Shown: in pieces, positions 1 through 64,000 of the stretch | Numbering within the stretch: the stretch's first letter is position 1 | Layout of the letters: every line of letters begins with the position of its first letter | NCBI GenBank assembly: GCA_013316825.1 | Contig: WSLY01000004.1 | Coordinates: forward strand, 1 to 64,000 | Reading direction: 5' to 3' | DNA from: Lachnospiraceae bacterium | Lineage (GTDB): Bacteria; Bacillota; Clostridia; Lachnospirales; Lachnospiraceae | DNA length: 64,000 nucleotides | Program-made: the position numbers and the translations under genes | Notes under the pieces: generated by a model | What the model saw: only the letters and a program-made list of their open reading frames with translations | Database searches by the model: none | What the model was told of the DNA's origin: nothing

Positions 1-3
1 TAT

Positions 4-77
4 CGCGGGGTGGAGCAGTCTGGAAGCTCGTCGGGCTCATAACCCGAAGGTCATAGGTTCAAATCCTATCCCCGCTA
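4..77 (+). tRNA. tRNA-Met (CAT anticodon; initiator-like)
   Basis: Cloverleaf-like sequence with GGGCTCATAACCC anticodon arm and GGTTCAAATCC T-arm; exact ends approximate. Confidence 0.9.
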
Positions 78-106
78 CTAAGTTTTTGTTTATGCAAAGA
101 CTATAT

Positions 107-180
<74 letters not shown>

Positions 181-301
181 TAAAAGCGAGAAACCCTTAT
201 AATTGTTACGTTGTAGCGGTTATGGGGTTTTTTTCATAGGATTTTTCTTACTTTTGCGCCTAATCCTATTGTTGCAAAAAGAACGCAAAAGTGAGGTTCC
301 T

Positions 302-1001
302 ATGGAAAAAATTACAATGTCTAAAAAGTATAATCTGTCAATTCAAGAAGCGTTTGACCTGTTTATCAGGAAATGCAAAATCAAAAATCTAACTGACCTG
401 TTCATTAATTCCTATGAAAAGAAGATGATACACTTTTATGAGTTCATAGATAAGAGCGAGAGAGCATTTTTATATTTCTGCACGGAAGATAGATATATAC
501 CCACATTTAATATTCAACTTATCAGGGCGGAGAAAAAATGAAGGAAACATATTTAGATGATGAATTGGTGCGTCTGTTGGAGAAGCTATATGTGGATAAC
601 TGCTTATTCAGTTGCCACAAGACATGGGTGTTTGAGAATTATCTGCTAGCTACTGGAAATTGTATCTCAACAGTCCTTGACCTACACATAGGGGATATTA
701 ACTTTCAAAGTGGTGTAATTATCTTGAGAAAGACAAAGAACCGCAAACAGCAGTTAGTGCGTAGATACAATAGAAAGAGAGGGGATGAAAAACATCATGT
801 CATACTTTCAGATATACGTTTGCGAAGAATCGGATTTTTAATAGCGGCGATAGGTCTGTCTGCAAAAGATACTTGAGTATAGTGATCTGACTGTTACAAA
901 GGAATATGTCAATATGTTTGGACAGGATTTACAGATGGATTTTGAGAAGTTTAATCTGCTTGATAATTTGGAAAGTAGGAGCAAAGGTATTATAAAAATG
1001 T
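302..1001 (+). pseudogene. Tyrosine recombinase/integrase remnant with internal deletion
   Basis: Core-binding-like domain (NLSIQEAFDLFIRKCKIKNLTDLFINSYEKKMIHFYEFI), partial catalytic domain (ISTVLDLHIGDINFQSGVIILRKTKNRKQQ), then in another frame the C-terminal box LQKILEYSDLTVTKEYVNMFGQDLQMDFEKFN. Confidence 0.8.
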
Positions 1002-1628
1002 GATGTTTTTCTAGGGTGACAACTACCTTTAAAAAATGGGTATCATTGCTCTAAATCAGGTGACAGCGATACAGATAGAATAGATACTGTTGGCATACTT
1101 ATAGGTAAGAGAGAAGAATTAAGTAAGAGAATTAGATATAGCAACTCATTACATGAGTTGCTATATTGGATTTACTGATTCTTTTCTCTTCTTTATGGCT
1201 ACAAGGGAGAAGTGATAATTTAAATTCAAGTAATATATTTTTAAGAACAAAAGACAATCTAATTCCGTTATGAAAAGAGAAGGTACAGTTGTATCTGATT
1301 ATTGCGACAGCAATCAAACATATGGGTATTTTTCCGTAGAAATGACAAAGGGACCAATCCGCAGGACAAATTAAGATTTTATTATGCACAGGACACACAG
1401 ATAAGAGCAGATACTGTATTTGTATTAAAAGGTACTACATATTTTGTAATTAGTCAGGATGGCATTGAAAGAAATGTGTATTGTACTTCTAGGGCAGTTA
1501 AATGTGATACTTCTTTCATATGGACAAATGCAGAAAATAGATTTTCAGTTCATGTAGAAAAATGTGGAATTTGGAACCTTTATGAGGTATAATGGAAAAG
1601 AATAAAATCTTATGGGAGGATTAGTGTT

Positions 1629-2681
1629 ATGAAGAAATTTGCAATGTGGAGTATGATTGTTTTGTTATGTGTTATACTGACGGGATGTGGTAAATGTGAA
1701 CATGAGTATGACAATGGCGTGATAACGAAAGAACCCACATGTACTGAGGAGGGCGAGAAAACTTTTACTTGTTCTTTATGTGAAGAAACTAAAATTGAAA
1801 GCGTAGTAAAAAAGCCGCATACATATAAGGAAGAAATTACAAAAGAACCTACATTTGAAGAAGAAGGCGAGAGAACTTTTACCTGCAAAGATTGTGATGA
1901 TTCATATACTGAATCTATTCCTGTTCGAGATGATGAAGTAGTTGTAACGGTAACAGATAAATCCAATTTGCCAAAAGATATAAATGCAGGTAGATATTCT
2001 GATATAATTAACCTTACCTTTGATGTTTTGAATAGATCAGACAAGGTTATCAAAGGTATTCAGGGAAATTTGTCGATTTGTGATTTGTTTGGTGAAGAGA
2101 TATTAAAAGTTAGTTGTGACTTTACTGGAAATAGTATTCCGGTAGGTGAATCTATAACCATTGATGATTTAGGAATGGAAATAAATCAGTTCATGGATAG
2201 TCATGTTAAATTTTATAATACAGATTTCTCGGATTTACAATTTAAATATGAAGTTACAAATATTGTATATGATGATGGTTCAAGTATGAAAGAACAATCT
2301 TCAACAGAATCTATAGAAGGCCAAAAGGTAATTGTAACAGTAGATGATAAACAAAATTTGGATATCAATTATAATGTTGGAAGATATTCTCCGCGAGTAG
2401 AGTTTGTATTTGGGGTATATAATAATACTTCTAAAGATATTAAAGGAGTACAAGGCACGCTTACAATTAAAGATTTGTTTGGAGTAGATATTATGTCTCT
2501 GGGATTAGACTTTACAGGTCAAACAATTCCCGCAAATTCGAGTGTTGTTTTTGATGATTTGGGTTTTGACATAAATCAGTTTATGGATGATCATGTTAAG
2601 GTATATAGTACTAATTTAGAAGATTTACAATTTGAATATGAAGTGACTTCGATAGTTTATACAGATGGAACAACAGAGTAA
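1629..2681 (+). CDS. Putative lipoprotein with two zinc-ribbon-like CTEEGEKTFTC repeats and two homologous C-terminal domains
   Basis: Signal peptide with LTGC lipobox; RBS gggagga; two internal repeats of ~110 aa (INAGRYS.../YNVGRYSP...). Confidence 0.8.
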   Translation: MKKFAMWSMIVLLCVILTGCGKCEHEYDNGVITKEPTCTEEGEKTFTCSLCEETKIESVVKKPHTYKEEITKEPTFEEEGERTFTCKDCDDSYTESIPVRDDEVVVTVTDKSNLPKDINAGRYSDIINLTFDVLNRSDKVIKGIQGNLSICDLFGEEILKVSCDFTGNSIPVGESITIDDLGMEINQFMDSHVKFYNTDFSDLQFKYEVTNIVYDDGSSMKEQSSTESIEGQKVIVTVDDKQNLDINYNVGRYSPRVEFVFGVYNNTSKDIKGVQGTLTIKDLFGVDIMSLGLDFTGQTIPANSSVVFDDLGFDINQFMDDHVKVYSTNLEDLQFEYEVTSIVYTDGTTE

Positions 2682-2812
2682 TACGGACGTGTTAGAAAGG
2701 GATTACGGCAAAACACCGTAGTCCTTTTTTGATACTAATTTATATATTAGGATTCGGGTGCCAAAAGGTCATAGACCTTTGATATAAATTTGTACCTTGA
2801 AAACTTAACACG

Positions 2813-4165
2813 ATGTTAAAAATGCCGTTTATATTTGGTATAATAGACTCAACAAAACAAGAGGTGAACCCTATAGCTTTCGTATCAAATACCAATCAAC
2901 AGCTAATGCTGACAGACAGTGCATTTCATCTGACCGAAAGAGAAAAAAAGTTTCTTGAGAAATCATGGAACAAAGTTTTCGCTGAAAAGGTTTTTCCGGC
3001 AATAGATGAAGATATTCAGTGATAAGGCATCCCGCCCTAATACACCAGTTAATGTAATCGTAGGAGCATTGATTTTAAAAGAAGCGCTTGGCGATACCGA
3101 TGATGAAATGGTTCAAGCTTTAATGTTTGACATCAGATACCAGTAGGCCCTTCATACAACAAGTTTTGAGGAACAGTCTTTAAGTGACAGGACTTTGAGC
3201 CGTTTCCGGGCAAGATGTCTTGCTCATGAAACAGAAACCGGAACTGACCTGATTCATGAGTGTGTCAGCAGGATGGCAAAGGAGATAGCCGGATTCATGA
3301 ACATTACATCAAACATGCGGCGGATGGACTCACTTATGATGCAGCCAATATCAGAAACCTTTTCATGCTGAAACTGTTCTATACCTGTGTTGCCAATCTT
3401 GCGAAAATCATGGTTTTACGGAAAACAAGACTGTCGGATGAACAGCAGCATTACATTGAAAAAGACGACTATAACCGCTTTATTTATCATCAGGAAGACG
3501 CCGATGCCACGGAAATGACTATAATGGTAATGTATGATGCCGAAAAGCCCATTGAGCTGTGTGATACTGGCGGGGATTTGATGACACCAGTGAGTAGCAG
3601 CTGCTCATCCGTTTATTAAAAGAGCGTACAGTCATTGATGATGACGGCTCCCGCAGGATCAGGAAAAAAGAAGAGGTTTCAGAACCTTCAAAAGTTCTTC
3701 TTAACCCTTCCGATCCCGAGGCAACGTTCAGATACAAAGCCGGATGCAAACATCTTGGTTATGTCGGGAATGTTGTGGAAACAGTCGGTAAAAACGGCAG
3801 TCTTGTGACAGATTATGCCTATGAGCAGAACACTCACAGTGACAGCCGGTTTCTCAATGATTATCTGGAAAGGCAGCCTGTTTATGCCGAAGAAGCGACA
3901 CTTGTTGCAGACGCGGCGCATATAGTGGTGAAAGTAATGTGGGGCTGCAGCGGAGCATCAGATAAAACTTGTCACAACAAACTTTAACGGGCGCAGGCCT
4001 GATGATATCTATGCAGATTTCAAATTCAGTGAAGATGGAAGATATCTGTTGGAGTGCGCCGGCGGGTACAGACCTTATAAATGCACAATGAGCGTTCGGC
4101 AGCATACTTTTCCAGTAAGGACTGTAAAGAATGCGCATACAAAGCCAGAGAGTGTAAAAGTTCTT
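2813..4165 (+). pseudogene. Degenerate IS1182-family-like transposase
   Basis: Fragments in several frames: NTNQQLMLTDSAFHLTEREKKFLEKSW, SRPNTPVNVIVGALILKEALGDTDDEMVQALMFDIRYQ(stop), SLSDRTLSRFRARC, ECAYKARECK; multiple frameshifts and stops. Confidence 0.75.
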
Positions 4166-4303
4166 GATTTGGGATTGACTTTTGGGCGTTCTTATGGTAA
4201 CATATAAAGCGTTCGTAAGCGAATCCTGCGAAAATAGGGATTTAATCCTACGAATGTATGCAATATGTCCAGCATTTATCGGACTTTACGAGGTCTGCTC
4301 TGG

Positions 4304-4365
4304 CAGTTGGTAGAGCAGAGGACTGAAAATCCTCGTGTCACTGGTTCGATTCCGGTTCTGGGCAT
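4304..4365 (+). repeat. Right copy of 62-bp direct repeat (truncated tRNA-Phe)
   Basis: Identical to 119-180 but lacks the tRNA 5' acceptor strand. Confidence 0.85.
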
Positions 4366-4383
4366 TTTTTATGTAAAAAATAA

Positions 4384-4456
4384 GGAGCACTAGCTCAGTC
4401 GGTAGAGCACCTGACTTTTAATCAGGTTGTCGGGGGTTCGAATCCCCCGTGCTTCA
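4384..4456 (+). tRNA. tRNA-Lys (TTT)
   Basis: GGAGCAC/GTGCTTC acceptor, CTGACTTTTAATCAG anticodon arm, GGGGGTTCGAATCCCCC T-arm. Confidence 0.95.
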
Positions 4457-4457
4457 T
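4412..4457 (+). repeat. attL core (tRNA-Lys 3' part)
   Basis: TGACTTTTAATCAGGTTGTCGGGGGTTCGAATCCCCCGTGCTTCAT identical to 34572-34617. Confidence 0.9.
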
Positions 4458-4570
4458 AAGACCGTGAAGGTCTTTTTTTTATGCAAAAAATCAGTATTTA
4501 AGCGGCTTTGCGCAGTCTGCATTGCAGACAATCGAGTGACTGAGATAAGCAGAAAAACATAAAATTTGAA

Positions 4571-4617
4571 GTAGTCATATGGTAGTCAGAGGGGCGGAAG
4601 TAGTCAAAAAGTAGTCA
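4571..4617 (+). promoter_or_regulatory. Putative integrase arm-type sites (four GTAGTCA repeats in two pairs)
   Basis: GTAGTCA at 4571, 4582, 4600, 4611; 11-bp spacing within each pair. Confidence 0.65.
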
Positions 4618-4642
4618 AAAAAAATAGGGAGCACATGGCTCC

Positions 4643-5803
4643 CTAAGAAATTTTTTCACGGCTGCAGCCACGCTCCATGCCTGGCCGTATGCCGGACAGT
4701 TTGGCTTTCGTATCCTCCCTTTCTTCATCGAGCTGCGCATACACCCGCAGTATCATCTTTTCATCAGCATGCCCCATCAGTTCAACCGCTTTCTTCAGAG
4801 TGATTCCCGAATAGTATAAAATGGTCGCGTAGTTATACCGGAATACGCGGGAAGTAAGTCCGGATATCGGCTCCGGCACGCTGTCTGTGGCAACTGCGGC
4901 ATTCAGCGCTTTTACGATTCGCTTCCAGACGACGTAAAAATATGATTTGCTGTAGGGCTGTCCCTTGTTGGCAAACAAAAAAGCATTGTCAGCCTCAGAA
5001 AGCTCTTTTTTGATGTGCAGGGTATAAAACCTTACCTCCTCGATTAAAAAGGCGGGAATGGGTATCCGGCGGAAGCCTGAGGGGGATTTTGGTATATTTT
5101 TAAGGACGGGCTGGTTATTCTGGAAGATAATTACATGGTGGATAACCAGCTCCTCTGCCGGCAGGTCTATATCCTGCACCTGCAGGGCAAGAAGTTCTTC
5201 CAGACGCAGCCCGCAGCCGAAGAGCAGCATGACAAGCAAATGTTCCTGCGGCGGCAGGACGGCGCGGTTCAGCGCCTGTTCTTCCAGAGAGGTAAGGATT
5301 CGGCGTTTTGGTGGGGTATACTTGGGCATTTCTACCCGGTGCCACGGGGTATCCTGTATGTAATGGTCCTCCACGGCAGAGGAAAGTATCTGCTTTAAGA
5401 CAATCTTAATTTGCTGGCAGGTGCGCGGGTGGTCGGCATGCTCATTGATGAGCGCCTGTATGTCCGTCCGTTTAATGTCCGGCAGCAGCCATGTACCGAA
5501 CTGCGGAAGGAGGTACGTGTCCAGTATGGTGCGGTACATGCGCTGCGTGTTGTATTCCCTTGTGGACTTGTAGAGGGACACGAAGGTTTCTGCATATTCC
5601 TCAAAGGTGGTTTTCTTTCCAGCAATGTATTTCCCTGTTTTAATCTGGGCTTTCATGGCGTCTACTTTTTCTTCCAATTCCCTGCTGGTGCTGCCATACA
5701 TGGGTATCCTGACAGGTCTGCCGTAATCATCATATTCCCCTGTGTTTACCAGCGTGTAATAGCGTCCGTCTTTCCTTGGTTTGTAGCGGTTTTTTCTAGG
5801 CAT
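4643..5803 (-). CDS. Site-specific tyrosine recombinase (phage integrase)
   Basis: SAM-like core-binding domain and catalytic motifs (GLRLEELLAL, MGHADEKMILRVYAQ); RBS aggagg before MPRKNRY. Confidence 0.95.
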   Translation of the reverse strand: MPRKNRYKPRKDGRYYTLVNTGEYDDYGRPVRIPMYGSTSRELEEKVDAMKAQIKTGKYIAGKKTTFEEYAETFVSLYKSTREYNTQRMYRTILDTYLLPQFGTWLLPDIKRTDIQALINEHADHPRTCQQIKIVLKQILSSAVEDHYIQDTPWHRVEMPKYTPPKRRILTSLEEQALNRAVLPPQEHLLVMLLFGCGLRLEELLALQVQDIDLPAEELVIHHVIIFQNNQPVLKNIPKSPSGFRRIPIPAFLIEEVRFYTLHIKKELSEADNAFLFANKGQPYSKSYFYVVWKRIVKALNAAVATDSVPEPISGLTSRVFRYNYATILYYSGITLKKAVELMGHADEKMILRVYAQLDEEREDTKAKLSGIRPGMERGCSREKIS

Positions 5804-5956
5804 TGTATCGTCCTCCTGTGGGTACCATTCCGGCGACATTACCGCAATGGTGTAATTTTGGGCATAAAAATGCCCGGTAAATGCTTGCGGCTTACCGGGA
5901 AAGATGATACAATATGCTTGTGTTTGGCGTGTATCATCTTTTGGTGTACCGCTTTG

Positions 5957-5988
5957 CTGCTCCGGTTGACGCCGGGGCAGTTTTTTTA
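5957..5988 (+). terminator. Putative intrinsic terminator, + strand
   Basis: TGCTCCGG-TTGACG-CCGGGGCA followed by GTTTTTTT. Confidence 0.5.
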
Positions 5989-6690
5989 TTTACTTTGATT
6001 TAATTTATTCATATATCCAGCTGTGATAATGCCGGTAGGCAATGCAACTATGGCAATTCCCATAAAAGACGACATCATGCTTACAATACGTCCAAAGTCA
6101 CTTTTAGGGTAAATATCCCCATATCCGACAGTGGTTAATGTTACCACTGCCCAATAGATAGCGTCAAAAAAGGTTTCAAAACTGTCTGGCTCTACCTGAA
6201 ACATTATTAAAGCCGAACAGAGAATGTATCCGCCAGCCAAAACACATACAGCCATAAGAGCACGGCGTTCTTCCCGTACAACAGAAATAATTAGATTGAA
6301 GCTTTTTGAATAACGGAACAACTTTAAAACCTTAAACGCCCTGCTTAGCCGGAAAAGTTTTAGCAATTTAAATCCCGAATTAAGAACTGTAACGGATGAC
6401 ATAATGGATAATATATCAATAATAGCATAAATACTAAAAGGATATTTTAAAAAGGCAAATTTTCCGCTTTTTGGAAATTTAAAGTCAGCGGTCAGCCATC
6501 GGCACACATAGTCGATAATAAAAATAGTTACTGTGATACGCTCTATCCAAACAAAAAATATATTTGTCTGTTTGAAACATAAAGGTAATATGCTACAGAT
6601 AATACATATAAGCATAAAACGGTCATAGCATAGGCTTAAATTGTCATCTGGTTCAGCTAATTCTATTATTTGATATATTTTTTTTCTCAT
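5986..6690 (-). CDS. Voltage-gated potassium channel (6-TM)
   Basis: Selectivity filter TLTTVGYGD, S4-like RLSRAFKVLKLFRYSKS, about six hydrophobic segments. Confidence 0.93.
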   Translation of the reverse strand: MRKKIYQIIELAEPDDNLSLCYDRFMLICIICSILPLCFKQTNIFFVWIERITVTIFIIDYVCRWLTADFKFPKSGKFAFLKYPFSIYAIIDILSIMSSVTVLNSGFKLLKLFRLSRAFKVLKLFRYSKSFNLIISVVREERRALMAVCVLAGGYILCSALIMFQVEPDSFETFFDAIYWAVVTLTTVGYGDIYPKSDFGRIVSMMSSFMGIAIVALPTGIITAGYMNKLNQSK

Positions 6691-6714
6691 GCCGTTCCAT
6701 TCCCTTATATGTGT

Positions 6715-7344
6715 TTAAAACTTACCCCGTAGTTCAACTACTTTCCCTATAATTTTAACAGGTTTAGAAGATATATCCTCGTTGCTGAAAAACATTGGGG
6801 CATAGGCTGGGTTATTAGACACCAGTTCTATTCCGTCCCGATATTTCCTGAGTCGCTTGCAGGTAGCGTCGTCACCGTTTACCATGGCAATTACGATATC
6901 ACCAGATTCTGCGTCCTCTTGCTGCCGAACGATAACCACATCGCCCTCGCACATACGGGGTTCCATGGAATTGCCTTTTATCTGTAGTCCAAAGTATGTA
7001 CCAGTGGAAGCCATTTCCTGCGTGATTTCCTCAGTATCAATTACCTCTTCTACTGCTTCTATGGGAATTCCAGCGGCTACACGTCCAAGAACATTAATAA
7101 TAACACCTTGCTTTGTAATTCTATTAGGCTTGTCTTCTAATAAATCAGATTTGTTCACCCCAAAATAATCAGCTAGTAATTGTATTTTTCCTATTCGTGG
7201 AAGTTTTTGTCCTGTACACCAACTTGATACGGTGGAAGAACCTAGGTTTAAATCATTCATGAGGTCCATCTGATTTTTATTATTTAATTCCATGTAATAT
7301 TTCAATTTTTTTGCAAAGATAGCTTTATATCTTTCATCTGACAT
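6715..7344 (-). CDS. CI-like repressor (XRE HTH + S24/LexA-like peptidase)
   Basis: N-terminal HTH (NQMDLMNDLNLGSSTVSSWCTG) and S24 signature (LQIKGNSMEPRMCEGDVVIV). Confidence 0.93.
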   Translation of the reverse strand: MSDERYKAIFAKKLKYYMELNNKNQMDLMNDLNLGSSTVSSWCTGQKLPRIGKIQLLADYFGVNKSDLLEDKPNRITKQGVIINVLGRVAAGIPIEAVEEVIDTEEITQEMASTGTYFGLQIKGNSMEPRMCEGDVVIVRQQEDAESGDIVIAMVNGDDATCKRLRKYRDGIELVSNNPAYAPMFFSNEDISSKPVKIIGKVVELRGKF

Positions 7345-7493
7345 CAATAAAATCCTCCTAGTAGTTTGTATGATAGCACCAAAAATGAGATTTGACAACT
7401 ATTTTCTTTAAAATTCTCACTTTTGGTATTGACATTACACTGAAAGTGAGATAATATTCAATCAACAGCAGATGAAAAGAAAGGAGAAAAAGT
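7345..7493. promoter_or_regulatory. Divergent lysogeny control region
   Basis: Rightward TTGACA (7429)-17-TAATAT; leftward TTGTCA-17-TATCAT; operator-like AAA(A/G)TGAGA sites overlapping both promoters. Confidence 0.7.
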
Positions 7494-7703
7494 ATGAATG
7501 AATTAAAGATTTCTTTGGCAGCAGCAAGAGTAAATGCAAGAATGACACAAAGCCAAGTGGCAGAAAAAATGCACGTAGGAAAGCAAACAGTTGTTAGATG
7601 GGAAAATGGAAAAGCTGAACCGAAGACATCACAGGCAATAGAGTTATGTAAACTATATAATATACCGCTTGATAATATTTTTTTGCCTATAATTCCCACT
7701 TAA
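7494..7703 (+). CDS. Cro-like XRE-family regulator
   Basis: HTH ARMTQSQVAEKMHVGKQTVVRWENGKAEP; divergent from CI. Confidence 0.9.
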   Translation: MNELKISLAAARVNARMTQSQVAEKMHVGKQTVVRWENGKAEPKTSQAIELCKLYNIPLDNIFLPIIPT

Positions 7704-7746
7704 AGTGAGATTATAAACTTAAATTGACACAGGGGGGTGAAAACAG

Positions 7747-7890
7747 GTGAATAGAGAAAAACTGTGTGAAGAGCTGAAGGACAAGTCCAGGAATAAGATA
7801 CTTGACAAAATAGAGCAGTCAATATCAGAAGAGTATGAAATCATTAAAAAAAGGGGAAATGTTATTTTTGAAATATGTGAGAGGCGGTGA
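7747..7890 (+). CDS. Small phage protein (47 aa, GTG start)
   Basis: Translated by hand: VNREKLCEELKDKSRNKILDKIEQSISEEYEIIKKRGNVIFEICERR; RBS ggggggtg. Confidence 0.6.
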   Translation: MNREKLCEELKDKSRNKILDKIEQSISEEYEIIKKRGNVIFEICERR

Positions 7891-8093
7891 TAAAGGTGGA
7901 CAAGAAGTGTGCTTATTTGGGCTGTCAAGAAAAAGGAGAATTCTGGGACGATGTGGAAACTTCCCCAGGTGCTATCCGTAAAAAACAGGTTTGCAGAGTA
8001 CATCTGGGGAAATTAACAGGAAATATTATGCTAACTGGAAAATTCAGTTTACCGTATATGTTTTCCAAGGAATCTGGGCAGGGTGAAGATTAG
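7887..8093 (+). CDS. Hypothetical phage protein
   Basis: Follows previous ORF with overlapping start (GTG). Confidence 0.5.
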   Translation: MIKVDKKCAYLGCQEKGEFWDDVETSPGAIRKKQVCRVHLGKLTGNIMLTGKFSLPYMFSKESGQGED

Positions 8094-8301
8094 CTAAAAA
8101 TTTTACGATGTCGGTTCTTCCATGGTACTTAAAATCCCCGGAGGAATCCTGTGAAGCAAGAATTATCGGAATGTTACCAAAAACAGGGATAAAACTGTTT
8201 CTCACGGATTCGCGCTGAGAACTTGTAAGCACATGAGGTTTTACAACGGCAATGGCAAATGTCACACCCTGTTCTTTTATTAAGGCTCCATCAAAGCGCA
8301 T
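8044..8301 (-). CDS. Conserved hypothetical protein (85 aa, MRFDGALIKEQGVTFAI...)
   Basis: RBS aaaggagggg upstream of ATG on - strand; upstream TTGCTT-17-TATAAT promoter; resembles a widespread small Firmicutes family recalled from memory. Confidence 0.8.
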   Translation of the reverse strand: MRFDGALIKEQGVTFAIAVVKPHVLTSSQRESVRNSFIPVFGNIPIILASQDSSGDFKYHGRTDIVKFLANLHPAQIPWKTYTVN

Positions 8302-8416
8302 AGTGAAATCCCCTCCTTTCTTATGCACTTGGCTGCTGCAACAGCCTGTAGCGACATTATAAGGGAAAGGGATTACAAAAGCAATAGCCGCATGAAGATG
8401 TATTACAAAAGCGATT

Positions 8417-8521
8417 CTGCCATACTTTCTGCTCGGCACACAGGTGCCGCAGTACATTCCTATTTGCCCAAAGGCGCGCAGATACCCCCTTAGTCTGCGT
8501 GCCGCGCAGAGGGCATGGCAG
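8417..8521 (+). ncRNA. Structured element copy 1 (candidate cis-regulatory RNA or palindromic repeat)
   Basis: Outer stem CTGCCAT..TTCTGC/GCAGAGGGCATGGCAG; hairpin CGGCAC-ACAG-GTGCCG; hairpin GGCGCGCAGA-loop-TCTGCGTGCC. Confidence 0.6.
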
Positions 8522-8544
8522 AAAAACAGGAAAGGAAGGGGCAT

Positions 8545-8733
8545 ATGGAATATCCAAAACCAATAATGACTATTTCCGAGTTACAGGAAATGGGCTATCC
8601 GAGGGAATATCTGCTGAGGGCGTGTCACAGCAAACACGCAGGGAAACTGTGCATACGCACATCACGCAGGGGTAAGTTTCTGATAAAAACGGAAGTGTTT
8701 GAATCTCTGCAGAACAGGGGGTGCCTGAGGTAA
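8545..8733 (+). CDS. Small phage DNA-binding-like protein
   Basis: MEYPKPIMTISELQEMGYPREYLLRACHS...; RBS aggaagggg. Confidence 0.65.
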   Translation: MEYPKPIMTISELQEMGYPREYLLRACHSKHAGKLCIRTSRRGKFLIKTEVFESLQNRGCLR

Positions 8734-8939
8734 TGCAGTTACATAAAATATTAACCTATGCCAGTTTCCTGTTGATTCTTACCGGTGTGGCAGGATTCGC
8801 CGGAACTGCGGAGCTGGAGCCGGTAGATAAGTATGGGATAGCGGCTGCGCTGCTTCTAATCCTTGCCGGAATCCTGTGCGGTGTGTGGGCGGTGCGGGAG
8901 GACGGGAGCTTCCGGAGGCGGACAAGCCGTAAGCGTTAA
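8721..8939 (+). CDS. Small membrane protein (2 TM)
   Basis: Two hydrophobic segments, overlapping start with previous ORF. Confidence 0.55.
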   Translation: MPEVMQLHKILTYASFLLILTGVAGFAGTAELEPVDKYGIAAALLLILAGILCGVWAVREDGSFRRRTSRKR

Positions 8940-9179
8940 AAAAGAGACGGAATCCCAACTGGTGAATTTTTTTAGGTAGTTGGAAATAAAAAGAGGAGGT
9001 GACGAGAAATTGTTTATAAAAATTACAGGCAAAGAAGAGGCTTTAAAAGAGATTGAAAATGCAATAAGCCTGATGAGGGAAGCGGAAAAAATATTATTCA
9101 GCCTTCCGGCCCAAATTGGCCTCGAATTAGAAAATGAAACAGAAGGTGAAAAAGGCAATATGCGAGAGGAGGTGAGACG

Positions 9180-9632
9180 ATGGCAAAGGAGAGAATGACG
9201 CTGGCGAACATGTGCGGCGGCGGGGTGCAGGAGTACATAGACAGGGCGCTGGCAAAGGTGTCCGACAACATTCTGGACATTAACACGGAAGCAAAGAAAA
9301 AGCGGGAAATATCCATCCGCATTATCTTTGCGCCGAATGAGGACGACCGCGAGGACGTTGCGGTAAAAGTGCAGACAGCAGTAAAACTGGCTCCCGAGAC
9401 AGGGATTGACACGCAGTTATTTATCAGCAGGGACTTTAAGAGCGGCACCATATCGCTTATCGAGCACACAAAGGGACAGATTAAAGGGCAGCTCAGGCTT
9501 GACGACTGCGGCATGGCAATGGAGCCGGAAAACACGGAACAGGGTAAACCCGCGGAGACGGAAGCAGGCGCACAGGCAGCAGAAGGCAGCGCCGGAAAGG
9601 TCCTGGACATGCGGAAAGCCATGAATGAGTAA
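9180..9632 (+). CDS. Phage hypothetical protein (similar to proteins annotated as replication terminator protein)
   Basis: RBS gaggaggtg; NILDINTEAKKKREISIRIIFAPNEDDRE pattern. Confidence 0.75.
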   Translation: MAKERMTLANMCGGGVQEYIDRALAKVSDNILDINTEAKKKREISIRIIFAPNEDDREDVAVKVQTAVKLAPETGIDTQLFISRDFKSGTISLIEHTKGQIKGQLRLDDCGMAMEPENTEQGKPAETEAGAQAAEGSAGKVLDMRKAMNE

Positions 9633-9650
9633 GAGAGGAGAAAGAGAAAC

Positions 9651-10367
9651 ATGTTAAAAGAAGCAATCAACCGGATTCTGGAGCTGGCAGGCCCCCATAT
9701 CAGGGAAGTTGAGGGCAGCCTTTACTGTGACAAAGACATGGAACGCCTTGACGTGGATATCAGGGCGGCAGCGCTGCAGATGGGCACACTGTCCAGCCTT
9801 GTGGATTTTATAAAAGGCTCCAGGGATTTTAAGGACTGCCAGTATATCGTACAGGTGGTGTCGCCCACGGAGGTAAGGCTGCTGTCCTGTCTGGACAGGG
9901 ACCGCTGTCGGGAAACACTGGCAGAAGTCAGGGCGGAAATACCGGATTTCCAGTTCGGGCGGTTTACCGAGAATGAGCAGTTTATCATCGGCATGCAGTC
10001 AAAGTTCGCGGACGGGGAGGACAAAAAGGTCATTCTTGCCTTTGCCGGAAACGTAAAAGCCGGTACCGTTGAAAAATACGGTGATGACGGCGTGAGCCAG
10101 AAGGCGGCCATAAAGAGGGGCGTCACGTCCATGAGTGAAGTGGAAGTGCCGAGCCCGTGCATGCTGGCACCGTACAGGACATTTACAGAGGTGGTCCAGC
10201 CTGTGAGCAGTTTCATTTTCCGTGTTAAGGACGACGAACGCTGTGGCGTGGCATGTGCACTGTTTGAAGCTGATGGCGGTGCATGGAAGCATGAGGCAAA
10301 GGAAAATATCAGGGCATTTCTGGAAAAGAGCCTTGATGGTGTTGGAAATATCATGGTGATTGCATAG
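9651..10367 (+). CDS. Phage hypothetical protein
   Basis: 238-aa ORF with RBS, co-directional with phage operon. Confidence 0.8.
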   Translation: MLKEAINRILELAGPHIREVEGSLYCDKDMERLDVDIRAAALQMGTLSSLVDFIKGSRDFKDCQYIVQVVSPTEVRLLSCLDRDRCRETLAEVRAEIPDFQFGRFTENEQFIIGMQSKFADGEDKKVILAFAGNVKAGTVEKYGDDGVSQKAAIKRGVTSMSEVEVPSPCMLAPYRTFTEVVQPVSSFIFRVKDDERCGVACALFEADGGAWKHEAKENIRAFLEKSLDGVGNIMVIA

Positions 10368-10402
10368 TCCTCACCGGCAGGAGACGGGCGGCATATCTGC
10401 CG

Positions 10403-10508
10403 CCATGCCTTCCGCGCGGCGCACAGGCGCCGTACACACATACATTTTCCATTTATGAATAAGCGGGCGCAGGTACTCCCTATCCTGCGTGCCGCGCGGA
10501 GGGCATGG
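10403..10508 (+). ncRNA. Structured element copy 2
   Basis: Outer stem CCATGCCTTCCGCGCGGC/GCCGCGCGGAGGGCATGG; hairpin CGGCGC-ACAG-GCGCCG; hairpin GCGCAGG-TACTCCCTAT-CCTGCGT. Confidence 0.6.
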
Positions 10509-10535
10509 AAACAAAACAAGAAGGAGGCATAAAAA

Positions 10536-10925
10536 TTGGAAGAAATCAGGAAAACAGTTGAAGGCACCTGCAGGTGGACGCAGGGCTGGCTGGAGGAAAA
10601 CAGTGTGCGGCTTGACGCCATTGAAGTGTCATGCGTGCTGCTTTCCCTTTCTGCGCTTGTGTCTGCGGCCGGGATAAAACAGGAAATTCCGGAACGCACG
10701 CTGGAGCCGGAGCTGCAGGAGCCGGAGGCACGGCAGGAAAAGGAAGAGCCGCCGAAAAAAAAGCGGAAAATTGACGCGGGGAAAATCCGTGCGCTGCGCA
10801 AAGCAAACTGGACGGTGAAAGCGATCGCGGACGAAATGCAGTGCACCGTTGCCACGGTATACAGGGCGCTCGGGAAAGTGGATGCGGGAAATGAGGCAGA
10901 CAGTGATGACGATGGTACAGCGTGA
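10536..10925 (+). CDS. HTH-containing phage protein
   Basis: TTG start with RBS aaggagg; C-terminal HTH (GKIRALRKANWTVKAIADEMQCTVATVYRALGKV). Confidence 0.75.
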   Translation: MEEIRKTVEGTCRWTQGWLEENSVRLDAIEVSCVLLSLSALVSAAGIKQEIPERTLEPELQEPEARQEKEEPPKKKRKIDAGKIRALRKANWTVKAIADEMQCTVATVYRALGKVDAGNEADSDDDGTA

Positions 10926-11118
10926 TTATGCCGTCTGCAGCAGGTGCGGTTTTAATTATGACGCAGGCGAGCTGCGGGGCGGCGTGTGTGATGACTGCCG
11001 GAAAGAGGCAGAAGAAGAGGAGGCAGGCGCGGCAGGCTGGGAAAAAACGGCGGCGCGCTGCATAAAGGAGCAGGCAGACGGGCAGATGGCGCTCATGCCT
11101 GCAGGAATGGTCAGATAA
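10891..11118 (+). CDS. Small zinc-ribbon-like protein
   Basis: CSRCGFNY...GGVCDDC motif. Confidence 0.6.
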   Translation: MRQTVMTMVQRDYAVCSRCGFNYDAGELRGGVCDDCRKEAEEEEAGAAGWEKTAARCIKEQADGQMALMPAGMVR

Positions 11119-11131
11119 GGAGGGCGGCATA

Positions 11132-11911
11132 TTGGCAGTTGCAGGGTTGGATTATTTTCCTGTCCCGTGCCGTTTCGCCCCCGATACAGAGTTGCTTGAA
11201 GCCGAGTTCGGGCTCAAGGGAATCGCAGTGCTTATAAAGCTGTACCAGAAAATATATGGAGTGTATGGCTATTACTGCGAATGGAATGACGAGGTTGCAT
11301 TGCTGTTCTCACGTAAGGATTGCGGGATTTCCGCAGGCGTGGAGGGTCGCAGTGTCGTTTCGGAAGTGGTAGATACAGCACTCAGGAGAGGCATATTTGA
11401 CAAAAAAACTTATGAAAAGCACGGCGTCCTCACTTCCGCCGTGATACAGGAAACCTATCTTGCGGCTGTTAAAAGGCGTACATGTGTTGAGGTAAGGAAA
11501 GAGTACCTCTTATTAAGTGCACACAAAATTCCAAAAAATGTAAGCATTGTATCGGAAAATGTATGCAGAAATACAGAAAATGTATACAGAAACGGACAAA
11601 GTAAAGGAAAGGAAAGTAAAGTAAATAAAAATAAAAAGAGTGTGCGTTCCGCACCGCCCTCTGTCAGGGAAGTGGCGGCATACTGCACGGAACGAAAAAA
11701 CGGGATAGACGCGGAAGCCTTTGTTGCTTTTTATGAGAGCAAGGACTGGATGATAGGGAAGAATGAAATGCGGGACTGGAAGGCAGCGGTGAGGACCTGG
11801 GAGAAAAGGAAGGATGCACAGCCGCAGAGAGGCAGCACAAACAGTTTCAATGCCTTTCCCCAGAGGGACTATAACTATCATGACTTGGAGCAGAAACTGC
11901 TGGCACGGTAG
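11132..11911 (+). CDS. Phage replisome organizer-like (Lin1244/Lin1753/DUF4373-like N-terminal domain)
   Basis: LDYFPVPCRFAPDTELLEAEFGLKGIAVLIKLYQKIYG motif. Confidence 0.85.
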   Translation: MAVAGLDYFPVPCRFAPDTELLEAEFGLKGIAVLIKLYQKIYGVYGYYCEWNDEVALLFSRKDCGISAGVEGRSVVSEVVDTALRRGIFDKKTYEKHGVLTSAVIQETYLAAVKRRTCVEVRKEYLLLSAHKIPKNVSIVSENVCRNTENVYRNGQSKGKESKVNKNKKSVRSAPPSVREVAAYCTERKNGIDAEAFVAFYESKDWMIGKNEMRDWKAAVRTWEKRKDAQPQRGSTNSFNAFPQRDYNYHDLEQKLLAR

Positions 11912-11932
11912 GCGTGTGGAAAGGAGGCGGTC

Positions 11933-12451
11933 ATGGCGGATAAAACGGAATCACCCGTTACAGCAGGACAGGAGGAAGAGCCGTTAAAGCGTGTGAACCT
12001 GTACATTGCCACTTCCGTTAAGGGACCCGGGCGGAGAAAAGGAAGCTGCGGCTATGTGCTGGAGTGCCCTGACCGCCCGCCATCGGCAAAGAACCCGATG
12101 GCAGAGATCATGTACATCGGTGAGACCACGGCACACGGTTCCCTGCTGTCCGCACTGCGCGAAGCGCTTGGCCATGTTCGGAGCAGATGCATTCTGACGG
12201 TGTACACGGACAGCCCATACATAGCCGCGGCACTGTCAGAGTATCTGCCGGAGTGGGAGAAAAGGGATTTTATGACAAAGAAAGAGAAGCCTGTGGCGGA
12301 CCGGGAAAACTGGAAGGAAACGGCGGTTTTACTAAATGCGGCGGGCTGTCCTGTCAGTGTTAGGCTCAAAGAGGAACACGAGTGGCGGAACTGGCTTTCA
12401 TGGGAGCTGGAAAAACGGACTTCTGAGGGTGTGAAATGCGATAAAGATTAA
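11933..12451 (+). CDS. RNase H-like fold protein
   Basis: NLYIATSVKG...G..GYVLE...TVYTDSPYIAAAL...W pattern. Confidence 0.65.
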   Translation: MADKTESPVTAGQEEEPLKRVNLYIATSVKGPGRRKGSCGYVLECPDRPPSAKNPMAEIMYIGETTAHGSLLSALREALGHVRSRCILTVYTDSPYIAAALSEYLPEWEKRDFMTKKEKPVADRENWKETAVLLNAAGCPVSVRLKEEHEWRNWLSWELEKRTSEGVKCDKD

Positions 12452-12475
12452 ATGCGGCACGGAAAAATAAAAATG

Positions 12476-12508
12476 CGCTGCCATATTGCAGACAGCGCAT
12501 AAAATGCC
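12476..12508 (-). terminator. Intrinsic terminator for the small - strand membrane gene
   Basis: On - strand ATGCGCTG..CAGCGCAT followed by TTTTTATTTT. Confidence 0.7.
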
Positions 12509-12511
12509 GGA

Positions 12512-12679
12512 TTATCTACGGCGGACTTTTTTTCCACATACCAGACTAATGGCAATAAGCACCCATAGCCACGCAGGAACTGATTTTGCGACTATGAATA
12601 AACCTTCTGCCATGCTGTTTATGCTGTTCAGGAAAACAGCATTCCAGTCAACGGAAGCCGAAACGGCTGATGTCAACAT
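12512..12679 (-). CDS. Small membrane protein (55 aa) in its own antisense transcription unit
   Basis: RBS aaaggaggtgcttcaATG; TM segment GLFIVAKSVPAWLWVLIAISLVC; C-terminal KKVRRR; upstream TTGTAT-16-TACAAT. Confidence 0.7.
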   Translation of the reverse strand: MLTSAVSASVDWNAVFLNSINSMAEGLFIVAKSVPAWLWVLIAISLVCGKKVRRR

Positions 12680-12806
12680 TGAAGCACCTCCTTTCAAGGT
12701 TTTTTGCTTTTATTGTAGCATGTTTCCAGTCTGATACAACGAAGTTTATAAAAAATTACCAATTTTTTATTGATATTTAACATATTGACAGAAAAGGAAA
12801 AAGCAG

Positions 12807-14411
12807 ATGATAAACGGGGAACTGATAATTGACAATTTTGCCGGCGGCGGAGGCGCAAGTACCGGCATAGAACTGGCGACGGGAAAAAGCGTGGACATTG
12901 CCATCAACCACGACCCAGAGGCGATAAAAATGCACAAGGCAAACCATCCGGCCACAAAGCATTACTGTGAGAGCGTGTGGGACGTTGACCCTGTAAAGGC
13001 ATGCGACGGGAAACCTGTTGCGCTGGCATGGTTTAGTCCGGACTGCAAGCATTTTTCTAAAGCAAAGGGCGGGAAGCCCAAGGACAAGAAAATAAGAGGC
13101 CTTGCATGGGTGGCGCTCCGGTGGGCTGCTCTAGTAAGACCGAGAGTGATCATGTTGGAAAACGTGGAGGAATTCATGACGTGGGGGCCATTAAACAGGG
13201 GACACCGCCCAATCAAGGCAAAACAGGGCACCACCTTCCGGAAGTTTCTTGCACAGCTTGAGGAGCTGGGCTACAGGGTAGAATACAAAGTGCTCAATGC
13301 CGCGGACTACGGCACGCCTACCATGCGCAAAAGGTTTTTTCTTGTGGCGCGGTGCGACGGAAAGGCTGTCCGGTTCCCGGAGCCGACCCATGCGCCGGCA
13401 GGAAGCGCAGAAGTGGCAGCAGGCATAAAGCAGCCATACGTGGGCGCGTGGACGCAGATAGACTTCTCGCTTCCCAGCTACAGCATATTTGACACGGCAG
13501 AGCAAATCAAAGAAAAATACGGCGTGCGGGCAGTGCGCCCGCTGGCAGACAAGACCATGGAGCGGATAGCGCATGGGTTTAAAAAATTTGTGATTGACAG
13601 TGCGGAGCCGTTTATCGTGCAGGTAAACCATACCGGCAGCAGTGCTGACTACTGCAGCAGCATGGAGGAGCCTTTACGGGTAATCACGTCAAAGCATGGG
13701 TTCGGGGTTGTTGTGCCAAAACTGGCACCGTACATCATGTGTAACAATGAAAACAACACAGGGGCAGGAGTTGAAAGCCCACTGCCGACCATTACGACGG
13801 GAAACAGAAATTTTCTTGTGTCCCCGTACCTGATACAGTACCATTCTGCAACATCGGAAAATGGAGTCAGAGGGCAGGATTTAAAAGCACCCATCATGAC
13901 GGTTGACGCCTCTAACAGGTATGGTCTGGTCGTGTCATTTTTGAGCAAGTTTTATGGCGCATGTACGGGGCAGGACTTAAGGGAGCCGCTTCATACAGTG
14001 ACAACCTCAGCAGGACACTTCGGGGAGGTAAGAGCATTTTTGCTTAAGTACTACAACGGCGCGGTGGGACAGGATATAAAAGAGCCTTTACATACAGTCA
14101 CGACGGATGACAGGTTTGGCTTGGTGACAATAAAAGGCGATGATTACATGGTAGTAGATATCTGCCTTCGCATGCTGGAACCGCGGGAGCTGTACGGGTG
14201 CCAAGGATTTCCCCCTGACTACATAATCGACCATGACTTAAGCGGTAAGGCGTACCCGAGGAGCGAGCAGGTGAGACGCTGCGGCAATGCGGTATGCCCG
14301 CCCATACCGGCGGCACTGGTAAGGGAGAACCTGCCAGAGCTGTGCGTGGCAGAGAGGACGCCAAACCTGCAGGTGGCGGAGGAGCAGACAGGCCAGCTCC
14401 GCTTTGCCTGA
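12807..14411 (+). CDS. DNA (cytosine-5) methyltransferase, phage type
   Basis: DNFAGGGGASTGIE (SAM binding), SPDCKHFSKAKGG, MLENVEEF, C-terminal RRCGNAVCPPIPAALV. Confidence 0.93.
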   Translation: MINGELIIDNFAGGGGASTGIELATGKSVDIAINHDPEAIKMHKANHPATKHYCESVWDVDPVKACDGKPVALAWFSPDCKHFSKAKGGKPKDKKIRGLAWVALRWAALVRPRVIMLENVEEFMTWGPLNRGHRPIKAKQGTTFRKFLAQLEELGYRVEYKVLNAADYGTPTMRKRFFLVARCDGKAVRFPEPTHAPAGSAEVAAGIKQPYVGAWTQIDFSLPSYSIFDTAEQIKEKYGVRAVRPLADKTMERIAHGFKKFVIDSAEPFIVQVNHTGSSADYCSSMEEPLRVITSKHGFGVVVPKLAPYIMCNNENNTGAGVESPLPTITTGNRNFLVSPYLIQYHSATSENGVRGQDLKAPIMTVDASNRYGLVVSFLSKFYGACTGQDLREPLHTVTTSAGHFGEVRAFLLKYYNGAVGQDIKEPLHTVTTDDRFGLVTIKGDDYMVVDICLRMLEPRELYGCQGFPPDYIIDHDLSGKAYPRSEQVRRCGNAVCPPIPAALVRENLPELCVAERTPNLQVAEEQTGQLRFA

Positions 14412-14434
14412 TTCCGGCAGAAGGAAAGGAAGAT

Positions 14435-14869
14435 ATGGGAAGAAAAAGCATAATGCATGACAGGAAAGACGGCACCTGTTACCTGTGCATGAAGCTGCAC
14501 GGGGACTACAGCCGCAAAAGCGTGCTGCAGGAGCACCACGCCATAGGAGGAAACGGGAAGCGGGAGTTATCCGAGCAGTACGGATTAAAAGTATACCTCT
14601 GCCCGCAGCACCACTTAAACGGATTAAGCCCAGAGGCGGTGCACGGGAATATAAAGATACGCAGATACGTGGAGGCAGCAGCACAGGCAGCTTTTGAAAA
14701 GCATTTCCCGCAGAAAGATTTTCGGGAGGTTTTTGGCGGAAATACCAAAGGCAGGGCGGAGAAAAGAGACAGCAGGCAGCAGCCGTGTAAGGAGGGCTTC
14801 CGGCAGCAGTCGGACGGGTTTATCTGTATCGGGGATACTTTTTCCCTGCCGGACTGCCTGCGGGATTAG
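14435..14869 (+). CDS. HNH/zinc-binding nuclease-like phage protein
   Basis: CYLC...EHHAIGGNGKRELSEQYGLKVYLCPQHH. Confidence 0.7.
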   Translation: MGRKSIMHDRKDGTCYLCMKLHGDYSRKSVLQEHHAIGGNGKRELSEQYGLKVYLCPQHHLNGLSPEAVHGNIKIRRYVEAAAQAAFEKHFPQKDFREVFGGNTKGRAEKRDSRQQPCKEGFRQQSDGFICIGDTFSLPDCLRD

Positions 14870-14886
14870 AGAAAAGGAGAACACAG

Positions 14887-15075
14887 ATGGGAAGGGAATT
14901 ACCAATACTTTTTGATACGGACACGGTTTGTGCAGTATTAAGGAAACCGCCGGAAAATAAGACGGCTACCAGAAGAGCCATAAAAGGATATATACCGATG
15001 ACGCAGTATTTGGGTACACAGCATTTACGCCAAAAGGTTATTCTTGAAGAACTGCAGTTTTCACTGGAGGGGTGA
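14887..15075 (+). CDS. Small phage hypothetical protein
   Basis: RBS aaggag, start ATGGGAAGG, overlaps next CDS start. Confidence 0.55.
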   Translation: MGRELPILFDTDTVCAVLRKPPENKTATRRAIKGYIPMTQYLGTQHLRQKVILEELQFSLEG

Positions 15076-16190
15076 CAATGAAAGAAACCTATAAAAGCAG
15101 GGTATACACCGACAGGCCGCTTTATGCGGATTATGACGCGCCGGAAAAATTTCAGGCTATCATTGGTATTATAATGACCCATCTCAGGGCACACCCAAAA
15201 GCAATCTGTTCTTATTCCGGCGGTTCAGACAGTGATATCCTGATTGACCTGATTGAAACAGCACGGAAGATTGCCCCGTCGCTCCCGCCGGTAAAGTATG
15301 TATTTTTTAACACGGGATTAGAAATGAAAGCAATAAAGGACCATGTAAATGCAACGGCAGAAAAATATGGAGTGGCGATTGAGGAATGCCGTCCTGAAAT
15401 CGGGATAGTGCAGGCTTCAAGGACATACGGAATCCCATTTGTTTCAAAGATAATGTCCAGCGGACTTTCGGAGTGGCAGAAAAAGGGTGTGCCTCTGTCA
15501 ATCGCTGACGAATACGAACAGGCAGAGGATAAAACGGGAAAACGCAGGGAACTGAAAGAGCGCTATCCGAAGTGCGAATTCTTAATCAATTTTTTATGTT
15601 GTTGCAATTCGGCAGGAGAACCCAGGCCAAACATTCAGCTTGTGATAAATTCGTCAAAATACATGAGGGACTTTATCGCTGACAACCCACCGGATTTCCA
15701 GATTAGCGCAAAATGCTGTGATTACTGCAAAAAGCAGGTGGCACATAATGTGCAGAAAGAATATGAGATGGTTATTACAGGCGAGCGGAGGGACGAGGGG
15801 GGTATGCGGTCAGTACCGAGAAAGGACAACACGGCGCTCTGCTTTACCGAATCGGGCAGCGGGCAGTACAGATTCAGGCCGCTGTACTATGTATCGGATA
15901 AAGACAAGGCATGGTACAAAGAAAGGTTTGGAATCAGATATTCGGATGCCTATGAAGTTTATGGGCTGACAAGGACGGGATGCTGTGGATGCCCGATATC
16001 GCACAAAGCTGTTGATGACCTTGAAAAAATACGGCCATATGAGCCAAACCTGGTGAAAGCCGCATGGAATGTATTCGGGAAAAGCTATGAATACAGGAAA
16101 AAATACAACGAGTATAAACAAAACAGAATGCAGGAAGAGAAATTCTGCGGGCAGATTACGATACAGGATTACTTATCCCAGCTTTTGTAA
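15072..16190 (+). CDS. PAPS-reductase/adenine nucleotide alpha-hydrolase family protein
   Basis: PP-loop SYSGGSDSDILIDL; Cys clusters FLCCC, KCCDYC, GCCGCP. Confidence 0.85.
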   Translation: MTMKETYKSRVYTDRPLYADYDAPEKFQAIIGIIMTHLRAHPKAICSYSGGSDSDILIDLIETARKIAPSLPPVKYVFFNTGLEMKAIKDHVNATAEKYGVAIEECRPEIGIVQASRTYGIPFVSKIMSSGLSEWQKKGVPLSIADEYEQAEDKTGKRRELKERYPKCEFLINFLCCCNSAGEPRPNIQLVINSSKYMRDFIADNPPDFQISAKCCDYCKKQVAHNVQKEYEMVITGERRDEGGMRSVPRKDNTALCFTESGSGQYRFRPLYYVSDKDKAWYKERFGIRYSDAYEVYGLTRTGCCGCPISHKAVDDLEKIRPYEPNLVKAAWNVFGKSYEYRKKYNEYKQNRMQEEKFCGQITIQDYLSQLL

Positions 16191-16205
16191 AAAAGGAGCA
16201 GGCAG

Positions 16206-16535
16206 ATGGACAGATTGACACAAAGAAATGAAACGGGAACTGCGGTACTTAAAGTGCCGTATGAGTGCGGGGACTGCGGTCATGTAATATACCGTCTTTG
16301 CGACACGGGAAACGGGGAGCCGGTAAACAGGCTGGCGCATTATGAGGAAACAGGATTTACGCCTGTGCAGATACGCCAGATGTATTATGCACTGGCAAAA
16401 GCAGTGTACCCGCATAATAAGAGATTTATGAAATACGTGGACAGGCATGCCATAGAGCATAAGATAACGATAGCTGAGGCGCTTACCCATGAGCAGGTGA
16501 GACAGACGTGCCTGATGTACGTGGGTGCAGATTAA
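16206..16535 (+). CDS. Phage hypothetical protein
   Basis: RBS aaaggagcagg; CGDCGH; NRLAHYEETGFTPVQI motif. Confidence 0.7.
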   Translation: MDRLTQRNETGTAVLKVPYECGDCGHVIYRLCDTGNGEPVNRLAHYEETGFTPVQIRQMYYALAKAVYPHNKRFMKYVDRHAIEHKITIAEALTHEQVRQTCLMYVGAD

Positions 16536-16552
16536 CTATGGGGAGAGGCAAT

Positions 16553-17005
16553 ATGGACAAAGAAAAACTGATGACAAAATTTGACGGACAGTGGGTACCT
16601 GAAAAACTGTTGTATGTGAGCTCTGACATATGTATGGGGCTCGACTGTAGTGACTGCGGGTCCGTGTGCAAGAAATATTTCAGGAAAGGCTGTAAAAAAT
16701 GTCCACTGCAGGAGGTTTTTAACCGTCTCGGGGAATATGAGGCAGCAGGTCTGATGCCGGAGCAGATAAAGGCAGACAAATGGAAATATGACGGCAGCAG
16801 GGAAGAATCCTGTGTATCTGATGAAATTCTTTACGGGGCAGTGAATACGCAGGTTGAATTCCTGCGCCGGTGCAGGGAAAGGTACGACGACGAGCCGGAA
16901 TTTGACATTGTAATACTTAAAATCATGCTGGAGCTAAAGGAACGGCGGGCAGCGGAAGGGAGAAAAAGCAATGCGGAAGAAAAAGAACAGCCAGAAACTG
17001 AATGA
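16553..17005 (+). CDS. Phage hypothetical Cys-rich protein
   Basis: CMGLDCSDCGSVCKKYFRKGCKKCP and NRLGEYEAAGLMPEQI; likely start at ATGGACAAAG. Confidence 0.65.
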   Translation: MDKEKLMTKFDGQWVPEKLLYVSSDICMGLDCSDCGSVCKKYFRKGCKKCPLQEVFNRLGEYEAAGLMPEQIKADKWKYDGSREESCVSDEILYGAVNTQVEFLRRCRERYDDEPEFDIVILKIMLELKERRAAEGRKSNAEEKEQPETE

Positions 17006-17153
17006 CCATGCAAATGCAGCCACGGCAGCAGGCATGACATGCGGGCAGCAGCAGGCGGCAGAATACGCGAAGGCAGTGATAGTAAGACCCGTGCCTAACG
17101 GCTACCGGAAGGCAGGGGAATTTACCCGTAAGAAATGGGAGGAGGACTTATAA

Positions 17154-17315
17154 GTGGAGAGACTGGAAAAACTGGGGCGTGAGGCAAAATATGACACAAT
17201 GGTAAAGCCGCCGTGTGCCTCTGCGATGGCAGCAGGAAAGAGACGGCCGGCATACATAAACTACACGCCGGAGGGGCGGAAGAAAGAAGAAAGAGAGGGT
17301 AAGCAGAATGAGTAA
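17154..17315 (+). CDS. Small phage protein (53 aa, GTG start)
   Basis: Hand translation VERLEKLGREAKYDTMVKPPCASAMAAGKRRPAYINYTPEGRKKEEREGKQNE; RBS ggaggac. Confidence 0.5.
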   Translation: MERLEKLGREAKYDTMVKPPCASAMAAGKRRPAYINYTPEGRKKEEREGKQNE

Positions 17316-17619
17316 AGTATACATACGCAGTCAGGACAGGGAAAGCCTTTATTGTTTTGGCGGTTCATACAATGCCTTGTGTTATTCAAATGATACTGTG
17401 TGCAGAAAAGGAGCTAAGGAGCAGGCAGTGCAACACACTATCTGCATTTCAGACGGCTGTTTGGAAACACTTGGTGAATATGAGAGCAAAGAGCGCTGCC
17501 TTGCGATTCTGGACGAAATACAGGATGAGTGTAAAAGCTATTATAAATCAACCTGTGGTCTGAACATACCAGATATGCTGTTTGATATGCCAGCGTTGTA
17601 TCAAATGCCCGAGAAGTAA
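17308..17619 (+). CDS. Phage hypothetical protein
   Basis: 103-aa ORF overlapping previous stop. Confidence 0.55.
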   Translation: MSKVYIRSQDRESLYCFGGSYNALCYSNDTVCRKGAKEQAVQHTICISDGCLETLGEYESKERCLAILDEIQDECKSYYKSTCGLNIPDMLFDMPALYQMPEK

Positions 17620-17713
17620 GGCACCCATGGCAGCAGTCATTTACATATTTGTTTGCATTTATATCACGGAGCCTATGGCGGCGGGGCAATGCGCCGCCGG
17701 AAAGGAGGGCATA

Positions 17714-18133
17714 TTGACAAGAAAACAGCTTGAGCAGTACAAAAGCAAGAAAGAAGAAATCAGGGAACTGGAAGCCTATATCAGCAAACTCGGCAGCAGT
17801 GAAAGTCTGATGGGCAGCAGTACTGTGTTTGACTACCGTTCCGGCTACCCGAAGCCGCAGGCTGTGGTAGGAGTGGACAGGGCGGAGTTCTGGAAGGAAA
17901 AAGAGAAGTACGATAAAAAAATACAGGAATTAAAGGCAGATTGCGAGGAAGTGGAAGATTTTATTCTTGGCATAGAGGACAGTCTGATGCGCAGAATATT
18001 CCGACTGAGTTATATGGAGGGAATGACGCAGGACAGCGTTGCAAAGGACATAAACATACACCGAAGCACAGTTTCAAAAAAAATTTCGGATTTCTTGAAA
18101 GTTTCACACAAATCACAAAAAAAGATGATATAA
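17714..18133 (+). CDS. Sigma-like/ArpU-DUF1492-type phage late regulator
   Basis: C-terminal sigma-4-like HTH RRIFRLSYMEGMTQDSVAKDINIHRSTVSKKI; TTG start with RBS aaaggagg. Confidence 0.75.
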   Translation: MTRKQLEQYKSKKEEIRELEAYISKLGSSESLMGSSTVFDYRSGYPKPQAVVGVDRAEFWKEKEKYDKKIQELKADCEEVEDFILGIEDSLMRRIFRLSYMEGMTQDSVAKDINIHRSTVSKKISDFLKVSHKSQKKMI

Positions 18134-18186
18134 TAAAAAATAGAGGAACCAGCAGAAATTCCCTTTATGCTAAAAACCTCCTTTAT

Positions 18187-18221
18187 AAAGACGTCCGCTT
18201 CACGGCAGGCGTCTTTTTAAT
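18187..18221 (+). terminator. Intrinsic terminator of the early operon
   Basis: AAGACGTC-CGCTTCACGGCA-GGCGTCTTTTT. Confidence 0.7.
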
Positions 18222-18262
18222 AATTATAATAAAAATATTTTTAAAATTATTATAAAAAACTA

Positions 18263-18291
18263 TTGACATATGGTGCACGATATGTTATTAT
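18263..18291 (+). promoter_or_regulatory. Sigma-A-type promoter with embedded palindromic operator-like site
   Basis: TTGACA (18263-18268)-17-TATTAT (18286-18291); near-palindrome CATATGGTGCACGATATG at 18267-18284. Confidence 0.7.
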
Positions 18292-18316
18292 ATACTTGTA
18301 AGGAGGTGAAATACAG

Positions 18317-18439
18317 ATGAGTAAGAAAAAACACAAAAAGAAAAAATCCGATATCAATCTTGAGACCTGGCTAGTCGGAGCGATAACGGATTTAATCATC
18401 GGTATAATCTTAACGATTATAGCAAAACTACTTGAGTAG
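18317..18439 (+). CDS. 40-aa Lys-rich single-TM peptide (toxin-like or small membrane protein)
   Basis: Hand translation MSKKKHKKKKSDINLETWLVGAITDLIIGIILTIIAKLLE; RBS aaggaggtg. Confidence 0.7.
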   Translation: MSKKKHKKKKSDINLETWLVGAITDLIIGIILTIIAKLLE

Positions 18440-18596
18440 CGGAGAGGGGCGAAAGCCCTTCTCTAAAAAACAGTATAACACACTCATCTGTAAAAAATCA
18501 ATATGAAAGACATTTTAATGTTTTTGGGAATCTTATTAATTGCAATGGGAATCTGTAAACTGTGCATTTATTTTGTAATGAAAAGGAGGGAAAGCC

Positions 18597-18791
18597 GTGC
18601 CGGTAGGAAGCCCAACTAAGCAGACAATCGCAACAAAAAAATATGAGGAAAAGGCCGGCTGGGTAAGCAAGTCATACAAGCTAAAAAAGGAGCTTGTGGA
18701 AGAGTTTGCGGAAGCCTGCCAGTCGGCGGGAGTCAGTCAGGCGGCAAAGCTCTCCGAGTTTATGCGGGAGTTTATAGACAGCCAGAAATAA
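18597..18791 (+). CDS. Small ribbon-helix-helix-like phage protein
   Basis: GTG start, RBS ggaggg, 64 aa. Confidence 0.6.
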   Translation: MPVGSPTKQTIATKKYEEKAGWVSKSYKLKKELVEEFAEACQSAGVSQAAKLSEFMREFIDSQK

Positions 18792-18846
18792 CAGGAACAA
18801 GGAAGGGCAATGCGAAAAACCGTGTTGCTCTTTTCGTTTGCTTTAA

Positions 18847-19209
18847 ATGGCAACAGTACGGGAGGAAATAATGGCAAGAGCATTTGCAAAAGCATTTTAT
18901 AATTCTAGTGTATGGAAGGAAGTAAGGGAATCCATACTAAAGCGGGACAGTTACATGTGCCAGATGGCAGGGTGTCATAATCCGGCTGAAGAGGTACACC
19001 ACAAGAAGGAATTGACACCTGACAATATAAACGATACATCAATCACAGTAAATCCAGACAATCTTATTTCTCTGTGCGGGAAATGTCACAAGATAATTAC
19101 GGCAAGGAATAAGCGGGAGCAGGGGACAGAAGATATACTTCCGGTTGTTGTCTTTGATGAGTCGGGTTATCCGGTTATCGCAGACTCCCCCCTGGGGTAC
19201 ACTAATTAA
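18847..19209 (+). CDS. HNH endonuclease (packaging-associated)
   Basis: CQMAGCHNPAEEVHHKKEL...NPDNLISLCGKCHK immediately upstream of terminase. Confidence 0.92.
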   Translation: MATVREEIMARAFAKAFYNSSVWKEVRESILKRDSYMCQMAGCHNPAEEVHHKKELTPDNINDTSITVNPDNLISLCGKCHKIITARNKREQGTEDILPVVVFDESGYPVIADSPLGYTN

Positions 19210-19293
19210 TGCTGTCCCCCGCCGACCAATGGTGGCCTAAGTTGTTACTGACTGGGGACATGCGCGTAAGGGGTGTGGTATACAGGAGGTTTT

Positions 19294-19695
19294 ATGGAAA
19301 ATTTTGAAAGCATTTATACGGATAAACAGCGGAAAACCAAAATAAAGAAAGAGCAGCAAAGACTTGAAGCCATATTCGAAAACATAGAAAACAACAAGAG
19401 AAAAACCGTCGAAAAATTGATAGAAAATGCTGCTTTCATGGCTGTGACGCTGGAGGAAACACGCCAGATAGTGGCGAGGGACGGCGTTGTGGAGGCTTAT
19501 CAGAACGGAGAAAACCAGAAGGGCGTGAAAAAGTCGGCGGCGGTGGAAGTGTATGACAAAATGGTGAATACCTACAGCAAAGTAATTAAACAGCTATGCG
19601 ACCTTATGCCAGCACAAATAATTCTAAATAAAGGAGAGGAAAAAAACAGCCCTGAAAAGGAAATTATGGATTTTATCAAGGGAGGCTATGGGTGA
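19294..19695 (+). CDS. Terminase small subunit (P27-like)
   Basis: Position directly upstream of large terminase; 133 aa helical. Confidence 0.7.
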   Translation: MENFESIYTDKQRKTKIKKEQQRLEAIFENIENNKRKTVEKLIENAAFMAVTLEETRQIVARDGVVEAYQNGENQKGVKKSAAVEVYDKMVNTYSKVIKQLCDLMPAQIILNKGEEKNSPEKEIMDFIKGGYG

Positions 19696-21362
19696 ACTGG
19701 GCACAGGAATACCTTGCAATGATTCGCTCCGGTGATGAGGTAGTATCAGATAAGGTCAAGACTGTTTATGAAAGGGAATGCAGCTGGATGAAAACCCCTC
19801 CGGCTGACTTCCCTTATTATTTTGACGAAGAAAGAGGGCAGCGCCATATTGACTTCATTGAAAAATTCTGTAGGCAGTCAAAGGGACGCTGGGGCGGCAT
19901 GCTCATGCAGTTGGAGCCATTCCAGAAAGCAAAATTGCAGTTATGCTTTGGCTGGCTGGAAAAAGGGACGAATCTGCGGCGCTTTAGGGAAGTGGTGGAT
20001 ATCCGCGGACGTAAATGCGGAAAATCAACAGAGACGGCTGCTGTCGAATGGGATATGGCGGTCAATGACGGGGAATCCGGCGCAGAGATATACTGTACGG
20101 CTAACAAGAAGGAGCAGGCAAACATTATATTTACCGAATGCGCAAACATGCGCCAACAGTCAAATGAACTGGCAGCAATATCTAAAAAGCGCCAGTCGGA
20201 TATTTATATACCTTTTTCCATGTCCTACATAAAATCGCTTGCTGCGGATACTTCCACGATGGACGGTCTCAACACACATTTTTTTTCCCTTGATGAGTGG
20301 CATGAGCAGCGGAACTCAAAATTGTATGATGTTATGATACAGTCCCAGTCCACAAGGGATCAGCCGCTTGCATGGCTTGTCAGTACAAATGGATTTGTCA
20401 GGGAGGGGTTTTTTGATGATAAATACGATGAGGCGGCAAATGTGGCAATGTGGAATCCCGGATTTGAAGATTACACCATGCTGCCGCTTATCTACGAACT
20501 CAATGAAAGGGAGAACTGGATGGAGCCCGAACACTGGGCGGAAGCCAATCCAGGACTGGGTAGAATTAAGAAGATTGAAACGCTGGCGGAATATGTAGCA
20601 AAAGCGAAGAGAAACCCTTCCTTTCTCCCCACAGTGCTGACAAAGGACTTTAATATCAAAGAAAATTCGGCAGAGGGGTGGCTTGGAGCTGACGCTATTA
20701 TCAATACAACCGTGGTGTCAATGGATTTTTTGAAAAATTCATACGCGGTGGGTGGCTGCGACCTGTCCAGCACGACCGACCTGACTTGCGCCACATTGTT
20801 AATCAGAAAACCGGAAGACAACCGGTTTTTTGTATTGCAGAAATATTTCCTGCCAAAGTCAAAAGTAAGCGCTGTTGACATAAAGGATAAACGGGAAGCC
20901 CCGTACAGAAGGTGGGAAAAAGAGGAATGGCTGTCTGTCAGTGACGGCGCAACAGTTGATTTCCATGCGGTGACGGAGTGGTTTGCGGGCATGGTGCGCC
21001 AGTATAATATCCGCCCGCTGTGGATTGGATATGACGCGGCACTGTCCGGTTACTGGAAGGAAGAAATGGAGGCATATGGGTTTGACATGGAAAAAATCAG
21101 ACAGGGCCCTTTTACTTGGACCTATCCTTTCAAGGAGCTGGGTGGATTGTTTGAGGAACACAGGATTTGTTACCAGAATAATCCGATACTCCGGTGGTGT
21201 CTTATGAATACGGCAAAGAAATCCACCAACAAGGACGGGATAGAAAGCATACAGCCGGTAAAAATCAACACATACCGGAGGATAGACGGGACAGTATCAC
21301 TGTTAAATGCATACACCTGCCTCAAGAACCATGAAGAGGAATATATTCGCTACATAAAGTAA
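19692..21362 (+). CDS. Terminase large subunit
   Basis: VDIRGRKCGKSTETA Walker A-like, FFSLDEWHE Walker B, GGCDLSSTTDLT nuclease region. Confidence 0.95.
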   Translation: MNWAQEYLAMIRSGDEVVSDKVKTVYERECSWMKTPPADFPYYFDEERGQRHIDFIEKFCRQSKGRWGGMLMQLEPFQKAKLQLCFGWLEKGTNLRRFREVVDIRGRKCGKSTETAAVEWDMAVNDGESGAEIYCTANKKEQANIIFTECANMRQQSNELAAISKKRQSDIYIPFSMSYIKSLAADTSTMDGLNTHFFSLDEWHEQRNSKLYDVMIQSQSTRDQPLAWLVSTNGFVREGFFDDKYDEAANVAMWNPGFEDYTMLPLIYELNERENWMEPEHWAEANPGLGRIKKIETLAEYVAKAKRNPSFLPTVLTKDFNIKENSAEGWLGADAIINTTVVSMDFLKNSYAVGGCDLSSTTDLTCATLLIRKPEDNRFFVLQKYFLPKSKVSAVDIKDKREAPYRRWEKEEWLSVSDGATVDFHAVTEWFAGMVRQYNIRPLWIGYDAALSGYWKEEMEAYGFDMEKIRQGPFTWTYPFKELGGLFEEHRICYQNNPILRWCLMNTAKKSTNKDGIESIQPVKINTYRRIDGTVSLLNAYTCLKNHEEEYIRYIK

Positions 21363-21372
21363 GGAGCCGGAA

Positions 21373-22587
21373 ATGGGTATTTTCAATAATTTATTTAAAA
21401 AAGTAAAAACAGTATTTGCAAACAGTTATTTCGGGTATCAGGCAAGAAGTTCCTCGTGGACTGCTGACGCATGGGAACATGATATTGTCCGTGGAATTGT
21501 GGACTGTATTGCCACACATGCAGCAAAGGGCATGCTGCAGCATGTAATAGTGGGAAAAGACGGGCGTATCAGTGAGACAAAGCGGGATAGCAGGATAGTC
21601 CGGCTGTTGAATGAAAAGCCTAATGACATTATGTCCGGATTTGAACTTAAATACCGCTTTTTTGCCCAGCTTGAAACGCAGACAACAGCCGTTTTATATA
21701 TAGAGTTTGAAAACGGGGAAGCGAAAGCGATATATCCGGTGGACTACAAGATGTTTGAGTTTCGCGAAGTGCAGGGCGGGGGCTGGGCAATCCTTTTTAC
21801 GGATTATGAGGGTGTAGAGCAGGTGCTGCCGCTGGAGTGCTGCGTGGTGGTAAGGAAGTTTTATAATTACCGGCAGGCAGCAGGTGACGGAAACAGGCCA
21901 ATCTATAATGTTCTGACCATGGCAAAGGCATCTGATGAGGGATTTGTACAGGCGCTTACAGTATCCAATAAGGTACGCGGTCTGATAAAGCAGAAAAAGG
22001 CAATGCTTGACCCCGAAGACGTTAAAAAGAGCCAGGAGGATTTTGCAAGGCGGTTTGAGGATGCCGCAAGCAAGGGCGGTATTGTCGGTATAGATTCCAT
22101 GGAAGAGTATGTTCCGCTGAATGTAAATACTTATGCCGCAAATGCGGCGCAGACAAAGGAAATTGCAGGGCGGTTTTATAGTTATTTCCGCACGCCGGAA
22201 GAGGTTGTGCAGAGCAGGTATACAGAGCAGACGGGACTTGCATGGTATGAGGCAGTAATAGAGCCGCTGTGGGAACAGCTTGCCGAAGCGTTGTCCAATG
22301 TGTATTTTTCATCAAGAGAAAAGGGTTGTGGAAATAAACTGGTTATTTCCGGCGGCGTGTTGATGGGTACGAGCTATCAGACAAGGGTAAACATTATAAA
22401 TACAACGAAAGAGCTTGGAATGCTCACAATCAACGAGCAGCGCGAGCTTTTAGGGTATGCCCCCATAGAGGGCGGGGATATCCGCCAGGTATCGCTGAAC
22501 TTTATAAATGCAGACAAACAGGATACATACCAGACAGGAAAGGAGAAAGAGGAGAAAAATGGAAAAACCGGAGAAAACGGGGAATGA
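21373..22587 (+). CDS. Portal protein (HK97 type)
   Basis: Size, position and YFRTPEEVVQSRYTE...IEPLWEQ motif. Confidence 0.93.
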   Translation: MGIFNNLFKKVKTVFANSYFGYQARSSSWTADAWEHDIVRGIVDCIATHAAKGMLQHVIVGKDGRISETKRDSRIVRLLNEKPNDIMSGFELKYRFFAQLETQTTAVLYIEFENGEAKAIYPVDYKMFEFREVQGGGWAILFTDYEGVEQVLPLECCVVVRKFYNYRQAAGDGNRPIYNVLTMAKASDEGFVQALTVSNKVRGLIKQKKAMLDPEDVKKSQEDFARRFEDAASKGGIVGIDSMEEYVPLNVNTYAANAAQTKEIAGRFYSYFRTPEEVVQSRYTEQTGLAWYEAVIEPLWEQLAEALSNVYFSSREKGCGNKLVISGGVLMGTSYQTRVNIINTTKELGMLTINEQRELLGYAPIEGGDIRQVSLNFINADKQDTYQTGKEKEEKNGKTGENGE

Positions 22588-23200
22588 CAGCAGGCAGTTG
22601 AGAAAGGGCGCAATGGCAAGGAGTTTTCAGATGCATGTGCGGGAAGCCGGAACGGAAGGCAGTGAAGGGGAAATGTGGGTGGAAGGGTATGCCGCAACCT
22701 TTGATTCCGAAACAGTCCTGTTTGAATTGGACGGGATTGAATACAAAGAAATGATATGCGAAGGCGCCTTTGATGGCTGCAAAATGGAAGATGTTATTTT
22801 TAATTACAACCATGGCGGCAAGGTTATGGCGAGGACCCGCAACGGTACCCTGCAACTAAGCATAGATGACAAGGGACTGCATATCAGGGCGCGCCTTGAT
22901 GGGACGGAAGAGGGCCGCAGGCTGTATGAGGAAATCAAAGGCGGATATATTGACCGGATGAGCTTTGCATTTACTATACGGGAAGAAAGCTACGATAAAG
23001 ATTCCCATTTGTGGAAGATACATGCAGTTAAGCGTTTGTATGACGTCAGTGCGGTGGATATTCCCGCTTATGATGATACATCAATTGAGGCAAGGAAGGA
23101 CTTTATTCTGGAGGCGGAAGCTCAGGAGAAAAGAGAACGTAAAGCGGAGGCTGAACTCCGGAAGCGGAAATTGGTGGCAGCTATAAAATTATCAATCTAA
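22559..23200 (+). CDS. Prohead maturation protease
   Basis: WVEGYAATFDSE..., FNYNHGG, GGYIDRMSFAFTI. Confidence 0.92.
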   Translation: MEKPEKTGNDSRQLRKGAMARSFQMHVREAGTEGSEGEMWVEGYAATFDSETVLFELDGIEYKEMICEGAFDGCKMEDVIFNYNHGGKVMARTRNGTLQLSIDDKGLHIRARLDGTEEGRRLYEEIKGGYIDRMSFAFTIREESYDKDSHLWKIHAVKRLYDVSAVDIPAYDDTSIEARKDFILEAEAQEKRERKAEAELRKRKLVAAIKLSI

Positions 23201-23214
23201 CAGGAGGAAAGAAA

Positions 23215-24387
23215 ATGTTAAAAAGATTACAGGAAATCGAGGCAAGAAAGAAGGAACTGCTGACAGAACTTGAAGGTGATGTCACAGAAGAGCGTATGGC
23301 GCAGATTGAGGCAGAACAGTCAGCTTTGGCGCAGGAGGAAAAAACACTGCGTAAAAAACTGGACATACGGGAAAGACTGGGGAACCGTACAGAATCACCG
23401 GAAGCAGGTGACGCGGACAGCGCGGAAACGCGTGCAAGACAGTTTGTGGAAACGAGGAGTACCACCATTTCTTCCGGCATGATTGCCGTGCCGTCAAACA
23501 CGCAGAATGAAGTAAACCCCACATTGGAATCGGGCAGAAGCATACTGGATATGGTGCGCGTGGAGGACTGCCTTGGCATGGGAAGCAATATTGTGCCGTA
23601 TGAAAAACATGGCATGGCAGCAGATACCAGCAAAGAGGGCGAATCAAAGTCAAGTGATTTTGTCACGGACTATGCGGAAATTAAGCCGGTAACAGTAACC
23701 GTTTATACGGAAGTATCCAGAGAAACAAGGAAACTTACGCCCGTGAAATATATGGAGGCGGTGCAGCGTGCAGCTACTGCAGCATTACGGAAAAAAGTAG
23801 CAGCGCTGGTTGTGTCATCTGATGCAGAAGAAAACACAGTATTTTTTGGAATCAACAAGGCAAAGGCATGCAAAGATTCCATAAAGGAAATTGACAGCAT
23901 TGACGCAACAACGCTGCGTGATATCATACTTTCCTTTGGCGGTGATGAGGATGTGGCAGGCGCGGCCGTGTTGCTGCTGACAAAGAAAGACCTGCAGGCT
24001 TTTGGCGCTATAAGGGGCGAAAAAGAAAAGAAACCGGTATATGAAATTATTCCAGACACACAGAATCCGAACAGCGGCGTCATCAAAGATGGGGGTCTGT
24101 CCTGCCGGTATTCTTTAAATTCCAGACTTACTGCGCTGAGTGACGCAACAGCAGAAAGCGATGTCATGTATTATGGCAAGCCGATGGCTTATGAGGTAGA
24201 TATATTTTCGGACTATACAATTACCGTTTCAGAGGAGGCAGCGCTTAAAAACAGAATGATTGCTGTACTTGGAGAGGTTATGGTGGGTGGCAATGTTACA
24301 ACCTATAACGGATTCCTTAAAATCAGAAAAAAAGGAACTGCTCAGGCAGCAGCGCAGCAGGAGTCTCCAAAAACAAATGAGGGTTAA
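23215..24387 (+). CDS. Major capsid protein (HK97 family)
   Basis: N-terminal coiled-coil delta domain followed by HK97-fold-like region; position. Confidence 0.92.
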   Translation: MLKRLQEIEARKKELLTELEGDVTEERMAQIEAEQSALAQEEKTLRKKLDIRERLGNRTESPEAGDADSAETRARQFVETRSTTISSGMIAVPSNTQNEVNPTLESGRSILDMVRVEDCLGMGSNIVPYEKHGMAADTSKEGESKSSDFVTDYAEIKPVTVTVYTEVSRETRKLTPVKYMEAVQRAATAALRKKVAALVVSSDAEENTVFFGINKAKACKDSIKEIDSIDATTLRDIILSFGGDEDVAGAAVLLLTKKDLQAFGAIRGEKEKKPVYEIIPDTQNPNSGVIKDGGLSCRYSLNSRLTALSDATAESDVMYYGKPMAYEVDIFSDYTITVSEEAALKNRMIAVLGEVMVGGNVTTYNGFLKIRKKGTAQAAAQQESPKTNEG

Positions 24388-24390
24388 TTT

Positions 24391-24678
24391 ATGCTGAGGG
24401 ATACGGTAAAAACGGCGCTCAGGCTTGGCGCGGCGGCGGGGGAGGCGCTTTCCCCTGAAATAGACCGGAATATTAAGGCAGCCCGTGCGGAGCTAATCCG
24501 CACGGGTGTGCCAGAACAAGCAGCAGAATCGGGACAGGCACTCATAGAAGATGCAATCGTTACATTCTGCCTTATGAAACTCGGAAACCAGAACCTATAT
24601 GAACGATACAGGGAAGCATGGGAGTATCAGATAGATTGTATCCGCAAGTCAGATATGGGGAGAATCAATGTACAATGA
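24391..24678 (+). CDS. Head-tail connector (gp6-like)
   Basis: Size and position. Confidence 0.7.
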   Translation: MLRDTVKTALRLGAAAGEALSPEIDRNIKAARAELIRTGVPEQAAESGQALIEDAIVTFCLMKLGNQNLYERYREAWEYQIDCIRKSDMGRINVQ

Positions 24679-25000
24679 AGTGATATGGTTTAGCACGTAC
24701 AAGCGGACGGATAAAATGGATAACAACGGCGACCCTGTGCTTGAAGAGGAGAAAACTTCCTTGATTTTTGCGCGAATCCGCTCCATCGGGCAGTCGGAAT
24801 TTTATCAGGCGCAGACAAACGGGTTTAAGCCGGAGATTAAATTTATTATACCGGATCATCTGGACTATGGCGGGCAGGAGTACCTGATTCATGGGGGTGT
24901 TCGGTATAAAATACTCAGGACATTCCGCAATGAGCAGAATGAGTTGGAAATAACATGTTACGGAGGTGTAAGAGATGTCAGTGCCGCCATCAGTGACTAA
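24668..25000 (+). CDS. Head-tail adaptor
   Basis: SIGQSEFYQAQTNGFKPEIKFIIPDHLDYGGQEYLIHGG pattern. Confidence 0.8.
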   Translation: MYNEVIWFSTYKRTDKMDNNGDPVLEEEKTSLIFARIRSIGQSEFYQAQTNGFKPEIKFIIPDHLDYGGQEYLIHGGVRYKILRTFRNEQNELEITCYGGVRDVSAAISD

Positions 25001-25427
25001 AATCAATAAAGACGGTGTGGAATTTGTTTCCAGTGTGGACAGGGCGAGCTATACCATGAAAGAACTGTGCAGGGCAGCGTTAAGGGACGTGGGAAAGTTT
25101 GTGTGCAAAAAATTCCGGACAGCGTACTATAACGCTTTTAGGAAGCAGAGAGGGAGAGTCGGCAGGTTTACGCAGTACTGGGTAAAACATAAATATGAAG
25201 ACTATCCTAATCTGCAGGTAGGCGTAAGACCAAATGCGTTTTATGGCGGGTTTCAGGAGCTTGGCAGCAGTAAAACGCCACGAATGGGGCTGCTGCAAAA
25301 GGCTGTTTCCGATAACACCACGGAAATCATAAAAATAGAAAGCCAATACCTTTCTGCGCTGGAAGATGAAGCTGAAGCCCTTTCCCTGATAAGCGAAGAG
25401 GATTATGAAGGAGATGGAGGAGAATGA
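24975..25427 (+). CDS. HK97-gp10-like head-tail protein
   Basis: Size and position; overlapping start. Confidence 0.75.
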   Translation: MSVPPSVTKINKDGVEFVSSVDRASYTMKELCRAALRDVGKFVCKKFRTAYYNAFRKQRGRVGRFTQYWVKHKYEDYPNLQVGVRPNAFYGGFQELGSSKTPRMGLLQKAVSDNTTEIIKIESQYLSALEDEAEALSLISEEDYEGDGGE

Positions 25428-25777
25428 GCCAAAGCCTAAAACAAGTGCTTGAAGAGCTGACAGGGGCATATTACGAAGAAGCACCGAAGGACACAGCGTA
25501 TCCATATGCGGTTTTTTCCATGAGGCGCATATCAGAAGCCGATGGCAGACAGTCTTACAGCCTTGAAATCAATGTATGGGACCAGCACGCATATTATTCC
25601 CGTGCGGAAAACATGATGGACGCACTGGAAAAGAAACTGCACCGGACCAATCATTTGACAGGTGAATATCTTATCCGCATATTTAAGGGAGCAAGACAAA
25701 ACGTGCCGGACCCGGACAAGAGTATCAAACGGATAAGGGAACAATTTGAATTATATGTCTATGAAAGAGAGGATTGA
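25424..25777 (+). CDS. Tail completion/terminator-like protein
   Basis: Size and position. Confidence 0.7.
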   Translation: MSQSLKQVLEELTGAYYEEAPKDTAYPYAVFSMRRISEADGRQSYSLEINVWDQHAYYSRAENMMDALEKKLHRTNHLTGEYLIRIFKGARQNVPDPDKSIKRIREQFELYVYERED

Positions 25778-25780
25778 CAA

Positions 25781-26443
25781 GTGAAAAAGAAAAAAGTTTT
25801 TTCTGGATTTACCAGAACGACACCAGAGCATCTGCTTTTAGACGCAGGTGCTTTTTTTAAAAACTTTATTTATGAGCCTGGCGGAACGGGGAATGATACC
25901 TATGATTCAGCCGTTTCTGCAGGCAAATTGATTGGAGCCACAAAAGGCGGCGGTGAGTTTTCTGCGGTACCTGCAGTCAGACAGATTGAGGTTGACGGCG
26001 TAAAGGGAAGGGCAAAGGGACTTGAAGTAATTGATTCATGGGACGTTTACCTAAAAGCAACTGTTCTGGAAGCCACATCGGAATCCATCAAAGCGGCCCT
26101 CTGCGCTTCCACGGTGGACACAGAATTGGATGCGGAATACGACATAATTGAGGGAAATTCCTCAATTGATCTGGAAGATTATGTTGATAATGTTACGTGG
26201 ATAGGAAAGCTTAGTGGTTCTGACAGCCCTGTTATCATACAGGTTTACAATGCATTAAATACGGACGGGCTAAAACTGACGGTACAAGATAAAGCGGAGG
26301 CGACTATCCCAATGACTTTTTACGGGCACTATTCACAGGAAGAGCTTGACGCGCCGCCGTTTAAGGTTTTTTATCCCAAAAAGAAGACAGCAGGAATTAT
26401 AGAGAGTGCAACAGAAGGAGGTAAGGTCAATGAGGAAAATTAA
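25781..26443 (+). CDS. Major tail protein
   Basis: Size, position before chaperones. Confidence 0.8.
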   Translation: MKKKKVFSGFTRTTPEHLLLDAGAFFKNFIYEPGGTGNDTYDSAVSAGKLIGATKGGGEFSAVPAVRQIEVDGVKGRAKGLEVIDSWDVYLKATVLEATSESIKAALCASTVDTELDAEYDIIEGNSSIDLEDYVDNVTWIGKLSGSDSPVIIQVYNALNTDGLKLTVQDKAEATIPMTFYGHYSQEELDAPPFKVFYPKKKTAGIIESATEGGKVNEEN

Positions 26444-26777
26444 CACGGGAGATATATTTAAACTGGCAAGAATTGTAACAGGAACGAATATGACGAAAAT
26501 CATAACAGAGGCATATCAGCAAGGGAAAAAGGAAGGTGCAGATGCAGAGACGATAGGGATAAATACAGCCATGGAACTTATGGTTTCCTGTAGTAGTAAT
26601 CAAACAGAAGGCATGTTTTATTCCCTTTTGGCCGGAATATGTGAAAAAGAACCCTGCGACATTGAGACGCAGCCTTTTGAACAGACGGTAAATGACATAA
26701 AACAGATTGTGAAAGAAAATGACATCATGAATTTTTTTACGCAGGCGTCCAGATTAGCCAAAGCTATCAAAAAATAA
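26430..26777 (+). CDS. Tail assembly chaperone G-like
   Basis: Position between major tail protein and tape measure. Confidence 0.75.
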   Translation: MRKINTGDIFKLARIVTGTNMTKIITEAYQQGKKEGADAETIGINTAMELMVSCSSNQTEGMFYSLLAGICEKEPCDIETQPFEQTVNDIKQIVKENDIMNFFTQASRLAKAIKK

Positions 26778-26782
26778 CAGAT

Positions 26783-27046
26783 TTGGTTTTTAGGCGGTAT
26801 GGAGGAAATGTGAAAGACATTTTTTCCATGCCGTTTTTTGATGGTTATGAATTGATAAGCTACGCGCTGGATGCAGAACTGGAAGAAAAACTCTTCGTGC
26901 GATGGGTGGCCGGATATCAGTTTGCTATGGAGTTTAAGGAATTTAAGAGACAAGCGGGTGGGAACACCGGCATGGTCAATGTGGCAAAAGCAGATAACAG
27001 GACGGCGGGAGAGATTCTTAACACGGTAAAGGAAATAATCGGGTGA
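26783..27046 (+). CDS. Tail assembly chaperone T-like (likely expressed by -1 frameshift)
   Basis: Lies in -1 frame relative to upstream ORF; open from the C AAA AAA T run at 26768. Confidence 0.7.
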   Translation: MVFRRYGGNVKDIFSMPFFDGYELISYALDAELEEKLFVRWVAGYQFAMEFKEFKRQAGGNTGMVNVAKADNRTAGEILNTVKEIIG

Positions 27047-27050
27047 GATT

Positions 27051-28877
27051 ATGGAAATTTTTAAGTTGTTTGGCTCCATTTTTGTAAAAACAGATGACGC
27101 GGATAAAAGCATACAGAAAACTGAGAAAAGTGCGGAGAGTTTAGCTGCAAAGTTCGGAAATGGGATAAAGACAGCGGCAAAGTGGGGCGCTGCGATTGCG
27201 ACGGGAGCAACCGTAGCAGGAACGGCAATATTCGGTCTTGCAACCAGTGCAGCAGGGACAGCAGATGAAATAGATAAAATGTCCCAGAAAATAGGGATAT
27301 CAACAGAGGCATATCAGGAATGGTCTTATGTCATGGGACAGAATGGCATGGACGTAGACAAATTAGCCACAGGCATGAAAACATTGGTGTCCCAGATGGA
27401 CAAGGCCGCGAATGGAACGGCTTCTGCGCAAGAAAATTTTGATAAATTAGGAGTATCCATTTATAACGCAGATGGAAGCCTGAAAGATCAAGAGACTTTG
27501 CTGAATGAAGTCATGCATGCATTGGCAGACATGGAAAATGGTACTGAAAAAGCACAAATAGCAACTGAGCTTTTTGGAAAAGCCGGAATTGAAATGATGC
27601 CGATGCTGAATCAGGGCGCGGATGCAATGGACGAACTGACGCAGCGTGCACATGATTTAGGGCTTGTGATGTCAGAAGATGCAGTAAGTGCTGGCGTAAA
27701 ATTAGGTGACACCATAGACGACATTAAAAAATCATTTTCCATGATAGGCACTAATCTTGGTAGCGCGGTTATACCAATTATACAGCAGTTTGCAGATATC
27801 ATCATAGATAATATGCCAATGATACAGCAGACAATAGGTACGCTGGCTCCAATATTGGCAAATGTCGCGGGGAGTATACTTCCGGTAATCGCGCAATTGG
27901 CGCAGACTTTACTTCCTGTCATCGTCGAGCTGATTAACCAATTATTACCGGTATTTGCACAGATAACCGAGGCGATACTCCCTGTGTTTACGGAATTATT
28001 AGGCATGTTGCTTCCGCCGCTGATACAGATAACACAGTCCCTTATGCCGCTGCTTGTAACAGTCCTTAACGCAGTTGCGCCGCTGCTTGGCCTGCTGATG
28101 GAACTGCTTGCCCCCATTATACAGCTTTTTGTTGATTTATTAGTCCCGATTGTGGACATCATTTCGCGGGCGCTGCAGCCACTCATAGAAATCATATCCG
28201 TGCTGATAAGCGCCGGACTGCAGCCGCTGGTAGATGCCGTGAAAGTAGTCGGAGAAGTGTTCAGCGCTGTCCTGTCGGGGATATTTGAGTTTGCAGGTCC
28301 CATCATAGACAATATCATAGGCGTCTTTCAGGGCATTACCACATTCCTGAAGGGTGTTTTTTCAGGCGATTTTAAGATGGCTTTTCAGGGGATAGTGGAC
28401 ACGGTTTCCAATATATTCGGCGGCATTATAAACATAGTTAAAATGCCAATCAACGCCATTATTGACCTGATAAACGGTTTTATCGCAGGACTTAATAAGA
28501 TTAAGATACCGGACTGGGTACCAGGTGTAGGCGGCATGGGTATTAATATCAAGCCGATTCCCAGACTATACACAGGCGGACTTGTCGGCGCGGGACAGTT
28601 GATATCCACAAATGAGCATGAGCCGGAAATTATTGGTAATTATGGAAATAAAACGCTTGTCATGAATAATGCGCAGATTATCGATACCATGGTCGGGGCA
28701 ATTTCTGCTACCATGGAGTCTTTCATTGAAAGAATCACGTCTCTTATGGGAAATAATGCGGCGGCAGCAGGCGACATTATTATCCCTATTTATTTAGGCA
28801 ATGAAATACTTGAGGATATCATCGTGGATGCAAAGGAACGGATTGTGAGAAGGTCAGGAGGACGCGCAAATGCATAA
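27051..28877 (+). CDS. Phage tail tape measure protein
   Basis: 608 aa, TMP-like N-terminus, hydrophobic LP-rich repeats. Confidence 0.92.
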   Translation: MEIFKLFGSIFVKTDDADKSIQKTEKSAESLAAKFGNGIKTAAKWGAAIATGATVAGTAIFGLATSAAGTADEIDKMSQKIGISTEAYQEWSYVMGQNGMDVDKLATGMKTLVSQMDKAANGTASAQENFDKLGVSIYNADGSLKDQETLLNEVMHALADMENGTEKAQIATELFGKAGIEMMPMLNQGADAMDELTQRAHDLGLVMSEDAVSAGVKLGDTIDDIKKSFSMIGTNLGSAVIPIIQQFADIIIDNMPMIQQTIGTLAPILANVAGSILPVIAQLAQTLLPVIVELINQLLPVFAQITEAILPVFTELLGMLLPPLIQITQSLMPLLVTVLNAVAPLLGLLMELLAPIIQLFVDLLVPIVDIISRALQPLIEIISVLISAGLQPLVDAVKVVGEVFSAVLSGIFEFAGPIIDNIIGVFQGITTFLKGVFSGDFKMAFQGIVDTVSNIFGGIINIVKMPINAIIDLINGFIAGLNKIKIPDWVPGVGGMGINIKPIPRLYTGGLVGAGQLISTNEHEPEIIGNYGNKTLVMNNAQIIDTMVGAISATMESFIERITSLMGNNAAAAGDIIIPIYLGNEILEDIIVDAKERIVRRSGGRANA

Positions 28878-29217
28878 CCTGCTTGTTATTAACGGGACTG
28901 AGTTTCCCACGCCGGAAGGGAGCTTTGATGTAAAATACAAGGACACAACCAATGAATATAACGGAGAAAACGGAAAAAAGACAATAGAAATCATTAGAAG
29001 GGACGTATGTAGCATATCAGTCACTTACAATGGACTGGAAGAGGACAGGGCAAACACACTACATAATGCCCTGTCCACAGTCAATGAAGTCACGTTTCGT
29101 AAAAAAGGTATCATGGTAACAGTGGAAATGAAACTGTCTGATGTGAGCGTTCCAAAGAAGTATTATAAAAACGGGCTGTCTGTGTGGGGCATGTCTTTTA
29201 GTCTGGAAGAATTGTAG
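28870..29217 (+). CDS. Tail protein
   Basis: Position after TMP. Confidence 0.7.
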   Translation: MHNLLVINGTEFPTPEGSFDVKYKDTTNEYNGENGKKTIEIIRRDVCSISVTYNGLEEDRANTLHNALSTVNEVTFRKKGIMVTVEMKLSDVSVPKKYYKNGLSVWGMSFSLEEL

Positions 29218-29225
29218 GAGGTAAT

Positions 29226-31022
29226 ATGCAGGCACAGTCAAACGCGTACAGGGAAGCACTGTATGAATCCTATGTTGTACAGAGCACCATTACAGGAAAC
29301 ATAACAGCGCCAACGGGTGAAATATATGACTTAACTGATAATGATATTATTCCTGGCTCCCTGAACAAAAATAATAAATGCGTCAACGGCAGCAGTTTTG
29401 AGCTGGGTTCCGTGTTTCAGGGGGAGCTTAACGTGACGCTGCGGAAAACACTGGATAGGTACCGGATTAACGGCGGCAGCATTACCTTCACGGAACGCAG
29501 ATATCTAAAGGACGGGACGGAAGAGGACGTAAAAATCGGTAAATTTTATATTGCATCTGCTGACAGAAAAGGAAAACTGACAACGATAAAAGCAGTCGAC
29601 CGGATGGATTTACTGGAAATAGATGTATCGGATAACATGGTCGGTACGCCCTATGAACTGCTTTTAATGCTTTCCGAAAAGTGCGGCGTGGAGCTGGCAC
29701 AGACAGAAGAGGAGATTATGAAACTGCCGAACGGGGCTGAAATGTTTTCTGTTTATGTGGACACAACGGGTACATACCGTGATATGGCTGCCTATCTTGG
29801 CATGGTGACAGGCACCTTTGTCACGATAAACGTGGACGATAAGCTGGAACTTAGGCAATATGCCATCGCGGACTGTCTGGAAGTACCCTCCGGAAAAAGA
29901 AGCAGCGGAAGCACGGTAATAGCGGATTATGTGACCTATTACAGAGGTGTCACGGCGAGGTTTATTGCAGAAAACAATTATGCCGCGTATACCTATGAGG
30001 ATAACACCATCACAGGCGGTTTAATGCTTGATTTGGGCGATATCCCGATAGTGAGAGGGCTGCCACAGAGGAAACATGCCATACTGGAATCTTTGTTTTC
30101 CGTGATAAGGCAGATAGTATATATCCCTGCCGAGTTTACGCTGGTGACAAGTGACGCAGCGCTGGAACTGGGTGACAGGATTGGAATAGACGGGGAAAAT
30201 GCAAGCACATATGTCACAAGCTATAGCTGGATATACCATGGGTCAGAAAAAATAAAAGGTGTCGGTGATAACCCGAGACTTAAGGCGGCAGGTGATAAAA
30301 ACACAAAACGTCTGGCAAACATGGAAGAGGAGATAAAGGCAAAAGACATTGTTGTCCATTCCTATACCAATGCCTCCGCCCTCACCATAGGAGCGGAAGA
30401 GCAGACCATCATCACCTTTAACTTTGCCACCATAGCAGACACGCACCCTGTATTCCTTGCCACCGTGCCCCTTTCCATGGACAGGGACGGGAACCTGGTG
30501 CTGCGGTATTACCTTGACGGCGTTTTTGGGGACGTGCTCAGGAAGTACCTGCAGCGGGGAGAGCATTTTGTGACCCTGGGCAGCCATTTTACCGTGGAAA
30601 AAGACAAAAGGGTCATGCTGCAGGTCACGGCCGCCACGGAATACCATGACAGCGACACAAGGCGGCAGGCAGCCGCCCTGAAGGCGCTGGAAAACTTTGC
30701 GGGGACAGGGGAATATGTCCCCGTTTCCGCCGATAAAAGCATTCCGGCAGCAGGGATTGCCCGCGGGACCATACGGGCGGTGCTCTATGCCCAGGGCATG
30801 GCGGGCGCGGCGTCATGGGACGGCACCATAACGGTGTCGGAAGCCATTGCAGAAATGGGGCTTCCCATGCTTCCCCCGGCAGGCACGGCGGCAGTGCCCA
30901 GCGTGGCGCATGTGCCGCTGAAACGGCAGGGCATAAGCGCGCCCGTGCCGGAAATGGGGCTTAAGGGGCTTTCCCTGCCTGGCATATCCGCAGGGGTATC
31001 CTGCACCACGGAAACCGGATAA
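29226..31022 (+). CDS. Phage minor tail protein
   Basis: Size, position. Confidence 0.75.
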   Translation: MQAQSNAYREALYESYVVQSTITGNITAPTGEIYDLTDNDIIPGSLNKNNKCVNGSSFELGSVFQGELNVTLRKTLDRYRINGGSITFTERRYLKDGTEEDVKIGKFYIASADRKGKLTTIKAVDRMDLLEIDVSDNMVGTPYELLLMLSEKCGVELAQTEEEIMKLPNGAEMFSVYVDTTGTYRDMAAYLGMVTGTFVTINVDDKLELRQYAIADCLEVPSGKRSSGSTVIADYVTYYRGVTARFIAENNYAAYTYEDNTITGGLMLDLGDIPIVRGLPQRKHAILESLFSVIRQIVYIPAEFTLVTSDAALELGDRIGIDGENASTYVTSYSWIYHGSEKIKGVGDNPRLKAAGDKNTKRLANMEEEIKAKDIVVHSYTNASALTIGAEEQTIITFNFATIADTHPVFLATVPLSMDRDGNLVLRYYLDGVFGDVLRKYLQRGEHFVTLGSHFTVEKDKRVMLQVTAATEYHDSDTRRQAAALKALENFAGTGEYVPVSADKSIPAAGIARGTIRAVLYAQGMAGAASWDGTITVSEAIAEMGLPMLPPAGTAAVPSVAHVPLKRQGISAPVPEMGLKGLSLPGISAGVSCTTETG

Positions 31023-31068
31023 AAACATGGTAAAAACCGGATAAAAAAGAAAAAAGGAGGACAAGACA

Positions 31069-32601
31069 TTGCTGAAAGGAAGCGCGGAAATAGAACTGCG
31101 TGACGAAAGGACGGGGGAAACAACATATGTGAAGCATGAGAACATGCTCACGGACGGGCTGTCCATTGCACTCACGCCCCAGACAGGGCGGTACACCTAC
31201 CCCACAGGGTACCAGGGCGGGAGCGGCGCGCCGGAGACGGACGAACAGAAGATGAATCACAACCGCTCCGTCATGGACCACCTGCTTGGCGGGGTGTTCC
31301 TGTTCGGGGAAACCCTGCAGGAAAGCGCGGGGAACCTGGAAATGCCGCTGGGAGCCCTTATCGGGAAGGGAGCGCACAATGCATACTCCGGCGTGGACAC
31401 GAAACGGGGGAGCTACAACGGGAAGGAGAGCGGGCTGCAGCCGGACGGCTCCTACCGGCACGTGTGGGACTTTGCCACATCACAGGCAAACGGCACCATA
31501 CGCGCCCTTGCCCTTACCACCCACGCAGGGGGAATCGAGGGGGACGGCACGCGGGAATGGAACTCGGCGCAGACGGCGGAAAGCGCGCCCCTCTACCACA
31601 TGCTGAACGCAGGGAGCAGCAGTTACGGCGCATACCTGAAATATCCGGCCGGCATGTCGGGGAGCTGTTTCCTTTTTGCGTCCTTCCAGAAAAACCGCAT
31701 ATACGCCGTAAAGGACCGTTACGAGATTACCTACAACACCAGCGGGGACAATCCTGACAGGTATTTCCAGAACAGCAGGAAGCTCCATGTCATGGAGTAC
31801 GGCTTTCCGCTGTCTGGGATATCCCCCTTTTATGACGGCTACAACCTTTACAGGGTGCAGGAGCATGAAATTGAAGTGCCGGAGGAATACGTTTCCCACT
31901 TTACGTCCGTACAGGGAAACCTGTACACCTGCGTGGGCGGCAGCCATGTATACCTGTACAGGAACGGAATGAGCTACCGGAAAGGGGAGGAGATAAAAAT
32001 ACTGAGGCTTGCAAAAGACACCCTGGAGGCAGACGTGGTTTCCTTCCCGAACGTGACCGGCACAAGCCTGACTTTTTCAGGCGGCATGAACTATATTCCG
32101 GCAAACCTGTGGCTGACGGACACCCATGCCTACATAACGGCAGTGGAAACGGAGGACAATGTTTACCACAGCTATGTGTACAGGATAAGCCTTTCGGACG
32201 GCACGGACGCGGCGAGGGCGGAGCTCAGGGACAGGGACGGTAACAGCATAAACGGTACTTTCGTGTTCTGCGGCTGCAGGGGCAGGCACATCATCATGGG
32301 GCTGCGGTACAGCAACAGCTACAGCAGTTCTTCCTATTACCCCATGCTCCTTGACCCTTCAACGCTTGAAGCGGTGTACCTTAATGCAGCTATCATAAAT
32401 TCAAGCACCAATGCTGTATTCCATTATGAAAAGCTTACGGAAGGGCTGTACCTCAGCGTGAGCTCGCAGACAGGCGGGAATTTTAACTTTATCCCTGCCC
32501 TTGACCCCTGCATGCTGATGACGGTCAACAACCTGTCCGCACCGGTGGAAAAGACTGCGGCGCAGAGCATGAAGGTGACATACACCATAACGGAAACATA
32601 A
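31069..32601 (+). CDS. Tail/receptor-binding-like protein
   Basis: Position between tail and lysis genes. Confidence 0.65.
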   Translation: MLKGSAEIELRDERTGETTYVKHENMLTDGLSIALTPQTGRYTYPTGYQGGSGAPETDEQKMNHNRSVMDHLLGGVFLFGETLQESAGNLEMPLGALIGKGAHNAYSGVDTKRGSYNGKESGLQPDGSYRHVWDFATSQANGTIRALALTTHAGGIEGDGTREWNSAQTAESAPLYHMLNAGSSSYGAYLKYPAGMSGSCFLFASFQKNRIYAVKDRYEITYNTSGDNPDRYFQNSRKLHVMEYGFPLSGISPFYDGYNLYRVQEHEIEVPEEYVSHFTSVQGNLYTCVGGSHVYLYRNGMSYRKGEEIKILRLAKDTLEADVVSFPNVTGTSLTFSGGMNYIPANLWLTDTHAYITAVETEDNVYHSYVYRISLSDGTDAARAELRDRDGNSINGTFVFCGCRGRHIIMGLRYSNSYSSSSYYPMLLDPSTLEAVYLNAAIINSSTNAVFHYEKLTEGLYLSVSSQTGGNFNFIPALDPCMLMTVNNLSAPVEKTAAQSMKVTYTITET

Positions 32602-32606
32602 GGCAG

Positions 32607-32648
32607 TAAGGGAGCCGCAGGCATGGACGCCGCGCGGCTCCCTTTTTG
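32607..32648 (+). terminator. Putative intrinsic terminator
   Basis: AGGGAGCCG ... CGGCTCCCT followed by TTTTT. Confidence 0.75.
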
Positions 32649-32679
32649 TAGACAAAACAAAGAAAGAGAGGACAACAGA

Positions 32680-33177
32680 ATGGAAAAAATGAAAATGGCG
32701 GTAATTGCGGCGCTGTCGGCGCTCATGGCATGGATGGGGGTGCTGGCCGTGCCGGTACTCCTGCTGGTAGGCTGCAACCTGATTGACTACGTGACGGGGC
32801 GTCTGGCCGCAAAGTACCGGACACAGGAAATCACAAGCTACAAGGGACTTAAAGGAATCATCAAAAAAGTGTGCATGTGGCTGCTCATCGTGGTGGGCGC
32901 GGTGGTGGACGTCCTGATAAACTACGCGCTGGAAAACATCGGGGCGGGCTTTGAACTGCCCTTTATCGTGGCTGTCGTGGTGGCGGTATGGCTGCTGGTG
33001 AATGAGATTATCAGCATACTGGAAAACGTGATGGACATCGGCGTAACCATACCGCCCTTCCTCCTGCCGCTGGTAAAGAACATCAAAAGGCAGATAGAGG
33101 ACACGGCGGCGCCCGCGGCGGAAGGGCAGGAAGCAGAAACAGGGGAAAACGGAATGCAGGAGGATACAGATGATTAA
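32680..33177 (+). CDS. Holin (toxin secretion/phage lysis holin family)
   Basis: MEKMKMAVIAALSALMAWMGVLAVPVLLLVGCNLIDYVTGRLAAKYR...SYKGLKGIIKKV. Confidence 0.93.
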   Translation: MEKMKMAVIAALSALMAWMGVLAVPVLLLVGCNLIDYVTGRLAAKYRTQEITSYKGLKGIIKKVCMWLLIVVGAVVDVLINYALENIGAGFELPFIVAVVVAVWLLVNEIISILENVMDIGVTIPPFLLPLVKNIKRQIEDTAAPAAEGQEAETGENGMQEDTDD

Positions 33178-34048
33178 ACCGGCAGACTATAAGCAGACAG
33201 ACGGAAAATGGGGGAATCTCAAGTATGCCGTCCAGGGCGAGGCAAGCACCATAAAGAGCGCAGGCTGCGGCCCCACGGCGATGGCAGACGTGCTGTCCGC
33301 CATCGAAAGCACGTACACAGACCCTGTTACCTGCGCGGCGTGGGCGCTGCAGCACGGGTACAAGGCAAAGGGCGGCGGCAGCTATTACACCTATCCGGCA
33401 GCGCAGGGGGCGGAGTACGGCGTCACGGTGCGCCGCCTTAATGTGGCAAACATATACGGCAGTGCAGGCTCCGGCGTCCATGCGGAGGCACTTGCGGCAC
33501 TGCAGGCCGGAAACTGGCTTATCGCCTGCATGGGAAAAGGGCTGTGGACAAGCGCGGGACATTACATCGTGGCATACGGGTATAAAGGCGGCATGGTGTA
33601 CATCAATGACCCCGCCAGCAGCAGCGCGGCAAGGGCATGCAGTAAATGGGAGCTGTTTAGGGCGCAGGTAAAATATTACTGGGTCGTGGAAGTGCCGGAA
33701 AACATAAAGGCGGGCTATATAAATACGAGCGGTGATTACCGCCTGCAGGACTTTGTGCGGGAAGTGCAGATGTGCACAGGAGCGAAAATTGATGGAAAGG
33801 CAGGAACGGAAACCCTGTCAAAAAGCGTAACGGTGAGCCGCGGAAAGAACAGCCGCCATCACGTTGTACTGCCTCTGCAGAAAAGGCTCCGGTATCATGG
33901 ATTTTATGAGGGCGGGCTGGACGGTATAGCAGGCCCCCAGTTTGAATCTGCCGTGAACCGGTACCAGACGCAGGTGCTGGGGTATGGAAAGGCGGACGGG
34001 GAGGTAACGGCCGGAAGGACGATGTGGCGGTCCCTGTTAGGATTATAA
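33170..34048 (+). CDS. Endolysin: C39-like peptidase plus C-terminal peptidoglycan-binding domain
   Basis: AGCGPTAMADVLS catalytic Cys, GHYIVAYGY His, QKRLRYHGFYEGGLDGIAGPQFESAVNRYQ. Confidence 0.88.
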   Translation: MIKPADYKQTDGKWGNLKYAVQGEASTIKSAGCGPTAMADVLSAIESTYTDPVTCAAWALQHGYKAKGGGSYYTYPAAQGAEYGVTVRRLNVANIYGSAGSGVHAEALAALQAGNWLIACMGKGLWTSAGHYIVAYGYKGGMVYINDPASSSAARACSKWELFRAQVKYYWVVEVPENIKAGYINTSGDYRLQDFVREVQMCTGAKIDGKAGTETLSKSVTVSRGKNSRHHVVLPLQKRLRYHGFYEGGLDGIAGPQFESAVNRYQTQVLGYGKADGEVTAGRTMWRSLLGL

Positions 34049-34160
34049 CTGCCACAGCATTTCTGGGAAATTATTCCAGAACTGTAGTAAAAACGACTTA
34101 TCTGTAGAATACATGTTAAAATCCGGCTGTAAGCAATATTTAGGCAAAGGAGGACATGCA

Positions 34161-34376
34161 ATGGACAACAGAAAGTACCTGCGCAGACTGAAAGAGCTGC
34201 GCGAAGACCATGACTACGGACAGAAACAGGTGGCGGCGGTTCTGCAGATTGACCAGAGGGTATACTCAAGGTATGAGACAGGGAGGAATGTGCTGCCCGT
34301 GGCAATGGTTTACGGGCTGTGTGAGCTTTACGGGGTATCGTCGGATTACCTGTTGGGGATAAGTGACAGAAAGTAA
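34161..34376 (+). CDS. XRE-family HTH regulator at the prophage right end
   Basis: RLKELREDHDYGQKQVAAVLQIDQRVYSRYETGRNVLP. Confidence 0.88.
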   Translation: MDNRKYLRRLKELREDHDYGQKQVAAVLQIDQRVYSRYETGRNVLPVAMVYGLCELYGVSSDYLLGISDRK

Positions 34377-34387
34377 AAATATTAAAG

Positions 34388-34432
34388 AGACAGCGCTTTG
34401 CCAAAATGGATAATGCACTGTCTTTTTTTATG
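34388..34432 (+). terminator. Intrinsic terminator
   Basis: AGACAGCGC...GCACTGTCTTTTTTT. Confidence 0.75.
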
Positions 34433-34504
34433 CAAAAAAGTGGTAGTTTATGGAGGAGTATTTTAAAATTGCGCTATATCGAAAGATGTGTTATCATACC
34501 CTAA

Positions 34505-34522
34505 GTAGTCAAATGGTAGTCA
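34505..34522 (+). promoter_or_regulatory. Putative right-end integrase arm-type sites (two GTAGTCA, 11-bp spacing)
   Basis: GTAGTCA at 34505 and 34516, same motif as 4571-4617. Confidence 0.65.
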
Positions 34523-34571
34523 AAAATTTAAGAGATTCCTATAAAATTACTGGTCTTGGCATGAACGAAAA

Positions 34572-34617
34572 TGACTTTTAATCAGGTTGTCGGGGGTTCG
34601 AATCCCCCGTGCTTCAT
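34572..34617 (+). repeat. attR core
   Basis: Identical to 4412-4457. Confidence 0.9.
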
Positions 34618-34788
34618 TAAGATGCCGGTACTGAGGCGTGATCGTATATTTGGGAGACCGAAAGGTCTTTTTTTGTTTCTAAAAATAGAGAATACTAGTA
34701 CCTTTTTCATTATAATACTATTTTTTTGAGAAGATTAATGATATAATAAATGATAAATTGGCTCGTCAGGATATAATAGGATTTGAAG

Positions 34789-36663
34789 ATGGAAGAAGAA
34801 ATGACAAGGCTTACCAAAGACGAAGTTGAAAAAGATATAAAGACTGCGGAAGAAGTAGAAAGACTAGAAGGGGAAACACAAAAAGCAGAGAGGGAAGAAT
34901 TAAAATATCAGGAATCTGAGAAAGCAAAACAAGAAGCAGAGCTAAAAGCGCCGGAACCAGAAAAAGTAGAATTAGAAAATGAGGAAGCAAAAGAGCTAGA
35001 ACTAGAAAAAACAGAAGCGGAAAAAGAAGCCTCCCAAGCGTCTGAACTAGAAAAAGTAGAAACAGAAGAGGAAGCACGGAAAGAGTCAGAACTAGAAAAA
35101 ACAGAAGCGGAAAAAGAAACTTCTCAAGTGTCTGAATTAGAAAAAGTAGAAACAGAAGAGGAAGCCTCAAAAGAGTCGAAACCTAAGAAAGCAAAAATAA
35201 AACCAGAAAAGAAAGAAACAGCCAGCAATACAGGATCGGATGAAGAAGGTGTTATTAAAAAATCCCATAGAAAGGCGAGAATAGCTGCCAGTGCCTTTGC
35301 TATAATTGTTTTAATCGCACTGGGGTATATATATGGCAGGGGTGTTTATTATTATAAAAGAAATTTTTTCCCACAATACAAAGTTAATAGTATAAGCTGC
35401 GGCAATTTAACATTGCAAGAGGCGACAGATAAAATACAACAGTGGTATAGAGACAATTATAGTCTGAGACTGGTTGATAGAAATGGCGAAGAGATGGCAG
35501 TAGTTTTGCCGGCAGACATACAAATGGTATTTCCCATAGAGAAAGAAATGTCGCAAATTTTGGAAGAGCAAAATGCGTATAAGTGGTTTCTTTATATTTT
35601 TTCGAAGGAGGACTTTAGCAGAGAGATTGTTTTGGTGCCGGAATATGATATAGAGGCGTTAGAAAGCCTGCTGGTGCAAAAAGGATTGTTTGATGTATCC
35701 TGCAGAGAAGAGCCGCAGGATGCATATATTGGGGAATATCAAGAAGAATTGAAGCAATTTGAGATTGTTCCCGATAAGGAAGGCACAATATTAGAGCAGG
35801 AAAGAACGGTGACGTGCGCGGCACAAGCCCTGACAGAGTTACAGGATTCCTTGAATCTGTACGAGACGGGCTGTTTTAAGGTAGCGGAAATCACTGCAGA
35901 CAACAAACAGCTCAAAGAGCGGCTTGAGAATTTGAATAAAGTGGTGGGCGCCTGTATTATTTATGATTGGAACGGCACACAGGAAGTGGTAGACGGGGAA
36001 CTGATTCATCAGTGGCTTGTGTTTGATGGGGAAGATATTACACTTGATGAAGAAGAGATTGCGGCATATGTTGCGCAGAAAGCAAAGGAGTATGATACGT
36101 ATGGAAAGAAAAGGAAATTTGTCACAACTTCTGGTTTGACGCTAACGCTTCCCAGTGGCGCATATGGATGGAAAACAGACAAAAATGCGGAAACGGAAGC
36201 CTTGATAAAATTAATTCTGGAAGGAGCTGTTACAGAAAGAGAGCCTATATATATTTGTCGGGGTTGGGCAAAGGGCGCTGATGATATTGGTGATTCTTAT
36301 GTGGAGATTAATTTGACGGATCAGCATTTATACTTGTATGTAGATGGGGAATTGATTTTGGAGACAGATTTTGTATCAGGGAATGTTGCCAATGGCAATT
36401 CTACGCCTGCCGGTGTGTTTGGATTGACTTACAAGACTAGGAATGCGGTGCTTCGGGGACCTGACTATGAGACGCCGGTTAATTACTGGATGCCCTTTAA
36501 CGGGAATATAGGTATGCATGATGCGACGTGGAGAAGAAGTTTTGGGGGTGATATTTATCTTACCAATGGTTCCCATGGCTGCATCAATCTTCCATTGAAA
36601 ATGGCGAAGAGCATATATGGCTATATTTCGGCAGGTTTTCCCGTGATTTGTTACTATTATTGA
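34789..36663 (+). CDS. L,D-transpeptidase (YkuD) with TM anchor, PG-binding-4-like domain and charged N-terminal repeats
   Basis: Catalytic HDATWRRSFGGDIYLTNGSHGCINLPLKMAK; TM AASAFAIIVLIALGYIYG. Confidence 0.92.
   Translation: MEEEMTRLTKDEVEKDIKTAEEVERLEGETQKAEREELKYQESEKAKQEAELKAPEPEKVELENEEAKELELEKTEAEKEASQASELEKVETEEEARKESELEKTEAEKETSQVSELEKVETEEEASKESKPKKAKIKPEKKETASNTGSDEEGVIKKSHRKARIAASAFAIIVLIALGYIYGRGVYYYKRNFFPQYKVNSISCGNLTLQEATDKIQQWYRDNYSLRLVDRNGEEMAVVLPADIQMVFPIEKEMSQILEEQNAYKWFLYIFSKEDFSREIVLVPEYDIEALESLLVQKGLFDVSCREEPQDAYIGEYQEELKQFEIVPDKEGTILEQERTVTCAAQALTELQDSLNLYETGCFKVAEITADNKQLKERLENLNKVVGACIIYDWNGTQEVVDGELIHQWLVFDGEDITLDEEEIAAYVAQKAKEYDTYGKKRKFVTTSGLTLTLPSGAYGWKTDKNAETEALIKLILEGAVTEREPIYICRGWAKGADDIGDSYVEINLTDQHLYLYVDGELILETDFVSGNVANGNSTPAGVFGLTYKTRNAVLRGPDYETPVNYWMPFNGNIGMHDATWRRSFGGDIYLTNGSHGCINLPLKMAKSIYGYISAGFPVICYYY
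34999..35178 (+). repeat. Two tandem 90-bp coding repeats (30 aa)
   Basis: ELEKTEAEKEASQASELEKVETEEEARKES / ELEKTEAEKETSQVSELEKVETEEEASKES. Confidence 0.9.
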
Positions 36664-36825
36664 CGGCAAAGTACAAGACTGTGAGGAGATTTCGTGTGAA
36701 AGATATGCTTGATAGTTTTGTTTTTCGCATGTAAATTTGTGCCGCAGCAGCACAGGAATGGCAGAGGAAAATTTCATATTTGACTCGCATCTGTAGACAA
36801 AACGCTCCGGCAGGGAGGAATTTTT

Positions 36826-37380
36826 ATGAAAGGTGAAAAATTTCGAAATTATAAACAAGCGGAAAAGTGGATAAAAAAATACAGGACACAGCACAGACTG
36901 CATCGGCAGATAAAGCGCAATGCGGCGGATATTTTAAATTCTCCTAATTTTAACAGGACTAAGACATTTATCCAGCATGGAAATATGACTGTAAACAGTC
37001 ATTGCATGGATGTGGCAAAATACAGTCTTGCCATTAGCGAAAAGCTGGAAAAGCTGGGACTTAGGTGTAAAAAAGATGAATTGGTGAGAGGCGCGCTTCT
37101 GCACGACTATTTTTTATATGACTGGCATAATTCCGGTAAACAGGGCAGACTGCATGGCTTTTACCATCCGGGCATTGCGCTTCACAACGCGATGAAAGAG
37201 TATAAGCTCACGACAAGGGAAAGGGATATTATTAAGAAACATATGTGGCCCTTGACAGTAGTGCCTCCTATGTGCAGGGAAGCGTGGATTGTGACAATAG
37301 CGGACAAATGGTGCTCCCTGTTGGAAACCTTTCACGTACACAAGGGACACGGGGCAAGGCGGACAGGAGCGGAAGTCTGA
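36826..37380 (+). CDS. HD-domain phosphohydrolase
   Basis: NSHCMDVAKYS..., LLHDYFLYDWH. Confidence 0.85.
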   Translation: MKGEKFRNYKQAEKWIKKYRTQHRLHRQIKRNAADILNSPNFNRTKTFIQHGNMTVNSHCMDVAKYSLAISEKLEKLGLRCKKDELVRGALLHDYFLYDWHNSGKQGRLHGFYHPGIALHNAMKEYKLTTRERDIIKKHMWPLTVVPPMCREAWIVTIADKWCSLLETFHVHKGHGARRTGAEV

Positions 37381-37382
37381 GT

Positions 37383-38852
37383 ATGGGTAAATTACAAAGG
37401 CGTCTGGAAGAGTATGCCAATTCTGACTATTATCCATACCATATGCCCGGACATAAGAGACGGCTGTTTGGAAAAACATTGGCGCCGATAGCGGCATGGG
37501 ATATTACGGAGATAGATGATTTTGACAATCTGCATGATGCCAAAGGGGTTCTGCAGGAGGTGCAACTGCGGGCGGCAGAGGTATATGGCGCCGAAGAAAG
37601 CTTTTTTCTGATAAATGGAAGCACATCCGGTATTTTAAGCGCTTTATCGGCGGCGCTTCCTAAGGGTGGAAAACTGTTGATGGTGCGGGGCTGTCACAAA
37701 TCTGCGTATCATGCGGCGTACCTAAGAGGTCTGGAAATAAAGTATCTATTTACGGGGATACATCCGGAGTTTGGCTGTATTTTGGCTGCGACTGCGGCAC
37801 AAGTAAAACAGGCGCTTGCTGAAAATCAGGATATACAGGCAGTGTTAATTGTTTCGCCAACATATGAAGGATTGGTGGCAGAGACGGCAGAAATTGCAGA
37901 AGCAGCACATAGGCGGGGCATTCCTTTGATTGTGGATGAAGCGCATGGCGCCCATTTGGGTTTTCATACGGGTTGGCAGCAGAATGCTTCCCGTCAGGGA
38001 GCGGACTTGGTGGTGCAAAGTCTTCATAAAACGCTGCCTTCCATGACGCAGACAGCTATTTTACATGTAAACGGCAGCTTAATAGAGCGCAGGAAGCTAA
38101 GAAGATTTTTGGAAATCTATCAGTCAAGCAGCCCATCCTATATTTTTATGGCGGCGATGGAAGAAGCCATTGAGATAGCATCGGGGGCGGAATCTCTTTT
38201 TAGTACTTTTCAAAAAAACTGGAAGGAAATGATGGAAAAGCTGGGTGATTGTAAAGCGCTTCATTTTCTCAGGGAAAATAATATGGACGTCGGAAAGCTG
38301 GTAATAGCAGACCGTACCGGCAGTCTGTCAGGAATGCAGTTATATGACAAATTGCGGAATCAGTATCATTTGCAGTTGGAAATGGCAGCGGGGCGGTATG
38401 CGCTGGCAATGTTTACGATAGGCGACACAAAAGAAGGCTATGAGCGTCTGACAGAGGCGCTTTTAGAGATAGACAGGGACTGCGGTTTTGGCGGGGGCGG
38501 GCAGTACGCGGAGCGGCAGAACCGCAGGGAACAACAAAACTGTGGGGAACAGCAGAATTGTGAGGAGCGACAGAACCGCAGGAGGCAGGAAGAATGGATT
38601 TGTCCCAGACAATGTTATCCGCTCTATGAAGCATGGGACAGGAAGACGGAGAGAGTCCTGTTAGCAGAAGCGGCGGGCAGGACGGCAGGCGGCTTTATCG
38701 TGCCGTATCCGCCGGATATTCCGATTGTAGTACCGGGAGAAATGCTGACAGAAGAAATTTGCTATTATTTGCAGAGATGCATCAAAAACGGATTGACCGT
38801 ACAGGGGATAGAAGAGCAGAATCATCAGCTTTATGTAGAAATAATAAAATAA
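37383..38852 (+). CDS. Orn/Lys/Arg decarboxylase-like PLP enzyme
   Basis: YPYHMPGHKR, VDEAHGAHLGFH, VVQSLHKTLPSMTQ (PLP Lys). Confidence 0.9.
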   Translation: MGKLQRRLEEYANSDYYPYHMPGHKRRLFGKTLAPIAAWDITEIDDFDNLHDAKGVLQEVQLRAAEVYGAEESFFLINGSTSGILSALSAALPKGGKLLMVRGCHKSAYHAAYLRGLEIKYLFTGIHPEFGCILAATAAQVKQALAENQDIQAVLIVSPTYEGLVAETAEIAEAAHRRGIPLIVDEAHGAHLGFHTGWQQNASRQGADLVVQSLHKTLPSMTQTAILHVNGSLIERRKLRRFLEIYQSSSPSYIFMAAMEEAIEIASGAESLFSTFQKNWKEMMEKLGDCKALHFLRENNMDVGKLVIADRTGSLSGMQLYDKLRNQYHLQLEMAAGRYALAMFTIGDTKEGYERLTEALLEIDRDCGFGGGGQYAERQNRREQQNCGEQQNCEERQNRRRQEEWICPRQCYPLYEAWDRKTERVLLAEAAGRTAGGFIVPYPPDIPIVVPGEMLTEEICYYLQRCIKNGLTVQGIEEQNHQLYVEIIK

Positions 38853-38865
38853 TGTGGAGGCAAAC

Positions 38866-40287
38866 ATGAGAAAGACAAAGATTATCTGTACAATAGGACC
38901 GGCATGTGACAGCGAGGAAAAGCTGAAAGAGTTAATGCTTGCCGGCATGAATGTGGCGCGTTTTAATTTTTCCCATGGAACGCACAAGGAACAGTTGGAA
39001 AAGTATAACAGGGTTTTAAAGGCAAGGAAAGAGCTCAATCTGCCGGTAGCCACGCTGTTAGACACCAAGGGACCCGAAATCAGGCTGCGTGACTTTGAGG
39101 GTGGAAAAGCGGCACTGGAAGCAGGAGAGCTTTTCACATTGACGACAGAGGAAGTGATGGGAACGGCGCAAAAAGCATCCATTACTTATAAAAATTTAAA
39201 AAATGACATTTCTGTCGGCACTACGATTTTAATTGACGACGGGCTGATTGAAATGGTGGCAGAGGAAATTACGGGAAATGATATTGTATGCCGAGTGATA
39301 AACGGTGGTTTTGTGTCTAATCATAAGGGCGTCAATGTGCCGGGAGCAGTACTGTCCATGCCTTATATCAGTCCCGTGGACATGGAAGATATTGTATTTG
39401 GCATTGAGCATGGTTTTGATTTTCTGGCTGCTTCATTTGCGCGCACAAAAGAAGATATATTAGAAGTAAGAAAGATTTTAAATGATTATGGAAGCCGTAT
39501 GAAAATCATTGCAAAGATAGAAAATATGCAGGGCATTCATAATTTGGAAGAGATTATTGAGGTTTCTGACGGCATCATGGTAGCGCGCGGCGATATGGGC
39601 GTGGAGGTTGCCATGGAGGAAGTTCCCATTTTGCAGAAGAAAATGATTAAGATGGCGGTGGAAAAGGGAAAACATGTCATTACGGCAACACAGATGTTGG
39701 AGTCTATGATAAAGAATCCACGGCCGACGAGAGCGGAGGCGACAGATATTGCCAATGCCATTTATGACGGCACGACGGCGATTATGCTTTCCGGAGAGAG
39801 CGCGGCAGGTCTGTATCCGGTGGAAGCGGTAAGGACAATGGCGAAGATAGCGGAGCGTGCGGAACAGGATATCGATTATCGTTCACGGCTGCAGGATAAT
39901 CAGTGTATGGATACAAAAACACCGGATATTACAACGGCTATTTCTTATGCAACCTGCAATGTGGCGATGAATTTGAATGCGGCGGCGATTATAACGGTGA
40001 CAATGTCAGGTTTTACCGCTAATATGATTGCCCGTTACAAACCAGGCTGTCAGGTGATTGGCTGCACGGTGGACGAAAAGGTGTGCCGACAGCTTTACCT
40101 GCTCTGGGGTGTCAATCCGGTTATGATAAAAAAGGAAGAGACAACGGACGAGCTTTTTGAAGAGGCAGTATTTAAGAGTAAACAGGCGGGACTGATTAAG
40201 GCAGGGGATACGGTTGTGATTACGGCGGGCGTTCCTTTGGGAATTGCAGGCAATACCGATATGATTCATGTAGTCGAGGTAGCATAG
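38866..40287 (+). CDS. pyk: Pyruvate kinase
   Basis: MRKTKIICTIGPACDSEEKL..., MVARGDMGVEV, TRAEATDIANAIYDGTTAIMLSGESAAG. Confidence 0.97.
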   Translation: MRKTKIICTIGPACDSEEKLKELMLAGMNVARFNFSHGTHKEQLEKYNRVLKARKELNLPVATLLDTKGPEIRLRDFEGGKAALEAGELFTLTTEEVMGTAQKASITYKNLKNDISVGTTILIDDGLIEMVAEEITGNDIVCRVINGGFVSNHKGVNVPGAVLSMPYISPVDMEDIVFGIEHGFDFLAASFARTKEDILEVRKILNDYGSRMKIIAKIENMQGIHNLEEIIEVSDGIMVARGDMGVEVAMEEVPILQKKMIKMAVEKGKHVITATQMLESMIKNPRPTRAEATDIANAIYDGTTAIMLSGESAAGLYPVEAVRTMAKIAERAEQDIDYRSRLQDNQCMDTKTPDITTAISYATCNVAMNLNAAAIITVTMSGFTANMIARYKPGCQVIGCTVDEKVCRQLYLLWGVNPVMIKKEETTDELFEEAVFKSKQAGLIKAGDTVVITAGVPLGIAGNTDMIHVVEVA

Positions 40288-40291
40288 TACA

Positions 40292-40879
40292 ATGGGGAAG
40301 ATAGTGTACCTGATGGGGAAGAGCTCCACAGGAAAAGATACCATTTACAAAAGACTTCTTGCAGAAAACTGCTTTGAACTGGTGAGAATGATTCCCTATA
40401 CAACAAGGCCCATACGGATACGGGAAAGAAATGGCGAAGAATATTTCTTTACCGATGAAGAAGGTTTTGGAGCTTTGGAAGAGAGCGGAAAAGTTATTGA
40501 GCATCGGGAATACCGGACCTGCCATGGGTTGTGGCGCTATTTTACGGTGGATGACGGGCGTATAGATTTAACGGAGAAGAGCTATATCTGCATCGGGACG
40601 CTGGAATCCTATGAAAGCATTCGGGCATATTTTGGAGAAGAAAAGCTGGTGCCGGTGTTAATCGAGCTGGACGACGGGATCCGGCTGCAGCGCGCCCTTG
40701 ACAGGGAGAAAAAGCAGCGGATGCCCAAATATGAGGAGATGTGCCGGCGTTTTCTGGCGGACAGCGAGGATTTTGCGGAGGATAAAATAAAACGGGCGGG
40801 TATTGAAAGACGCTTTCAAAATAAGAATCTGGAGCAATGCCTTGCGGAAATTAAAAAATATATTTCTGAAATGCTGTGA
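40292..40879 (+). CDS. gmk: Guanylate kinase family
   Basis: GKSSTGKDTIYKRL, TTRPIRIRERNGEEYFF. Confidence 0.85.
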   Translation: MGKIVYLMGKSSTGKDTIYKRLLAENCFELVRMIPYTTRPIRIRERNGEEYFFTDEEGFGALEESGKVIEHREYRTCHGLWRYFTVDDGRIDLTEKSYICIGTLESYESIRAYFGEEKLVPVLIELDDGIRLQRALDREKKQRMPKYEEMCRRFLADSEDFAEDKIKRAGIERRFQNKNLEQCLAEIKKYISEML

Positions 40880-40911
40880 TATGCCGATAAATAATAAAAG
40901 GAGGTAAGCGT

Positions 40912-41352
40912 ATGGAAATTAAAGTTGGGCAAGTGCCGCAGCCGCAGCCGCTGCAGCAGGCGCCGGAAACAAAACCGACAGACGGCAGCTTCAAATTTAC
41001 GCTTGCCAGTCATGTGGAGGAAGCGGAGCTGCAGGCGCGGCTGCAGGGACTTATGGAAGAGATTACGGCGCAGGGAGAACGGCTTTATAAACGTCGGGAT
41101 GTGCGGGATATGAAACGATATCGCGGACTGATAAAGGAATTTTTAAACGAGGTAGTCAGCCGTTCCCATTCTTTTTCCCGGGAAAATTTTCTGGATAAGA
41201 GGGGGCGCCACAGAGTATATGGCATTATCCGCCTGATAGATGAAAATTTGGATGAGCTGGCACAGGAGCTGGTGAAGGATGAAAATGACAATATTGACAT
41301 TTTAGGTAAAATCGGAGAAATCAAAGGATTGCTGCTGGACATATTTACGTAA
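40912..41352 (+). CDS. yaaR: YaaR family protein (DUF327)
   Basis: Sequence pattern and context upstream of holB/ricT. Confidence 0.85.
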   Translation: MEIKVGQVPQPQPLQQAPETKPTDGSFKFTLASHVEEAELQARLQGLMEEITAQGERLYKRRDVRDMKRYRGLIKEFLNEVVSRSHSFSRENFLDKRGRHRVYGIIRLIDENLDELAQELVKDENDNIDILGKIGEIKGLLLDIFT

Positions 41353-41389
41353 GCATTTTATAATGCTTTTGAGATAAAAGGAGAAGCGG

Positions 41390-42382
41390 ATGGCAGAATT
41401 TAGGGATATTATAGGTCAGGAGCAGATAAAGACGCATTTCCATAATGCAATTTCTACAGGAAAAATTTCCCACGCGTATATTATCAATGGCGAGCGGTTT
41501 TCGGGAAAGGAATTTATTGCCCGTATTTTTGCCATGACGCTCCAATGTGAGAAGGGTGGCACAGAGCCGTGTCAGCAGTGCCATTCCTGCAAACAGGCGC
41601 TTTCGAATAACCAGCCGGATATCATTTATGTAACGCATGAAAAGCCGGGTTCTATCGGCGTGGACGATATTCGGAAACAGGTTAACGGCGATATTGCCAT
41701 AAAGCCGTATAATAGCCCATATAAAGTTTATATTGTGAACGAAGCGGAGAAAATGACGGTACAGGCACAGAACGCGTTATTAAAGACGCTGGAGGAGCCG
41801 CCCGCTTATGCGGTAATACTGCTTCTTACCACAAATGTCAATTCTTTACTACAGACAATTCTGAGCAGATGTGTTATCTTACATATGAAGCCGGTATCGG
41901 ACGAGCTCATTAAAAAGTTTTTGATGGAGCAGATGCAGGTTCCGGATTATAAGGCGGATATTTGTGCCGCATTTGCAAGAGGGAATGTGGGAAAAGCAAA
42001 ACATCTTGCCTCAAGCGAGGATTTTGAAAAGGTGAAGGAAGAAGCTGTTTCCCTTTTAAAATACGTGCATGATATGGATGTGACGGAGATGATTGCCGCC
42101 GTCAAGAAAATTGCAGAGTACAAGCTGGATGTAGGAGATTATCTGGATATTCTTTCCATCTGGTATAGGGACGTGCTTTTGTTTAAGGCGACAAAGGATG
42201 CCAATCATCTGGTGTTTCGCGAGGAGACGCAGAATATCAGGAAGGCGGCGGGCAGGACTTCTTATGAAGGCATAGAAACCGTCATTCAGGCGCTTTCCAA
42301 AGCAAAGAGCAGATTGGAAGCCAATGTAAATTTTGACTTGACTATGGAGCTTTTGCTTTTGGATATCAAAGAATATGGTTGA
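41390..42382 (+). CDS. holB: DNA polymerase III subunit delta'
   Basis: FRDIIGQEQIKTHFHNAISTGKISHAYIINGE, NALLKTLEEPPAYAV. Confidence 0.93.
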   Translation: MAEFRDIIGQEQIKTHFHNAISTGKISHAYIINGERFSGKEFIARIFAMTLQCEKGGTEPCQQCHSCKQALSNNQPDIIYVTHEKPGSIGVDDIRKQVNGDIAIKPYNSPYKVYIVNEAEKMTVQAQNALLKTLEEPPAYAVILLLTTNVNSLLQTILSRCVILHMKPVSDELIKKFLMEQMQVPDYKADICAAFARGNVGKAKHLASSEDFEKVKEEAVSLLKYVHDMDVTEMIAAVKKIAEYKLDVGDYLDILSIWYRDVLLFKATKDANHLVFREETQNIRKAAGRTSYEGIETVIQALSKAKSRLEANVNFDLTMELLLLDIKEYG

Positions 42383-42426
42383 GCTGTCGCAGCGGCAGTT
42401 TGACAAATACATGTGGAGGTTTATAG

Positions 42427-43713
42427 ATGACAAAAGTAATAGGAGTAAGATTTCGCACGGCGGGCAAGATTTACTTTTTTGACCCGTTGGATTTTCAGGT
42501 AGAAAGGGGCGGTCATGTTATTGTGGAGACAGCCCGTGGAATAGAGTTCGGCACAGTTGTCAGCGCGCCAAAGGAGGTAGAAGACGACAAAATTGTACAG
42601 CCCCTAAAGCCTGTACTGCGAATTGCAAACCAGAGGGATGTGGAGCAGGAGGCAGGAAATAAACAGAAAGAAAAGGAAGCTTATAAAATCTGTCAGGAGA
42701 AGATACGGGAACACGGACTGGAAATGAAGCTGATAGATGCAGAATACACCTTCGACAACAATAAGGTACTTTTTTACTTTACGGCGGACGGAAGAATTGA
42801 TTTCAGGGAGCTCGTAAAGGATTTGGCAAGTGTTTTTAAAACAAGGATTGAGCTGAGACAGGTGGGTGTCAGGGATGAGACCAAAATTATGGGCGGCATT
42901 GGTATCTGCGGGCGTCCGCTTTGCTGCCATACCCATCTTTCGGAGTTCATACCGGTATCTATAAAGATGGCGAAGGAGCAGAATCTTTCATTGAACCCCA
43001 CAAAGATATCAGGCGTCTGCGGCAGGCTGATGTGCTGTTTGAAGCATGAGGAAGAAACCTATGAGGAGTTAAACCGCCGTCTGCCCAATACGGGAGATTA
43101 TGTGGTTACGGCGGATGGGCTGAAGGGAGAAGTGCAGAGCGTCAATGTACTTCGCCAGCGTGTAAAGGTGATTGTGGACATAGATGATGAAAAAGAAATC
43201 CGTGAGTACAGAGTAGAGGATTTGCACTTTAAGAGGAAACACGGAAAGAAAGAAAATCTGGAGCTGTCAGCGGAGGAACTCAAAGAACTGGAAAAGCTGG
43301 AATCCGAAGAAGTGCTTGAGACAACGGAGGAGGCAGCGCCCGAAAAGCAGGAGCGCAGCTACAAAAAGGAATCCAGAGACAGGACGGCTCCATCATGGCA
43401 GGATAAATCTGCCAAAGCGGATAAAACAGAGAAAAACTGGAGTAGAAGGGAAACACACGCCGATAGAGCAGAAGAGCCTGAGAGACAGTATCAGGACAGA
43501 AAGGGCGGAAGAAATAACCGCAGCGGCAGGCGCGATAACAGACAGGAACGCCATAGAGAGGATGGCGGGCGATGGGAAGAGAATAGGCAGGAGCATCGCG
43601 AGCACCGCCGTGGGGACGGTCGTCCCCGAAACCGGCAGAATTACCGAAATGGAAAGAAGGAAGGAAAGACAAACTTTGAGGGCAATCAGTCTGAAGGAAA
43701 GAGAACGCCTTGA
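42427..43713 (+). CDS. ricT: PSP1 domain regulator RicT (YaaT)
   Basis: GIGICGRPLCCHTHLSEFIPVSIKMAKEQNLSLNPTKISGVCGRLMCCLKHEEETYEE. Confidence 0.95.
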   Translation: MTKVIGVRFRTAGKIYFFDPLDFQVERGGHVIVETARGIEFGTVVSAPKEVEDDKIVQPLKPVLRIANQRDVEQEAGNKQKEKEAYKICQEKIREHGLEMKLIDAEYTFDNNKVLFYFTADGRIDFRELVKDLASVFKTRIELRQVGVRDETKIMGGIGICGRPLCCHTHLSEFIPVSIKMAKEQNLSLNPTKISGVCGRLMCCLKHEEETYEELNRRLPNTGDYVVTADGLKGEVQSVNVLRQRVKVIVDIDDEKEIREYRVEDLHFKRKHGKKENLELSAEELKELEKLESEEVLETTEEAAPEKQERSYKKESRDRTAPSWQDKSAKADKTEKNWSRRETHADRAEEPERQYQDRKGGRNNRSGRRDNRQERHREDGGRWEENRQEHREHRRGDGRPRNRQNYRNGKKEGKTNFEGNQSEGKRTP

Positions 43714-44416
43714 CGAGCTGCAGAGAAACGGTTATCAGATTATTCAAAATCCGGATAAGTTTTGCTTTGGGATGGATGCTGTTTTATTGTCCGGCTTTGT
43801 AACTGTAAAATCCGGCGGGACAGTGCTTGATTTGGGTACGGGGACGGGTATCATTCCGATACTTTTAGAGGCAAAAACAAAGGCTTCGCATCTGACAGGA
43901 CTGGAAATACAGGAAGAAAGTGCAGATATGGCAAGGCGGAGCGTGGCGTTAAACGGTCTGTCCGAAAAAATTGATATTGTGACGGGTGACATCAAAAGGG
44001 CAGACAGTTTTTTCCCGTCTGCCTCTTTTGACGTAATCACCAGCAATCCGCCCTATATGATAGGAGAGCACGGACTGAAAAATCCTGACGAACCAAAAGC
44101 GATTGCCCGTCATGAGGTGCTTTGTACGTTGGAGGATGTGGTGTGTCAGGCGGCAAAGCTTTTGAAGACGGGAGGGCATTTTTTTATGGTGCACAGACCC
44201 TTTCGGCTGGCGGAGATTATTACGGTAATGACAAAATATAAACTGGAACCGAAGCGTATGCAGCTTGTTTACCCTTTTGTGGATAAGGAGCCCAATATGC
44301 TGCTGGTTGAAGGAGTTCGGGGCGGCAACCCGCGCATGACGGTGGAAAAACCACTGATTATTTTTAAAGAGCCGGGTGTTTACATGCCGGAAATCTGTGA
44401 TATTTACGGATATTGA
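43649..44416 (+). CDS. tRNA(adenine) methyltransferase TrmN6-like
   Basis: VLDLGTGTGIIPILL, TSNPPYM; start overlaps ricT 3' end. Confidence 0.9.
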   Translation: MERRKERQTLRAISLKERERLDELQRNGYQIIQNPDKFCFGMDAVLLSGFVTVKSGGTVLDLGTGTGIIPILLEAKTKASHLTGLEIQEESADMARRSVALNGLSEKIDIVTGDIKRADSFFPSASFDVITSNPPYMIGEHGLKNPDEPKAIARHEVLCTLEDVVCQAAKLLKTGGHFFMVHRPFRLAEIITVMTKYKLEPKRMQLVYPFVDKEPNMLLVEGVRGGNPRMTVEKPLIIFKEPGVYMPEICDIYGY

Positions 44417-44481
44417 GAAAGCAGGACAGAGTTTTTGTCAAAAGAAGCAGAAGGCATAAACAGGAAAAGGAAAAGGGAAAT

Positions 44482-45324
44482 ATGGCGGGAATGTTGTATT
44501 TGTGCGCTACACCCATAGGAAATCTGCAGGATATGACGCCGCGGGTGATTGCTGCCTTAAAGCAGGCGGATATCATTGCGGCGGAAGATACGCGCAACAG
44601 CCGCAAGCTGCTGGCAGCGTTTGATATTCACACGCCCATGACGAGTTATCATGAGTATAATAAGGTGGAAAAAGCAGAGCAGCTCATTGTACGGCTGCAG
44701 GAGGGAAAAGATATTGCATTGATTACGGACGCAGGTACGCCCGCGATTTCCGATCCGGGGGAAGTGCTGGTGCGCATGTGTCAGGAGGCGGGTATTGTGG
44801 TTACAAGCCTTCCGGGTCCTGCCGCCTGTATTACGGCGCTGACTTTATCGGGACTCTCCACGAGGCGTTTCTGCTTTGAGGGCTTTTTGCCGGCAGATAA
44901 AAAAGAAAGAAAAGAAATTGTAAAAGAGCTGCGGGAGGAAACCCGAACCATGATTCTTTATGAGGCGCCGCATCATCTGGTAAAAACGCTGGCAGAATTA
45001 TTGGAGGCATTGGGAAATCGGAAAATAACGCTTTGCAGGGAATTGACCAAAAAATTTGAGACCATTCTGCCAACGACCCTTGAGGCGGCTTTACAAAAGT
45101 ATGAAGAGGAGGAGCCGCGCGGCGAGTATGTGCTGGTGCTTGCCGGCAAGAACAGGGAAGAGAAGAAGCAGGAAGAAATTGCGGCGTGGAAAACGATGGA
45201 GCTGGAAGAGCATATGGCTTTTTATGAGGAGCGCGGCATGGATACCAAGACGGCAATGAAGCAAGTAGCAAAGGACAGAGGAGTCGGAAAACGGGAAATT
45301 TACGAACAGCTTTATAAAAAGTGA
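44482..45324 (+). CDS. rsmI: 16S rRNA (cytidine-2'-O)-methyltransferase RsmI
   Basis: MLYLCATPIGNLQDMTPR, AAEDTRNSRKLL, SLPGPAACITAL. Confidence 0.96.
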   Translation: MAGMLYLCATPIGNLQDMTPRVIAALKQADIIAAEDTRNSRKLLAAFDIHTPMTSYHEYNKVEKAEQLIVRLQEGKDIALITDAGTPAISDPGEVLVRMCQEAGIVVTSLPGPAACITALTLSGLSTRRFCFEGFLPADKKERKEIVKELREETRTMILYEAPHHLVKTLAELLEALGNRKITLCRELTKKFETILPTTLEAALQKYEEEEPRGEYVLVLAGKNREEKKQEEIAAWKTMELEEHMAFYEERGMDTKTAMKQVAKDRGVGKREIYEQLYKK

Positions 45325-45367
45325 ATTAGAGTTTCACAAGGATAGCGCATAGGAAGGAGGTGTGGCA

Positions 45368-45544
45368 ATGCAGAGTAGATGCGATATGTGTGCAAATTAT
45401 GAGTATGATGAAGAGGAGGAATATTATACCTGCGGCGTAAATCTGGATGAAGATGAAATGTATCGTTTTTTAGCGGGAAACTGCGGCGACTGTCCTTATT
45501 TTTCACAGGATGATGAATATAGGGTGGTGCGTCACCAAATGTAA
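45368..45544 (+). CDS. Small Cys-rich conserved hypothetical protein
   Basis: MQSRCDMCANYEYDEEEEYYTCGVNLDEDEMYRFL. Confidence 0.75.
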   Translation: MQSRCDMCANYEYDEEEEYYTCGVNLDEDEMYRFLAGNCGDCPYFSQDDEYRVVRHQM

Positions 45545-45587
45545 AAAAGCTGTCTGCAGGATGAACAGACAGCTTTTGCAGTTTATT

Positions 45588-46364
45588 CTATTGTTTGTTT
45601 TCTTCAATGGAAGTGCGCAGCGCGGCAAATAAATCGCCATATTTAATATGGCTGCTCTTTTCGAGCCTTGTAATGCTGGTATAGAGGCTCAAGGGGATTT
45701 CTTTGTCATTCCATGTAAAAGTCTGCTCGTTTAGGGAAGCTATTTTTCGCGCGATTTCTTCTGCGTATCCGCGCTCTTCGCTTGCGGTGAGAATCACGAA
45801 TTCGTCGCCGCCGATACGGAAGACCACGTCATTTTCTCCGGCGGCGGCATCCATGCGGGACATGGATTCTAAAATAGAAATATCGCCGGCTGCCCTTGCA
45901 ATCGCGTTAATGTGTATCATATTTACAATGTCACAGCAGACAAACCAGCAGTTTTTTCTCTCCGTAAACAAATCATATAATTCACTGATATCAAACATTC
46001 GTCTTCTTTTGGTATACATATCTTTCATATACATATCCTCCATCTCATTTTTTTTCAGTTCCGAAGGAGAAAACAGCCTTGGAAACAGCTCCCAAAATCG
46101 ATTTTTTTTTCGGAAGTCCTTCGGATTACAGTTCCAGACCTGCTTAAACGCGCGTGAAAAGGCTTCATTGCTGCCGTAACCGAAGGACAGTGCAATGTCA
46201 AGCAGGGTAAGAGTCGGCCGCTCCGTCATCATTTTAGCAGCCTTTACCATTTTGCGCCGGACCACATAATCGTGCACGCTTATATGGTTGATGCATTGAA
46301 ACAATTTTTCGAGAGTGGATTTGGAACAATGGCAGGCATCTGCCAGCAAAACGAGCCGTTCCAT
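45588..46364 (-). CDS. AraC-type HTH fused to GGDEF domain
   Basis: AraC HTH (LLDIALSFGYGSNEAFSRAFKQVWNCNPKDFRK) followed by VFRIGGDEFVILTAS. Confidence 0.85.
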   Translation of the reverse strand: MERLVLLADACHCSKSTLEKLFQCINHISVHDYVVRRKMVKAAKMMTERPTLTLLDIALSFGYGSNEAFSRAFKQVWNCNPKDFRKKNRFWELFPRLFSPSELKKNEMEDMYMKDMYTKRRRMFDISELYDLFTERKNCWFVCCDIVNMIHINAIARAAGDISILESMSRMDAAAGENDVVFRIGGDEFVILTASEERGYAEEIARKIASLNEQTFTWNDKEIPLSLYTSITRLEKSSHIKYGDLFAALRTSIEENKQ

Positions 46365-46658
46365 ATCGTCTCCTTCCTTCCGCTTCTGTGGACAGCAAGC
46401 CTTGCGCGGGGTTCTATCGTCCGTCGGTGCGGGGTTTTAGTTATGGTACGTACCGTGCTTACAGAATAGCATATCATAATAGATTTTTCTTGATTTTTTG
46501 AGTAAATAAAAGGAAACCGATTTTTTTGAATAGAAATCAGAGAGGATTCAAATAATAAGCTTGTAACAGGATTTGTGTCTGCGCGCTGCCTGCCACAAAC
46601 TCGTTCATGCACAGTCTCAGCCAAATTGAGAAAAAAGCAGCGCAGAAAAGAGGTAAAA

Positions 46659-46844
46659 ATGACAAATATATCAGAATTGGAGTTACAAAATTTAAGACAT
46701 TTGATTGGTGGTTACGATACCACGCATTGTAAAATGCAGGAGTACGCAAAATGTGCCAGCGATGAAAAGGTAAAGCAGTTTTTTGAAAAAGGTGCAAAGT
46801 CCGCCATGGAGAATAAGCAGCAGCTTATGAAGTTTTTACAGTAA
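46659..46844 (+). CDS. Small spore-coat-like protein
   Basis: MTNISELELQNLRHLIGGYDTTHCKMQEYAKCASDEKVKQFFEKGAKSAMENKQQLMKFLQ. Confidence 0.65.
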   Translation: MTNISELELQNLRHLIGGYDTTHCKMQEYAKCASDEKVKQFFEKGAKSAMENKQQLMKFLQ

Positions 46845-46885
46845 AAACAGCAAACATCAAAAACAGAAACGGAGAGTAGAACAAT

Positions 46886-47146
46886 ATGGAAATGCAGGAA
46901 AAGACAATGGTAGCGGATACCCTGACCGGTATCAACGGCGAACTTATCCGGTATGCGGAGATGATACCGCAGACAGAAAATAAGGAATTGAAGAGTGTGC
47001 TGAAGCAGTTTAGAAGCACATGTGAGCAGTCGCAGGAGGAGCTGTACCAGATTGCAAGGGAAAAATCTTATTATGTACCGGCACAGAAGGCAACGGAAGA
47101 AGAGGTTGCCCATGTGAAGGGACTTTTTACGTCGAAGACGCTGTAA
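46886..47146 (+). CDS. CotF-like spore coat protein
   Basis: Size, sequence pattern, tandem with previous ORF. Confidence 0.65.
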   Translation: MEMQEKTMVADTLTGINGELIRYAEMIPQTENKELKSVLKQFRSTCEQSQEELYQIAREKSYYVPAQKATEEEVAHVKGLFTSKTL

Positions 47147-47379
47147 CAATAAAATAGCAATTTGTCAGACAGGCTGCGCTGGCGGAGAACGGTACTGCAA
47201 TCTGCACAAGTGGGCGGATATGGAGCAGGTTTTCCGCCGGCGCTGTTTATTCCAATACGTTTGGCTGTAAGCCAAAATTGTCGGTCGTGAAACCCAAAGT
47301 TGCTTTACAAATATTGGCATAATACATATAGTATGCTATAATGCATACGTGACAGAGTCACCGGTGGGGAGGACAGAAT

Positions 47380-48336
47380 ATGTTTCCATACTTTTTTGCG
47401 GACAAGCAGCCGTTGCTGGCTTTTATCGGGGTACTGAGCGCGTTTGCAGCAACTTGTTTTATGATAAGCCGTATAAGCGGTTATCTGCCAAAGGACCACG
47501 GCAGGGATTATGCCGTGGAGGGGCAAAAATCCATAGGCAAGCCGAGAGGCGCAGGCATTATATTTGTACTGGTCTTTGCGGTGTCCATGCTGCTTTTTTC
47601 CGGACTCAGCATAGAGCTTTGTATTTACCTGATGTTAGTGGTGATTGAGATGCTTACAGGCTTTTTTGACGATACGGCAGAGAAGCCGTGGGGAGAGCTG
47701 AAAAAAGGACTGTTGGATTTGGCGGTTGCAACTGCAGTTGCAATCACATACTTGCAGTACAATTCCAGTACGATAGAGATAATGGGGAGACAAATAACGT
47801 TTCCGCCTGTGCTGTTTGCCGTCTGTGCCGTGGCGCTGGTGTGGATATCCATCAATGTGACGAATTGTGCGGACGGCGTGGACGGGTTGTCGGGAACACT
47901 CACCATCATTACACTGACGACAATCTATGTTATCAATGAGATAAATGACAAGGGTAAAGATATTTCTTTTCCTATTTTGCTGTTTATGGTATGTATTCTT
48001 GGCTATCTGTGGTACAATGCTTCGCCGAGCAGACTTTTGATGGGCGATGCGGGCTCCCGAGCCATGGGCGTTTTTATCAGCATTGCCATTTTAAAGTCAG
48101 GCAGCCCGCTTTTGTATATACCTGCCGCTTTTGTTATTTTGATGGACGGAGGACTTGGTCTTGTAAAACTGTCTCTTATCAGGCTGTTTCGGATACGGAT
48201 TTTGAAAAACACGCTGACACCTTTGCACGACCATGTGCGAAAAAAACTGGGTTGGTCGAATACACAGACTGTGTTCCGTTTTGCAATTATTCAAATTGTG
48301 ATTTCGCTGGCAGCAGTTTATACGCTGCTTTTGTAA
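47380..48336 (+). CDS. Glycosyltransferase family 4 / MraY-like phospho-sugar transferase
   Basis: NCADGVDGLSG, LMGDAGSRAMG, TPLHDHVRKKLGWSN. Confidence 0.9.
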   Translation: MFPYFFADKQPLLAFIGVLSAFAATCFMISRISGYLPKDHGRDYAVEGQKSIGKPRGAGIIFVLVFAVSMLLFSGLSIELCIYLMLVVIEMLTGFFDDTAEKPWGELKKGLLDLAVATAVAITYLQYNSSTIEIMGRQITFPPVLFAVCAVALVWISINVTNCADGVDGLSGTLTIITLTTIYVINEINDKGKDISFPILLFMVCILGYLWYNASPSRLLMGDAGSRAMGVFISIAILKSGSPLLYIPAAFVILMDGGLGLVKLSLIRLFRIRILKNTLTPLHDHVRKKLGWSNTQTVFRFAIIQIVISLAAVYTLLL

Positions 48337-48388
48337 CTGCTTATGCGGCATAGCCGCGACATTTCTTTTATTAAGGAGGTATCCAATT

Positions 48389-49774
48389 ATGTTGGAGGAT
48401 TTTATTTCCGGTAAAAAATCACTTTTTACCACTGGAGTCCACACAGAGCTGCGGGCGCAGGAGAACAAACAGAGGCGGGTTGCCCTGATACAGGGAAATC
48501 TGACGGCAAATGCCAGACTGGAAAAGGCCGGCATCAGCGCAAGGGTTTATAAAAACGGCGTGTACGGCTTTTCGTCCATGGCAGAATGTACGTCCGATGC
48601 GGCGGAAACCGTTTTAAAGGCTGCCACGGAAAACGCGCTGTTTATGGACGGGCATATTCAAAAGGGAAAGAAGATATTTCCTGCCATCGCTTCCGGCAGT
48701 ACGCCGCTTTATAAGGCGGTCTGTGATACGGAGCAGAAGCGGTACATAGAATTTGTAAAAGAAATAGATGCTTATATTTCCGAAAAATATCCAAAGCTTT
48801 CCAGCCGTTCCGTTATGCTTTCGGCTGATTCCATGGAGAAAATTATCTGTACGTCGGATGGATATGACGGACATGTCGCATTGCCCAGAACCTATATTTA
48901 CTTGTTTCTCAATAGTGAATCGACCTCGGGTGTACCCCTTGAATTGTTCGACCCTGTAGGAGGCTATGGCAACTTTGATGATGTGTTTAAAAATCCTTCT
49001 CAGGTTTATCCTGCTGTCGATGCATTGTATGAAAAGCTGATGCAGAAGCGGGAGGGCGTGTACGCGGAGGCAGGCTATAAAACGGTAGTACTTGGCGGTA
49101 TTTTGTCCGGTATGCTGGCGCATGAGGCGGTAGGACATACCGTGGAGGCGGATTTGGTGCTGGGCGGCTCCGTGGCAGGCCAGATGCTGCACAAGCAGGT
49201 TGCATCCGAGCTTGTCACTATGGTGGATTTTGCTCATACGGCACTGGGAGAGGAAGCGCCGCTGCCGGTTTATCTGGACGACGAAGGCGTGCCCGCAGAG
49301 GATGCCGTGCTGATTCAGGATGGTATGCTGCAAGGTTATATGAACAACAGGGAGAGCGCAGAGCATTTTGGCATGAAGCCGCAGGGCAATGCGCGTGCTT
49401 TTGAATTTTCGGATGAGCCGCTGATACGTATGCGGAATACGGCTGTGCTGCCGGGCAAGGATAAGCTGGAGGATATCATTGCTTCAGTGGAGGACGGCTA
49501 TTATCTGACGAACACAAACAACGGACAGGCGGATATGACGGGAGAGTTTATGTTCGGTGTGAGCATGGGATATGAGATAAAAAATGGAAAGCTGGGGCGT
49601 GCGATTCTTGACACCACGATTTCCGGCGTGGCTTTTGACATGCTGAAGACTGTGGATATGGTATCCGACAATATGGTGTGGTCAAGCTCAGGCTTTTGCG
49701 GCAAAAAACAGCCGATGCCTGTGGGAATGGGCGGACCTGCGCTTCGCTGCAAGGTAATGATAGGAGGACGTTAA
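48389..49774 (+). CDS. tldD: TldD metalloprotease family
   Basis: GGILSGMLAHEAVGHTVEADLV (HExxxH). Confidence 0.92.
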   Translation: MLEDFISGKKSLFTTGVHTELRAQENKQRRVALIQGNLTANARLEKAGISARVYKNGVYGFSSMAECTSDAAETVLKAATENALFMDGHIQKGKKIFPAIASGSTPLYKAVCDTEQKRYIEFVKEIDAYISEKYPKLSSRSVMLSADSMEKIICTSDGYDGHVALPRTYIYLFLNSESTSGVPLELFDPVGGYGNFDDVFKNPSQVYPAVDALYEKLMQKREGVYAEAGYKTVVLGGILSGMLAHEAVGHTVEADLVLGGSVAGQMLHKQVASELVTMVDFAHTALGEEAPLPVYLDDEGVPAEDAVLIQDGMLQGYMNNRESAEHFGMKPQGNARAFEFSDEPLIRMRNTAVLPGKDKLEDIIASVEDGYYLTNTNNGQADMTGEFMFGVSMGYEIKNGKLGRAILDTTISGVAFDMLKTVDMVSDNMVWSSSGFCGKKQPMPVGMGGPALRCKVMIGGR

Positions 49775-49776
49775 AA

Positions 49777-51075
49777 ATGAAAGATATAAGAGATATTGCA
49801 CAGATAACGGGCGAAGCTTTGAAGCAGGAGGGCGCTGAAAAGGCGCAGTATACGGTGACCTTTAAGGAAACCCATGAATTTAACGTAGACGGCGGACAAT
49901 TTTCCCTGTTCCGCACCCTTTTTGATAAATCCCTCTCCGTAACGGCATTTAAGAACCAGAAAAAAGGATCTGCATTTACCAACAAGCTGGATGAGGAGAC
50001 AATCGGAGTAACCGTAAAGGAATGTCTGGACTCAGCGGAGTCCGGCATTGCGGACAGCGCCTATGACATCGCGCCTTGTCAGGGAGAAGAGTGTTTTCGA
50101 GAGGGCTGCTATGAGCCGGATGCGGATAAGCTGTTTGCGCGCACAAAAGAGCTCATGGAGGCGGTTAAGGAACGCAATCCCAAAATTGTTATGGAACAGA
50201 TGATTGTATCCCATGTAAAAAACCATACGCTTTACAGAAATACAAACGGCACGGAGTTTGAGTATTTTTGGGGAGAGTACAGCGTCGATATGATGTATTC
50301 CGCCCATGAAGGCGAAAAGATGACTTCTTTTTTCGGCAGCTCCGTTACCATGGACAATCTGGATACACCTTTTATTGAGCTGGGCTCTTTGGAGAAGGAT
50401 TTGTGTGATGTGGAGGCGCAGCTTACCACAGTGCCTATGGAGGGCAAGTTTGAGGGCGTCGCAGTTCTTGCGCCCAGCAGTTTGGTGTCCTTTGTTGCCA
50501 GCGCCATAAACAATTTTGTTTCCGATTCGGTTATTCTGGAGAAGACGAGTATTTGGCTTGACAAGCTGAATACAAAGGTTGCCGATGAAAAAATTACGGT
50601 TTCCATGGCACCGACGGATTCCCGCATCTGCTGCAGCGAGCGGTTTACGGGAGACGGCTTTAAGTCGGAGAATTACAATCTGATTGAGGACGGCGTGTTA
50701 AAATCCTTTATGCTTTCTCTGTATGTGGCAAATAAGTCCGGCTTTGCCCGTGCAAAGAACAGCTCTTTTGCGCTTATCATGAAAAACGGGGATACGCCCT
50801 ATGCCGATATGATTAAAAATATCAAGAAGGGCATTATCGTTGGCAGGTTTTCCGGCGGCAACCCCGGGCCAAACGGTGATTTTTCCGGCATTGCCAAAAA
50901 CAGCTTTTTGATTGAAGACGGCGAGATAAAGGGCGCCGTGAGCGAAACCATGATAAACGGTAATCTTGCGGAGATGCTTCAAAATGTAGTGGCTGTCTCA
51001 AAGGAGACGATTGCAGACGGCAATTGTGTACTGCCCTATGTTGCAGTAGACAAGATTGTGATATCCGGAAAATAA
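49777..51075 (+). CDS. TldE/PmbA family
   Basis: Adjacent to tldD; SGGNPGPNGDFSGIAKNSFLIEDGEI. Confidence 0.92.
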   Translation: MKDIRDIAQITGEALKQEGAEKAQYTVTFKETHEFNVDGGQFSLFRTLFDKSLSVTAFKNQKKGSAFTNKLDEETIGVTVKECLDSAESGIADSAYDIAPCQGEECFREGCYEPDADKLFARTKELMEAVKERNPKIVMEQMIVSHVKNHTLYRNTNGTEFEYFWGEYSVDMMYSAHEGEKMTSFFGSSVTMDNLDTPFIELGSLEKDLCDVEAQLTTVPMEGKFEGVAVLAPSSLVSFVASAINNFVSDSVILEKTSIWLDKLNTKVADEKITVSMAPTDSRICCSERFTGDGFKSENYNLIEDGVLKSFMLSLYVANKSGFARAKNSSFALIMKNGDTPYADMIKNIKKGIIVGRFSGGNPGPNGDFSGIAKNSFLIEDGEIKGAVSETMINGNLAEMLQNVVAVSKETIADGNCVLPYVAVDKIVISGK

Positions 51076-51168
51076 GATTCTGCACAAAGCACTTGACAAA
51101 TTTTCATATGCTTCATATACTTCGATTATCAAAGCAATTAAAAAAGGAATGATAAAAAGGAGAATATC

Positions 51169-51402
51169 ATGTTAGAAAAGGTAGTTGCAATTATTCAGGA
51201 ACAGTTAAACTTGGAAGGCGTGGATATCACGGAAAGTTCTTCCTTTAAGGACGATTTGGGCGCAGATTCGCTTGATTTGTTTGAATTGGTTATGGCGTTG
51301 GAAGAAGAGTTCGGCACGGAGATTCCGTCAGAAGATTTGGAAAAGATTGCGACCGTGGGTGATGTGATTGAGTACCTGAAGGCAAAAGATATTGAAGCGT
51401 AA
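51169..51402 (+). CDS. acpP: Acyl carrier protein
   Basis: [41 protein letters not shown]. Confidence 0.97.
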
Positions 51403-51407
51403 GCGGT

Positions 51408-52331
51408 ATGGATACCAGAGTCACCGAATTGCTCGGCATTGAGTATCCTATTATACAGGGCGGCATGGCATGTGTGGCAGAATACCACCTTGCCGCTGCT
51501 GTTTCACAAGCGGGCGGTCTTGGCGTTATCAGTGCCGCCGGCTTGTTTGCTGATGCTTTAAGAAAGCAAATCCGGCAGATGAGAAGGCAGACTAGAAAGC
51601 CTTTTGGCGTGCATATCATGCTGGCTGATTCGAATGCGGAGGAAATTGCCAGGGTGGTGGTGGAGGAAGGTATCAAAATAGTCATAACGGATTCCGGTAA
51701 CCCCGTCAATTATATGCGGCTCTGGAAAGCGGCGGGTATCAAGGTGATTCCGACAATTTCAAGCGTGGGGCTAGCCAAAATGATGGAGCAAATGGGTGCA
51801 GAGGCAGTGGTGGCAGAAGGAATGGAGAGCGGAGGGCACATTGGTATGACTACGACCATGACGCTGATTCCGCAGGTTTCGGATGCGCTCAAGATACCTG
51901 TGATAGCGGCAGGTGGAATCGGAGACGGCAGAGGCGGCGCTGCGGCACTGGTTTTGGGAGCCGATGGAATTCAGATGAAAACCCGATTCAGCGTAGCGGC
52001 GGAAGCAGTCGTGCCCCCTGACTACAAAGAAAGAATCATAAAAGCGAAGGATATCGATTCGGTGGTGACGGGTACCAGCCACGGGCATCCGCTCCGTCAG
52101 CTCGGAAACAGGATGGCGAGGGAATATTTGAGAATGGAAGCGGAGGGGACTTACTGGCAGGAAATAGAAAGAGCCGTGACAGATGCCATTTGGAAGGCTG
52201 CACGGGAGGGCGACGTTATCAATGGCACCATTGTGGCAGGACAGGCGGCGGGCATTATCACAAAAGAGGCGGCATGTGCGGAAATCATACAGGAAATTAT
52301 GCAGGAAATAGAGCAGCTCTTAAACAGATAG
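51408..52331 (+). CDS. fabK: Enoyl-ACP reductase II (FabK)/nitronate monooxygenase family
   Basis: YPIIQGGMACVAEYHLAAAVSQAGGLGVIS, EGMESGGHIG, IPVIAAGGIGDGRG. Confidence 0.9.
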   Translation: MDTRVTELLGIEYPIIQGGMACVAEYHLAAAVSQAGGLGVISAAGLFADALRKQIRQMRRQTRKPFGVHIMLADSNAEEIARVVVEEGIKIVITDSGNPVNYMRLWKAAGIKVIPTISSVGLAKMMEQMGAEAVVAEGMESGGHIGMTTTMTLIPQVSDALKIPVIAAGGIGDGRGGAAALVLGADGIQMKTRFSVAAEAVVPPDYKERIIKAKDIDSVVTGTSHGHPLRQLGNRMAREYLRMEAEGTYWQEIERAVTDAIWKAAREGDVINGTIVAGQAAGIITKEAACAEIIQEIMQEIEQLLNR

Positions 52332-52348
52332 AGGAGGACTTTTGCGAA

Positions 52349-54277
52349 GTGGCTGACACATTGAAAAAATATTCCGAGGGGAAAGACTATAAGGTAGTAG
52401 CGTTTATTCTGGCAAGCTTTTTTAATGATGAGCAGACGAGGATGATTAAAAAGGTAGTGGCGGAGGCGGCGACACGCCATTATAAGGTGGTATTTTTTTC
52501 AACGCTGTCTGATTTTTACTACAATGACTTAAATGACAAGGGCGAAAAAAAGATGTTTGATATTGTCAGTGTGGAGCGTTATGACGCGATTGTTTTAATG
52601 TCAGAATCTTTTAAGGATGATGAAGGCCAGCTTGCGCTTGTGGAGAAGGCAAACAAAGCGGGAGTTCCCGTTATAACGGTGGATAAAAATTTTGAAGGCT
52701 GTATTAACATTGCATTTGATTATGGGGATGCTTTCAGGGAAGTGGTAAGGCATATGGTGGTGGACCATGGATACCGTGTTATCAATTTTATGGGCGGAAT
52801 GCCGGGAAACAGCTATTCCGAAGAGCGCCTTGCGGTGTTTCAGGAAGTTCTTGCCGAAAATAATGTGCCTTTTGTGCCGGAACGGGTTTACTGGGGATAT
52901 TTTTGGGAGGATCCGACAAAAGAAGCAATGCAGAAAATGTTTGCGGATAGTCTTTCCATGCCGGAAGCGATTGTATGCGCCAACGATGCAATGGCGATTA
53001 CCGTGTGCCGCTGCCTGCAGGAAAAAGGATACAGGGTGCCGGAGGATGTGGCGGTCAGCGGCTTTGATGGCATCGATATGGAGAAGTACAGCAGACCCCG
53101 TCTTACCACGGGAGTGCAGAATGTAGATGAATTTATCCGCGTACTGTTTAATATTATCGAAACAGGCGAGTATCAGCTTAACAAGAACGGTAAAATTTTA
53201 ATTTATAATAAGGTGCAGATGGGAAATTCCTGCGGGTGCAGTAATTTGGAGACCATGCACGTGGCTTCGGAGATGATTAAGCTAAAGGCGGAGCTTCACC
53301 AGCAGATTAAATATCAGGGAGATTTGAATCAGCTGATTGCCAATTTTGGACATGCGGAAAATTTCACGGATATTATTGAGGCGATACCGGAGTATATGAG
53401 TCCGCTCAGGTATAAAACCTTTTGGTTTTGTGCAAATATGGATTTGATAGAGGAAGCGGAGTTAGGTGCGCAGACGCGTGATGCCGCGTGCGAGGAGGGC
53501 AATCCAAGCTATACGACGCATATGAATGTCCTGCGCTATGACAACTGCAAAGAGATGCCGCAAGCAGATTATTGGGAATGTATGGAATTTGGCGGATTGA
53601 TTCCGGACAGAAGCCGGCAGCTTGACGAAAATGATTTTCTGTTGGTGCTTACGACGCATATGAAGGGAAAAGCGGTCGGTTACACGGTTATTACATTTGA
53701 ATTGGAATGGTTCTGGTTTACCGCATATGGGGCATTTCTTACCTGCTTTAGACAGCTTTTGGAAATGCAGAAGGCACAGATGGAGTTGATGAGATTATAC
53801 ATGTGCGATTTGCTTACGGGTCTCTACAATAGAAATGGGTTTTACCAGAAAGTGCAGCTTCTTTTAGAGATGGCAGAGGAAATGGATATGACCATTATAT
53901 CCATGGATATGGATGGTCTGAAGAAAATCAACGACACGTATGGACATGCGGAAGGCGACGAAGCCTTGAAAGCGATTGGCAGTATTATCAAAGCGAATAT
54001 CCGGCATGAGCTTGCGGCAAGGATAGGCGGGGATGAGTTTTTGATTGCTTTTGCAGGAAAAGACATTGATGAGCGGACGGAAGAGATTGTAAGCAGGGTG
54101 AAACAAGGCATTCGCTCCTACAATGAAAACAGCAATAAGGAATATGATATACATGCCAGTATTGGAGTATATACCAATCGTGTGAAAAATCATACGCTGG
54201 ACCATTTCCTGAAAAAAGCGGATGATTTGATGTATGCAAGAAAGTATCTGCATAAAAAAGAAAGGGGAGATATTTAA
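52349..54277 (+). CDS. LacI-type ligand-binding domain fused to GGDEF diguanylate cyclase
   Basis: GTG start, RBS gaggaggac; AIVCANDAMAITVCRCLQEKGYRVPEDVAVSGFDGID; RIGGDEFLIAF. Confidence 0.88.
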   Translation: MADTLKKYSEGKDYKVVAFILASFFNDEQTRMIKKVVAEAATRHYKVVFFSTLSDFYYNDLNDKGEKKMFDIVSVERYDAIVLMSESFKDDEGQLALVEKANKAGVPVITVDKNFEGCINIAFDYGDAFREVVRHMVVDHGYRVINFMGGMPGNSYSEERLAVFQEVLAENNVPFVPERVYWGYFWEDPTKEAMQKMFADSLSMPEAIVCANDAMAITVCRCLQEKGYRVPEDVAVSGFDGIDMEKYSRPRLTTGVQNVDEFIRVLFNIIETGEYQLNKNGKILIYNKVQMGNSCGCSNLETMHVASEMIKLKAELHQQIKYQGDLNQLIANFGHAENFTDIIEAIPEYMSPLRYKTFWFCANMDLIEEAELGAQTRDAACEEGNPSYTTHMNVLRYDNCKEMPQADYWECMEFGGLIPDRSRQLDENDFLLVLTTHMKGKAVGYTVITFELEWFWFTAYGAFLTCFRQLLEMQKAQMELMRLYMCDLLTGLYNRNGFYQKVQLLLEMAEEMDMTIISMDMDGLKKINDTYGHAEGDEALKAIGSIIKANIRHELAARIGGDEFLIAFAGKDIDERTEEIVSRVKQGIRSYNENSNKEYDIHASIGVYTNRVKNHTLDHFLKKADDLMYARKYLHKKERGDI

Positions 54278-54329
54278 ACGGATTGCCTCATATACATGAT
54301 AGAAACAAGCGGTGTGTAAATGAGGAAAT

Positions 54330-54947
54330 ATGCTGAACTATATCTGGGCGTTGATGATATTGATTGGTGTGGTGTATGCCGCGGTTACCGGAAATATGGA
54401 GGCGGTGACGGATGCCGCGCTTGGCTCTGCGGGAGAAGCTGTGTCCCTGTGTATTACCATGGCAGGGGTCATGGGACTTTGGATGGGGCTTATGAGAATT
54501 GCGGAAAAATCAGGGTTGATTGCCGGACTTGCGTCGGGTATTCAGCCCTTTTTGTCATTTATGTTTCCGCGTATACCCAAAAAGCATGAATCGCGGAAAT
54601 ACATTGCGACTAATTTTATCGCGAATATTTTAGGGCTTGGCTGGGCGTGTACACCGGCAGGGCTGAAGGCGATGGAGGAGCTGGCAAAATTGGAAGAAGA
54701 GCGGGGGAATCCTGCTTATGCAAAAGACGGCAAAGAAGGGCTGCGGGGAAGGGCAGCAAGCAATGAAATGTGTACGTTTCTAATTTTGAACACCTCTTCC
54801 CTGCAGTTGATACCTGTTAATATGATTGTGTACCGGACGCAGTACGGCAGCGCCAATCCTGCAGCAGTCATTGCGCCTGCTATACTGGCAACGTTGTTTT
54901 CCACAATTATTGCGATTGTCTACTGCAAAATAAAGGACAGAAAGTAA
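54330..54947 (+). CDS. spmA: Spore maturation protein A
   Basis: Membrane protein, NFIANILGLGWACTPAGLKAMEEL; paired with spmB. Confidence 0.9.
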   Translation: MLNYIWALMILIGVVYAAVTGNMEAVTDAALGSAGEAVSLCITMAGVMGLWMGLMRIAEKSGLIAGLASGIQPFLSFMFPRIPKKHESRKYIATNFIANILGLGWACTPAGLKAMEELAKLEEERGNPAYAKDGKEGLRGRAASNEMCTFLILNTSSLQLIPVNMIVYRTQYGSANPAAVIAPAILATLFSTIIAIVYCKIKDRK

Positions 54948-54958
54948 GTGTCTTGGCA

Positions 54959-55501
54959 TGGAGGATGAAAATGGCAGGATTTTTAGCAAACTTTTCTAAC
55001 GTAATCATACCGGTCATTATTTTTTACATAGTGGCATACGGACTGATAAATAAGGTACAGGTGTATGAAGAGTTTATTGGCGGCGCCAAAGAAGGGCTGA
55101 AGACGGTGGTGGGGATTCTGCCGACGTTAATAGGGCTGATGGTGGGCGTGGGCGTGCTGCGCGCCTCCGGTTTTATGGGATTTTTAGGCGGACTTTTGGG
55201 AAACCTTACAGAAAAAGTGGGGATTCCGGCAGACATCGTTCCGCTGACGCTGGTAAAAATGTTTTCTTCTTCGGCGGCGACAGGACTGGTGCTGGATATT
55301 TTCAAGACGCATGGAACGGATTCCTATATCGGTATGCTGACTTCCATCCTGATGAGCTGCACGGAGACCATTTTTTATACCATGAGCGTCTATTTTCTTG
55401 CGGCAAAAGTAACCAAAACCCGTTATACGCTGTCGGGCGCGCTGATTTCCATGCTGGCGGGGCTGTTGGCGAGCGTGGTACTGGCGGGGATGGTAGTCTG
55501 A
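54959..55501 (+). CDS. spmB: Spore maturation protein B
   Basis: FSSSAATGLVLDIFKTHGTDSYIGMLTSILMSCTETIFYTMSVYF. Confidence 0.92.
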   Translation, partial: WRMKMAGFLANFSNVIIPVIIFYIVAYGLINKVQVYEEFIGGAKEGLKTVVGILPTLIGLMVGVGVLRASGFMGFLGGLLGNLTEKVGIPADIVPLTLVKMFSSSAATGLVLDIFKTHGTDSYIGMLTSILMSCTETIFYTMSVYFLAAKVTKTRYTLSGALISMLAGLLASVVLAGMVV

Positions 55502-55528
55502 GGCTACGCAGGGCATCGTTCCTTTCGC

Positions 55529-56704
55529 TTAGTCGCCCGCTTTCTTCGTCTTACGCAAAAGCATTTCATGCATAACCGCCATAAGCACAAGAAGGAGAAG
55601 CAGGTAGACGGGCAGCAGCGCTACATGGATGTGATTTGCAATCAGTCCGAACAGGGGCGGCATCAGACTGGTGCCCACGTAGGCAAACGCCATCTGTACA
55701 CCAATGACTGCCTGCGACTTGTCAGCGCCAAAATGTGCAGGTGTGGAGTGGATAATACAGGGGTAGACAGGCGCGCAGCCGAGTCCTATCAGGACAAGCC
55801 CGACAGAAGCGGCAATGCTGCCAAAAGGCAGCAGCAGGGTAAGAATGCCCAGAAAAATGATTACCGCACCCAGCCGAATCATTTGGATATCGCTAAGCTT
55901 TAAGGTGAGAAAACCGCTGAGCGCCCTGCCGCCGGTGATACCGATATAGAACAGAGCGGCATATTCTGCGGCGGCTTCCGCTGTATAACCGCGAAAGAGC
56001 GCCAAATAGCTGCTTGCCCAAAGCCCGGCGGTCTGTTCAAGAGCACAGTAACAGAAAAAGGTAATCAGGATTGCCTTAGCGCCGGGAATGGCGATAATCT
56101 GTTTTAGCGTCAATGCTTTTTCTGCTTTTCCATCTGCCGTTTCCGAGGCTGTGCTGCTGCGCTTTTTCCAGAGGGGCAGGCTGAAAAACAGTATAATAGT
56201 CAGCACGATTTGCAAAAAGGCAATGTAGCGGTAGCCCATATGCCAGCCTTGCCCGCCTGTCAGGGCATAGCCCATAATGTAGGGACCAACGGAAGCGCCA
56301 ATGCCCCACATGCAGTGAAGCCAGCTCATGTGGCGGCTCGCGTAGTGAAGCGCTACATAATTATTGAGAGAAGCATCCACGCTCCCAGCCCCCAACCCGT
56401 AGGGGATTGCCCAGAGGCAGAGCAGCGGGAAAGAGCGGGTGATGGAAAAGCCAAAAAGTGCGAGGGCGGTCATGGCGACGCTGACCGCCGTAACCATACC
56501 GGTTCCGAAACGGCGCGTCAGCCGGTCGCTCTGGAGGCTGGATACGACTGTACCGGCGGAGATAACCATTGCAACGATTCCGGCATAGGAAAGGGGCACA
56601 TGAAATTCCACATACATAGACGGCCAGGCAGAGCCAAGCAGCGCGTCCGGCAGACCGAGACTGATAAAGGATAAGTAAATAACAGCTAAAAGTAAATGTA
56701 CCAT
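55529..56704 (-). CDS. MFS transporter
   Basis: ~12 TM, FGLPDALLGSAWPSM, LIGLGCAPVYPCIIHSTPAHFG. Confidence 0.9.
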   Translation of the reverse strand: MVHLLLAVIYLSFISLGLPDALLGSAWPSMYVEFHVPLSYAGIVAMVISAGTVVSSLQSDRLTRRFGTGMVTAVSVAMTALALFGFSITRSFPLLCLWAIPYGLGAGSVDASLNNYVALHYASRHMSWLHCMWGIGASVGPYIMGYALTGGQGWHMGYRYIAFLQIVLTIILFFSLPLWKKRSSTASETADGKAEKALTLKQIIAIPGAKAILITFFCYCALEQTAGLWASSYLALFRGYTAEAAAEYAALFYIGITGGRALSGFLTLKLSDIQMIRLGAVIIFLGILTLLLPFGSIAASVGLVLIGLGCAPVYPCIIHSTPAHFGADKSQAVIGVQMAFAYVGTSLMPPLFGLIANHIHVALLPVYLLLLLVLMAVMHEMLLRKTKKAGD

Positions 56705-56722
56705 AAAGATTCCTCCATATTG

Positions 56723-57670
56723 TTAAATCAGCCCAAGGCTGCGCAGGACAAAGAGCCATAGCGTGATGGTGACTGAACTGAAAAAGGTAGTTGCAACCAC
56801 TACGCTGGAAGTCAGGGTTCCCTCATGCCCCATGTTTTTTGCCATAATGTAGCAGCTTACCGTAGTGGGGGCGCCGAGCATAATCAGGATTGCCACCAGC
56901 TTTTCATTCCGAAAGCCTAGGAAGGCGGCAAGGGGAAGAAAGAGAAGAGGCTGCAGCAGCAGCTTTATTGTAGAGCAAAATAAGGTGGGCTTTATTTGCT
57001 TTAACGCCTTTTTTCCTTCAAAACCGGCGCCGAGACCAATCAGGGCGAGGGGCGTCGCCAAAGAGGAAATGTTGTCTACGGACTTACTGATAATAAAAGG
57101 AAAACGGATATGCAGGGCAGATACCGCCATACCCAGAAGAATACCGATGATAATGGGGTTTTTAAGGATACCCTTTACGGATTTTGACAGCGCCTTTTTG
57201 CCAAAGGCTTCCCTGTGGGGACCGGTGAAAGAGAGAATCAGTACGGCGGCAATATTGTACAGGGGCACCGTTCCAATTATCATAAGCGGCGCCATGCCTG
57301 CGTTTCCGTAGATATTCTGGATAAAAGCGATGCCTAAAACGGCGGCGCTTCCGCGAAAAGAAGCCTGTACAAATTCTCCTGCATGTATTTTGTCTCTATA
57401 GAAAAAAGCCGTCAGAAGCCAGATAACGGTGATGCAGAAAAGCGTCACCAAAAAGCAATACAACACGTAACGGGTATCCCAGACAGAATAGAAATCCGAG
57501 TCTGCAATATCCCGAAAGAGCAGAACCGGCAGCGTAATCTTAAAATTGAAGGTGTTCAGGGTATTGACAAAGGGCTCATCCACAATTTTAAACTGCCGTA
57601 AAACATATCCGAGCACCATCAGCAAAAAGACGGGTATGGTTGCATTGAGGCTGAATATCAGATTTTCCAT
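56723..57670 (-). CDS. AEC family (auxin efflux carrier-like) transporter
   Basis: LPVLLFRDIADSD..., GAPTTVSCYIMAKNMG. Confidence 0.9.
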   Translation of the reverse strand: MENLIFSLNATIPVFLLMVLGYVLRQFKIVDEPFVNTLNTFNFKITLPVLLFRDIADSDFYSVWDTRYVLYCFLVTLFCITVIWLLTAFFYRDKIHAGEFVQASFRGSAAVLGIAFIQNIYGNAGMAPLMIIGTVPLYNIAAVLILSFTGPHREAFGKKALSKSVKGILKNPIIIGILLGMAVSALHIRFPFIISKSVDNISSLATPLALIGLGAGFEGKKALKQIKPTLFCSTIKLLLQPLLFLPLAAFLGFRNEKLVAILIMLGAPTTVSCYIMAKNMGHEGTLTSSVVVATTFFSSVTITLWLFVLRSLGLI

Positions 57671-57869
57671 AGTAGAAACACGTCCTTTCCTGCCGTAAAG
57701 CGGTAACGTTTTGTTTGTTCTAAAGGTACAGTATAGAGCCGTAAGGGAAGGTTTGTCAATGAAAAGGCGTACCGGGTTTGCAAGAATGGAAAATATCAAA
57801 TAATGTTAAACAAATTTACAAAGTTATCCGAAATAAATCTTAACAAGAAGAGAAGGTGAAAAGACAAAG

Positions 57870-58736
57870 ATGAAGATACATTCCTATACGGCGCATTGTA
57901 CAGGGGAAAGTAAAAATAAGGATGTGGAAGATGGTGCAAAATTCATAACAGAAAAAACATATATGGACAGGGCTGCAAGCAGGGAGAAAGTCAATCTGTT
58001 TCAAGAGCTGGATAATCACACTTCCATAGAAATTTCCGAAGAGGGGCTTGAGAAGCTGCTCAAAGTGAAAAATGAAAATCCGGAGAGAAAAATACTGAGC
58101 GAGGAAGAAAAGACACAGCTTTTGCGGGATTCGTTGAAGCCGGTGCGGAAGCTGCACCGTATCATTCCCAATATACAGACGAATGACAAGCTGGAAAAAA
58201 GCCTTCAGGGAGCGGACGAGAGCATAGTGGATGCGGCATATGACATTATCAAACATAAGCTGCTGCCGCATCAGGTGGGGAGTCTGACGGAAAAGGAAAG
58301 GCAGGAGCTTATCCTGTCCGGCGTTGCAGATGCAAAACAACTGGCAGGAGAGTTGACTGCCGACAAAGCGGCGCTTTTCATGGAAGCAATGGAAACTATT
58401 GCAAAATACGGCATGAATGGAGAAAAGGACGGTCAGGGAAATGTCACGTATGACATTCGCAAAGGCGCGATGGTGGGAGCGCCGGACGACTACATAAGCA
58501 CCGGTGACCTTATGCAAAAAATTGCGCCGCAGCAGTATAAAAAGTATTGTGAAATGATGGCGGAAAGCCTTGCCCAAAAAGACTATACGCTTCTGATAAA
58601 AGCGATGAAATATATGATGGACTGGGAGCAGAGGGCGTACAAAGAAAATCCGCAGCCTTTTGAGGAAGAAAAGCAGAAACAGGTGGAATGGAAAAGAAAT
58701 ATGGAAAATACCAGACTGGAAATAAGCGGATTTTAA
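57870..58736 (+). CDS. Conserved hypothetical protein
   Basis: 288-aa ORF; no clear family by eye. Confidence 0.75.
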   Translation: MKIHSYTAHCTGESKNKDVEDGAKFITEKTYMDRAASREKVNLFQELDNHTSIEISEEGLEKLLKVKNENPERKILSEEEKTQLLRDSLKPVRKLHRIIPNIQTNDKLEKSLQGADESIVDAAYDIIKHKLLPHQVGSLTEKERQELILSGVADAKQLAGELTADKAALFMEAMETIAKYGMNGEKDGQGNVTYDIRKGAMVGAPDDYISTGDLMQKIAPQQYKKYCEMMAESLAQKDYTLLIKAMKYMMDWEQRAYKENPQPFEEEKQKQVEWKRNMENTRLEISGF

Positions 58737-58774
58737 TTTTTTCCGAAAGAAAAAAGCAGGGAGGAGGAAGTTGT

Positions 58775-60058
58775 ATGTTCAGGGAAATGAGAAGAGGAAA
58801 GCAGGCGCTGCAGAAAAAAGCGTGTGAAGAGGTGTTAAAGCGGGGAACGGCGGGCGTTCTGGCGGTGGCGGGCGATGACGGGTATCCTTATGCGGTTCCG
58901 CTAAGCTATGTTTACGACGCAGAGCATTCCGCACTCTATTTTCACAGTGCATTAAGCGGGCATAAGATGGATGCGTTGAAACGAAACGGCAAGGCATCTT
59001 TCTGCGTGGTGGACAAGGACAGTGTGGTGCCGAAGGAGTATACTACATATTTTAGAAGTGTCATTGTATTTGGGACGGTGCACATTTTGGAGGATGCGCA
59101 AGAAAAATATTATGCGATAGAAGCACTGGCGAAAAAGTATGCACCGGACGACAGCAGGGAGGGGCGGGATAAGGTCATTGGCGACGGGAGCCGTTTTTGT
59201 ATGCTGGAATTACAGATAGCGCATATGACAGGTAAGGAGGCGCGGGAGTTAATCGGGCATAAGCTTTCGGCTGCTGTGGATAAGTGGAAGCTGGAGGAAG
59301 TCTCATGCCTGTACGAAAAGGAGACGAGAGCGGTATACAGCGCCTATACAAAAGAGTGGGGAAGCGTTATTGTCAAGATAAATGAGGACAAAAAGGAACT
59401 GAAATCAGGATATGAAATGCTGCGGGCATTAAACGGGACAGGCTGTTGTCAGGCGTATGCATTTGACGCAGGAGACGGCACGGCGGTTTTTGAGCAGATT
59501 TTTCCGGGAAATACGCTGCGGGAGGAGCAGGACCCGCAAAAGCGTGCGGCAGTTTTTTGTGAAGTTTTCCAAAAAATTCATGGCGCAGAACTAAGCAGCG
59601 GACACGATACTTACATGGACTGGCTGGAAAGGGCAAAGCGGTATTGCAAAGACGGCGGCGCGGCAGTGGACGTAAGAGAAAAGATGCAGAGGGCTTATCA
59701 AATTGGAAAAGAGATGTTTGAGAAATATCCCGAAAGGGTATTGCTGCACGGCGATTTGCATCATGACAATATTTTGCTTGGCAGAAGAGGGTACTGTATG
59801 ATTGACCCAAAAGGCGTCATTGCTCCCGAAATTTTTGACATTCCGAGGTTCCTTTTAAATGAATTTGGCTATGTTTCCGAAGAAAAGACAAAAACGCATA
59901 TAAAGATGATGAGCGGACTTTTGGCGCAAAGGACAGGCTATGAGGAAGCGGACATGGAAAAACTGCTTTTTATGGAAGGTATGCTTGACGTGGTCTGGTG
60001 TATGGAGGATGGAGAGGATACGGCAGAACTGTTAAACCGCCTGCGCTGCTTTTGTTAA
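58775..60058 (+). CDS. Fusion of NimA/PNPOx-like flavin-binding domain and aminoglycoside-phosphotransferase-like kinase
   Basis: N-term MRRGKQALQKKACEEVLKRGTAGVLAVAGDDGYPYAVPLSYVY; C-term HGDLHHDNILLGRRGYCMIDPKGVIAPEIFDIPR. Confidence 0.9.
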   Translation: MFREMRRGKQALQKKACEEVLKRGTAGVLAVAGDDGYPYAVPLSYVYDAEHSALYFHSALSGHKMDALKRNGKASFCVVDKDSVVPKEYTTYFRSVIVFGTVHILEDAQEKYYAIEALAKKYAPDDSREGRDKVIGDGSRFCMLELQIAHMTGKEARELIGHKLSAAVDKWKLEEVSCLYEKETRAVYSAYTKEWGSVIVKINEDKKELKSGYEMLRALNGTGCCQAYAFDAGDGTAVFEQIFPGNTLREEQDPQKRAAVFCEVFQKIHGAELSSGHDTYMDWLERAKRYCKDGGAAVDVREKMQRAYQIGKEMFEKYPERVLLHGDLHHDNILLGRRGYCMIDPKGVIAPEIFDIPRFLLNEFGYVSEEKTKTHIKMMSGLLAQRTGYEEADMEKLLFMEGMLDVVWCMEDGEDTAELLNRLRCFC

Positions 60059-60086
60059 AAGCGGCAGGCGGTTTCCTTCGTCGGTT

Positions 60087-61934
60087 TTATTGCTGGTTTT
60101 TTAAGGCTTCGCTAATAGTAGAAAAATCTGAAGGGCCGCAATTCAGAAAAAAAGTATGGAACTTTAAATCGCTGTATGCCTCTCCCCACTGTGTACGAGC
60201 TTCTTCTTTCAGCCTTAAAATTTCCAGATAGCTTAAGTAGTATTTCAGATAATTGGAGGGTTCCTCCGCAATATAATCATAAATATGGCGCGTGGTTTCT
60301 ATATCGGTAATACCAAAGGAGGAAAGCACTTCATGAATTTTTTCATAGGAAGCGCCGTCATAGTGGATGGCTACATCCAGCAGGGCATACAGGCATAGCT
60401 GCATATTGCGGTTATGCTTTTCGATTGTATAGGCATAGGCGGCATTTTCGTCACCTTGCTCGGCTGCCAGCGCCGCAGCATAATCATAGGAAATAAATTC
60501 CACATACAGCGCCCACCCTTCCAGATAACCGCCATAGGAAAGCACCTGGCGGACGAGACTCTGGTCTTCCTGTCGTAAGGCGCGCTGGCTGTACACGGAC
60601 TGGTAGAGATGCCCGGGATACCCTTCGTGTGCAAGCGTCGTGTAAAGAGCAAGACCCTCAGGCGTACTTTTTTCATTGATGTAAATGACGTTATTTTCCG
60701 TATCATCCAAAGGCGGAGTCAGGTAAAAGGCAGGGGCACAATAGTCCTGCAGGCTTTCGGAAACCGTCTTGACAGAAAGGGAGGGAGCATTGTCTCCCCC
60801 GAAAATCCCTGACGGAAAAGCAGGAAAATCCCCGCTCATTCGTTTCTGCAAGTCGGCAAGCATATCCTCCGGTGCAAGCAGCGGAAAAGAATTATCCTGC
60901 AAAATCTGTATCCAGAGAGAAACGGAATCTTCTCTTTCGGTAAGCAGTTCATGCAGCATTTGATATTCTGCCTCAAAGCGAGGATATAAAACAGCTTTGA
61001 TTTCTTCTATAGTCAGTGCAGAGCCGGTATTTTTCTTTACAAGCCACAGGTAATAATCCCGTCCCAAAGGAGAGGCGCAGAGTCCTGTCGGTTTGGAAGA
61101 GCCGTCTCCCATAAGCAGAAACAGCCCGTCGGCAAGGGATTCATACGCGGGCAGCATAACGGTGGAAAGCAGGCGGTCGTTTTGCGCTTTGTAGCGCGCG
61201 GCATCTTCCTCCGTAATTTTTTTCTCCTGCAGGAGCTTTTCCAGACGCTCCGCAAAGGTAGTCTGTAAAAAGTGGGTTCCCTGTGCCAGTTCGTCCTTGG
61301 AAAGAATGGTATAGCATTGCTCTCTGACCTGCTGAAGGGAGGTGTCTGCCTGCAGCAGACCCGCCGCTTTTTTCTCCTGCTCGTAGACAAGCAGGGAGGC
61401 GAAATAATCGTCTGTCTGTTCCAAAAGGGCAAGGTAGTCCTCTACGTCTGCCGCAGAGCGGAAGGCATACTCGGCAAATAAAATCGGAAGCTGGGACTGC
61501 ATACCGGATGCAGGGGAGAGAGGTTCGTCATAGTAAGGAAAAGCACCGTTTTCCTTGGCATGGGATAAGAAACGTTCTAGGAGCGCATAGGTATATTGCT
61601 GTTTGTCATCAAGTTCATTTTTATGGATTGCCGAAAGCCGGCTTATGTAATCGTCAAGCGCTGCCGCGGATGCTTCCCCCAAAGAAGCAGAATAGATGGG
61701 AAGCGTGGGCTCATAGCGCGCAATGCCGAAGCTTTCGGGGTCTGCAAGGGTATAGTGCAGGTTTAACGTATTTCCATACAATTCATTTTGAAAAATATCT
61801 TTGGTAAGAACGTCAAATGCCTTTGCATCTTTACCCGAAAAAAACAGAAAAAAGGTCATCAGGGCAAGTATCGGGAAAAGAAAGTACAAGGGCAGCAGTT
61901 TTCTTTTAAAAATATGGTGAAAGAATTTTTTCAT
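60087..61934 (-). CDS. DUF885 family membrane-anchored putative peptidase
   Basis: TM near N-terminus; TTLAHEGYPGHLYQ (HExxxH) motif. Confidence 0.85.
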   Translation of the reverse strand: MKKFFHHIFKRKLLPLYFLFPILALMTFFLFFSGKDAKAFDVLTKDIFQNELYGNTLNLHYTLADPESFGIARYEPTLPIYSASLGEASAAALDDYISRLSAIHKNELDDKQQYTYALLERFLSHAKENGAFPYYDEPLSPASGMQSQLPILFAEYAFRSAADVEDYLALLEQTDDYFASLLVYEQEKKAAGLLQADTSLQQVREQCYTILSKDELAQGTHFLQTTFAERLEKLLQEKKITEEDAARYKAQNDRLLSTVMLPAYESLADGLFLLMGDGSSKPTGLCASPLGRDYYLWLVKKNTGSALTIEEIKAVLYPRFEAEYQMLHELLTEREDSVSLWIQILQDNSFPLLAPEDMLADLQKRMSGDFPAFPSGIFGGDNAPSLSVKTVSESLQDYCAPAFYLTPPLDDTENNVIYINEKSTPEGLALYTTLAHEGYPGHLYQSVYSQRALRQEDQSLVRQVLSYGGYLEGWALYVEFISYDYAAALAAEQGDENAAYAYTIEKHNRNMQLCLYALLDVAIHYDGASYEKIHEVLSSFGITDIETTRHIYDYIAEEPSNYLKYYLSYLEILRLKEEARTQWGEAYSDLKFHTFFLNCGPSDFSTISEALKNQQ

Positions 61935-62074
61935 GAAAGGCTTCCGCAGGGTTTTAGTTATATATATGCCGCCACCGGCGGTGAACATGAATTTTTTAGT
62001 TCGCTATGGACGGAAAAGTAAAAGTATGCTAGAGTAGAAGCGTTGAAAGACACAAAGGAAAGGTAGGATATAAC

Positions 62075-62914
62075 ATGAAAAATTTAGAACTGCAAAAAAC
62101 GGCAAATGAAGTCCGCAAGGGCATTGTTACCGCAGTTCATGGTGCAAATGCCGGACATCCCGGCGGCTCTTTATCTGCGGCGGACATGTTTACATTTCTG
62201 TATTTTGAAGAGATGAACATTGACCCTCAAAACCCGCAGATGGAGGAGAGGGACAGGTTTGTGCTTTCCAAAGGGCATACTGCGCCTGGCCTGTATGCTG
62301 CATTGGCAAACAGAGGCTTTTTTCCGGTGGAAGATTTGCCGACGCTGCGCCACTTAGGTTCTTATCTGCAGGGACATCCCTGTATCCATATTGCAGGTGT
62401 GGATATGTCGTCAGGTTCTTTGGGACAGGGCATTTCTGCCGCTGTGGGTATGGCGCTGGCAGCAAAATTAGATGGCAGGACATACCGTACCTATACGATG
62501 CTGGGCGATGGAGAGCTGGAAGAGGGGCAGGTGTGGGAGGCGGCAATGTTTGCAGGACACAGGAAGCTTGATAATCTCTGTGTGATTGTGGACAACAATA
62601 ATCTGCAGATTGACGGTCCCATCAGTGAAGTATGCTCTCCCTATCCCATTGATAAAAAGTTTGAAGCGTTCAATTTTCATGTGATTCAAATAGATGCGCA
62701 CGATTTCGACCAAATCAGGGCTGCATTCAAAGAAGCCAGGGAAACAAAGGGCTGCCCGACCTGCATTATTATGCACAGCTTAAAGGGCAAGGGCGTATCC
62801 TTTATGGAAAACAATGTGGACTGGCACGGTAAGGCTCCCAATGACGAGGAGTATGCGGTTGCTATGGCGGACCTTGAGAAAATCGGCGAAGAGCTGGAAA
62901 AGGCAGGTGAATAA
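62075..62914 (+). CDS. Transketolase N-terminal subunit
   Basis: HPGGSLSAADMFTFLYF, GDGELEEGQVWEAAMFAGHRKLDNL. Confidence 0.96.
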   Translation: MKNLELQKTANEVRKGIVTAVHGANAGHPGGSLSAADMFTFLYFEEMNIDPQNPQMEERDRFVLSKGHTAPGLYAALANRGFFPVEDLPTLRHLGSYLQGHPCIHIAGVDMSSGSLGQGISAAVGMALAAKLDGRTYRTYTMLGDGELEEGQVWEAAMFAGHRKLDNLCVIVDNNNLQIDGPISEVCSPYPIDKKFEAFNFHVIQIDAHDFDQIRAAFKEARETKGCPTCIIMHSLKGKGVSFMENNVDWHGKAPNDEEYAVAMADLEKIGEELEKAGE

Positions 62915-62916
62915 CA

Positions 62917-63864
62917 ATGGCAGAGGAAAAGATAATCAAAAAAGTTGCGACCAGAGAGAGCTACGGCAATGCGTTAAAGGAGCTGGCGGAAGAATTTCCT
63001 AATTTGGTGGTTTTGGACGCAGACCTTGCGGCGGCAACCAAGACCGGTATTTTTAAAAAGGCATATCCGGAGCGTCACATTGACTGCGGCATTGCAGAAT
63101 GCAATATGGTAGGCATTGCGGCAGGCCTTGCTGCTGTGGGCAAGATTCCGTTTGTGAGTTCTTTTGCCATGTTTGCGGCAGGCCGTGCTTTTGAGCAGGT
63201 GCGCAATTCCGTAGGATACCCTCATTTAAATGTCAAAATCGGAGCGACCCATGCGGGCATTTCCGTGGGAGAAGATGGCGCGACGCACCAGTGTAATGAA
63301 GACTTGGCGCTGATGCGCACCATACCCGGGATGGTAGTGATGTGTCCTTCCGATGATGTGGAGGCGCGTGCGGCAGTCCGTGCTGCGCTGGAATATGAAG
63401 GACCTGTTTACTTGAGGTTCGGGCGTGCGGCGGTACCTGTGATTAACGACAGGCCGGATTACCATTTTGAAATCGGAAAGGGGACGATTGTCAGGGAAGG
63501 CAGCGACGTTACGATTGTGGCGACGGGCATCGGTGTGGATTCCGCGCTGGGAGCAGCCAAAATGCTGGAAAAAGAGGGTGTCAATGCCGAAGTTGTCAAT
63601 ATCTGCACAATCAAACCGCTTGATGAAGAGTTGATTGTAAGCAGCGCAAAAAAGACAGGAAAAGTAGTTACAGTGGAAGAGCACTCTGTCATTGGCGGGC
63701 TTGGCAGCGCAGTCTGCGATGCGCTCTGCAAGCATTATCCGGTGCCTGTGTGCAAAATAGGTATGCAGGATGTGTTTGGCGAGTCCGGCTCGGCAGCGGC
63801 ATTGATTGAAAAGTATGGTCTGGACGCAAAAGGCGTTTATCAGACCGTAAAAGCATTTATCTAA
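62917..63864 (+). CDS. Transketolase C-terminal subunit
   Basis: DLAAATKTGIFKKAYPERHIDCGIAECNMVGIAAGLA, VEEHSVIGGLGSAV. Confidence 0.96.
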   Translation: MAEEKIIKKVATRESYGNALKELAEEFPNLVVLDADLAAATKTGIFKKAYPERHIDCGIAECNMVGIAAGLAAVGKIPFVSSFAMFAAGRAFEQVRNSVGYPHLNVKIGATHAGISVGEDGATHQCNEDLALMRTIPGMVVMCPSDDVEARAAVRAALEYEGPVYLRFGRAAVPVINDRPDYHFEIGKGTIVREGSDVTIVATGIGVDSALGAAKMLEKEGVNAEVVNICTIKPLDEELIVSSAKKTGKVVTVEEHSVIGGLGSAVCDALCKHYPVPVCKIGMQDVFGESGSAAALIEKYGLDAKGVYQTVKAFI

Positions 63865-64000
63865 AGAAGCACTGATGCAGTCAGAGTTTTCTAAAAAGAG
63901 ATATTTTCCATAAAAACCTCTCTCCTATCCGTATCTTTAAGTAGAAAGTGCTGTCCGTTGGGCGGCAGGAGCGGACAGAAGGGAGGTTTTTTGTGAAGAA

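Follow-up and report, generated by a model that had tools for sequence, protein, structure and literature searches.

A gene for a voltage-gated potassium channel of the Kv type is carried in the window (the whole analysed stretch of 64,000 nucleotides) by a prophage, where it lies between the CI-type repressor gene and the integrase gene on the strand of both, and it is almost certainly a variable cargo (moron) gene of this interval. Judged by the gene orders compared here, many gut-type temperate phages seem to carry such a channel gene beside their dormancy switch. The product would be an accessory channel expressed in lysogeny, whose most likely role, put forward tentatively, is the protection of the lysogen against other phages.

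The open reading frame starts with ATG, contains no internal stop and has exactly the bounds entered in Table 1. Its translation matched the Pfam families Ion_trans (PF00520; 92.2 bits, cut-off 25) and Ion_trans_2 (62.6 bits, cut-off 22.5), and a sequence search returned KCNQ2 (E 8.8e-21) and Kv2.1 (E 1.8e-20) as the nearest proteins of solved structure. The S4 helix follows the pattern K-x-x-K-x-x-R-x-x-R-x-x-K-x-x-K-x-x-R-x-x-K. In the AlphaFold2 model, which was built with 43 sequences (mean pLDDT 85.9, pTM 0.67), the helices are arranged as S1-S4, S5, pore helix and S6, and the matches obtained with this model by Foldseek against the PDB were Kv/KCNQ channels, the top query TM-score among the 50 matches listed being 0.83, for Kv4.2 (7ukf). 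Among predicted viral protein structures, no match to the model was found up to E 0.001, and the weaker matches named potassium channel were short or partial only. Filter, S4 ladder and modelled fold together identify the predicted product as an ordinary voltage-gated K+ channel. It is like the KCNQ/Kv channels in these three respects, including the six-helix fold; the T1, RCK and cyclic-nucleotide domains form the usual domain make-up of animal Kv channels, from which the window Kv differs in being minimal, with none of the three, and in being encoded by a prophage. The Kv-type family is labelled 'unknown function' in PHROGs (phrog_7872), and the window gene alone gave an Ion_trans match in the 2.37 Mb assembly, which is 73% complete.

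The prophage measures 30.2 kb, is inserted in tRNA-Lys and is bounded by perfect 46-bp direct repeats; from these att repeats and from the genes for packaging, head, tail and lysis, it looks complete. The earlier note had described a six-helix protein with an S4-like segment and the filter TVGYGD, located between integrase and CI and on the same strand as both. The first part of this description was confirmed by Pfam, by the eight-charge S4 and by the predicted Kv fold, and the second was verified by Pfam and annotation of the neighbours. When the whole lysogeny module was compared with phage records at the DNA level, no full-length match was found.

Table 1. Coordinates of the channel gene, the lysogeny module and the prophage ends in the window
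Feature	Position	Strand	Remarks
att repeat, left copy	4412..4457		overlaps tRNA-Lys (4384-4456), covering most of it
Tyrosine integrase	4643..5839	-	
Terminator-like hairpin	5873..5899	-	9-bp stem, then CATTTTTATG; between Kv and int
12-bp perfect inverted repeat	5900..5941		AAAGATGATACA / TGTATCATCTTT
Kv-type potassium channel gene	5986..6690	-	234 aa, six transmembrane helices and pore helix
Selectivity filter TVGYGD	6115..6132	-	residues 187-192
S4 voltage-sensor helix	6304..6369	-	K/R at eight consecutive third positions, K108-K129
CI-type repressor	6715..7398	-	HTH and S24 peptidase; start probably ~7344
Promoter-like TTGTCA-17-TATCAT, extended -10	7370..7398	-	5' of likely CI start; consensus match only
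Divergent Cro-like HTH regulator	7494..7703	+	
Terminase, portal, protease, capsid, tail, tape measure, holin and endolysin genes	19692..34048	+	
att repeat, right copy	34572..34617		46/46 identical to left copy

Several further features of the same DNA deserve mention. The tRNA-Lys gene is preceded at about 4296-4364 (+) by a tRNA-like sequence with a CTGAAAA anticodon loop, for which ARAGORN gave no call, and a series of short ORFs in shifting frames at 2813-4207 (+) resembles, by eye, a decayed transposase gene. A phage-type C5 DNA methylase (phrog_116) is encoded at 12807-14411 (+), its Pfam match being split in two stretches and its later part containing the near-repeats PLPTITT and PLHTVTT, while a PAPS-reductase-like gene (phrog_424) lies at 15072-16190 (+) in the early region of the prophage.

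The stop codon of ci and the start of the channel gene are separated by 24 nt. This short gap, together with the promoter-like site before CI and the terminator-like hairpin after Kv, makes joint transcription of ci and Kv in the lysogen likely, the site at 7370..7398 being a candidate promoter of the pair. The 146-nt interval between Kv and int folds far better than its shuffles (z -7.0), and its minimum-energy fold consists of other stems than the hairpin. The idea that a terminator closes every Kv operon of this kind was rejected, such an element being present in only 6 of 25 lysogeny-module loci.

Recurrence of the channel was surveyed on viral contigs and in bacterial genomes. The window sequence used singly gave no match on viral contigs, while an alignment of six close relatives as query yielded 80 viral-contig loci and 80 bacterial-genome loci (L024 and L028 stand outside the neighbourhood set, and L112 and L114 yielded no channel ORF). 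Neighbouring genes were called longest ORF first, with no trained gene finder, and the labels CI, integrase (tyrosine or serine) and ImmA come from small purpose-built HMMs, some 'none' labels being misses. Close viral loci, defined by at least 170 bits to the window Kv, number 43, and 21 of them have CI no more than three genes upstream and an integrase no more than four genes downstream, all on one strand; the same arrangement surrounds 5 of 253 control genes (unlabelled, 150-400 aa, from the same stretches). With window, phage and genome loci included, both genes flank Kv in 25 loci (22 clusters at 90% Kv identity) and at least one of them in 38 (31 clusters at the same identity). The 29 downstream integrases, four of which are serine recombinases, form 21 clusters at 40% identity, and the 34 CIs beside Kv form 23; since these flanking proteins are mostly mutually unrelated, the channel is tied to the place and not to one phage lineage. 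Dulem virus 33 encodes a channel of the window Kv's own lineage (lineage A), with 56% identity to it, which overlaps CI by 4 nt and is followed further on by int, and the order CI, Kv, integrase is also found in the distant loci L078 and L079.

A channel tree of 180 sequences was computed with FastTree after 5 of 185 sequences, all shorter than 150 aa, had been removed. On this tree, many forks of which are open, the setting changes 30 times between lysogeny module and elsewhere, a count below that of every one of 500 shuffles, and at least 16 of the changes are forced by well-supported branches. By this measure the lysogeny-module label is clustered on the tree, yet it has moved often. Some matches were not taken as examples: the Acinetobacter phage matches H4 and H5 were set aside, the stretch around H4, with acnB and tamB, reading as chromosomal, and the Kv-like gene of Halorubrum virus Humcor1 is outside any lysogeny module in the stretch seen. 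On IMGVR_UViG_2684622596_000002 (L253, L284), two different Kv genes were observed, one adjoining CI-type genes and one elsewhere.

A second lineage (lineage B) shares about 30% identity with the window Kv and is found in Enterococcus/Lactobacillus-type phages, a label that denotes similarity to Efs 1-1-1, PLE2 and JNU_P5. The gene order in Lactobacillus casei phage PLE2 is CI, metallo-protease, Kv, two genes and integrase; the channel of this phage is gp27 (YP_009282368.1), and L. casei BL23 with PLE2 is a laboratory lysogen. L. fermentum phage JNU_P5 has a regulator, a small gene and an ion transporter in a PLE2-like order. The scan of viral contigs with a PLE2-type query returned 41 loci, and in the 40 that were scored, CI stands upstream in 39, an integrase downstream in 37 and both in 36, many of these loci being near copies (8 clusters at 90%). 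Kv is thus seen to recur after CI in two lineages (21/43 and 36/40). The earlier note had held that absence of the gene from this locus in related prophages would speak against its inference; such absence fails as a general statement, Kv recurring in many unrelated prophages, but it does hold for the closest relative phage found, which is without Kv.

Selection on the channel was evaluated in both lineages. Among module members of lineage A, dN/dS lies between 0.04 and 0.32 in those pairs that allowed a computation, and in lineage B its median is 0.19 (244 computable of 252 pairs), many of these pairs sharing ancestry and not being independent. Of 108 lineage A sequences, 105 have the filter T[VMI]GYGD and the other three gave no match; the median number of consecutive third-position charges in S4 is nine in 38 module members and eight in 67 others. 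The low dN/dS, the retention of the filter and the long S4 ladders indicate that the channels have been kept working, voltage sensor included, and by these measures the prophage Kv genes are under strong purifying selection. As a side observation, the ladders of the lineage A module channels comprise 7 to 11 consecutive third-position K/R and are slightly longer than those of non-module relatives. It is very improbable that the gene is a passenger without benefit, caught from the chromosome and retained by chance; its presence is indeed patchy inside phage groups, but dN/dS far below 1, the conserved filter, the long ladders and the repeated, independent placement in one slot are hardly compatible with such an origin.

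The exchangeable nature of the slot is illustrated by the nearest relative of the window phage. The closest integrase found (69%) belongs to IMGVR_UViG_3300010278_000016 (L195), which has a CI at 61% and ends at the same tRNA-Lys site. The DNA similarity between this contig and the window takes in the complete CI stop codon, down to 6715, breaks off there and restarts at 5985, one base past the Kv gene. The slot is filled in L195 by a 501-aa protein (L195:4349-5854 (+)) with T5orf172 and MUG113 domains, which matches the PADLOC model PD-Lambda-1 at 7.6e-81 and in which a simple hydropathy count detected no transmembrane helix. PD-lambda-1, which has been renamed SNIPE, is described in the available text of PMC13190303 as a membrane-bound nuclease of direct defence that cuts phage DNA during injection. 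This swap between Kv and a homologue of a membrane-anchored nuclease, a protein of another family, in the nearest relative favours the defence reading.

Other exchanges were observed around more distant repressors. In L241 (CI 58%), the repressor gene is followed without a gap by a lineage B Kv, whose identity to the window Kv is 33% across 186 residues, and the integrase has no more than trace similarity to that of the window; going by these alignments, a repressor of the window's type has been combined with another Kv. In L242 (CI 46%), the slot is occupied by a 74-aa protein that appears zinc-ribbon-like by eye. Because the integrase search in 392 genomes of the order returned only two others at E 1e-60, the slot comparisons were mainly made on viral contigs. 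In lineage B, 25 contigs have integrases of at least 97% identity, of which 9 carry Kv, 2 run from ImmA straight to the integrase and the remaining 14 encode other proteins, in several cases lipoproteins or membrane proteins by eye; four more contigs of this type (integrase 83-84%) comprise three without Kv and one that begins inside the integrase. When a Kv-bearing member was aligned with a Kv-less one, similarity broke just past the ImmA stop and resumed in the last Kv codons.

These comparisons bear on the idea that the channel is a part of the phage life cycle, which would influence how lysogeny is established or left, for example through a steadier membrane that delays holin triggering or stress-linked induction, or would report the energy state of the host. 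Its seat in the CI operon would suit such a part, and a 0-nt interval between Kv and int, seen in 4 of 25 loci, would allow the two to be transcribed together there. Nevertheless, the channel is dispensable, as judged from the nine carriers among the 25 phages with nearly identical integrases, and unrelated genes take its place, so that this explanation is considered improbable.

Genes with a known or suspected part in defence were also detected in and near the slot. A SIR2 protein (L283:7321-8940 (+); PDC-S25, 3.4e-187) is encoded between a lineage B Kv and the integrase, AbiD-type proteins occupy the same position in two lineage B loci tested (1.1e-27 and 2.4e-22), and a further lineage B phage has, between Kv and integrase in its lysogeny module, a SLATT/DUF4231 protein and, next after it, a ThsB-like TIR protein (4.2e-15), the two lying at L285:7214-8256 (+). 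The latter two genes resemble a small sensor-effector defence pair. In addition, 31 CI-integrase intervals were picked by CI/integrase similarity regardless of Kv, with both CI and INT HMM-positive and with L240 left out as lying on the same contig as L195, and Kv was present in one of them. Of the 31 slot proteins of at least 70 aa in this set, no more than 4 matched PADLOC at 1e-5, namely PD-Lambda-1 (one, also PDC-S57), PDC-M24B (one) and PDC-M03B (two); among the others, small proteins of secreted, membrane or unknown type predominate. Most occupants of the slot thus appear to be without a known defence role, which counts against the defence reading.

The channel family itself was considered as well. 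No model of PADLOC-DB 2.0.0 matches Kv of lineage A or lineage B, and no excess of defence genes was found within two genes of the non-module relatives, where 139 near proteins gave 6 PADLOC families, each represented by one protein, versus 35 for 139 far proteins; both lists were limited to proteins below 700 aa, 139 of 152 near proteins being kept and the 139 far ones being drawn from those of this size among 331. The proposal that the whole Kv family belongs to defence islands was rejected, PADLOC matches being fewer near these relatives than far from them. The company kept in the slot, set against this lack of excess, means that defence is suggested by the slot and not by the channel family.

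The main rival to defence is lysogenic conversion unrelated to phages, in which the channel would help the host to keep its K+ and membrane potential steady, to tolerate acid or osmotic stress, or to signal electrically in dense communities, and we regard it as possible, though doubtful. Homeostasis and electrical signalling are what Kv channels may do in bacteria. Relatives with about 33-59% identity occur outside lysogeny modules and away from defence genes, in Lachnospiraceae, Bacteroidales and other contigs, and the setting changes forced on the tree imply that phage and chromosomal copies interchange, both of which fit a general service to the host. It does not account for the preference for the place after CI in two lineages, for the replacement of Kv by a single SNIPE gene, or for the neighbours of the AbiD, SIR2 and TIR types.

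Under the preferred reading, defence of the lysogen, the channel would be transcribed together with CI, as the gene order suggests, and would stay closed as long as the cell is at rest. When a phage injects its DNA, the cell is depolarised and K+ leaks out. The injection by an incoming phage may accordingly be pictured as depolarising the membrane and opening Kv, whereupon K+ efflux would clamp the membrane near the K+ potential, and the clamped potential might hinder the rest of the genome from entering or stop the growth of the infected cell. By analogy, depolarisation by an incoming phage is a conceivable trigger, which is proposed with considerable reserve, and the later steps are drawn from the behaviour of Kv channels and from the parallel of the chlorovirus channel Kcv. 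A K+ channel opened by depolarisation would tend to repolarise the cell and could equally serve plain homeostasis.

Several known systems are related to this scheme in part. RexAB of the P. putida prophage P1, a relative of lambda RexAB, is presented in the accessible portion of PMC12894663 as a lysogeny-expressed membrane effector near CI. RexAB consists of two proteins, a DNA-binding sensor and a membrane effector, whereas sensor and effector would be united in the window in one polypeptide with its own voltage sensor and K+ filter, and no RexA-like partner is present there between CI and Kv, int following the channel. Kv as a homologue of RexB was rejected, neither Pfam, nor PDB sequence search, nor fold lending support. 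The earlier inference of a prophage defence or membrane-potential effector is thus sustained in that the gene is an accessory member of the lysogeny module and the slot swap favours defence, while its RexB parallel holds as an analogy only. According to the part of PMC3952083 available, Ltp of Streptococcus phage TP-J34 is a superinfection-exclusion lipoprotein that blocks DNA injection and is transcribed in the prophage state. Ltp has the same place in the lysogeny module next to int and is membrane-associated like Kv; it is a secreted lipoprotein, whereas the window protein is a channel by Pfam and predicted fold. The chlorovirus Kcv, as outlined in the text available of PMC7019647, is a K+ channel of 82-94 aa in the internal membrane of the virion, and the depolarisation linked to it prevents a second infection. 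Kcv is a virus-encoded K+ channel like the window Kv, but it comes from algal viruses and is pore-only, with about 80-100 aa, in contrast to a 234-aa prophage gene product with a voltage sensor. A membrane protein that affects the membrane potential, PdpSau, is encoded in the lysis module of an S. aureus prophage, as stated in the section available of PMC10127798.

In the open-licence PMC literature, no study of a Kv channel as a prophage defence was found, and the sole mention found of a prophage Kv concerns Oenococcus sicerae, where a putative KQT-type channel is listed as ORF4 and the integrase as ORF1 (PMC9867325). In the text available of that paper, the gene is mentioned as a salient feature, without family, slot or function. 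A C. difficile paper that also came up deals with a ferrous ion transporter and has no bearing on Kv. The Kv channel type itself and lysogeny-module cargo genes such as Ltp and Rex are already known; what appears to be new within the open-licence literature is the repeated presence of at least two Kv lineages behind CI in various temperate phages, and their exchange for a homologue of a proven defence gene.

Bacterial Kv channels are numerous, and their roles are mostly unsettled. A selected, repeated place in the lysogeny module and the exchange with a homologue of a proven defence gene offer a concrete, testable role for them, and the presence of Kv in this module suggests that membrane voltage may act as a signal of infection. 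Temperate phages of Firmicutes may, as a possibility that is still open to much doubt, have repeatedly recruited Kv channels as one-gene anti-phage devices that take the membrane potential as the signal of infection. If this is true, the voltage sensor would read the depolarisation caused by a phage, and the pore would answer at once by K+ efflux.

Follow-up and report, generated by a model that had tools for sequence, protein, structure and literature searches.

A conserved three-stem structured element, probably a cis-acting RNA, at cistron boundaries in early operons of temperate phages of one Lachnospiraceae genus

An integrated phage in the genome of a Lachnospiraceae bacterium carries two copies of a strongly folding element on its plus strand (8417-8521 and 10400-10511), raising the questions of whether their shape is under selection, whether they act as RNA or as DNA, and what they might do for the phage. 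Positions refer to the window, the whole 64-kb stretch of DNA that was analysed (Table 1). The host genome (2.37-Mb assembly, ~73% complete) contains 2 copies of the element, both in this prophage, and the only gathering-level Rfam matches in the window were tRNAs. The region closely upstream of copy 1 holds two further features. A direct repeat, ATTACAAAAGC, occurs twice (~8373-8383 and ~8404-8414, ~31 nt apart) and is a possible operator or promoter feature. A likely small gene with a good SD lies opposite the early operon at 8044-8301 on the minus strand; small minus-strand ORFs were also seen near the equivalent place upstream of the element in G117 and G019.

Table 1. Features of the prophage locus and parts of the two element copies (fold z scores are relative to dinucleotide shuffles)
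Feature	Position	Strand	Remarks
tRNA	4384-4456		
Integrase-like gene	4643-5839	-	
CI-like repressor gene	6715-7398	-	
Cro-like gene	7494-7703		early operon begins after this gene
Copy 1, P1 to P1	8420-8518	+	covariance-model match 98.7 bits; fold z -6.2
Copy 1 P1 5' arm	8420-8432	+	partner 8506-8518
Copy 1 P2 hairpin, CGGCAC-ACAG-GTGCCG	8434-8449	+	perfect hairpin
Copy 1 single-stranded linker, pyrimidine motif (TTCCTATTT)	8450-8472	+	CCCCTTT-type motif
Copy 1 P3 hairpin, GGCGCGCAGA-loop-TCTGCGTGCC	8473-8503	+	P3 covariation
Copy 1 P1 3' arm, conserved GAGGGCAYGG	8506-8518	+	
First gene after copy 1, HTH/excisionase-like small protein (MEYPKPIMTISELQ...)	8545-8733	+	SD between; start +24 nt
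Copy 2, P1 to P1	10403-10508	+	covariance-model match 122.1 bits; fold z -6.5
Copy 2 P1 5' arm	10403-10415	+	partner 10496-10508
Copy 2 P2 hairpin, CGGCGC-ACAG-GCGCCG	10417-10432	+	
Copy 2 single-stranded linker (TTTTCCATTTATG)	10433-10464	+	
Copy 2 P3 hairpin, GGGCGCAGG-loop-CCTGCGTGCC	10465-10493	+	one bulge
Copy 2 P1 3' arm, GCGGAGGGCATGG	10496-10508	+	
First gene after copy 2, C-terminal resolvase-type HTH	10536-10925	+	Pfam HTH_7, 3.6e-05; SD AAGGAGG; start +25 nt

The fold common to the family spans ~100 nt. A closing stem of 13 pairs (P1) encloses a hairpin flush with it (P2), a pyrimidine linker and a second hairpin (P3). An earlier note on this DNA had proposed three stems in copy 1, together with compensatory differences from copy 2 in each of them; the stems lie where that note put them and form in the predicted fold, and the differences are present in the sequence and are upheld across the wider family. 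No dinucleotide shuffle folded as well as either copy. When 5112 windows of 110 nt were folded along both strands of the 64 kb at a step of 25, that of copy 2 took ranks 1 and 2, one per strand. Further very strongly folding stretches (~-50 to -56 kcal/mol per 110 nt) were observed at 30626-30901 and 33226-33401. The P2 hairpin formed in each of the 15 members tested and beat shuffles at p <= 0.05 in 14 of them. The same note regarded the loops ACAG and TACYCCCT as conserved, which holds among close relatives only: more distant members have P2 loops of ATGA, ATGT, GTGCA, GTACA, GCATA or GAAA, the last in the two most divergent of the 16 members, and P3 loops vary freely. Within P1, GAGGG in the 3' arm is nearly invariant across the family, while the facing 5' arm alternates between C and T.

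Homologues were collected with a covariance model built from 4 sequences (both copies and both of those in G027), then rebuilt from 14 and finally from 16. A model necessarily matches the sequences from which it was built, so that the independent finds are those that preceded each rebuild. Among 138 genomes of the host genus, 12 gave strong matches (E of 8e-17 or better), amounting to 16 alignable members: 2 each in the window genome, G027, G017 and G019 (there on two contigs), and 1 each in G112, G120, G023, G116, G089, G117, G037 and G014. The related phage in G027 has both copies at equivalent places, and an exact-pattern scan of genome contigs yielded two more copies on a MAG contig, L154. 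In G089 a second, highly divergent element follows ~13 nt after the first (L068:8259-8397, minus strand); its P1 arms read GATCACGC.../...GCGTGATC, and it has an apparent additional hairpin in the linker. Copy b of G017 adjoins what by eye is an IS110-like transposase gene (L063:8076-9284) with ribosomal protein genes beyond, surroundings that represent either a prophage remnant or a contig joint.

Covariance searches of ~400 genomes each, across the family and across the order, returned weak matches and nothing convincing; four that were considered (L034, L035, L092 and L094) lie in unrelated surrounding sequence. Two weak matches within the genus (L085 and L086) were judged to be chance on reading. 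No member was found in Blautia phage Montmirail, Roseburia phage Shimadzu or one faecal phage contig, and DNA similarity searches against phage and plasmid records gave no relevant match, only short chance matches in Acinetobacter phages. Since the family- and order-wide searches gave weak matches only, the element is, as far as these stricter-filter searches reach, restricted to phages of one Lachnospiraceae genus.

The covariance model thus supplied further homologues, and these bear out by covariation the earlier proposal of selection on structure. In alignment A6, 90.2% of cells were paired, and 18 of 30 pairs were changed on both sides (8 of 13 in P1 and 6 of 10 in P3). The covariation score was reached by 0 of 500 shuffles, and shifting the partners by 1-3 columns abolished the signal. 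Because shuffles ignore relatedness, we also counted co-changing branches on the tree and compared the counts with substitutions placed randomly by branch length in 2000 draws. P1 and P3 clearly exceeded expectation (10.0 versus 3.6 and 9.2 versus 3.8, respectively; 0/2000 draws and p < 5e-4 for each). P2 covariation alone was not significant on this count (3.0 versus 2.8 expected). P2 slips in register in some members, and a count of covariation by columns suffers as a result. Taken together, these results demonstrate that the shape of the element is retained as its sequence diverges, and that it is a conserved structured element consisting of P1, P2, P3 and a pyrimidine linker.

Conserved pairing might also reflect a palindrome that acts as DNA, whether a replication, recombination or protein-binding site or a mobile palindrome, whose arms stay complementary through selection at the DNA level or through template-switch correction. 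The element is indeed near-palindromic, and the model also matches its reverse strand. G112 moreover retains a 40-nt collapsed remnant at the copy 2 position (L064:8722-8761, minus strand), which seems to have arisen by deletion between short direct repeats within the palindrome. Against a DNA-level palindrome, G-U outnumbered A-C mismatches by 50:16 at helix positions read on the gene-sense strand, and by 36:11 in representatives below 75% identity. This excess favours RNA, since roughly equal counts would be expected from template-switch correction or from a DNA constraint that treats both strands alike; as related cells are not independent, it constitutes support rather than proof. Members are also co-oriented with the neighbouring early genes and fit tightly between stop and start codons, which likewise counts against a DNA palindrome. 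The earlier note had named a match to a known palindromic repeat or transposon family among the findings that would overturn its reading. REP- or MITE-type dispersal is absent: the host genome has 2 copies, relatives have one or two strong matches each, matches in other genera are unconvincing, and there is no sign of spread beyond the phages. We consider a DNA-level palindrome distinctly unlikely, and the element is probably a real cis-acting RNA.

We next turn to its surroundings. An upstream ORF stops 7-36 nt short of the element in about 10 of the 16 members, and an SD with a start codon lies within 25 nt downstream in about 10 of 16; for G112, G017a, G017b and G027b the next start was found 46-145 nt away. 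Copy 1 had been described as sitting closely upstream of an SD and ATG, in agreement with the spacing given in Table 1. Downstream products are unrelated to one another and include excisionase-like, XRE and resolvase-type HTH proteins as well as small membrane-protein-like ORFs; that of the first gene after copy 1 matches PHROG 36464, a group of unknown function (6.5e-06). As the downstream genes are not homologous, an operon-level role fits as well as a local one. CI/Cro-like genes stand beside the element in most loci. Among 13 loci no protein family was common to all carriers; the most frequent neighbours were generic HTH proteins (10/13) and an RNase H-like protein (7/13). A shared partner protein was accordingly rejected, only the generic HTH proteins being at all common. 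The element does not look like an intrinsic terminator, as P1 is followed by A/G-rich sequence and the SD with no U-tract, and it is absent from the list of terminators. These findings place the element at cistron boundaries in the early operons of temperate phages; its position suggests that it is expressed early.

The one conserved single-stranded feature, which the earlier note did not mention, is the pyrimidine linker between P2 and P3. A CCCCUUU-type motif with at most one mismatch occurs in 9 of 12 family linkers, compared to 4-6 in shuffles. The linker is similar to the 16S anti-SD (z 4.3), and pairing of linkers with a generic SD is stronger than that of their shuffles (-7.4 versus -5.8; 0/200). 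Pairing of a linker with its own downstream SD, however, was no better than with the SDs of other members (p 0.54), and pairing with the ribosome-binding site is for that reason not specifically supported.

Based on the position of the element and its anti-SD-like linker, we tentatively favour, at somewhat less than even confidence, a post-transcriptional cis-element that would gate or process the early message at its cistron boundary. Such an element would act in cis within the early mRNA, at the boundary where it is located. The rigid duplex of P1 and P3 would hold the upstream cistron apart from the ribosome-binding site that follows, and the CCCCUUU linker could pair either with this site or with GAGGG in P1. 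Translation or stability of the downstream message might then depend on how the element is folded, on a factor bound to it, or on cleavage of the duplex by a nuclease. The more distant starts after the members G112, G017a, G017b and G027b weigh against such a role.

A more specific form of processing is suggested by early phage mRNAs. In those of T7 and of Bacillus phage SP82, RNase III sites are stable intercistronic stems closely upstream of early-gene starts, and the present element likewise forms a stem between cistrons near the downstream start codon. It might therefore be a site for RNase III processing and stabilisation of mRNA ends, a long duplex cut at cistron boundaries, with the substrate being either P1 alone or P1 plus an extension as a rod of ~23 pairs. 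In the rod fold, the 5' strand of P2 pairs with the 3' strand of P3 instead of with its own hairpin partner, which offers a near-continuous duplex of 20+ pairs; that duplex, the position closely upstream of start codons and the unrelated downstream genes are all consistent with RNase III cleavage. Retention of the P2 hairpin and the CCCCUUU linker would be left unexplained, however, and we know of no conserved second hairpin or pyrimidine linker at the T7 and SP82 sites. Covariation of the rod was apparent against shuffles but was lost on the tree-aware null (3.6 versus 2.1 expected for the extension, p 0.12). We regard RNase III processing as unlikely.

For most members the rod and the three-way junction differ little in energy, usually by no more than 3 kcal/mol but by as much as 6.6 in G117. 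The element may therefore be bistable, the 5' strand of P2 residing in one or the other fold and switching expression of the early operon under the influence of a factor or of the kinetics of folding. Independent covariation of the rod extension is not significant, and we think such a switch rather unlikely.

An alternative to post-transcriptional control at the boundary is antitermination. The putRNA of phage HK022 (putL/putR) is a structured cis RNA of ~70 nt with two stem-loops that functions independently of protein and is present in two copies in early transcripts (PMC9378689). By analogy, the element would load onto RNA polymerase, for a put-type RNA at the beta' zinc-binding domain, and allow read-through of terminators, in the manner of put or nut sites. 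Like putRNA, it is a structured RNA in what its position indicates are early transcripts of a temperate phage, with one or two copies per phage; the lack of a phage protein common to all carriers and of any tie to the downstream gene would likewise fit. In contrast to putRNA, which has no closing stem and is found once per early operon, the present element is a closed three-way junction, and both of its copies lie in one operon rather than in two divergent operons. Intrinsic terminators are scarce downstream: over up to 9 kb of sense strand, 9 of 13 loci had none, and this scarcity weakens a Put-like role. We also compared the linker with boxA sequences, those of the host being taken from rrn leaders; a boxA/nut reading was rejected at z 1.0 against host rrn boxA and z 2.0 against E. 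coli boxA. Put-like or nut-like antitermination is, in our estimation, fairly improbable.

Its compact, stable fold, probable early expression (as judged from position) and independence from its neighbours would also suit a small trans-acting phage RNA, possibly antisense, decoy or anti-defence, processed from the early transcript. Neither a promoter nor a terminator of its own was identified, however, and a role in trans would not account for the position next to ribosome-binding sites; we view it as very improbable.

Does the element belong to a known family? The earlier note could not match it to a named RNA, and comparison with Rfam 15 agrees: no family scored above its gathering cut-off, and at E <= 5 only low-scoring animal RNA families and similar appeared, far below their cut-offs. 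Gram-positive bacteria have cis RNAs close to the beginning of long operons, among them the pLS20 conAn2 RNA and the EAR (epsC) RNA (PMC8955417, PMC2864571), which the present element resembles in its placement. Whereas conAn2 works with the protein ConAn1 and has >20 terminators inside its operon (PMC8955417), the present element has no shared partner protein, few intrinsic terminators downstream and no Rfam match. HMP_4078, a phage-associated palindromic candidate structured RNA from human microbiomes (PMC8040213), is similarly a palindromic structured element near phage genes, but is found mostly in Bacteroidetes, unlike the present element. The present element might nevertheless be listed under a number among the 3161 microbiome candidates of the same study (PMC8040213).

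The structured RNAs of gut-phage early operons are poorly catalogued. The present element folds clearly, its covariance model is supported and its compact members sit at well-defined cistron boundaries, so that reporter assays can test its role directly. Should it turn out to be an antiterminator or a switch, phages of Lachnospiraceae, a dominant gut family, would have a further control device, one that needs no protein.

Follow-up and report, generated by a model that had tools for sequence, protein, structure and literature searches.

A conserved structured element between early lytic genes of Lachnospiraceae prophages, a candidate cis-acting RNA with two competing folds

The RNase III processing sites of phage T7 are structured RNAs lying between early genes, several of the sites having one and the same fold. 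The element described here resembles them in that it occupies gaps between early genes, in sense orientation and shortly 5' of the next ribosome-binding site, whatever the identity of the gene, and differs in that its cleavage is conjectural and that it is a junction of three helices, with which a conserved rod competes. To our knowledge there is no sequence relation between the two.

Phage HK022 carries two similar put RNAs of ~70 nt that need no phage protein, one of them lying ~270 nt past its promoter (PMC9378689). Like the present element, they are RNAs of a phage early transcript, occurring as two similar copies per phage and restricted to a host lineage, but put folds into two hairpins (PMC9378689), whereas the element has a closing stem of 13-20 bp and two inner hairpins and often lies mid-operon, with few or no clear intrinsic terminators downstream. 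In Firmicutes, the conAn system of pLS20-type plasmids likewise has an RNA component, encoded close to where a mobile-element operon begins, but it requires a protein partner and a terminator-rich operon (PMC8955417), neither of which was found for the element. REP/REPIN and other palindromic repeats are similarly palindromic, intergenic and context-changing (PMC3116915); unlike them, the element has one or two copies, a fixed orientation, a larger branched fold and no tyrosine-transposase partner. Finally, the palindromic candidate structured RNAs from human microbiomes include a palindrome-like structured RNA near phage genes, although a phage-linked palindromic example from that study comes from Bacteroidetes (PMC8040213).

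The window, a DNA stretch of 64,000 nt, is part of a Lachnospiraceae-type genome carrying a prophage, in which two copies of the element are both sense to the early genes:

4643-5839, minus strand, integrase of the prophage
6715-7344, minus strand, CI-like repressor of the prophage
7494-7703, plus strand, Cro-like gene; the early genes on the plus strand come next
8420-8518, plus strand, element copy 1 (type I); covariance model 111.2 bits (R1), 93.6 bits (R2)
8545-8730, plus strand, gene 3' of copy 1; 62 aa, phrog_36464 (function unknown)
10403-10508, plus strand, element copy 2 (type I); covariance model 129.9 bits (R1), 115.8 bits (R2)
10536-10925, plus strand, HTH gene 3' of copy 2; 129 aa, HTH_7-like, a changeable partner of the element

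Copy 2 lies in the 168-nt gap between a phrog_1029 gene and the HTH gene, its end being separated by 27 nt from the TTG start at 10536. As an earlier note on this DNA had observed, it stands just ahead of the ribosome-binding site of the HTH gene, with the Shine-Dalgarno sequence (SD) GGAGG ~13 nt past the element end. Directly 5' of copy 1, at 8371-8417, the direct repeat ATTACAAAAGCRAT is present in two copies ~30 bp apart and is a possible operator. At the integrase side of the prophage, positions 4297-4364 give a weak Rfam tRNA match (33.2 bits) that is not called by ARAGORN, adjoins tRNA-Lys (4384) and the integrase gene, and is possibly an attachment-site tRNA fragment.

Against a null of dinucleotide shuffles, copy 2 (folded as 10403-10515) has a z-score of -6.85, with 0 of 200 shuffles as good, and copy 1 (8405-8525) one of -6.74; the structured element proposed earlier at 10403-10508 was thus recovered, together with its inner helices P2 and P3 and its long outer stem P1, which reaches 20 bp in the rod fold described below. 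The parts of the two copies are as follows:

8420-8432, plus strand, copy 1 P1 5' strand; partner 8506-8518
8434-8449, plus strand, copy 1 P2
8477-8499, plus strand, copy 1 P3
8506-8518, plus strand, copy 1 P1 3' strand
10403-10415, plus strand, copy 2 P1 5' strand; partner 10496-10508, compensatory change in 8 of 13 P1 pairs
10416-10422, plus strand, copy 2 switch segment; partner 10427-10433 (P2, three-way fold) or 10489-10495 (rod fold)
10417-10432, plus strand, copy 2 P2 hairpin CGGCGC-ACAG-GCGCCG; compensatory change in 4 of 6 pairs
10433-10467, plus strand, copy 2 linker; variable, a YUCCYYUUU tract being frequent in the alignment rows
10468-10489, plus strand, copy 2 P3 hairpin CGCAGG-loop-CCTGCG; compensatory change in 5 of 6 pairs
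10489-10495, plus strand, copy 2 switch segment; P3 base (three-way fold) or P1 extension (rod fold)
10496-10508, plus strand, copy 2 P1 3' strand GCGGAGGGCATGG; includes the most conserved sequence, GAGGGCAYGG

The 3' arm of P1 is more conserved than the 5' arm (20.6 vs 17.1 bits), and nearly all members have CCRTG...CAYGG as their ends, with A/G-rich sequence after the closing stem. The two copies are 72% identical, and already between them there are compensatory changes in P1, P2 and P3; such changes, which extend across the family, rule out recent duplication without constraint, an outcome that the note had named as fatal to its proposal. The hairpin GGCGGCA-TATC-TGCCGCC (10387-10404) that it had described as mutually exclusive with the outer stem does exist, but the supposed rivalry was not confirmed: only 10403-10404, the two outermost bases of P1, are shared, and the minimum-energy fold holds both structures together. 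Nor is this hairpin part of the element, as it occurs only in the copy 2 orthologues (L029 and L064) and is absent before copy 1 and the other inspected members.

In a model-guided alignment of 22 members (P1 13 bp, P2 6 bp, P3 6 bp), 95.8% of the cells in the three helices are paired and 17 of the 25 pairs display double compensatory change; 0 of 500 shuffles equalled the observed covariation, and sliding the register abolished the signal. Since fitting the alignment to the model favours the structure, a tree-based null was added, under which 9 of 18 testable pairs were significant (p<0.01; P1 3/9, P2 3/4, P3 3/5) as compared with 0 of 117 background column pairs. Conservation sits in the stems; both the sequence and the length of the loops and linker are variable. 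At the level of the aligned sequences, conservation of a three-helix fold of ~90-110 nt is shown.

On the sense strand, G-U cells number 46 and A-C cells 10, an excess that selection on RNA, or on sense single-stranded DNA, would be expected to produce, the count being partly biased by the retrieval of several members with a sense-strand model or a G-U-tolerant pattern. Together with the constant orientation, this excess favours a function in the transcript, and position and orientation fit the leader or cis RNA suggested by the note; a role as single-stranded DNA is possible. A functional sense-strand RNA element is, in our estimation, very probable.

The second fold is a long rod, in which 10416-10422 pairs with 10489-10495, lengthening P1 to 20 bp and disrupting P2 and the base of P3. 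In the same 22 members, 95% of the cells of the rod are paired and 11 pairs undergo double changes; among the rod-extension pairs, however, only one of three testable was significant on the tree null. When each fold was forced, 18 of 22 members had an energy gap no larger than 2.5 kcal/mol. The rod was preferred by 13 members and the three-way fold by 4, while 5 were tied. The competition between inner hairpin and outer stem noted previously is therefore real and conserved, with covariation in both folds and near-equal energies. Joint retention of both folds would also be expected if P2 and P3 merely share sequence; conserved bistability is supported as a possibility, and it is from these modelled folds that we infer the switch-like behaviour the note had in mind, in which the element may actually pass from one to the other.

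A first covariance model, built from the two window copies, picked up relatives in 8 genomes (the window's own counted) out of 138 from the genus, and a second, built from ten members, found the element in 11 of the 138; five viral contigs also carry it. There are two copies in the window's genome and one or two per genome elsewhere, in prophages or an integrase locus. Among 397 genomes drawn from the family, with sensitivity limited by the scoring of ten candidates per genome, the sole match, apart from the window's own genome, proved to be a false positive in coding sequence. When 84,980 species were scanned with a two-arm pattern, 17 loci came up; ten of them were confirmed by the model, nine carrying the name Lachnospiraceae or Acetatifactor and the tenth from a MAG that shares its sample series with one of those (L064). 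The others were coding or low-scoring chance matches, as were, both being coding, the window match at 33322-33415 and the match L040. Scans for single-arm patterns added no new members, and blastn against phage and plasmid records gave no matches. We infer that the element-bearing genus is GTDB Acetatifactor. No Rfam 15 family matches the elements in the window, and a relaxed search of 11 loci yielded chance-level matches only. The elements make up a covariation-supported and apparently undescribed RNA family, which may overlap with entries in the motif tables of PMC8040213.

All inspected members are sense and fill gaps between co-directional early lytic genes, mostly 8-38 nt past a stop codon and 5-27 nt ahead of a start codon with an SD. 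In these phages cro-like genes lie 5' of the element and replication and recombination genes 3', while its immediate neighbours vary from phage to phage: the gene 3' of it elsewhere encodes a membrane protein, an Xre protein, an excisionase-like protein or a protein of unknown function. In L032, the copy 2 element is retained and the HTH gene is deleted. These arrangements argue against autoregulation by the adjacent DNA-binding-like proteins, as had been envisaged for the HTH product. A phage RNase H gene is no constant partner either, since just 7 of 11 genomes have it on the contig of the element. In L034, the element is an island of homology, with 89% identity limited to the element and other genes on both sides; beside this full copy, a second is a collapsed 26-nt remnant (5729-5754, CCATGCCTTCCGCGCGGAGGACATGG), consistent in sequence with being the exact product of a deletion between the CCGCGCGG repeats in both arms. 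Copy 1 of L032 (L032:7940-8045) has copy-1-like arms and a copy-2-like interior, and this mosaic suggests gene conversion between element copies. In L033, an IS110-family transposase gene (5019-6284) is found ~130 nt beyond a copy-2-like element (6415-6514), whose homology to window copy 2 stops ~12 nt past the element.

We tentatively favour, at somewhat short of even chances, a cis-acting structured RNA of the early lytic (cro-side) transcript in temperate phages of one Lachnospiraceae genus that serves as an intercistronic processing or insulation signal. The element is gene-independent, intercistronic, partly double-stranded and placed 5' of ribosome-binding sites, which is why this reading is preferred, and it would act on the mRNA whatever gene it precedes. 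The 20-bp P1 and the rod would offer a double-stranded substrate to the host's RNase III or to a similar RNA-binding host factor; cleavage would split the polycistronic early mRNA into pieces decaying separately and leave every downstream ribosome-binding site free, and the three-way fold would be a protected or uncut state. A T7-like RNase III site calls for double-stranded RNA some two turns long between cistrons, and P1 with its extension provides 20 bp (95% of cells paired). That host RNase III is itself the enzyme is a guess from anatomy, to which we give roughly one chance in three, and such strong confinement to a single genus sits oddly with so widespread an enzyme. Early-gene regulation in gut phages would gain an RNA family, few RNA elements having been characterised in that group, and the competing folds and independence of neighbours lead to concrete hypotheses of RNA processing, antitermination or translation.

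Antitermination, also raised in the note, would here mean a put-like, RNA-only relief of termination or pausing, in which the nascent RNA binds host RNA polymerase so that the early operon is read through. With one or two sense copies per phage in the early operon after cro-like genes, downstream genes that do not matter and a single host lineage, such an action is possible; as intrinsic terminators inside the operon are a good sign of a processive antitermination system (PMC8955417), it is made less likely by the nine loci in which hardly any clear sense-strand intrinsic terminator lies for kilobases 3' of the element, by the many copies far from a promoter, several of them mid-operon, and by a three-helix fold, closed by a long stem, in place of put's two hairpins. 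Somewhat less likely again is a bistable, protein-free element acting itself on the host transcription or translation machinery, an analogue of put whose two-state junction times the early operon; if true, it would represent, in Clostridia, a new class of phage regulators that do without protein. Control of translation, by alternative folds that alter access to the ribosome-binding site just 3', fares about as poorly: most members end right before an SD, and in L052 P1 itself contains an SD-like GAGGG near the start codon, yet the SD is unpaired and outside the structure in nearly all members and the downstream genes have no common function. A pseudoknot between linker and SD was discarded, as the pairing (-9.1 kcal/mol) was no better than with shuffled (-8.6) or swapped (-8.8) linkers.

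The homology island of L034, the apparent conversion of one copy by another in L032 and the gain and loss of genes immediately 3' of the element would suit a DNA hairpin that is mobile or recombinational, either of REP/MITE type or marking a module boundary, and structured for transposition or gene exchange. We consider this improbable, to about the same degree as the put-like action, given the low copy number, the restriction to prophages or an integrase locus, the constant orientation, and the lack of any visible target duplication or constant nuclease partner; a true REP/MITE repeat would be expected in many dispersed copies in either orientation. The ends of an integron attC site carry a GTTRRRY core and its inverse, whereas those of the element are CCRTG...CAYGG; an intrinsic terminator requires a U-tract right after the stem, where A/G-rich sequence is found; and a riboswitch requires a conserved unpaired ligand-binding core, while loops and linker are variable. 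A rolling-circle origin of an HUH Rep was also rejected, since of the 11 genomes with the element only 3 have REP_ORF2-G2P, and none is seen in the window's genome (~73% complete). Several element-bearing temperate phages do encode this rolling-circle-type Rep (L044:5073-5867, L037:1312-2109, L052:1154-1966, L058:5516-6448), which is unusual beside a lambda-like switch region.

Two further noncoding features were observed in these phages. A second element type of 131-141 nt, TCACGYTYTGTGCGYGG...CACGCAGAGRGCGTGA, stands in tandem ~15-20 nt 3' of the first and directly 5' of the next SD (L036:8262-8392, L044:7108-7238, L045:5284-5414, L047:1564-1704). Related phages that do not carry the element (L007-L011) have another conserved noncoding stretch in the corresponding gap, CCTAAGATTGGTCTCT...AGGAA..., located ~30-110 nt past the phrog_1029 gene and followed by a terminator-like hairpin.
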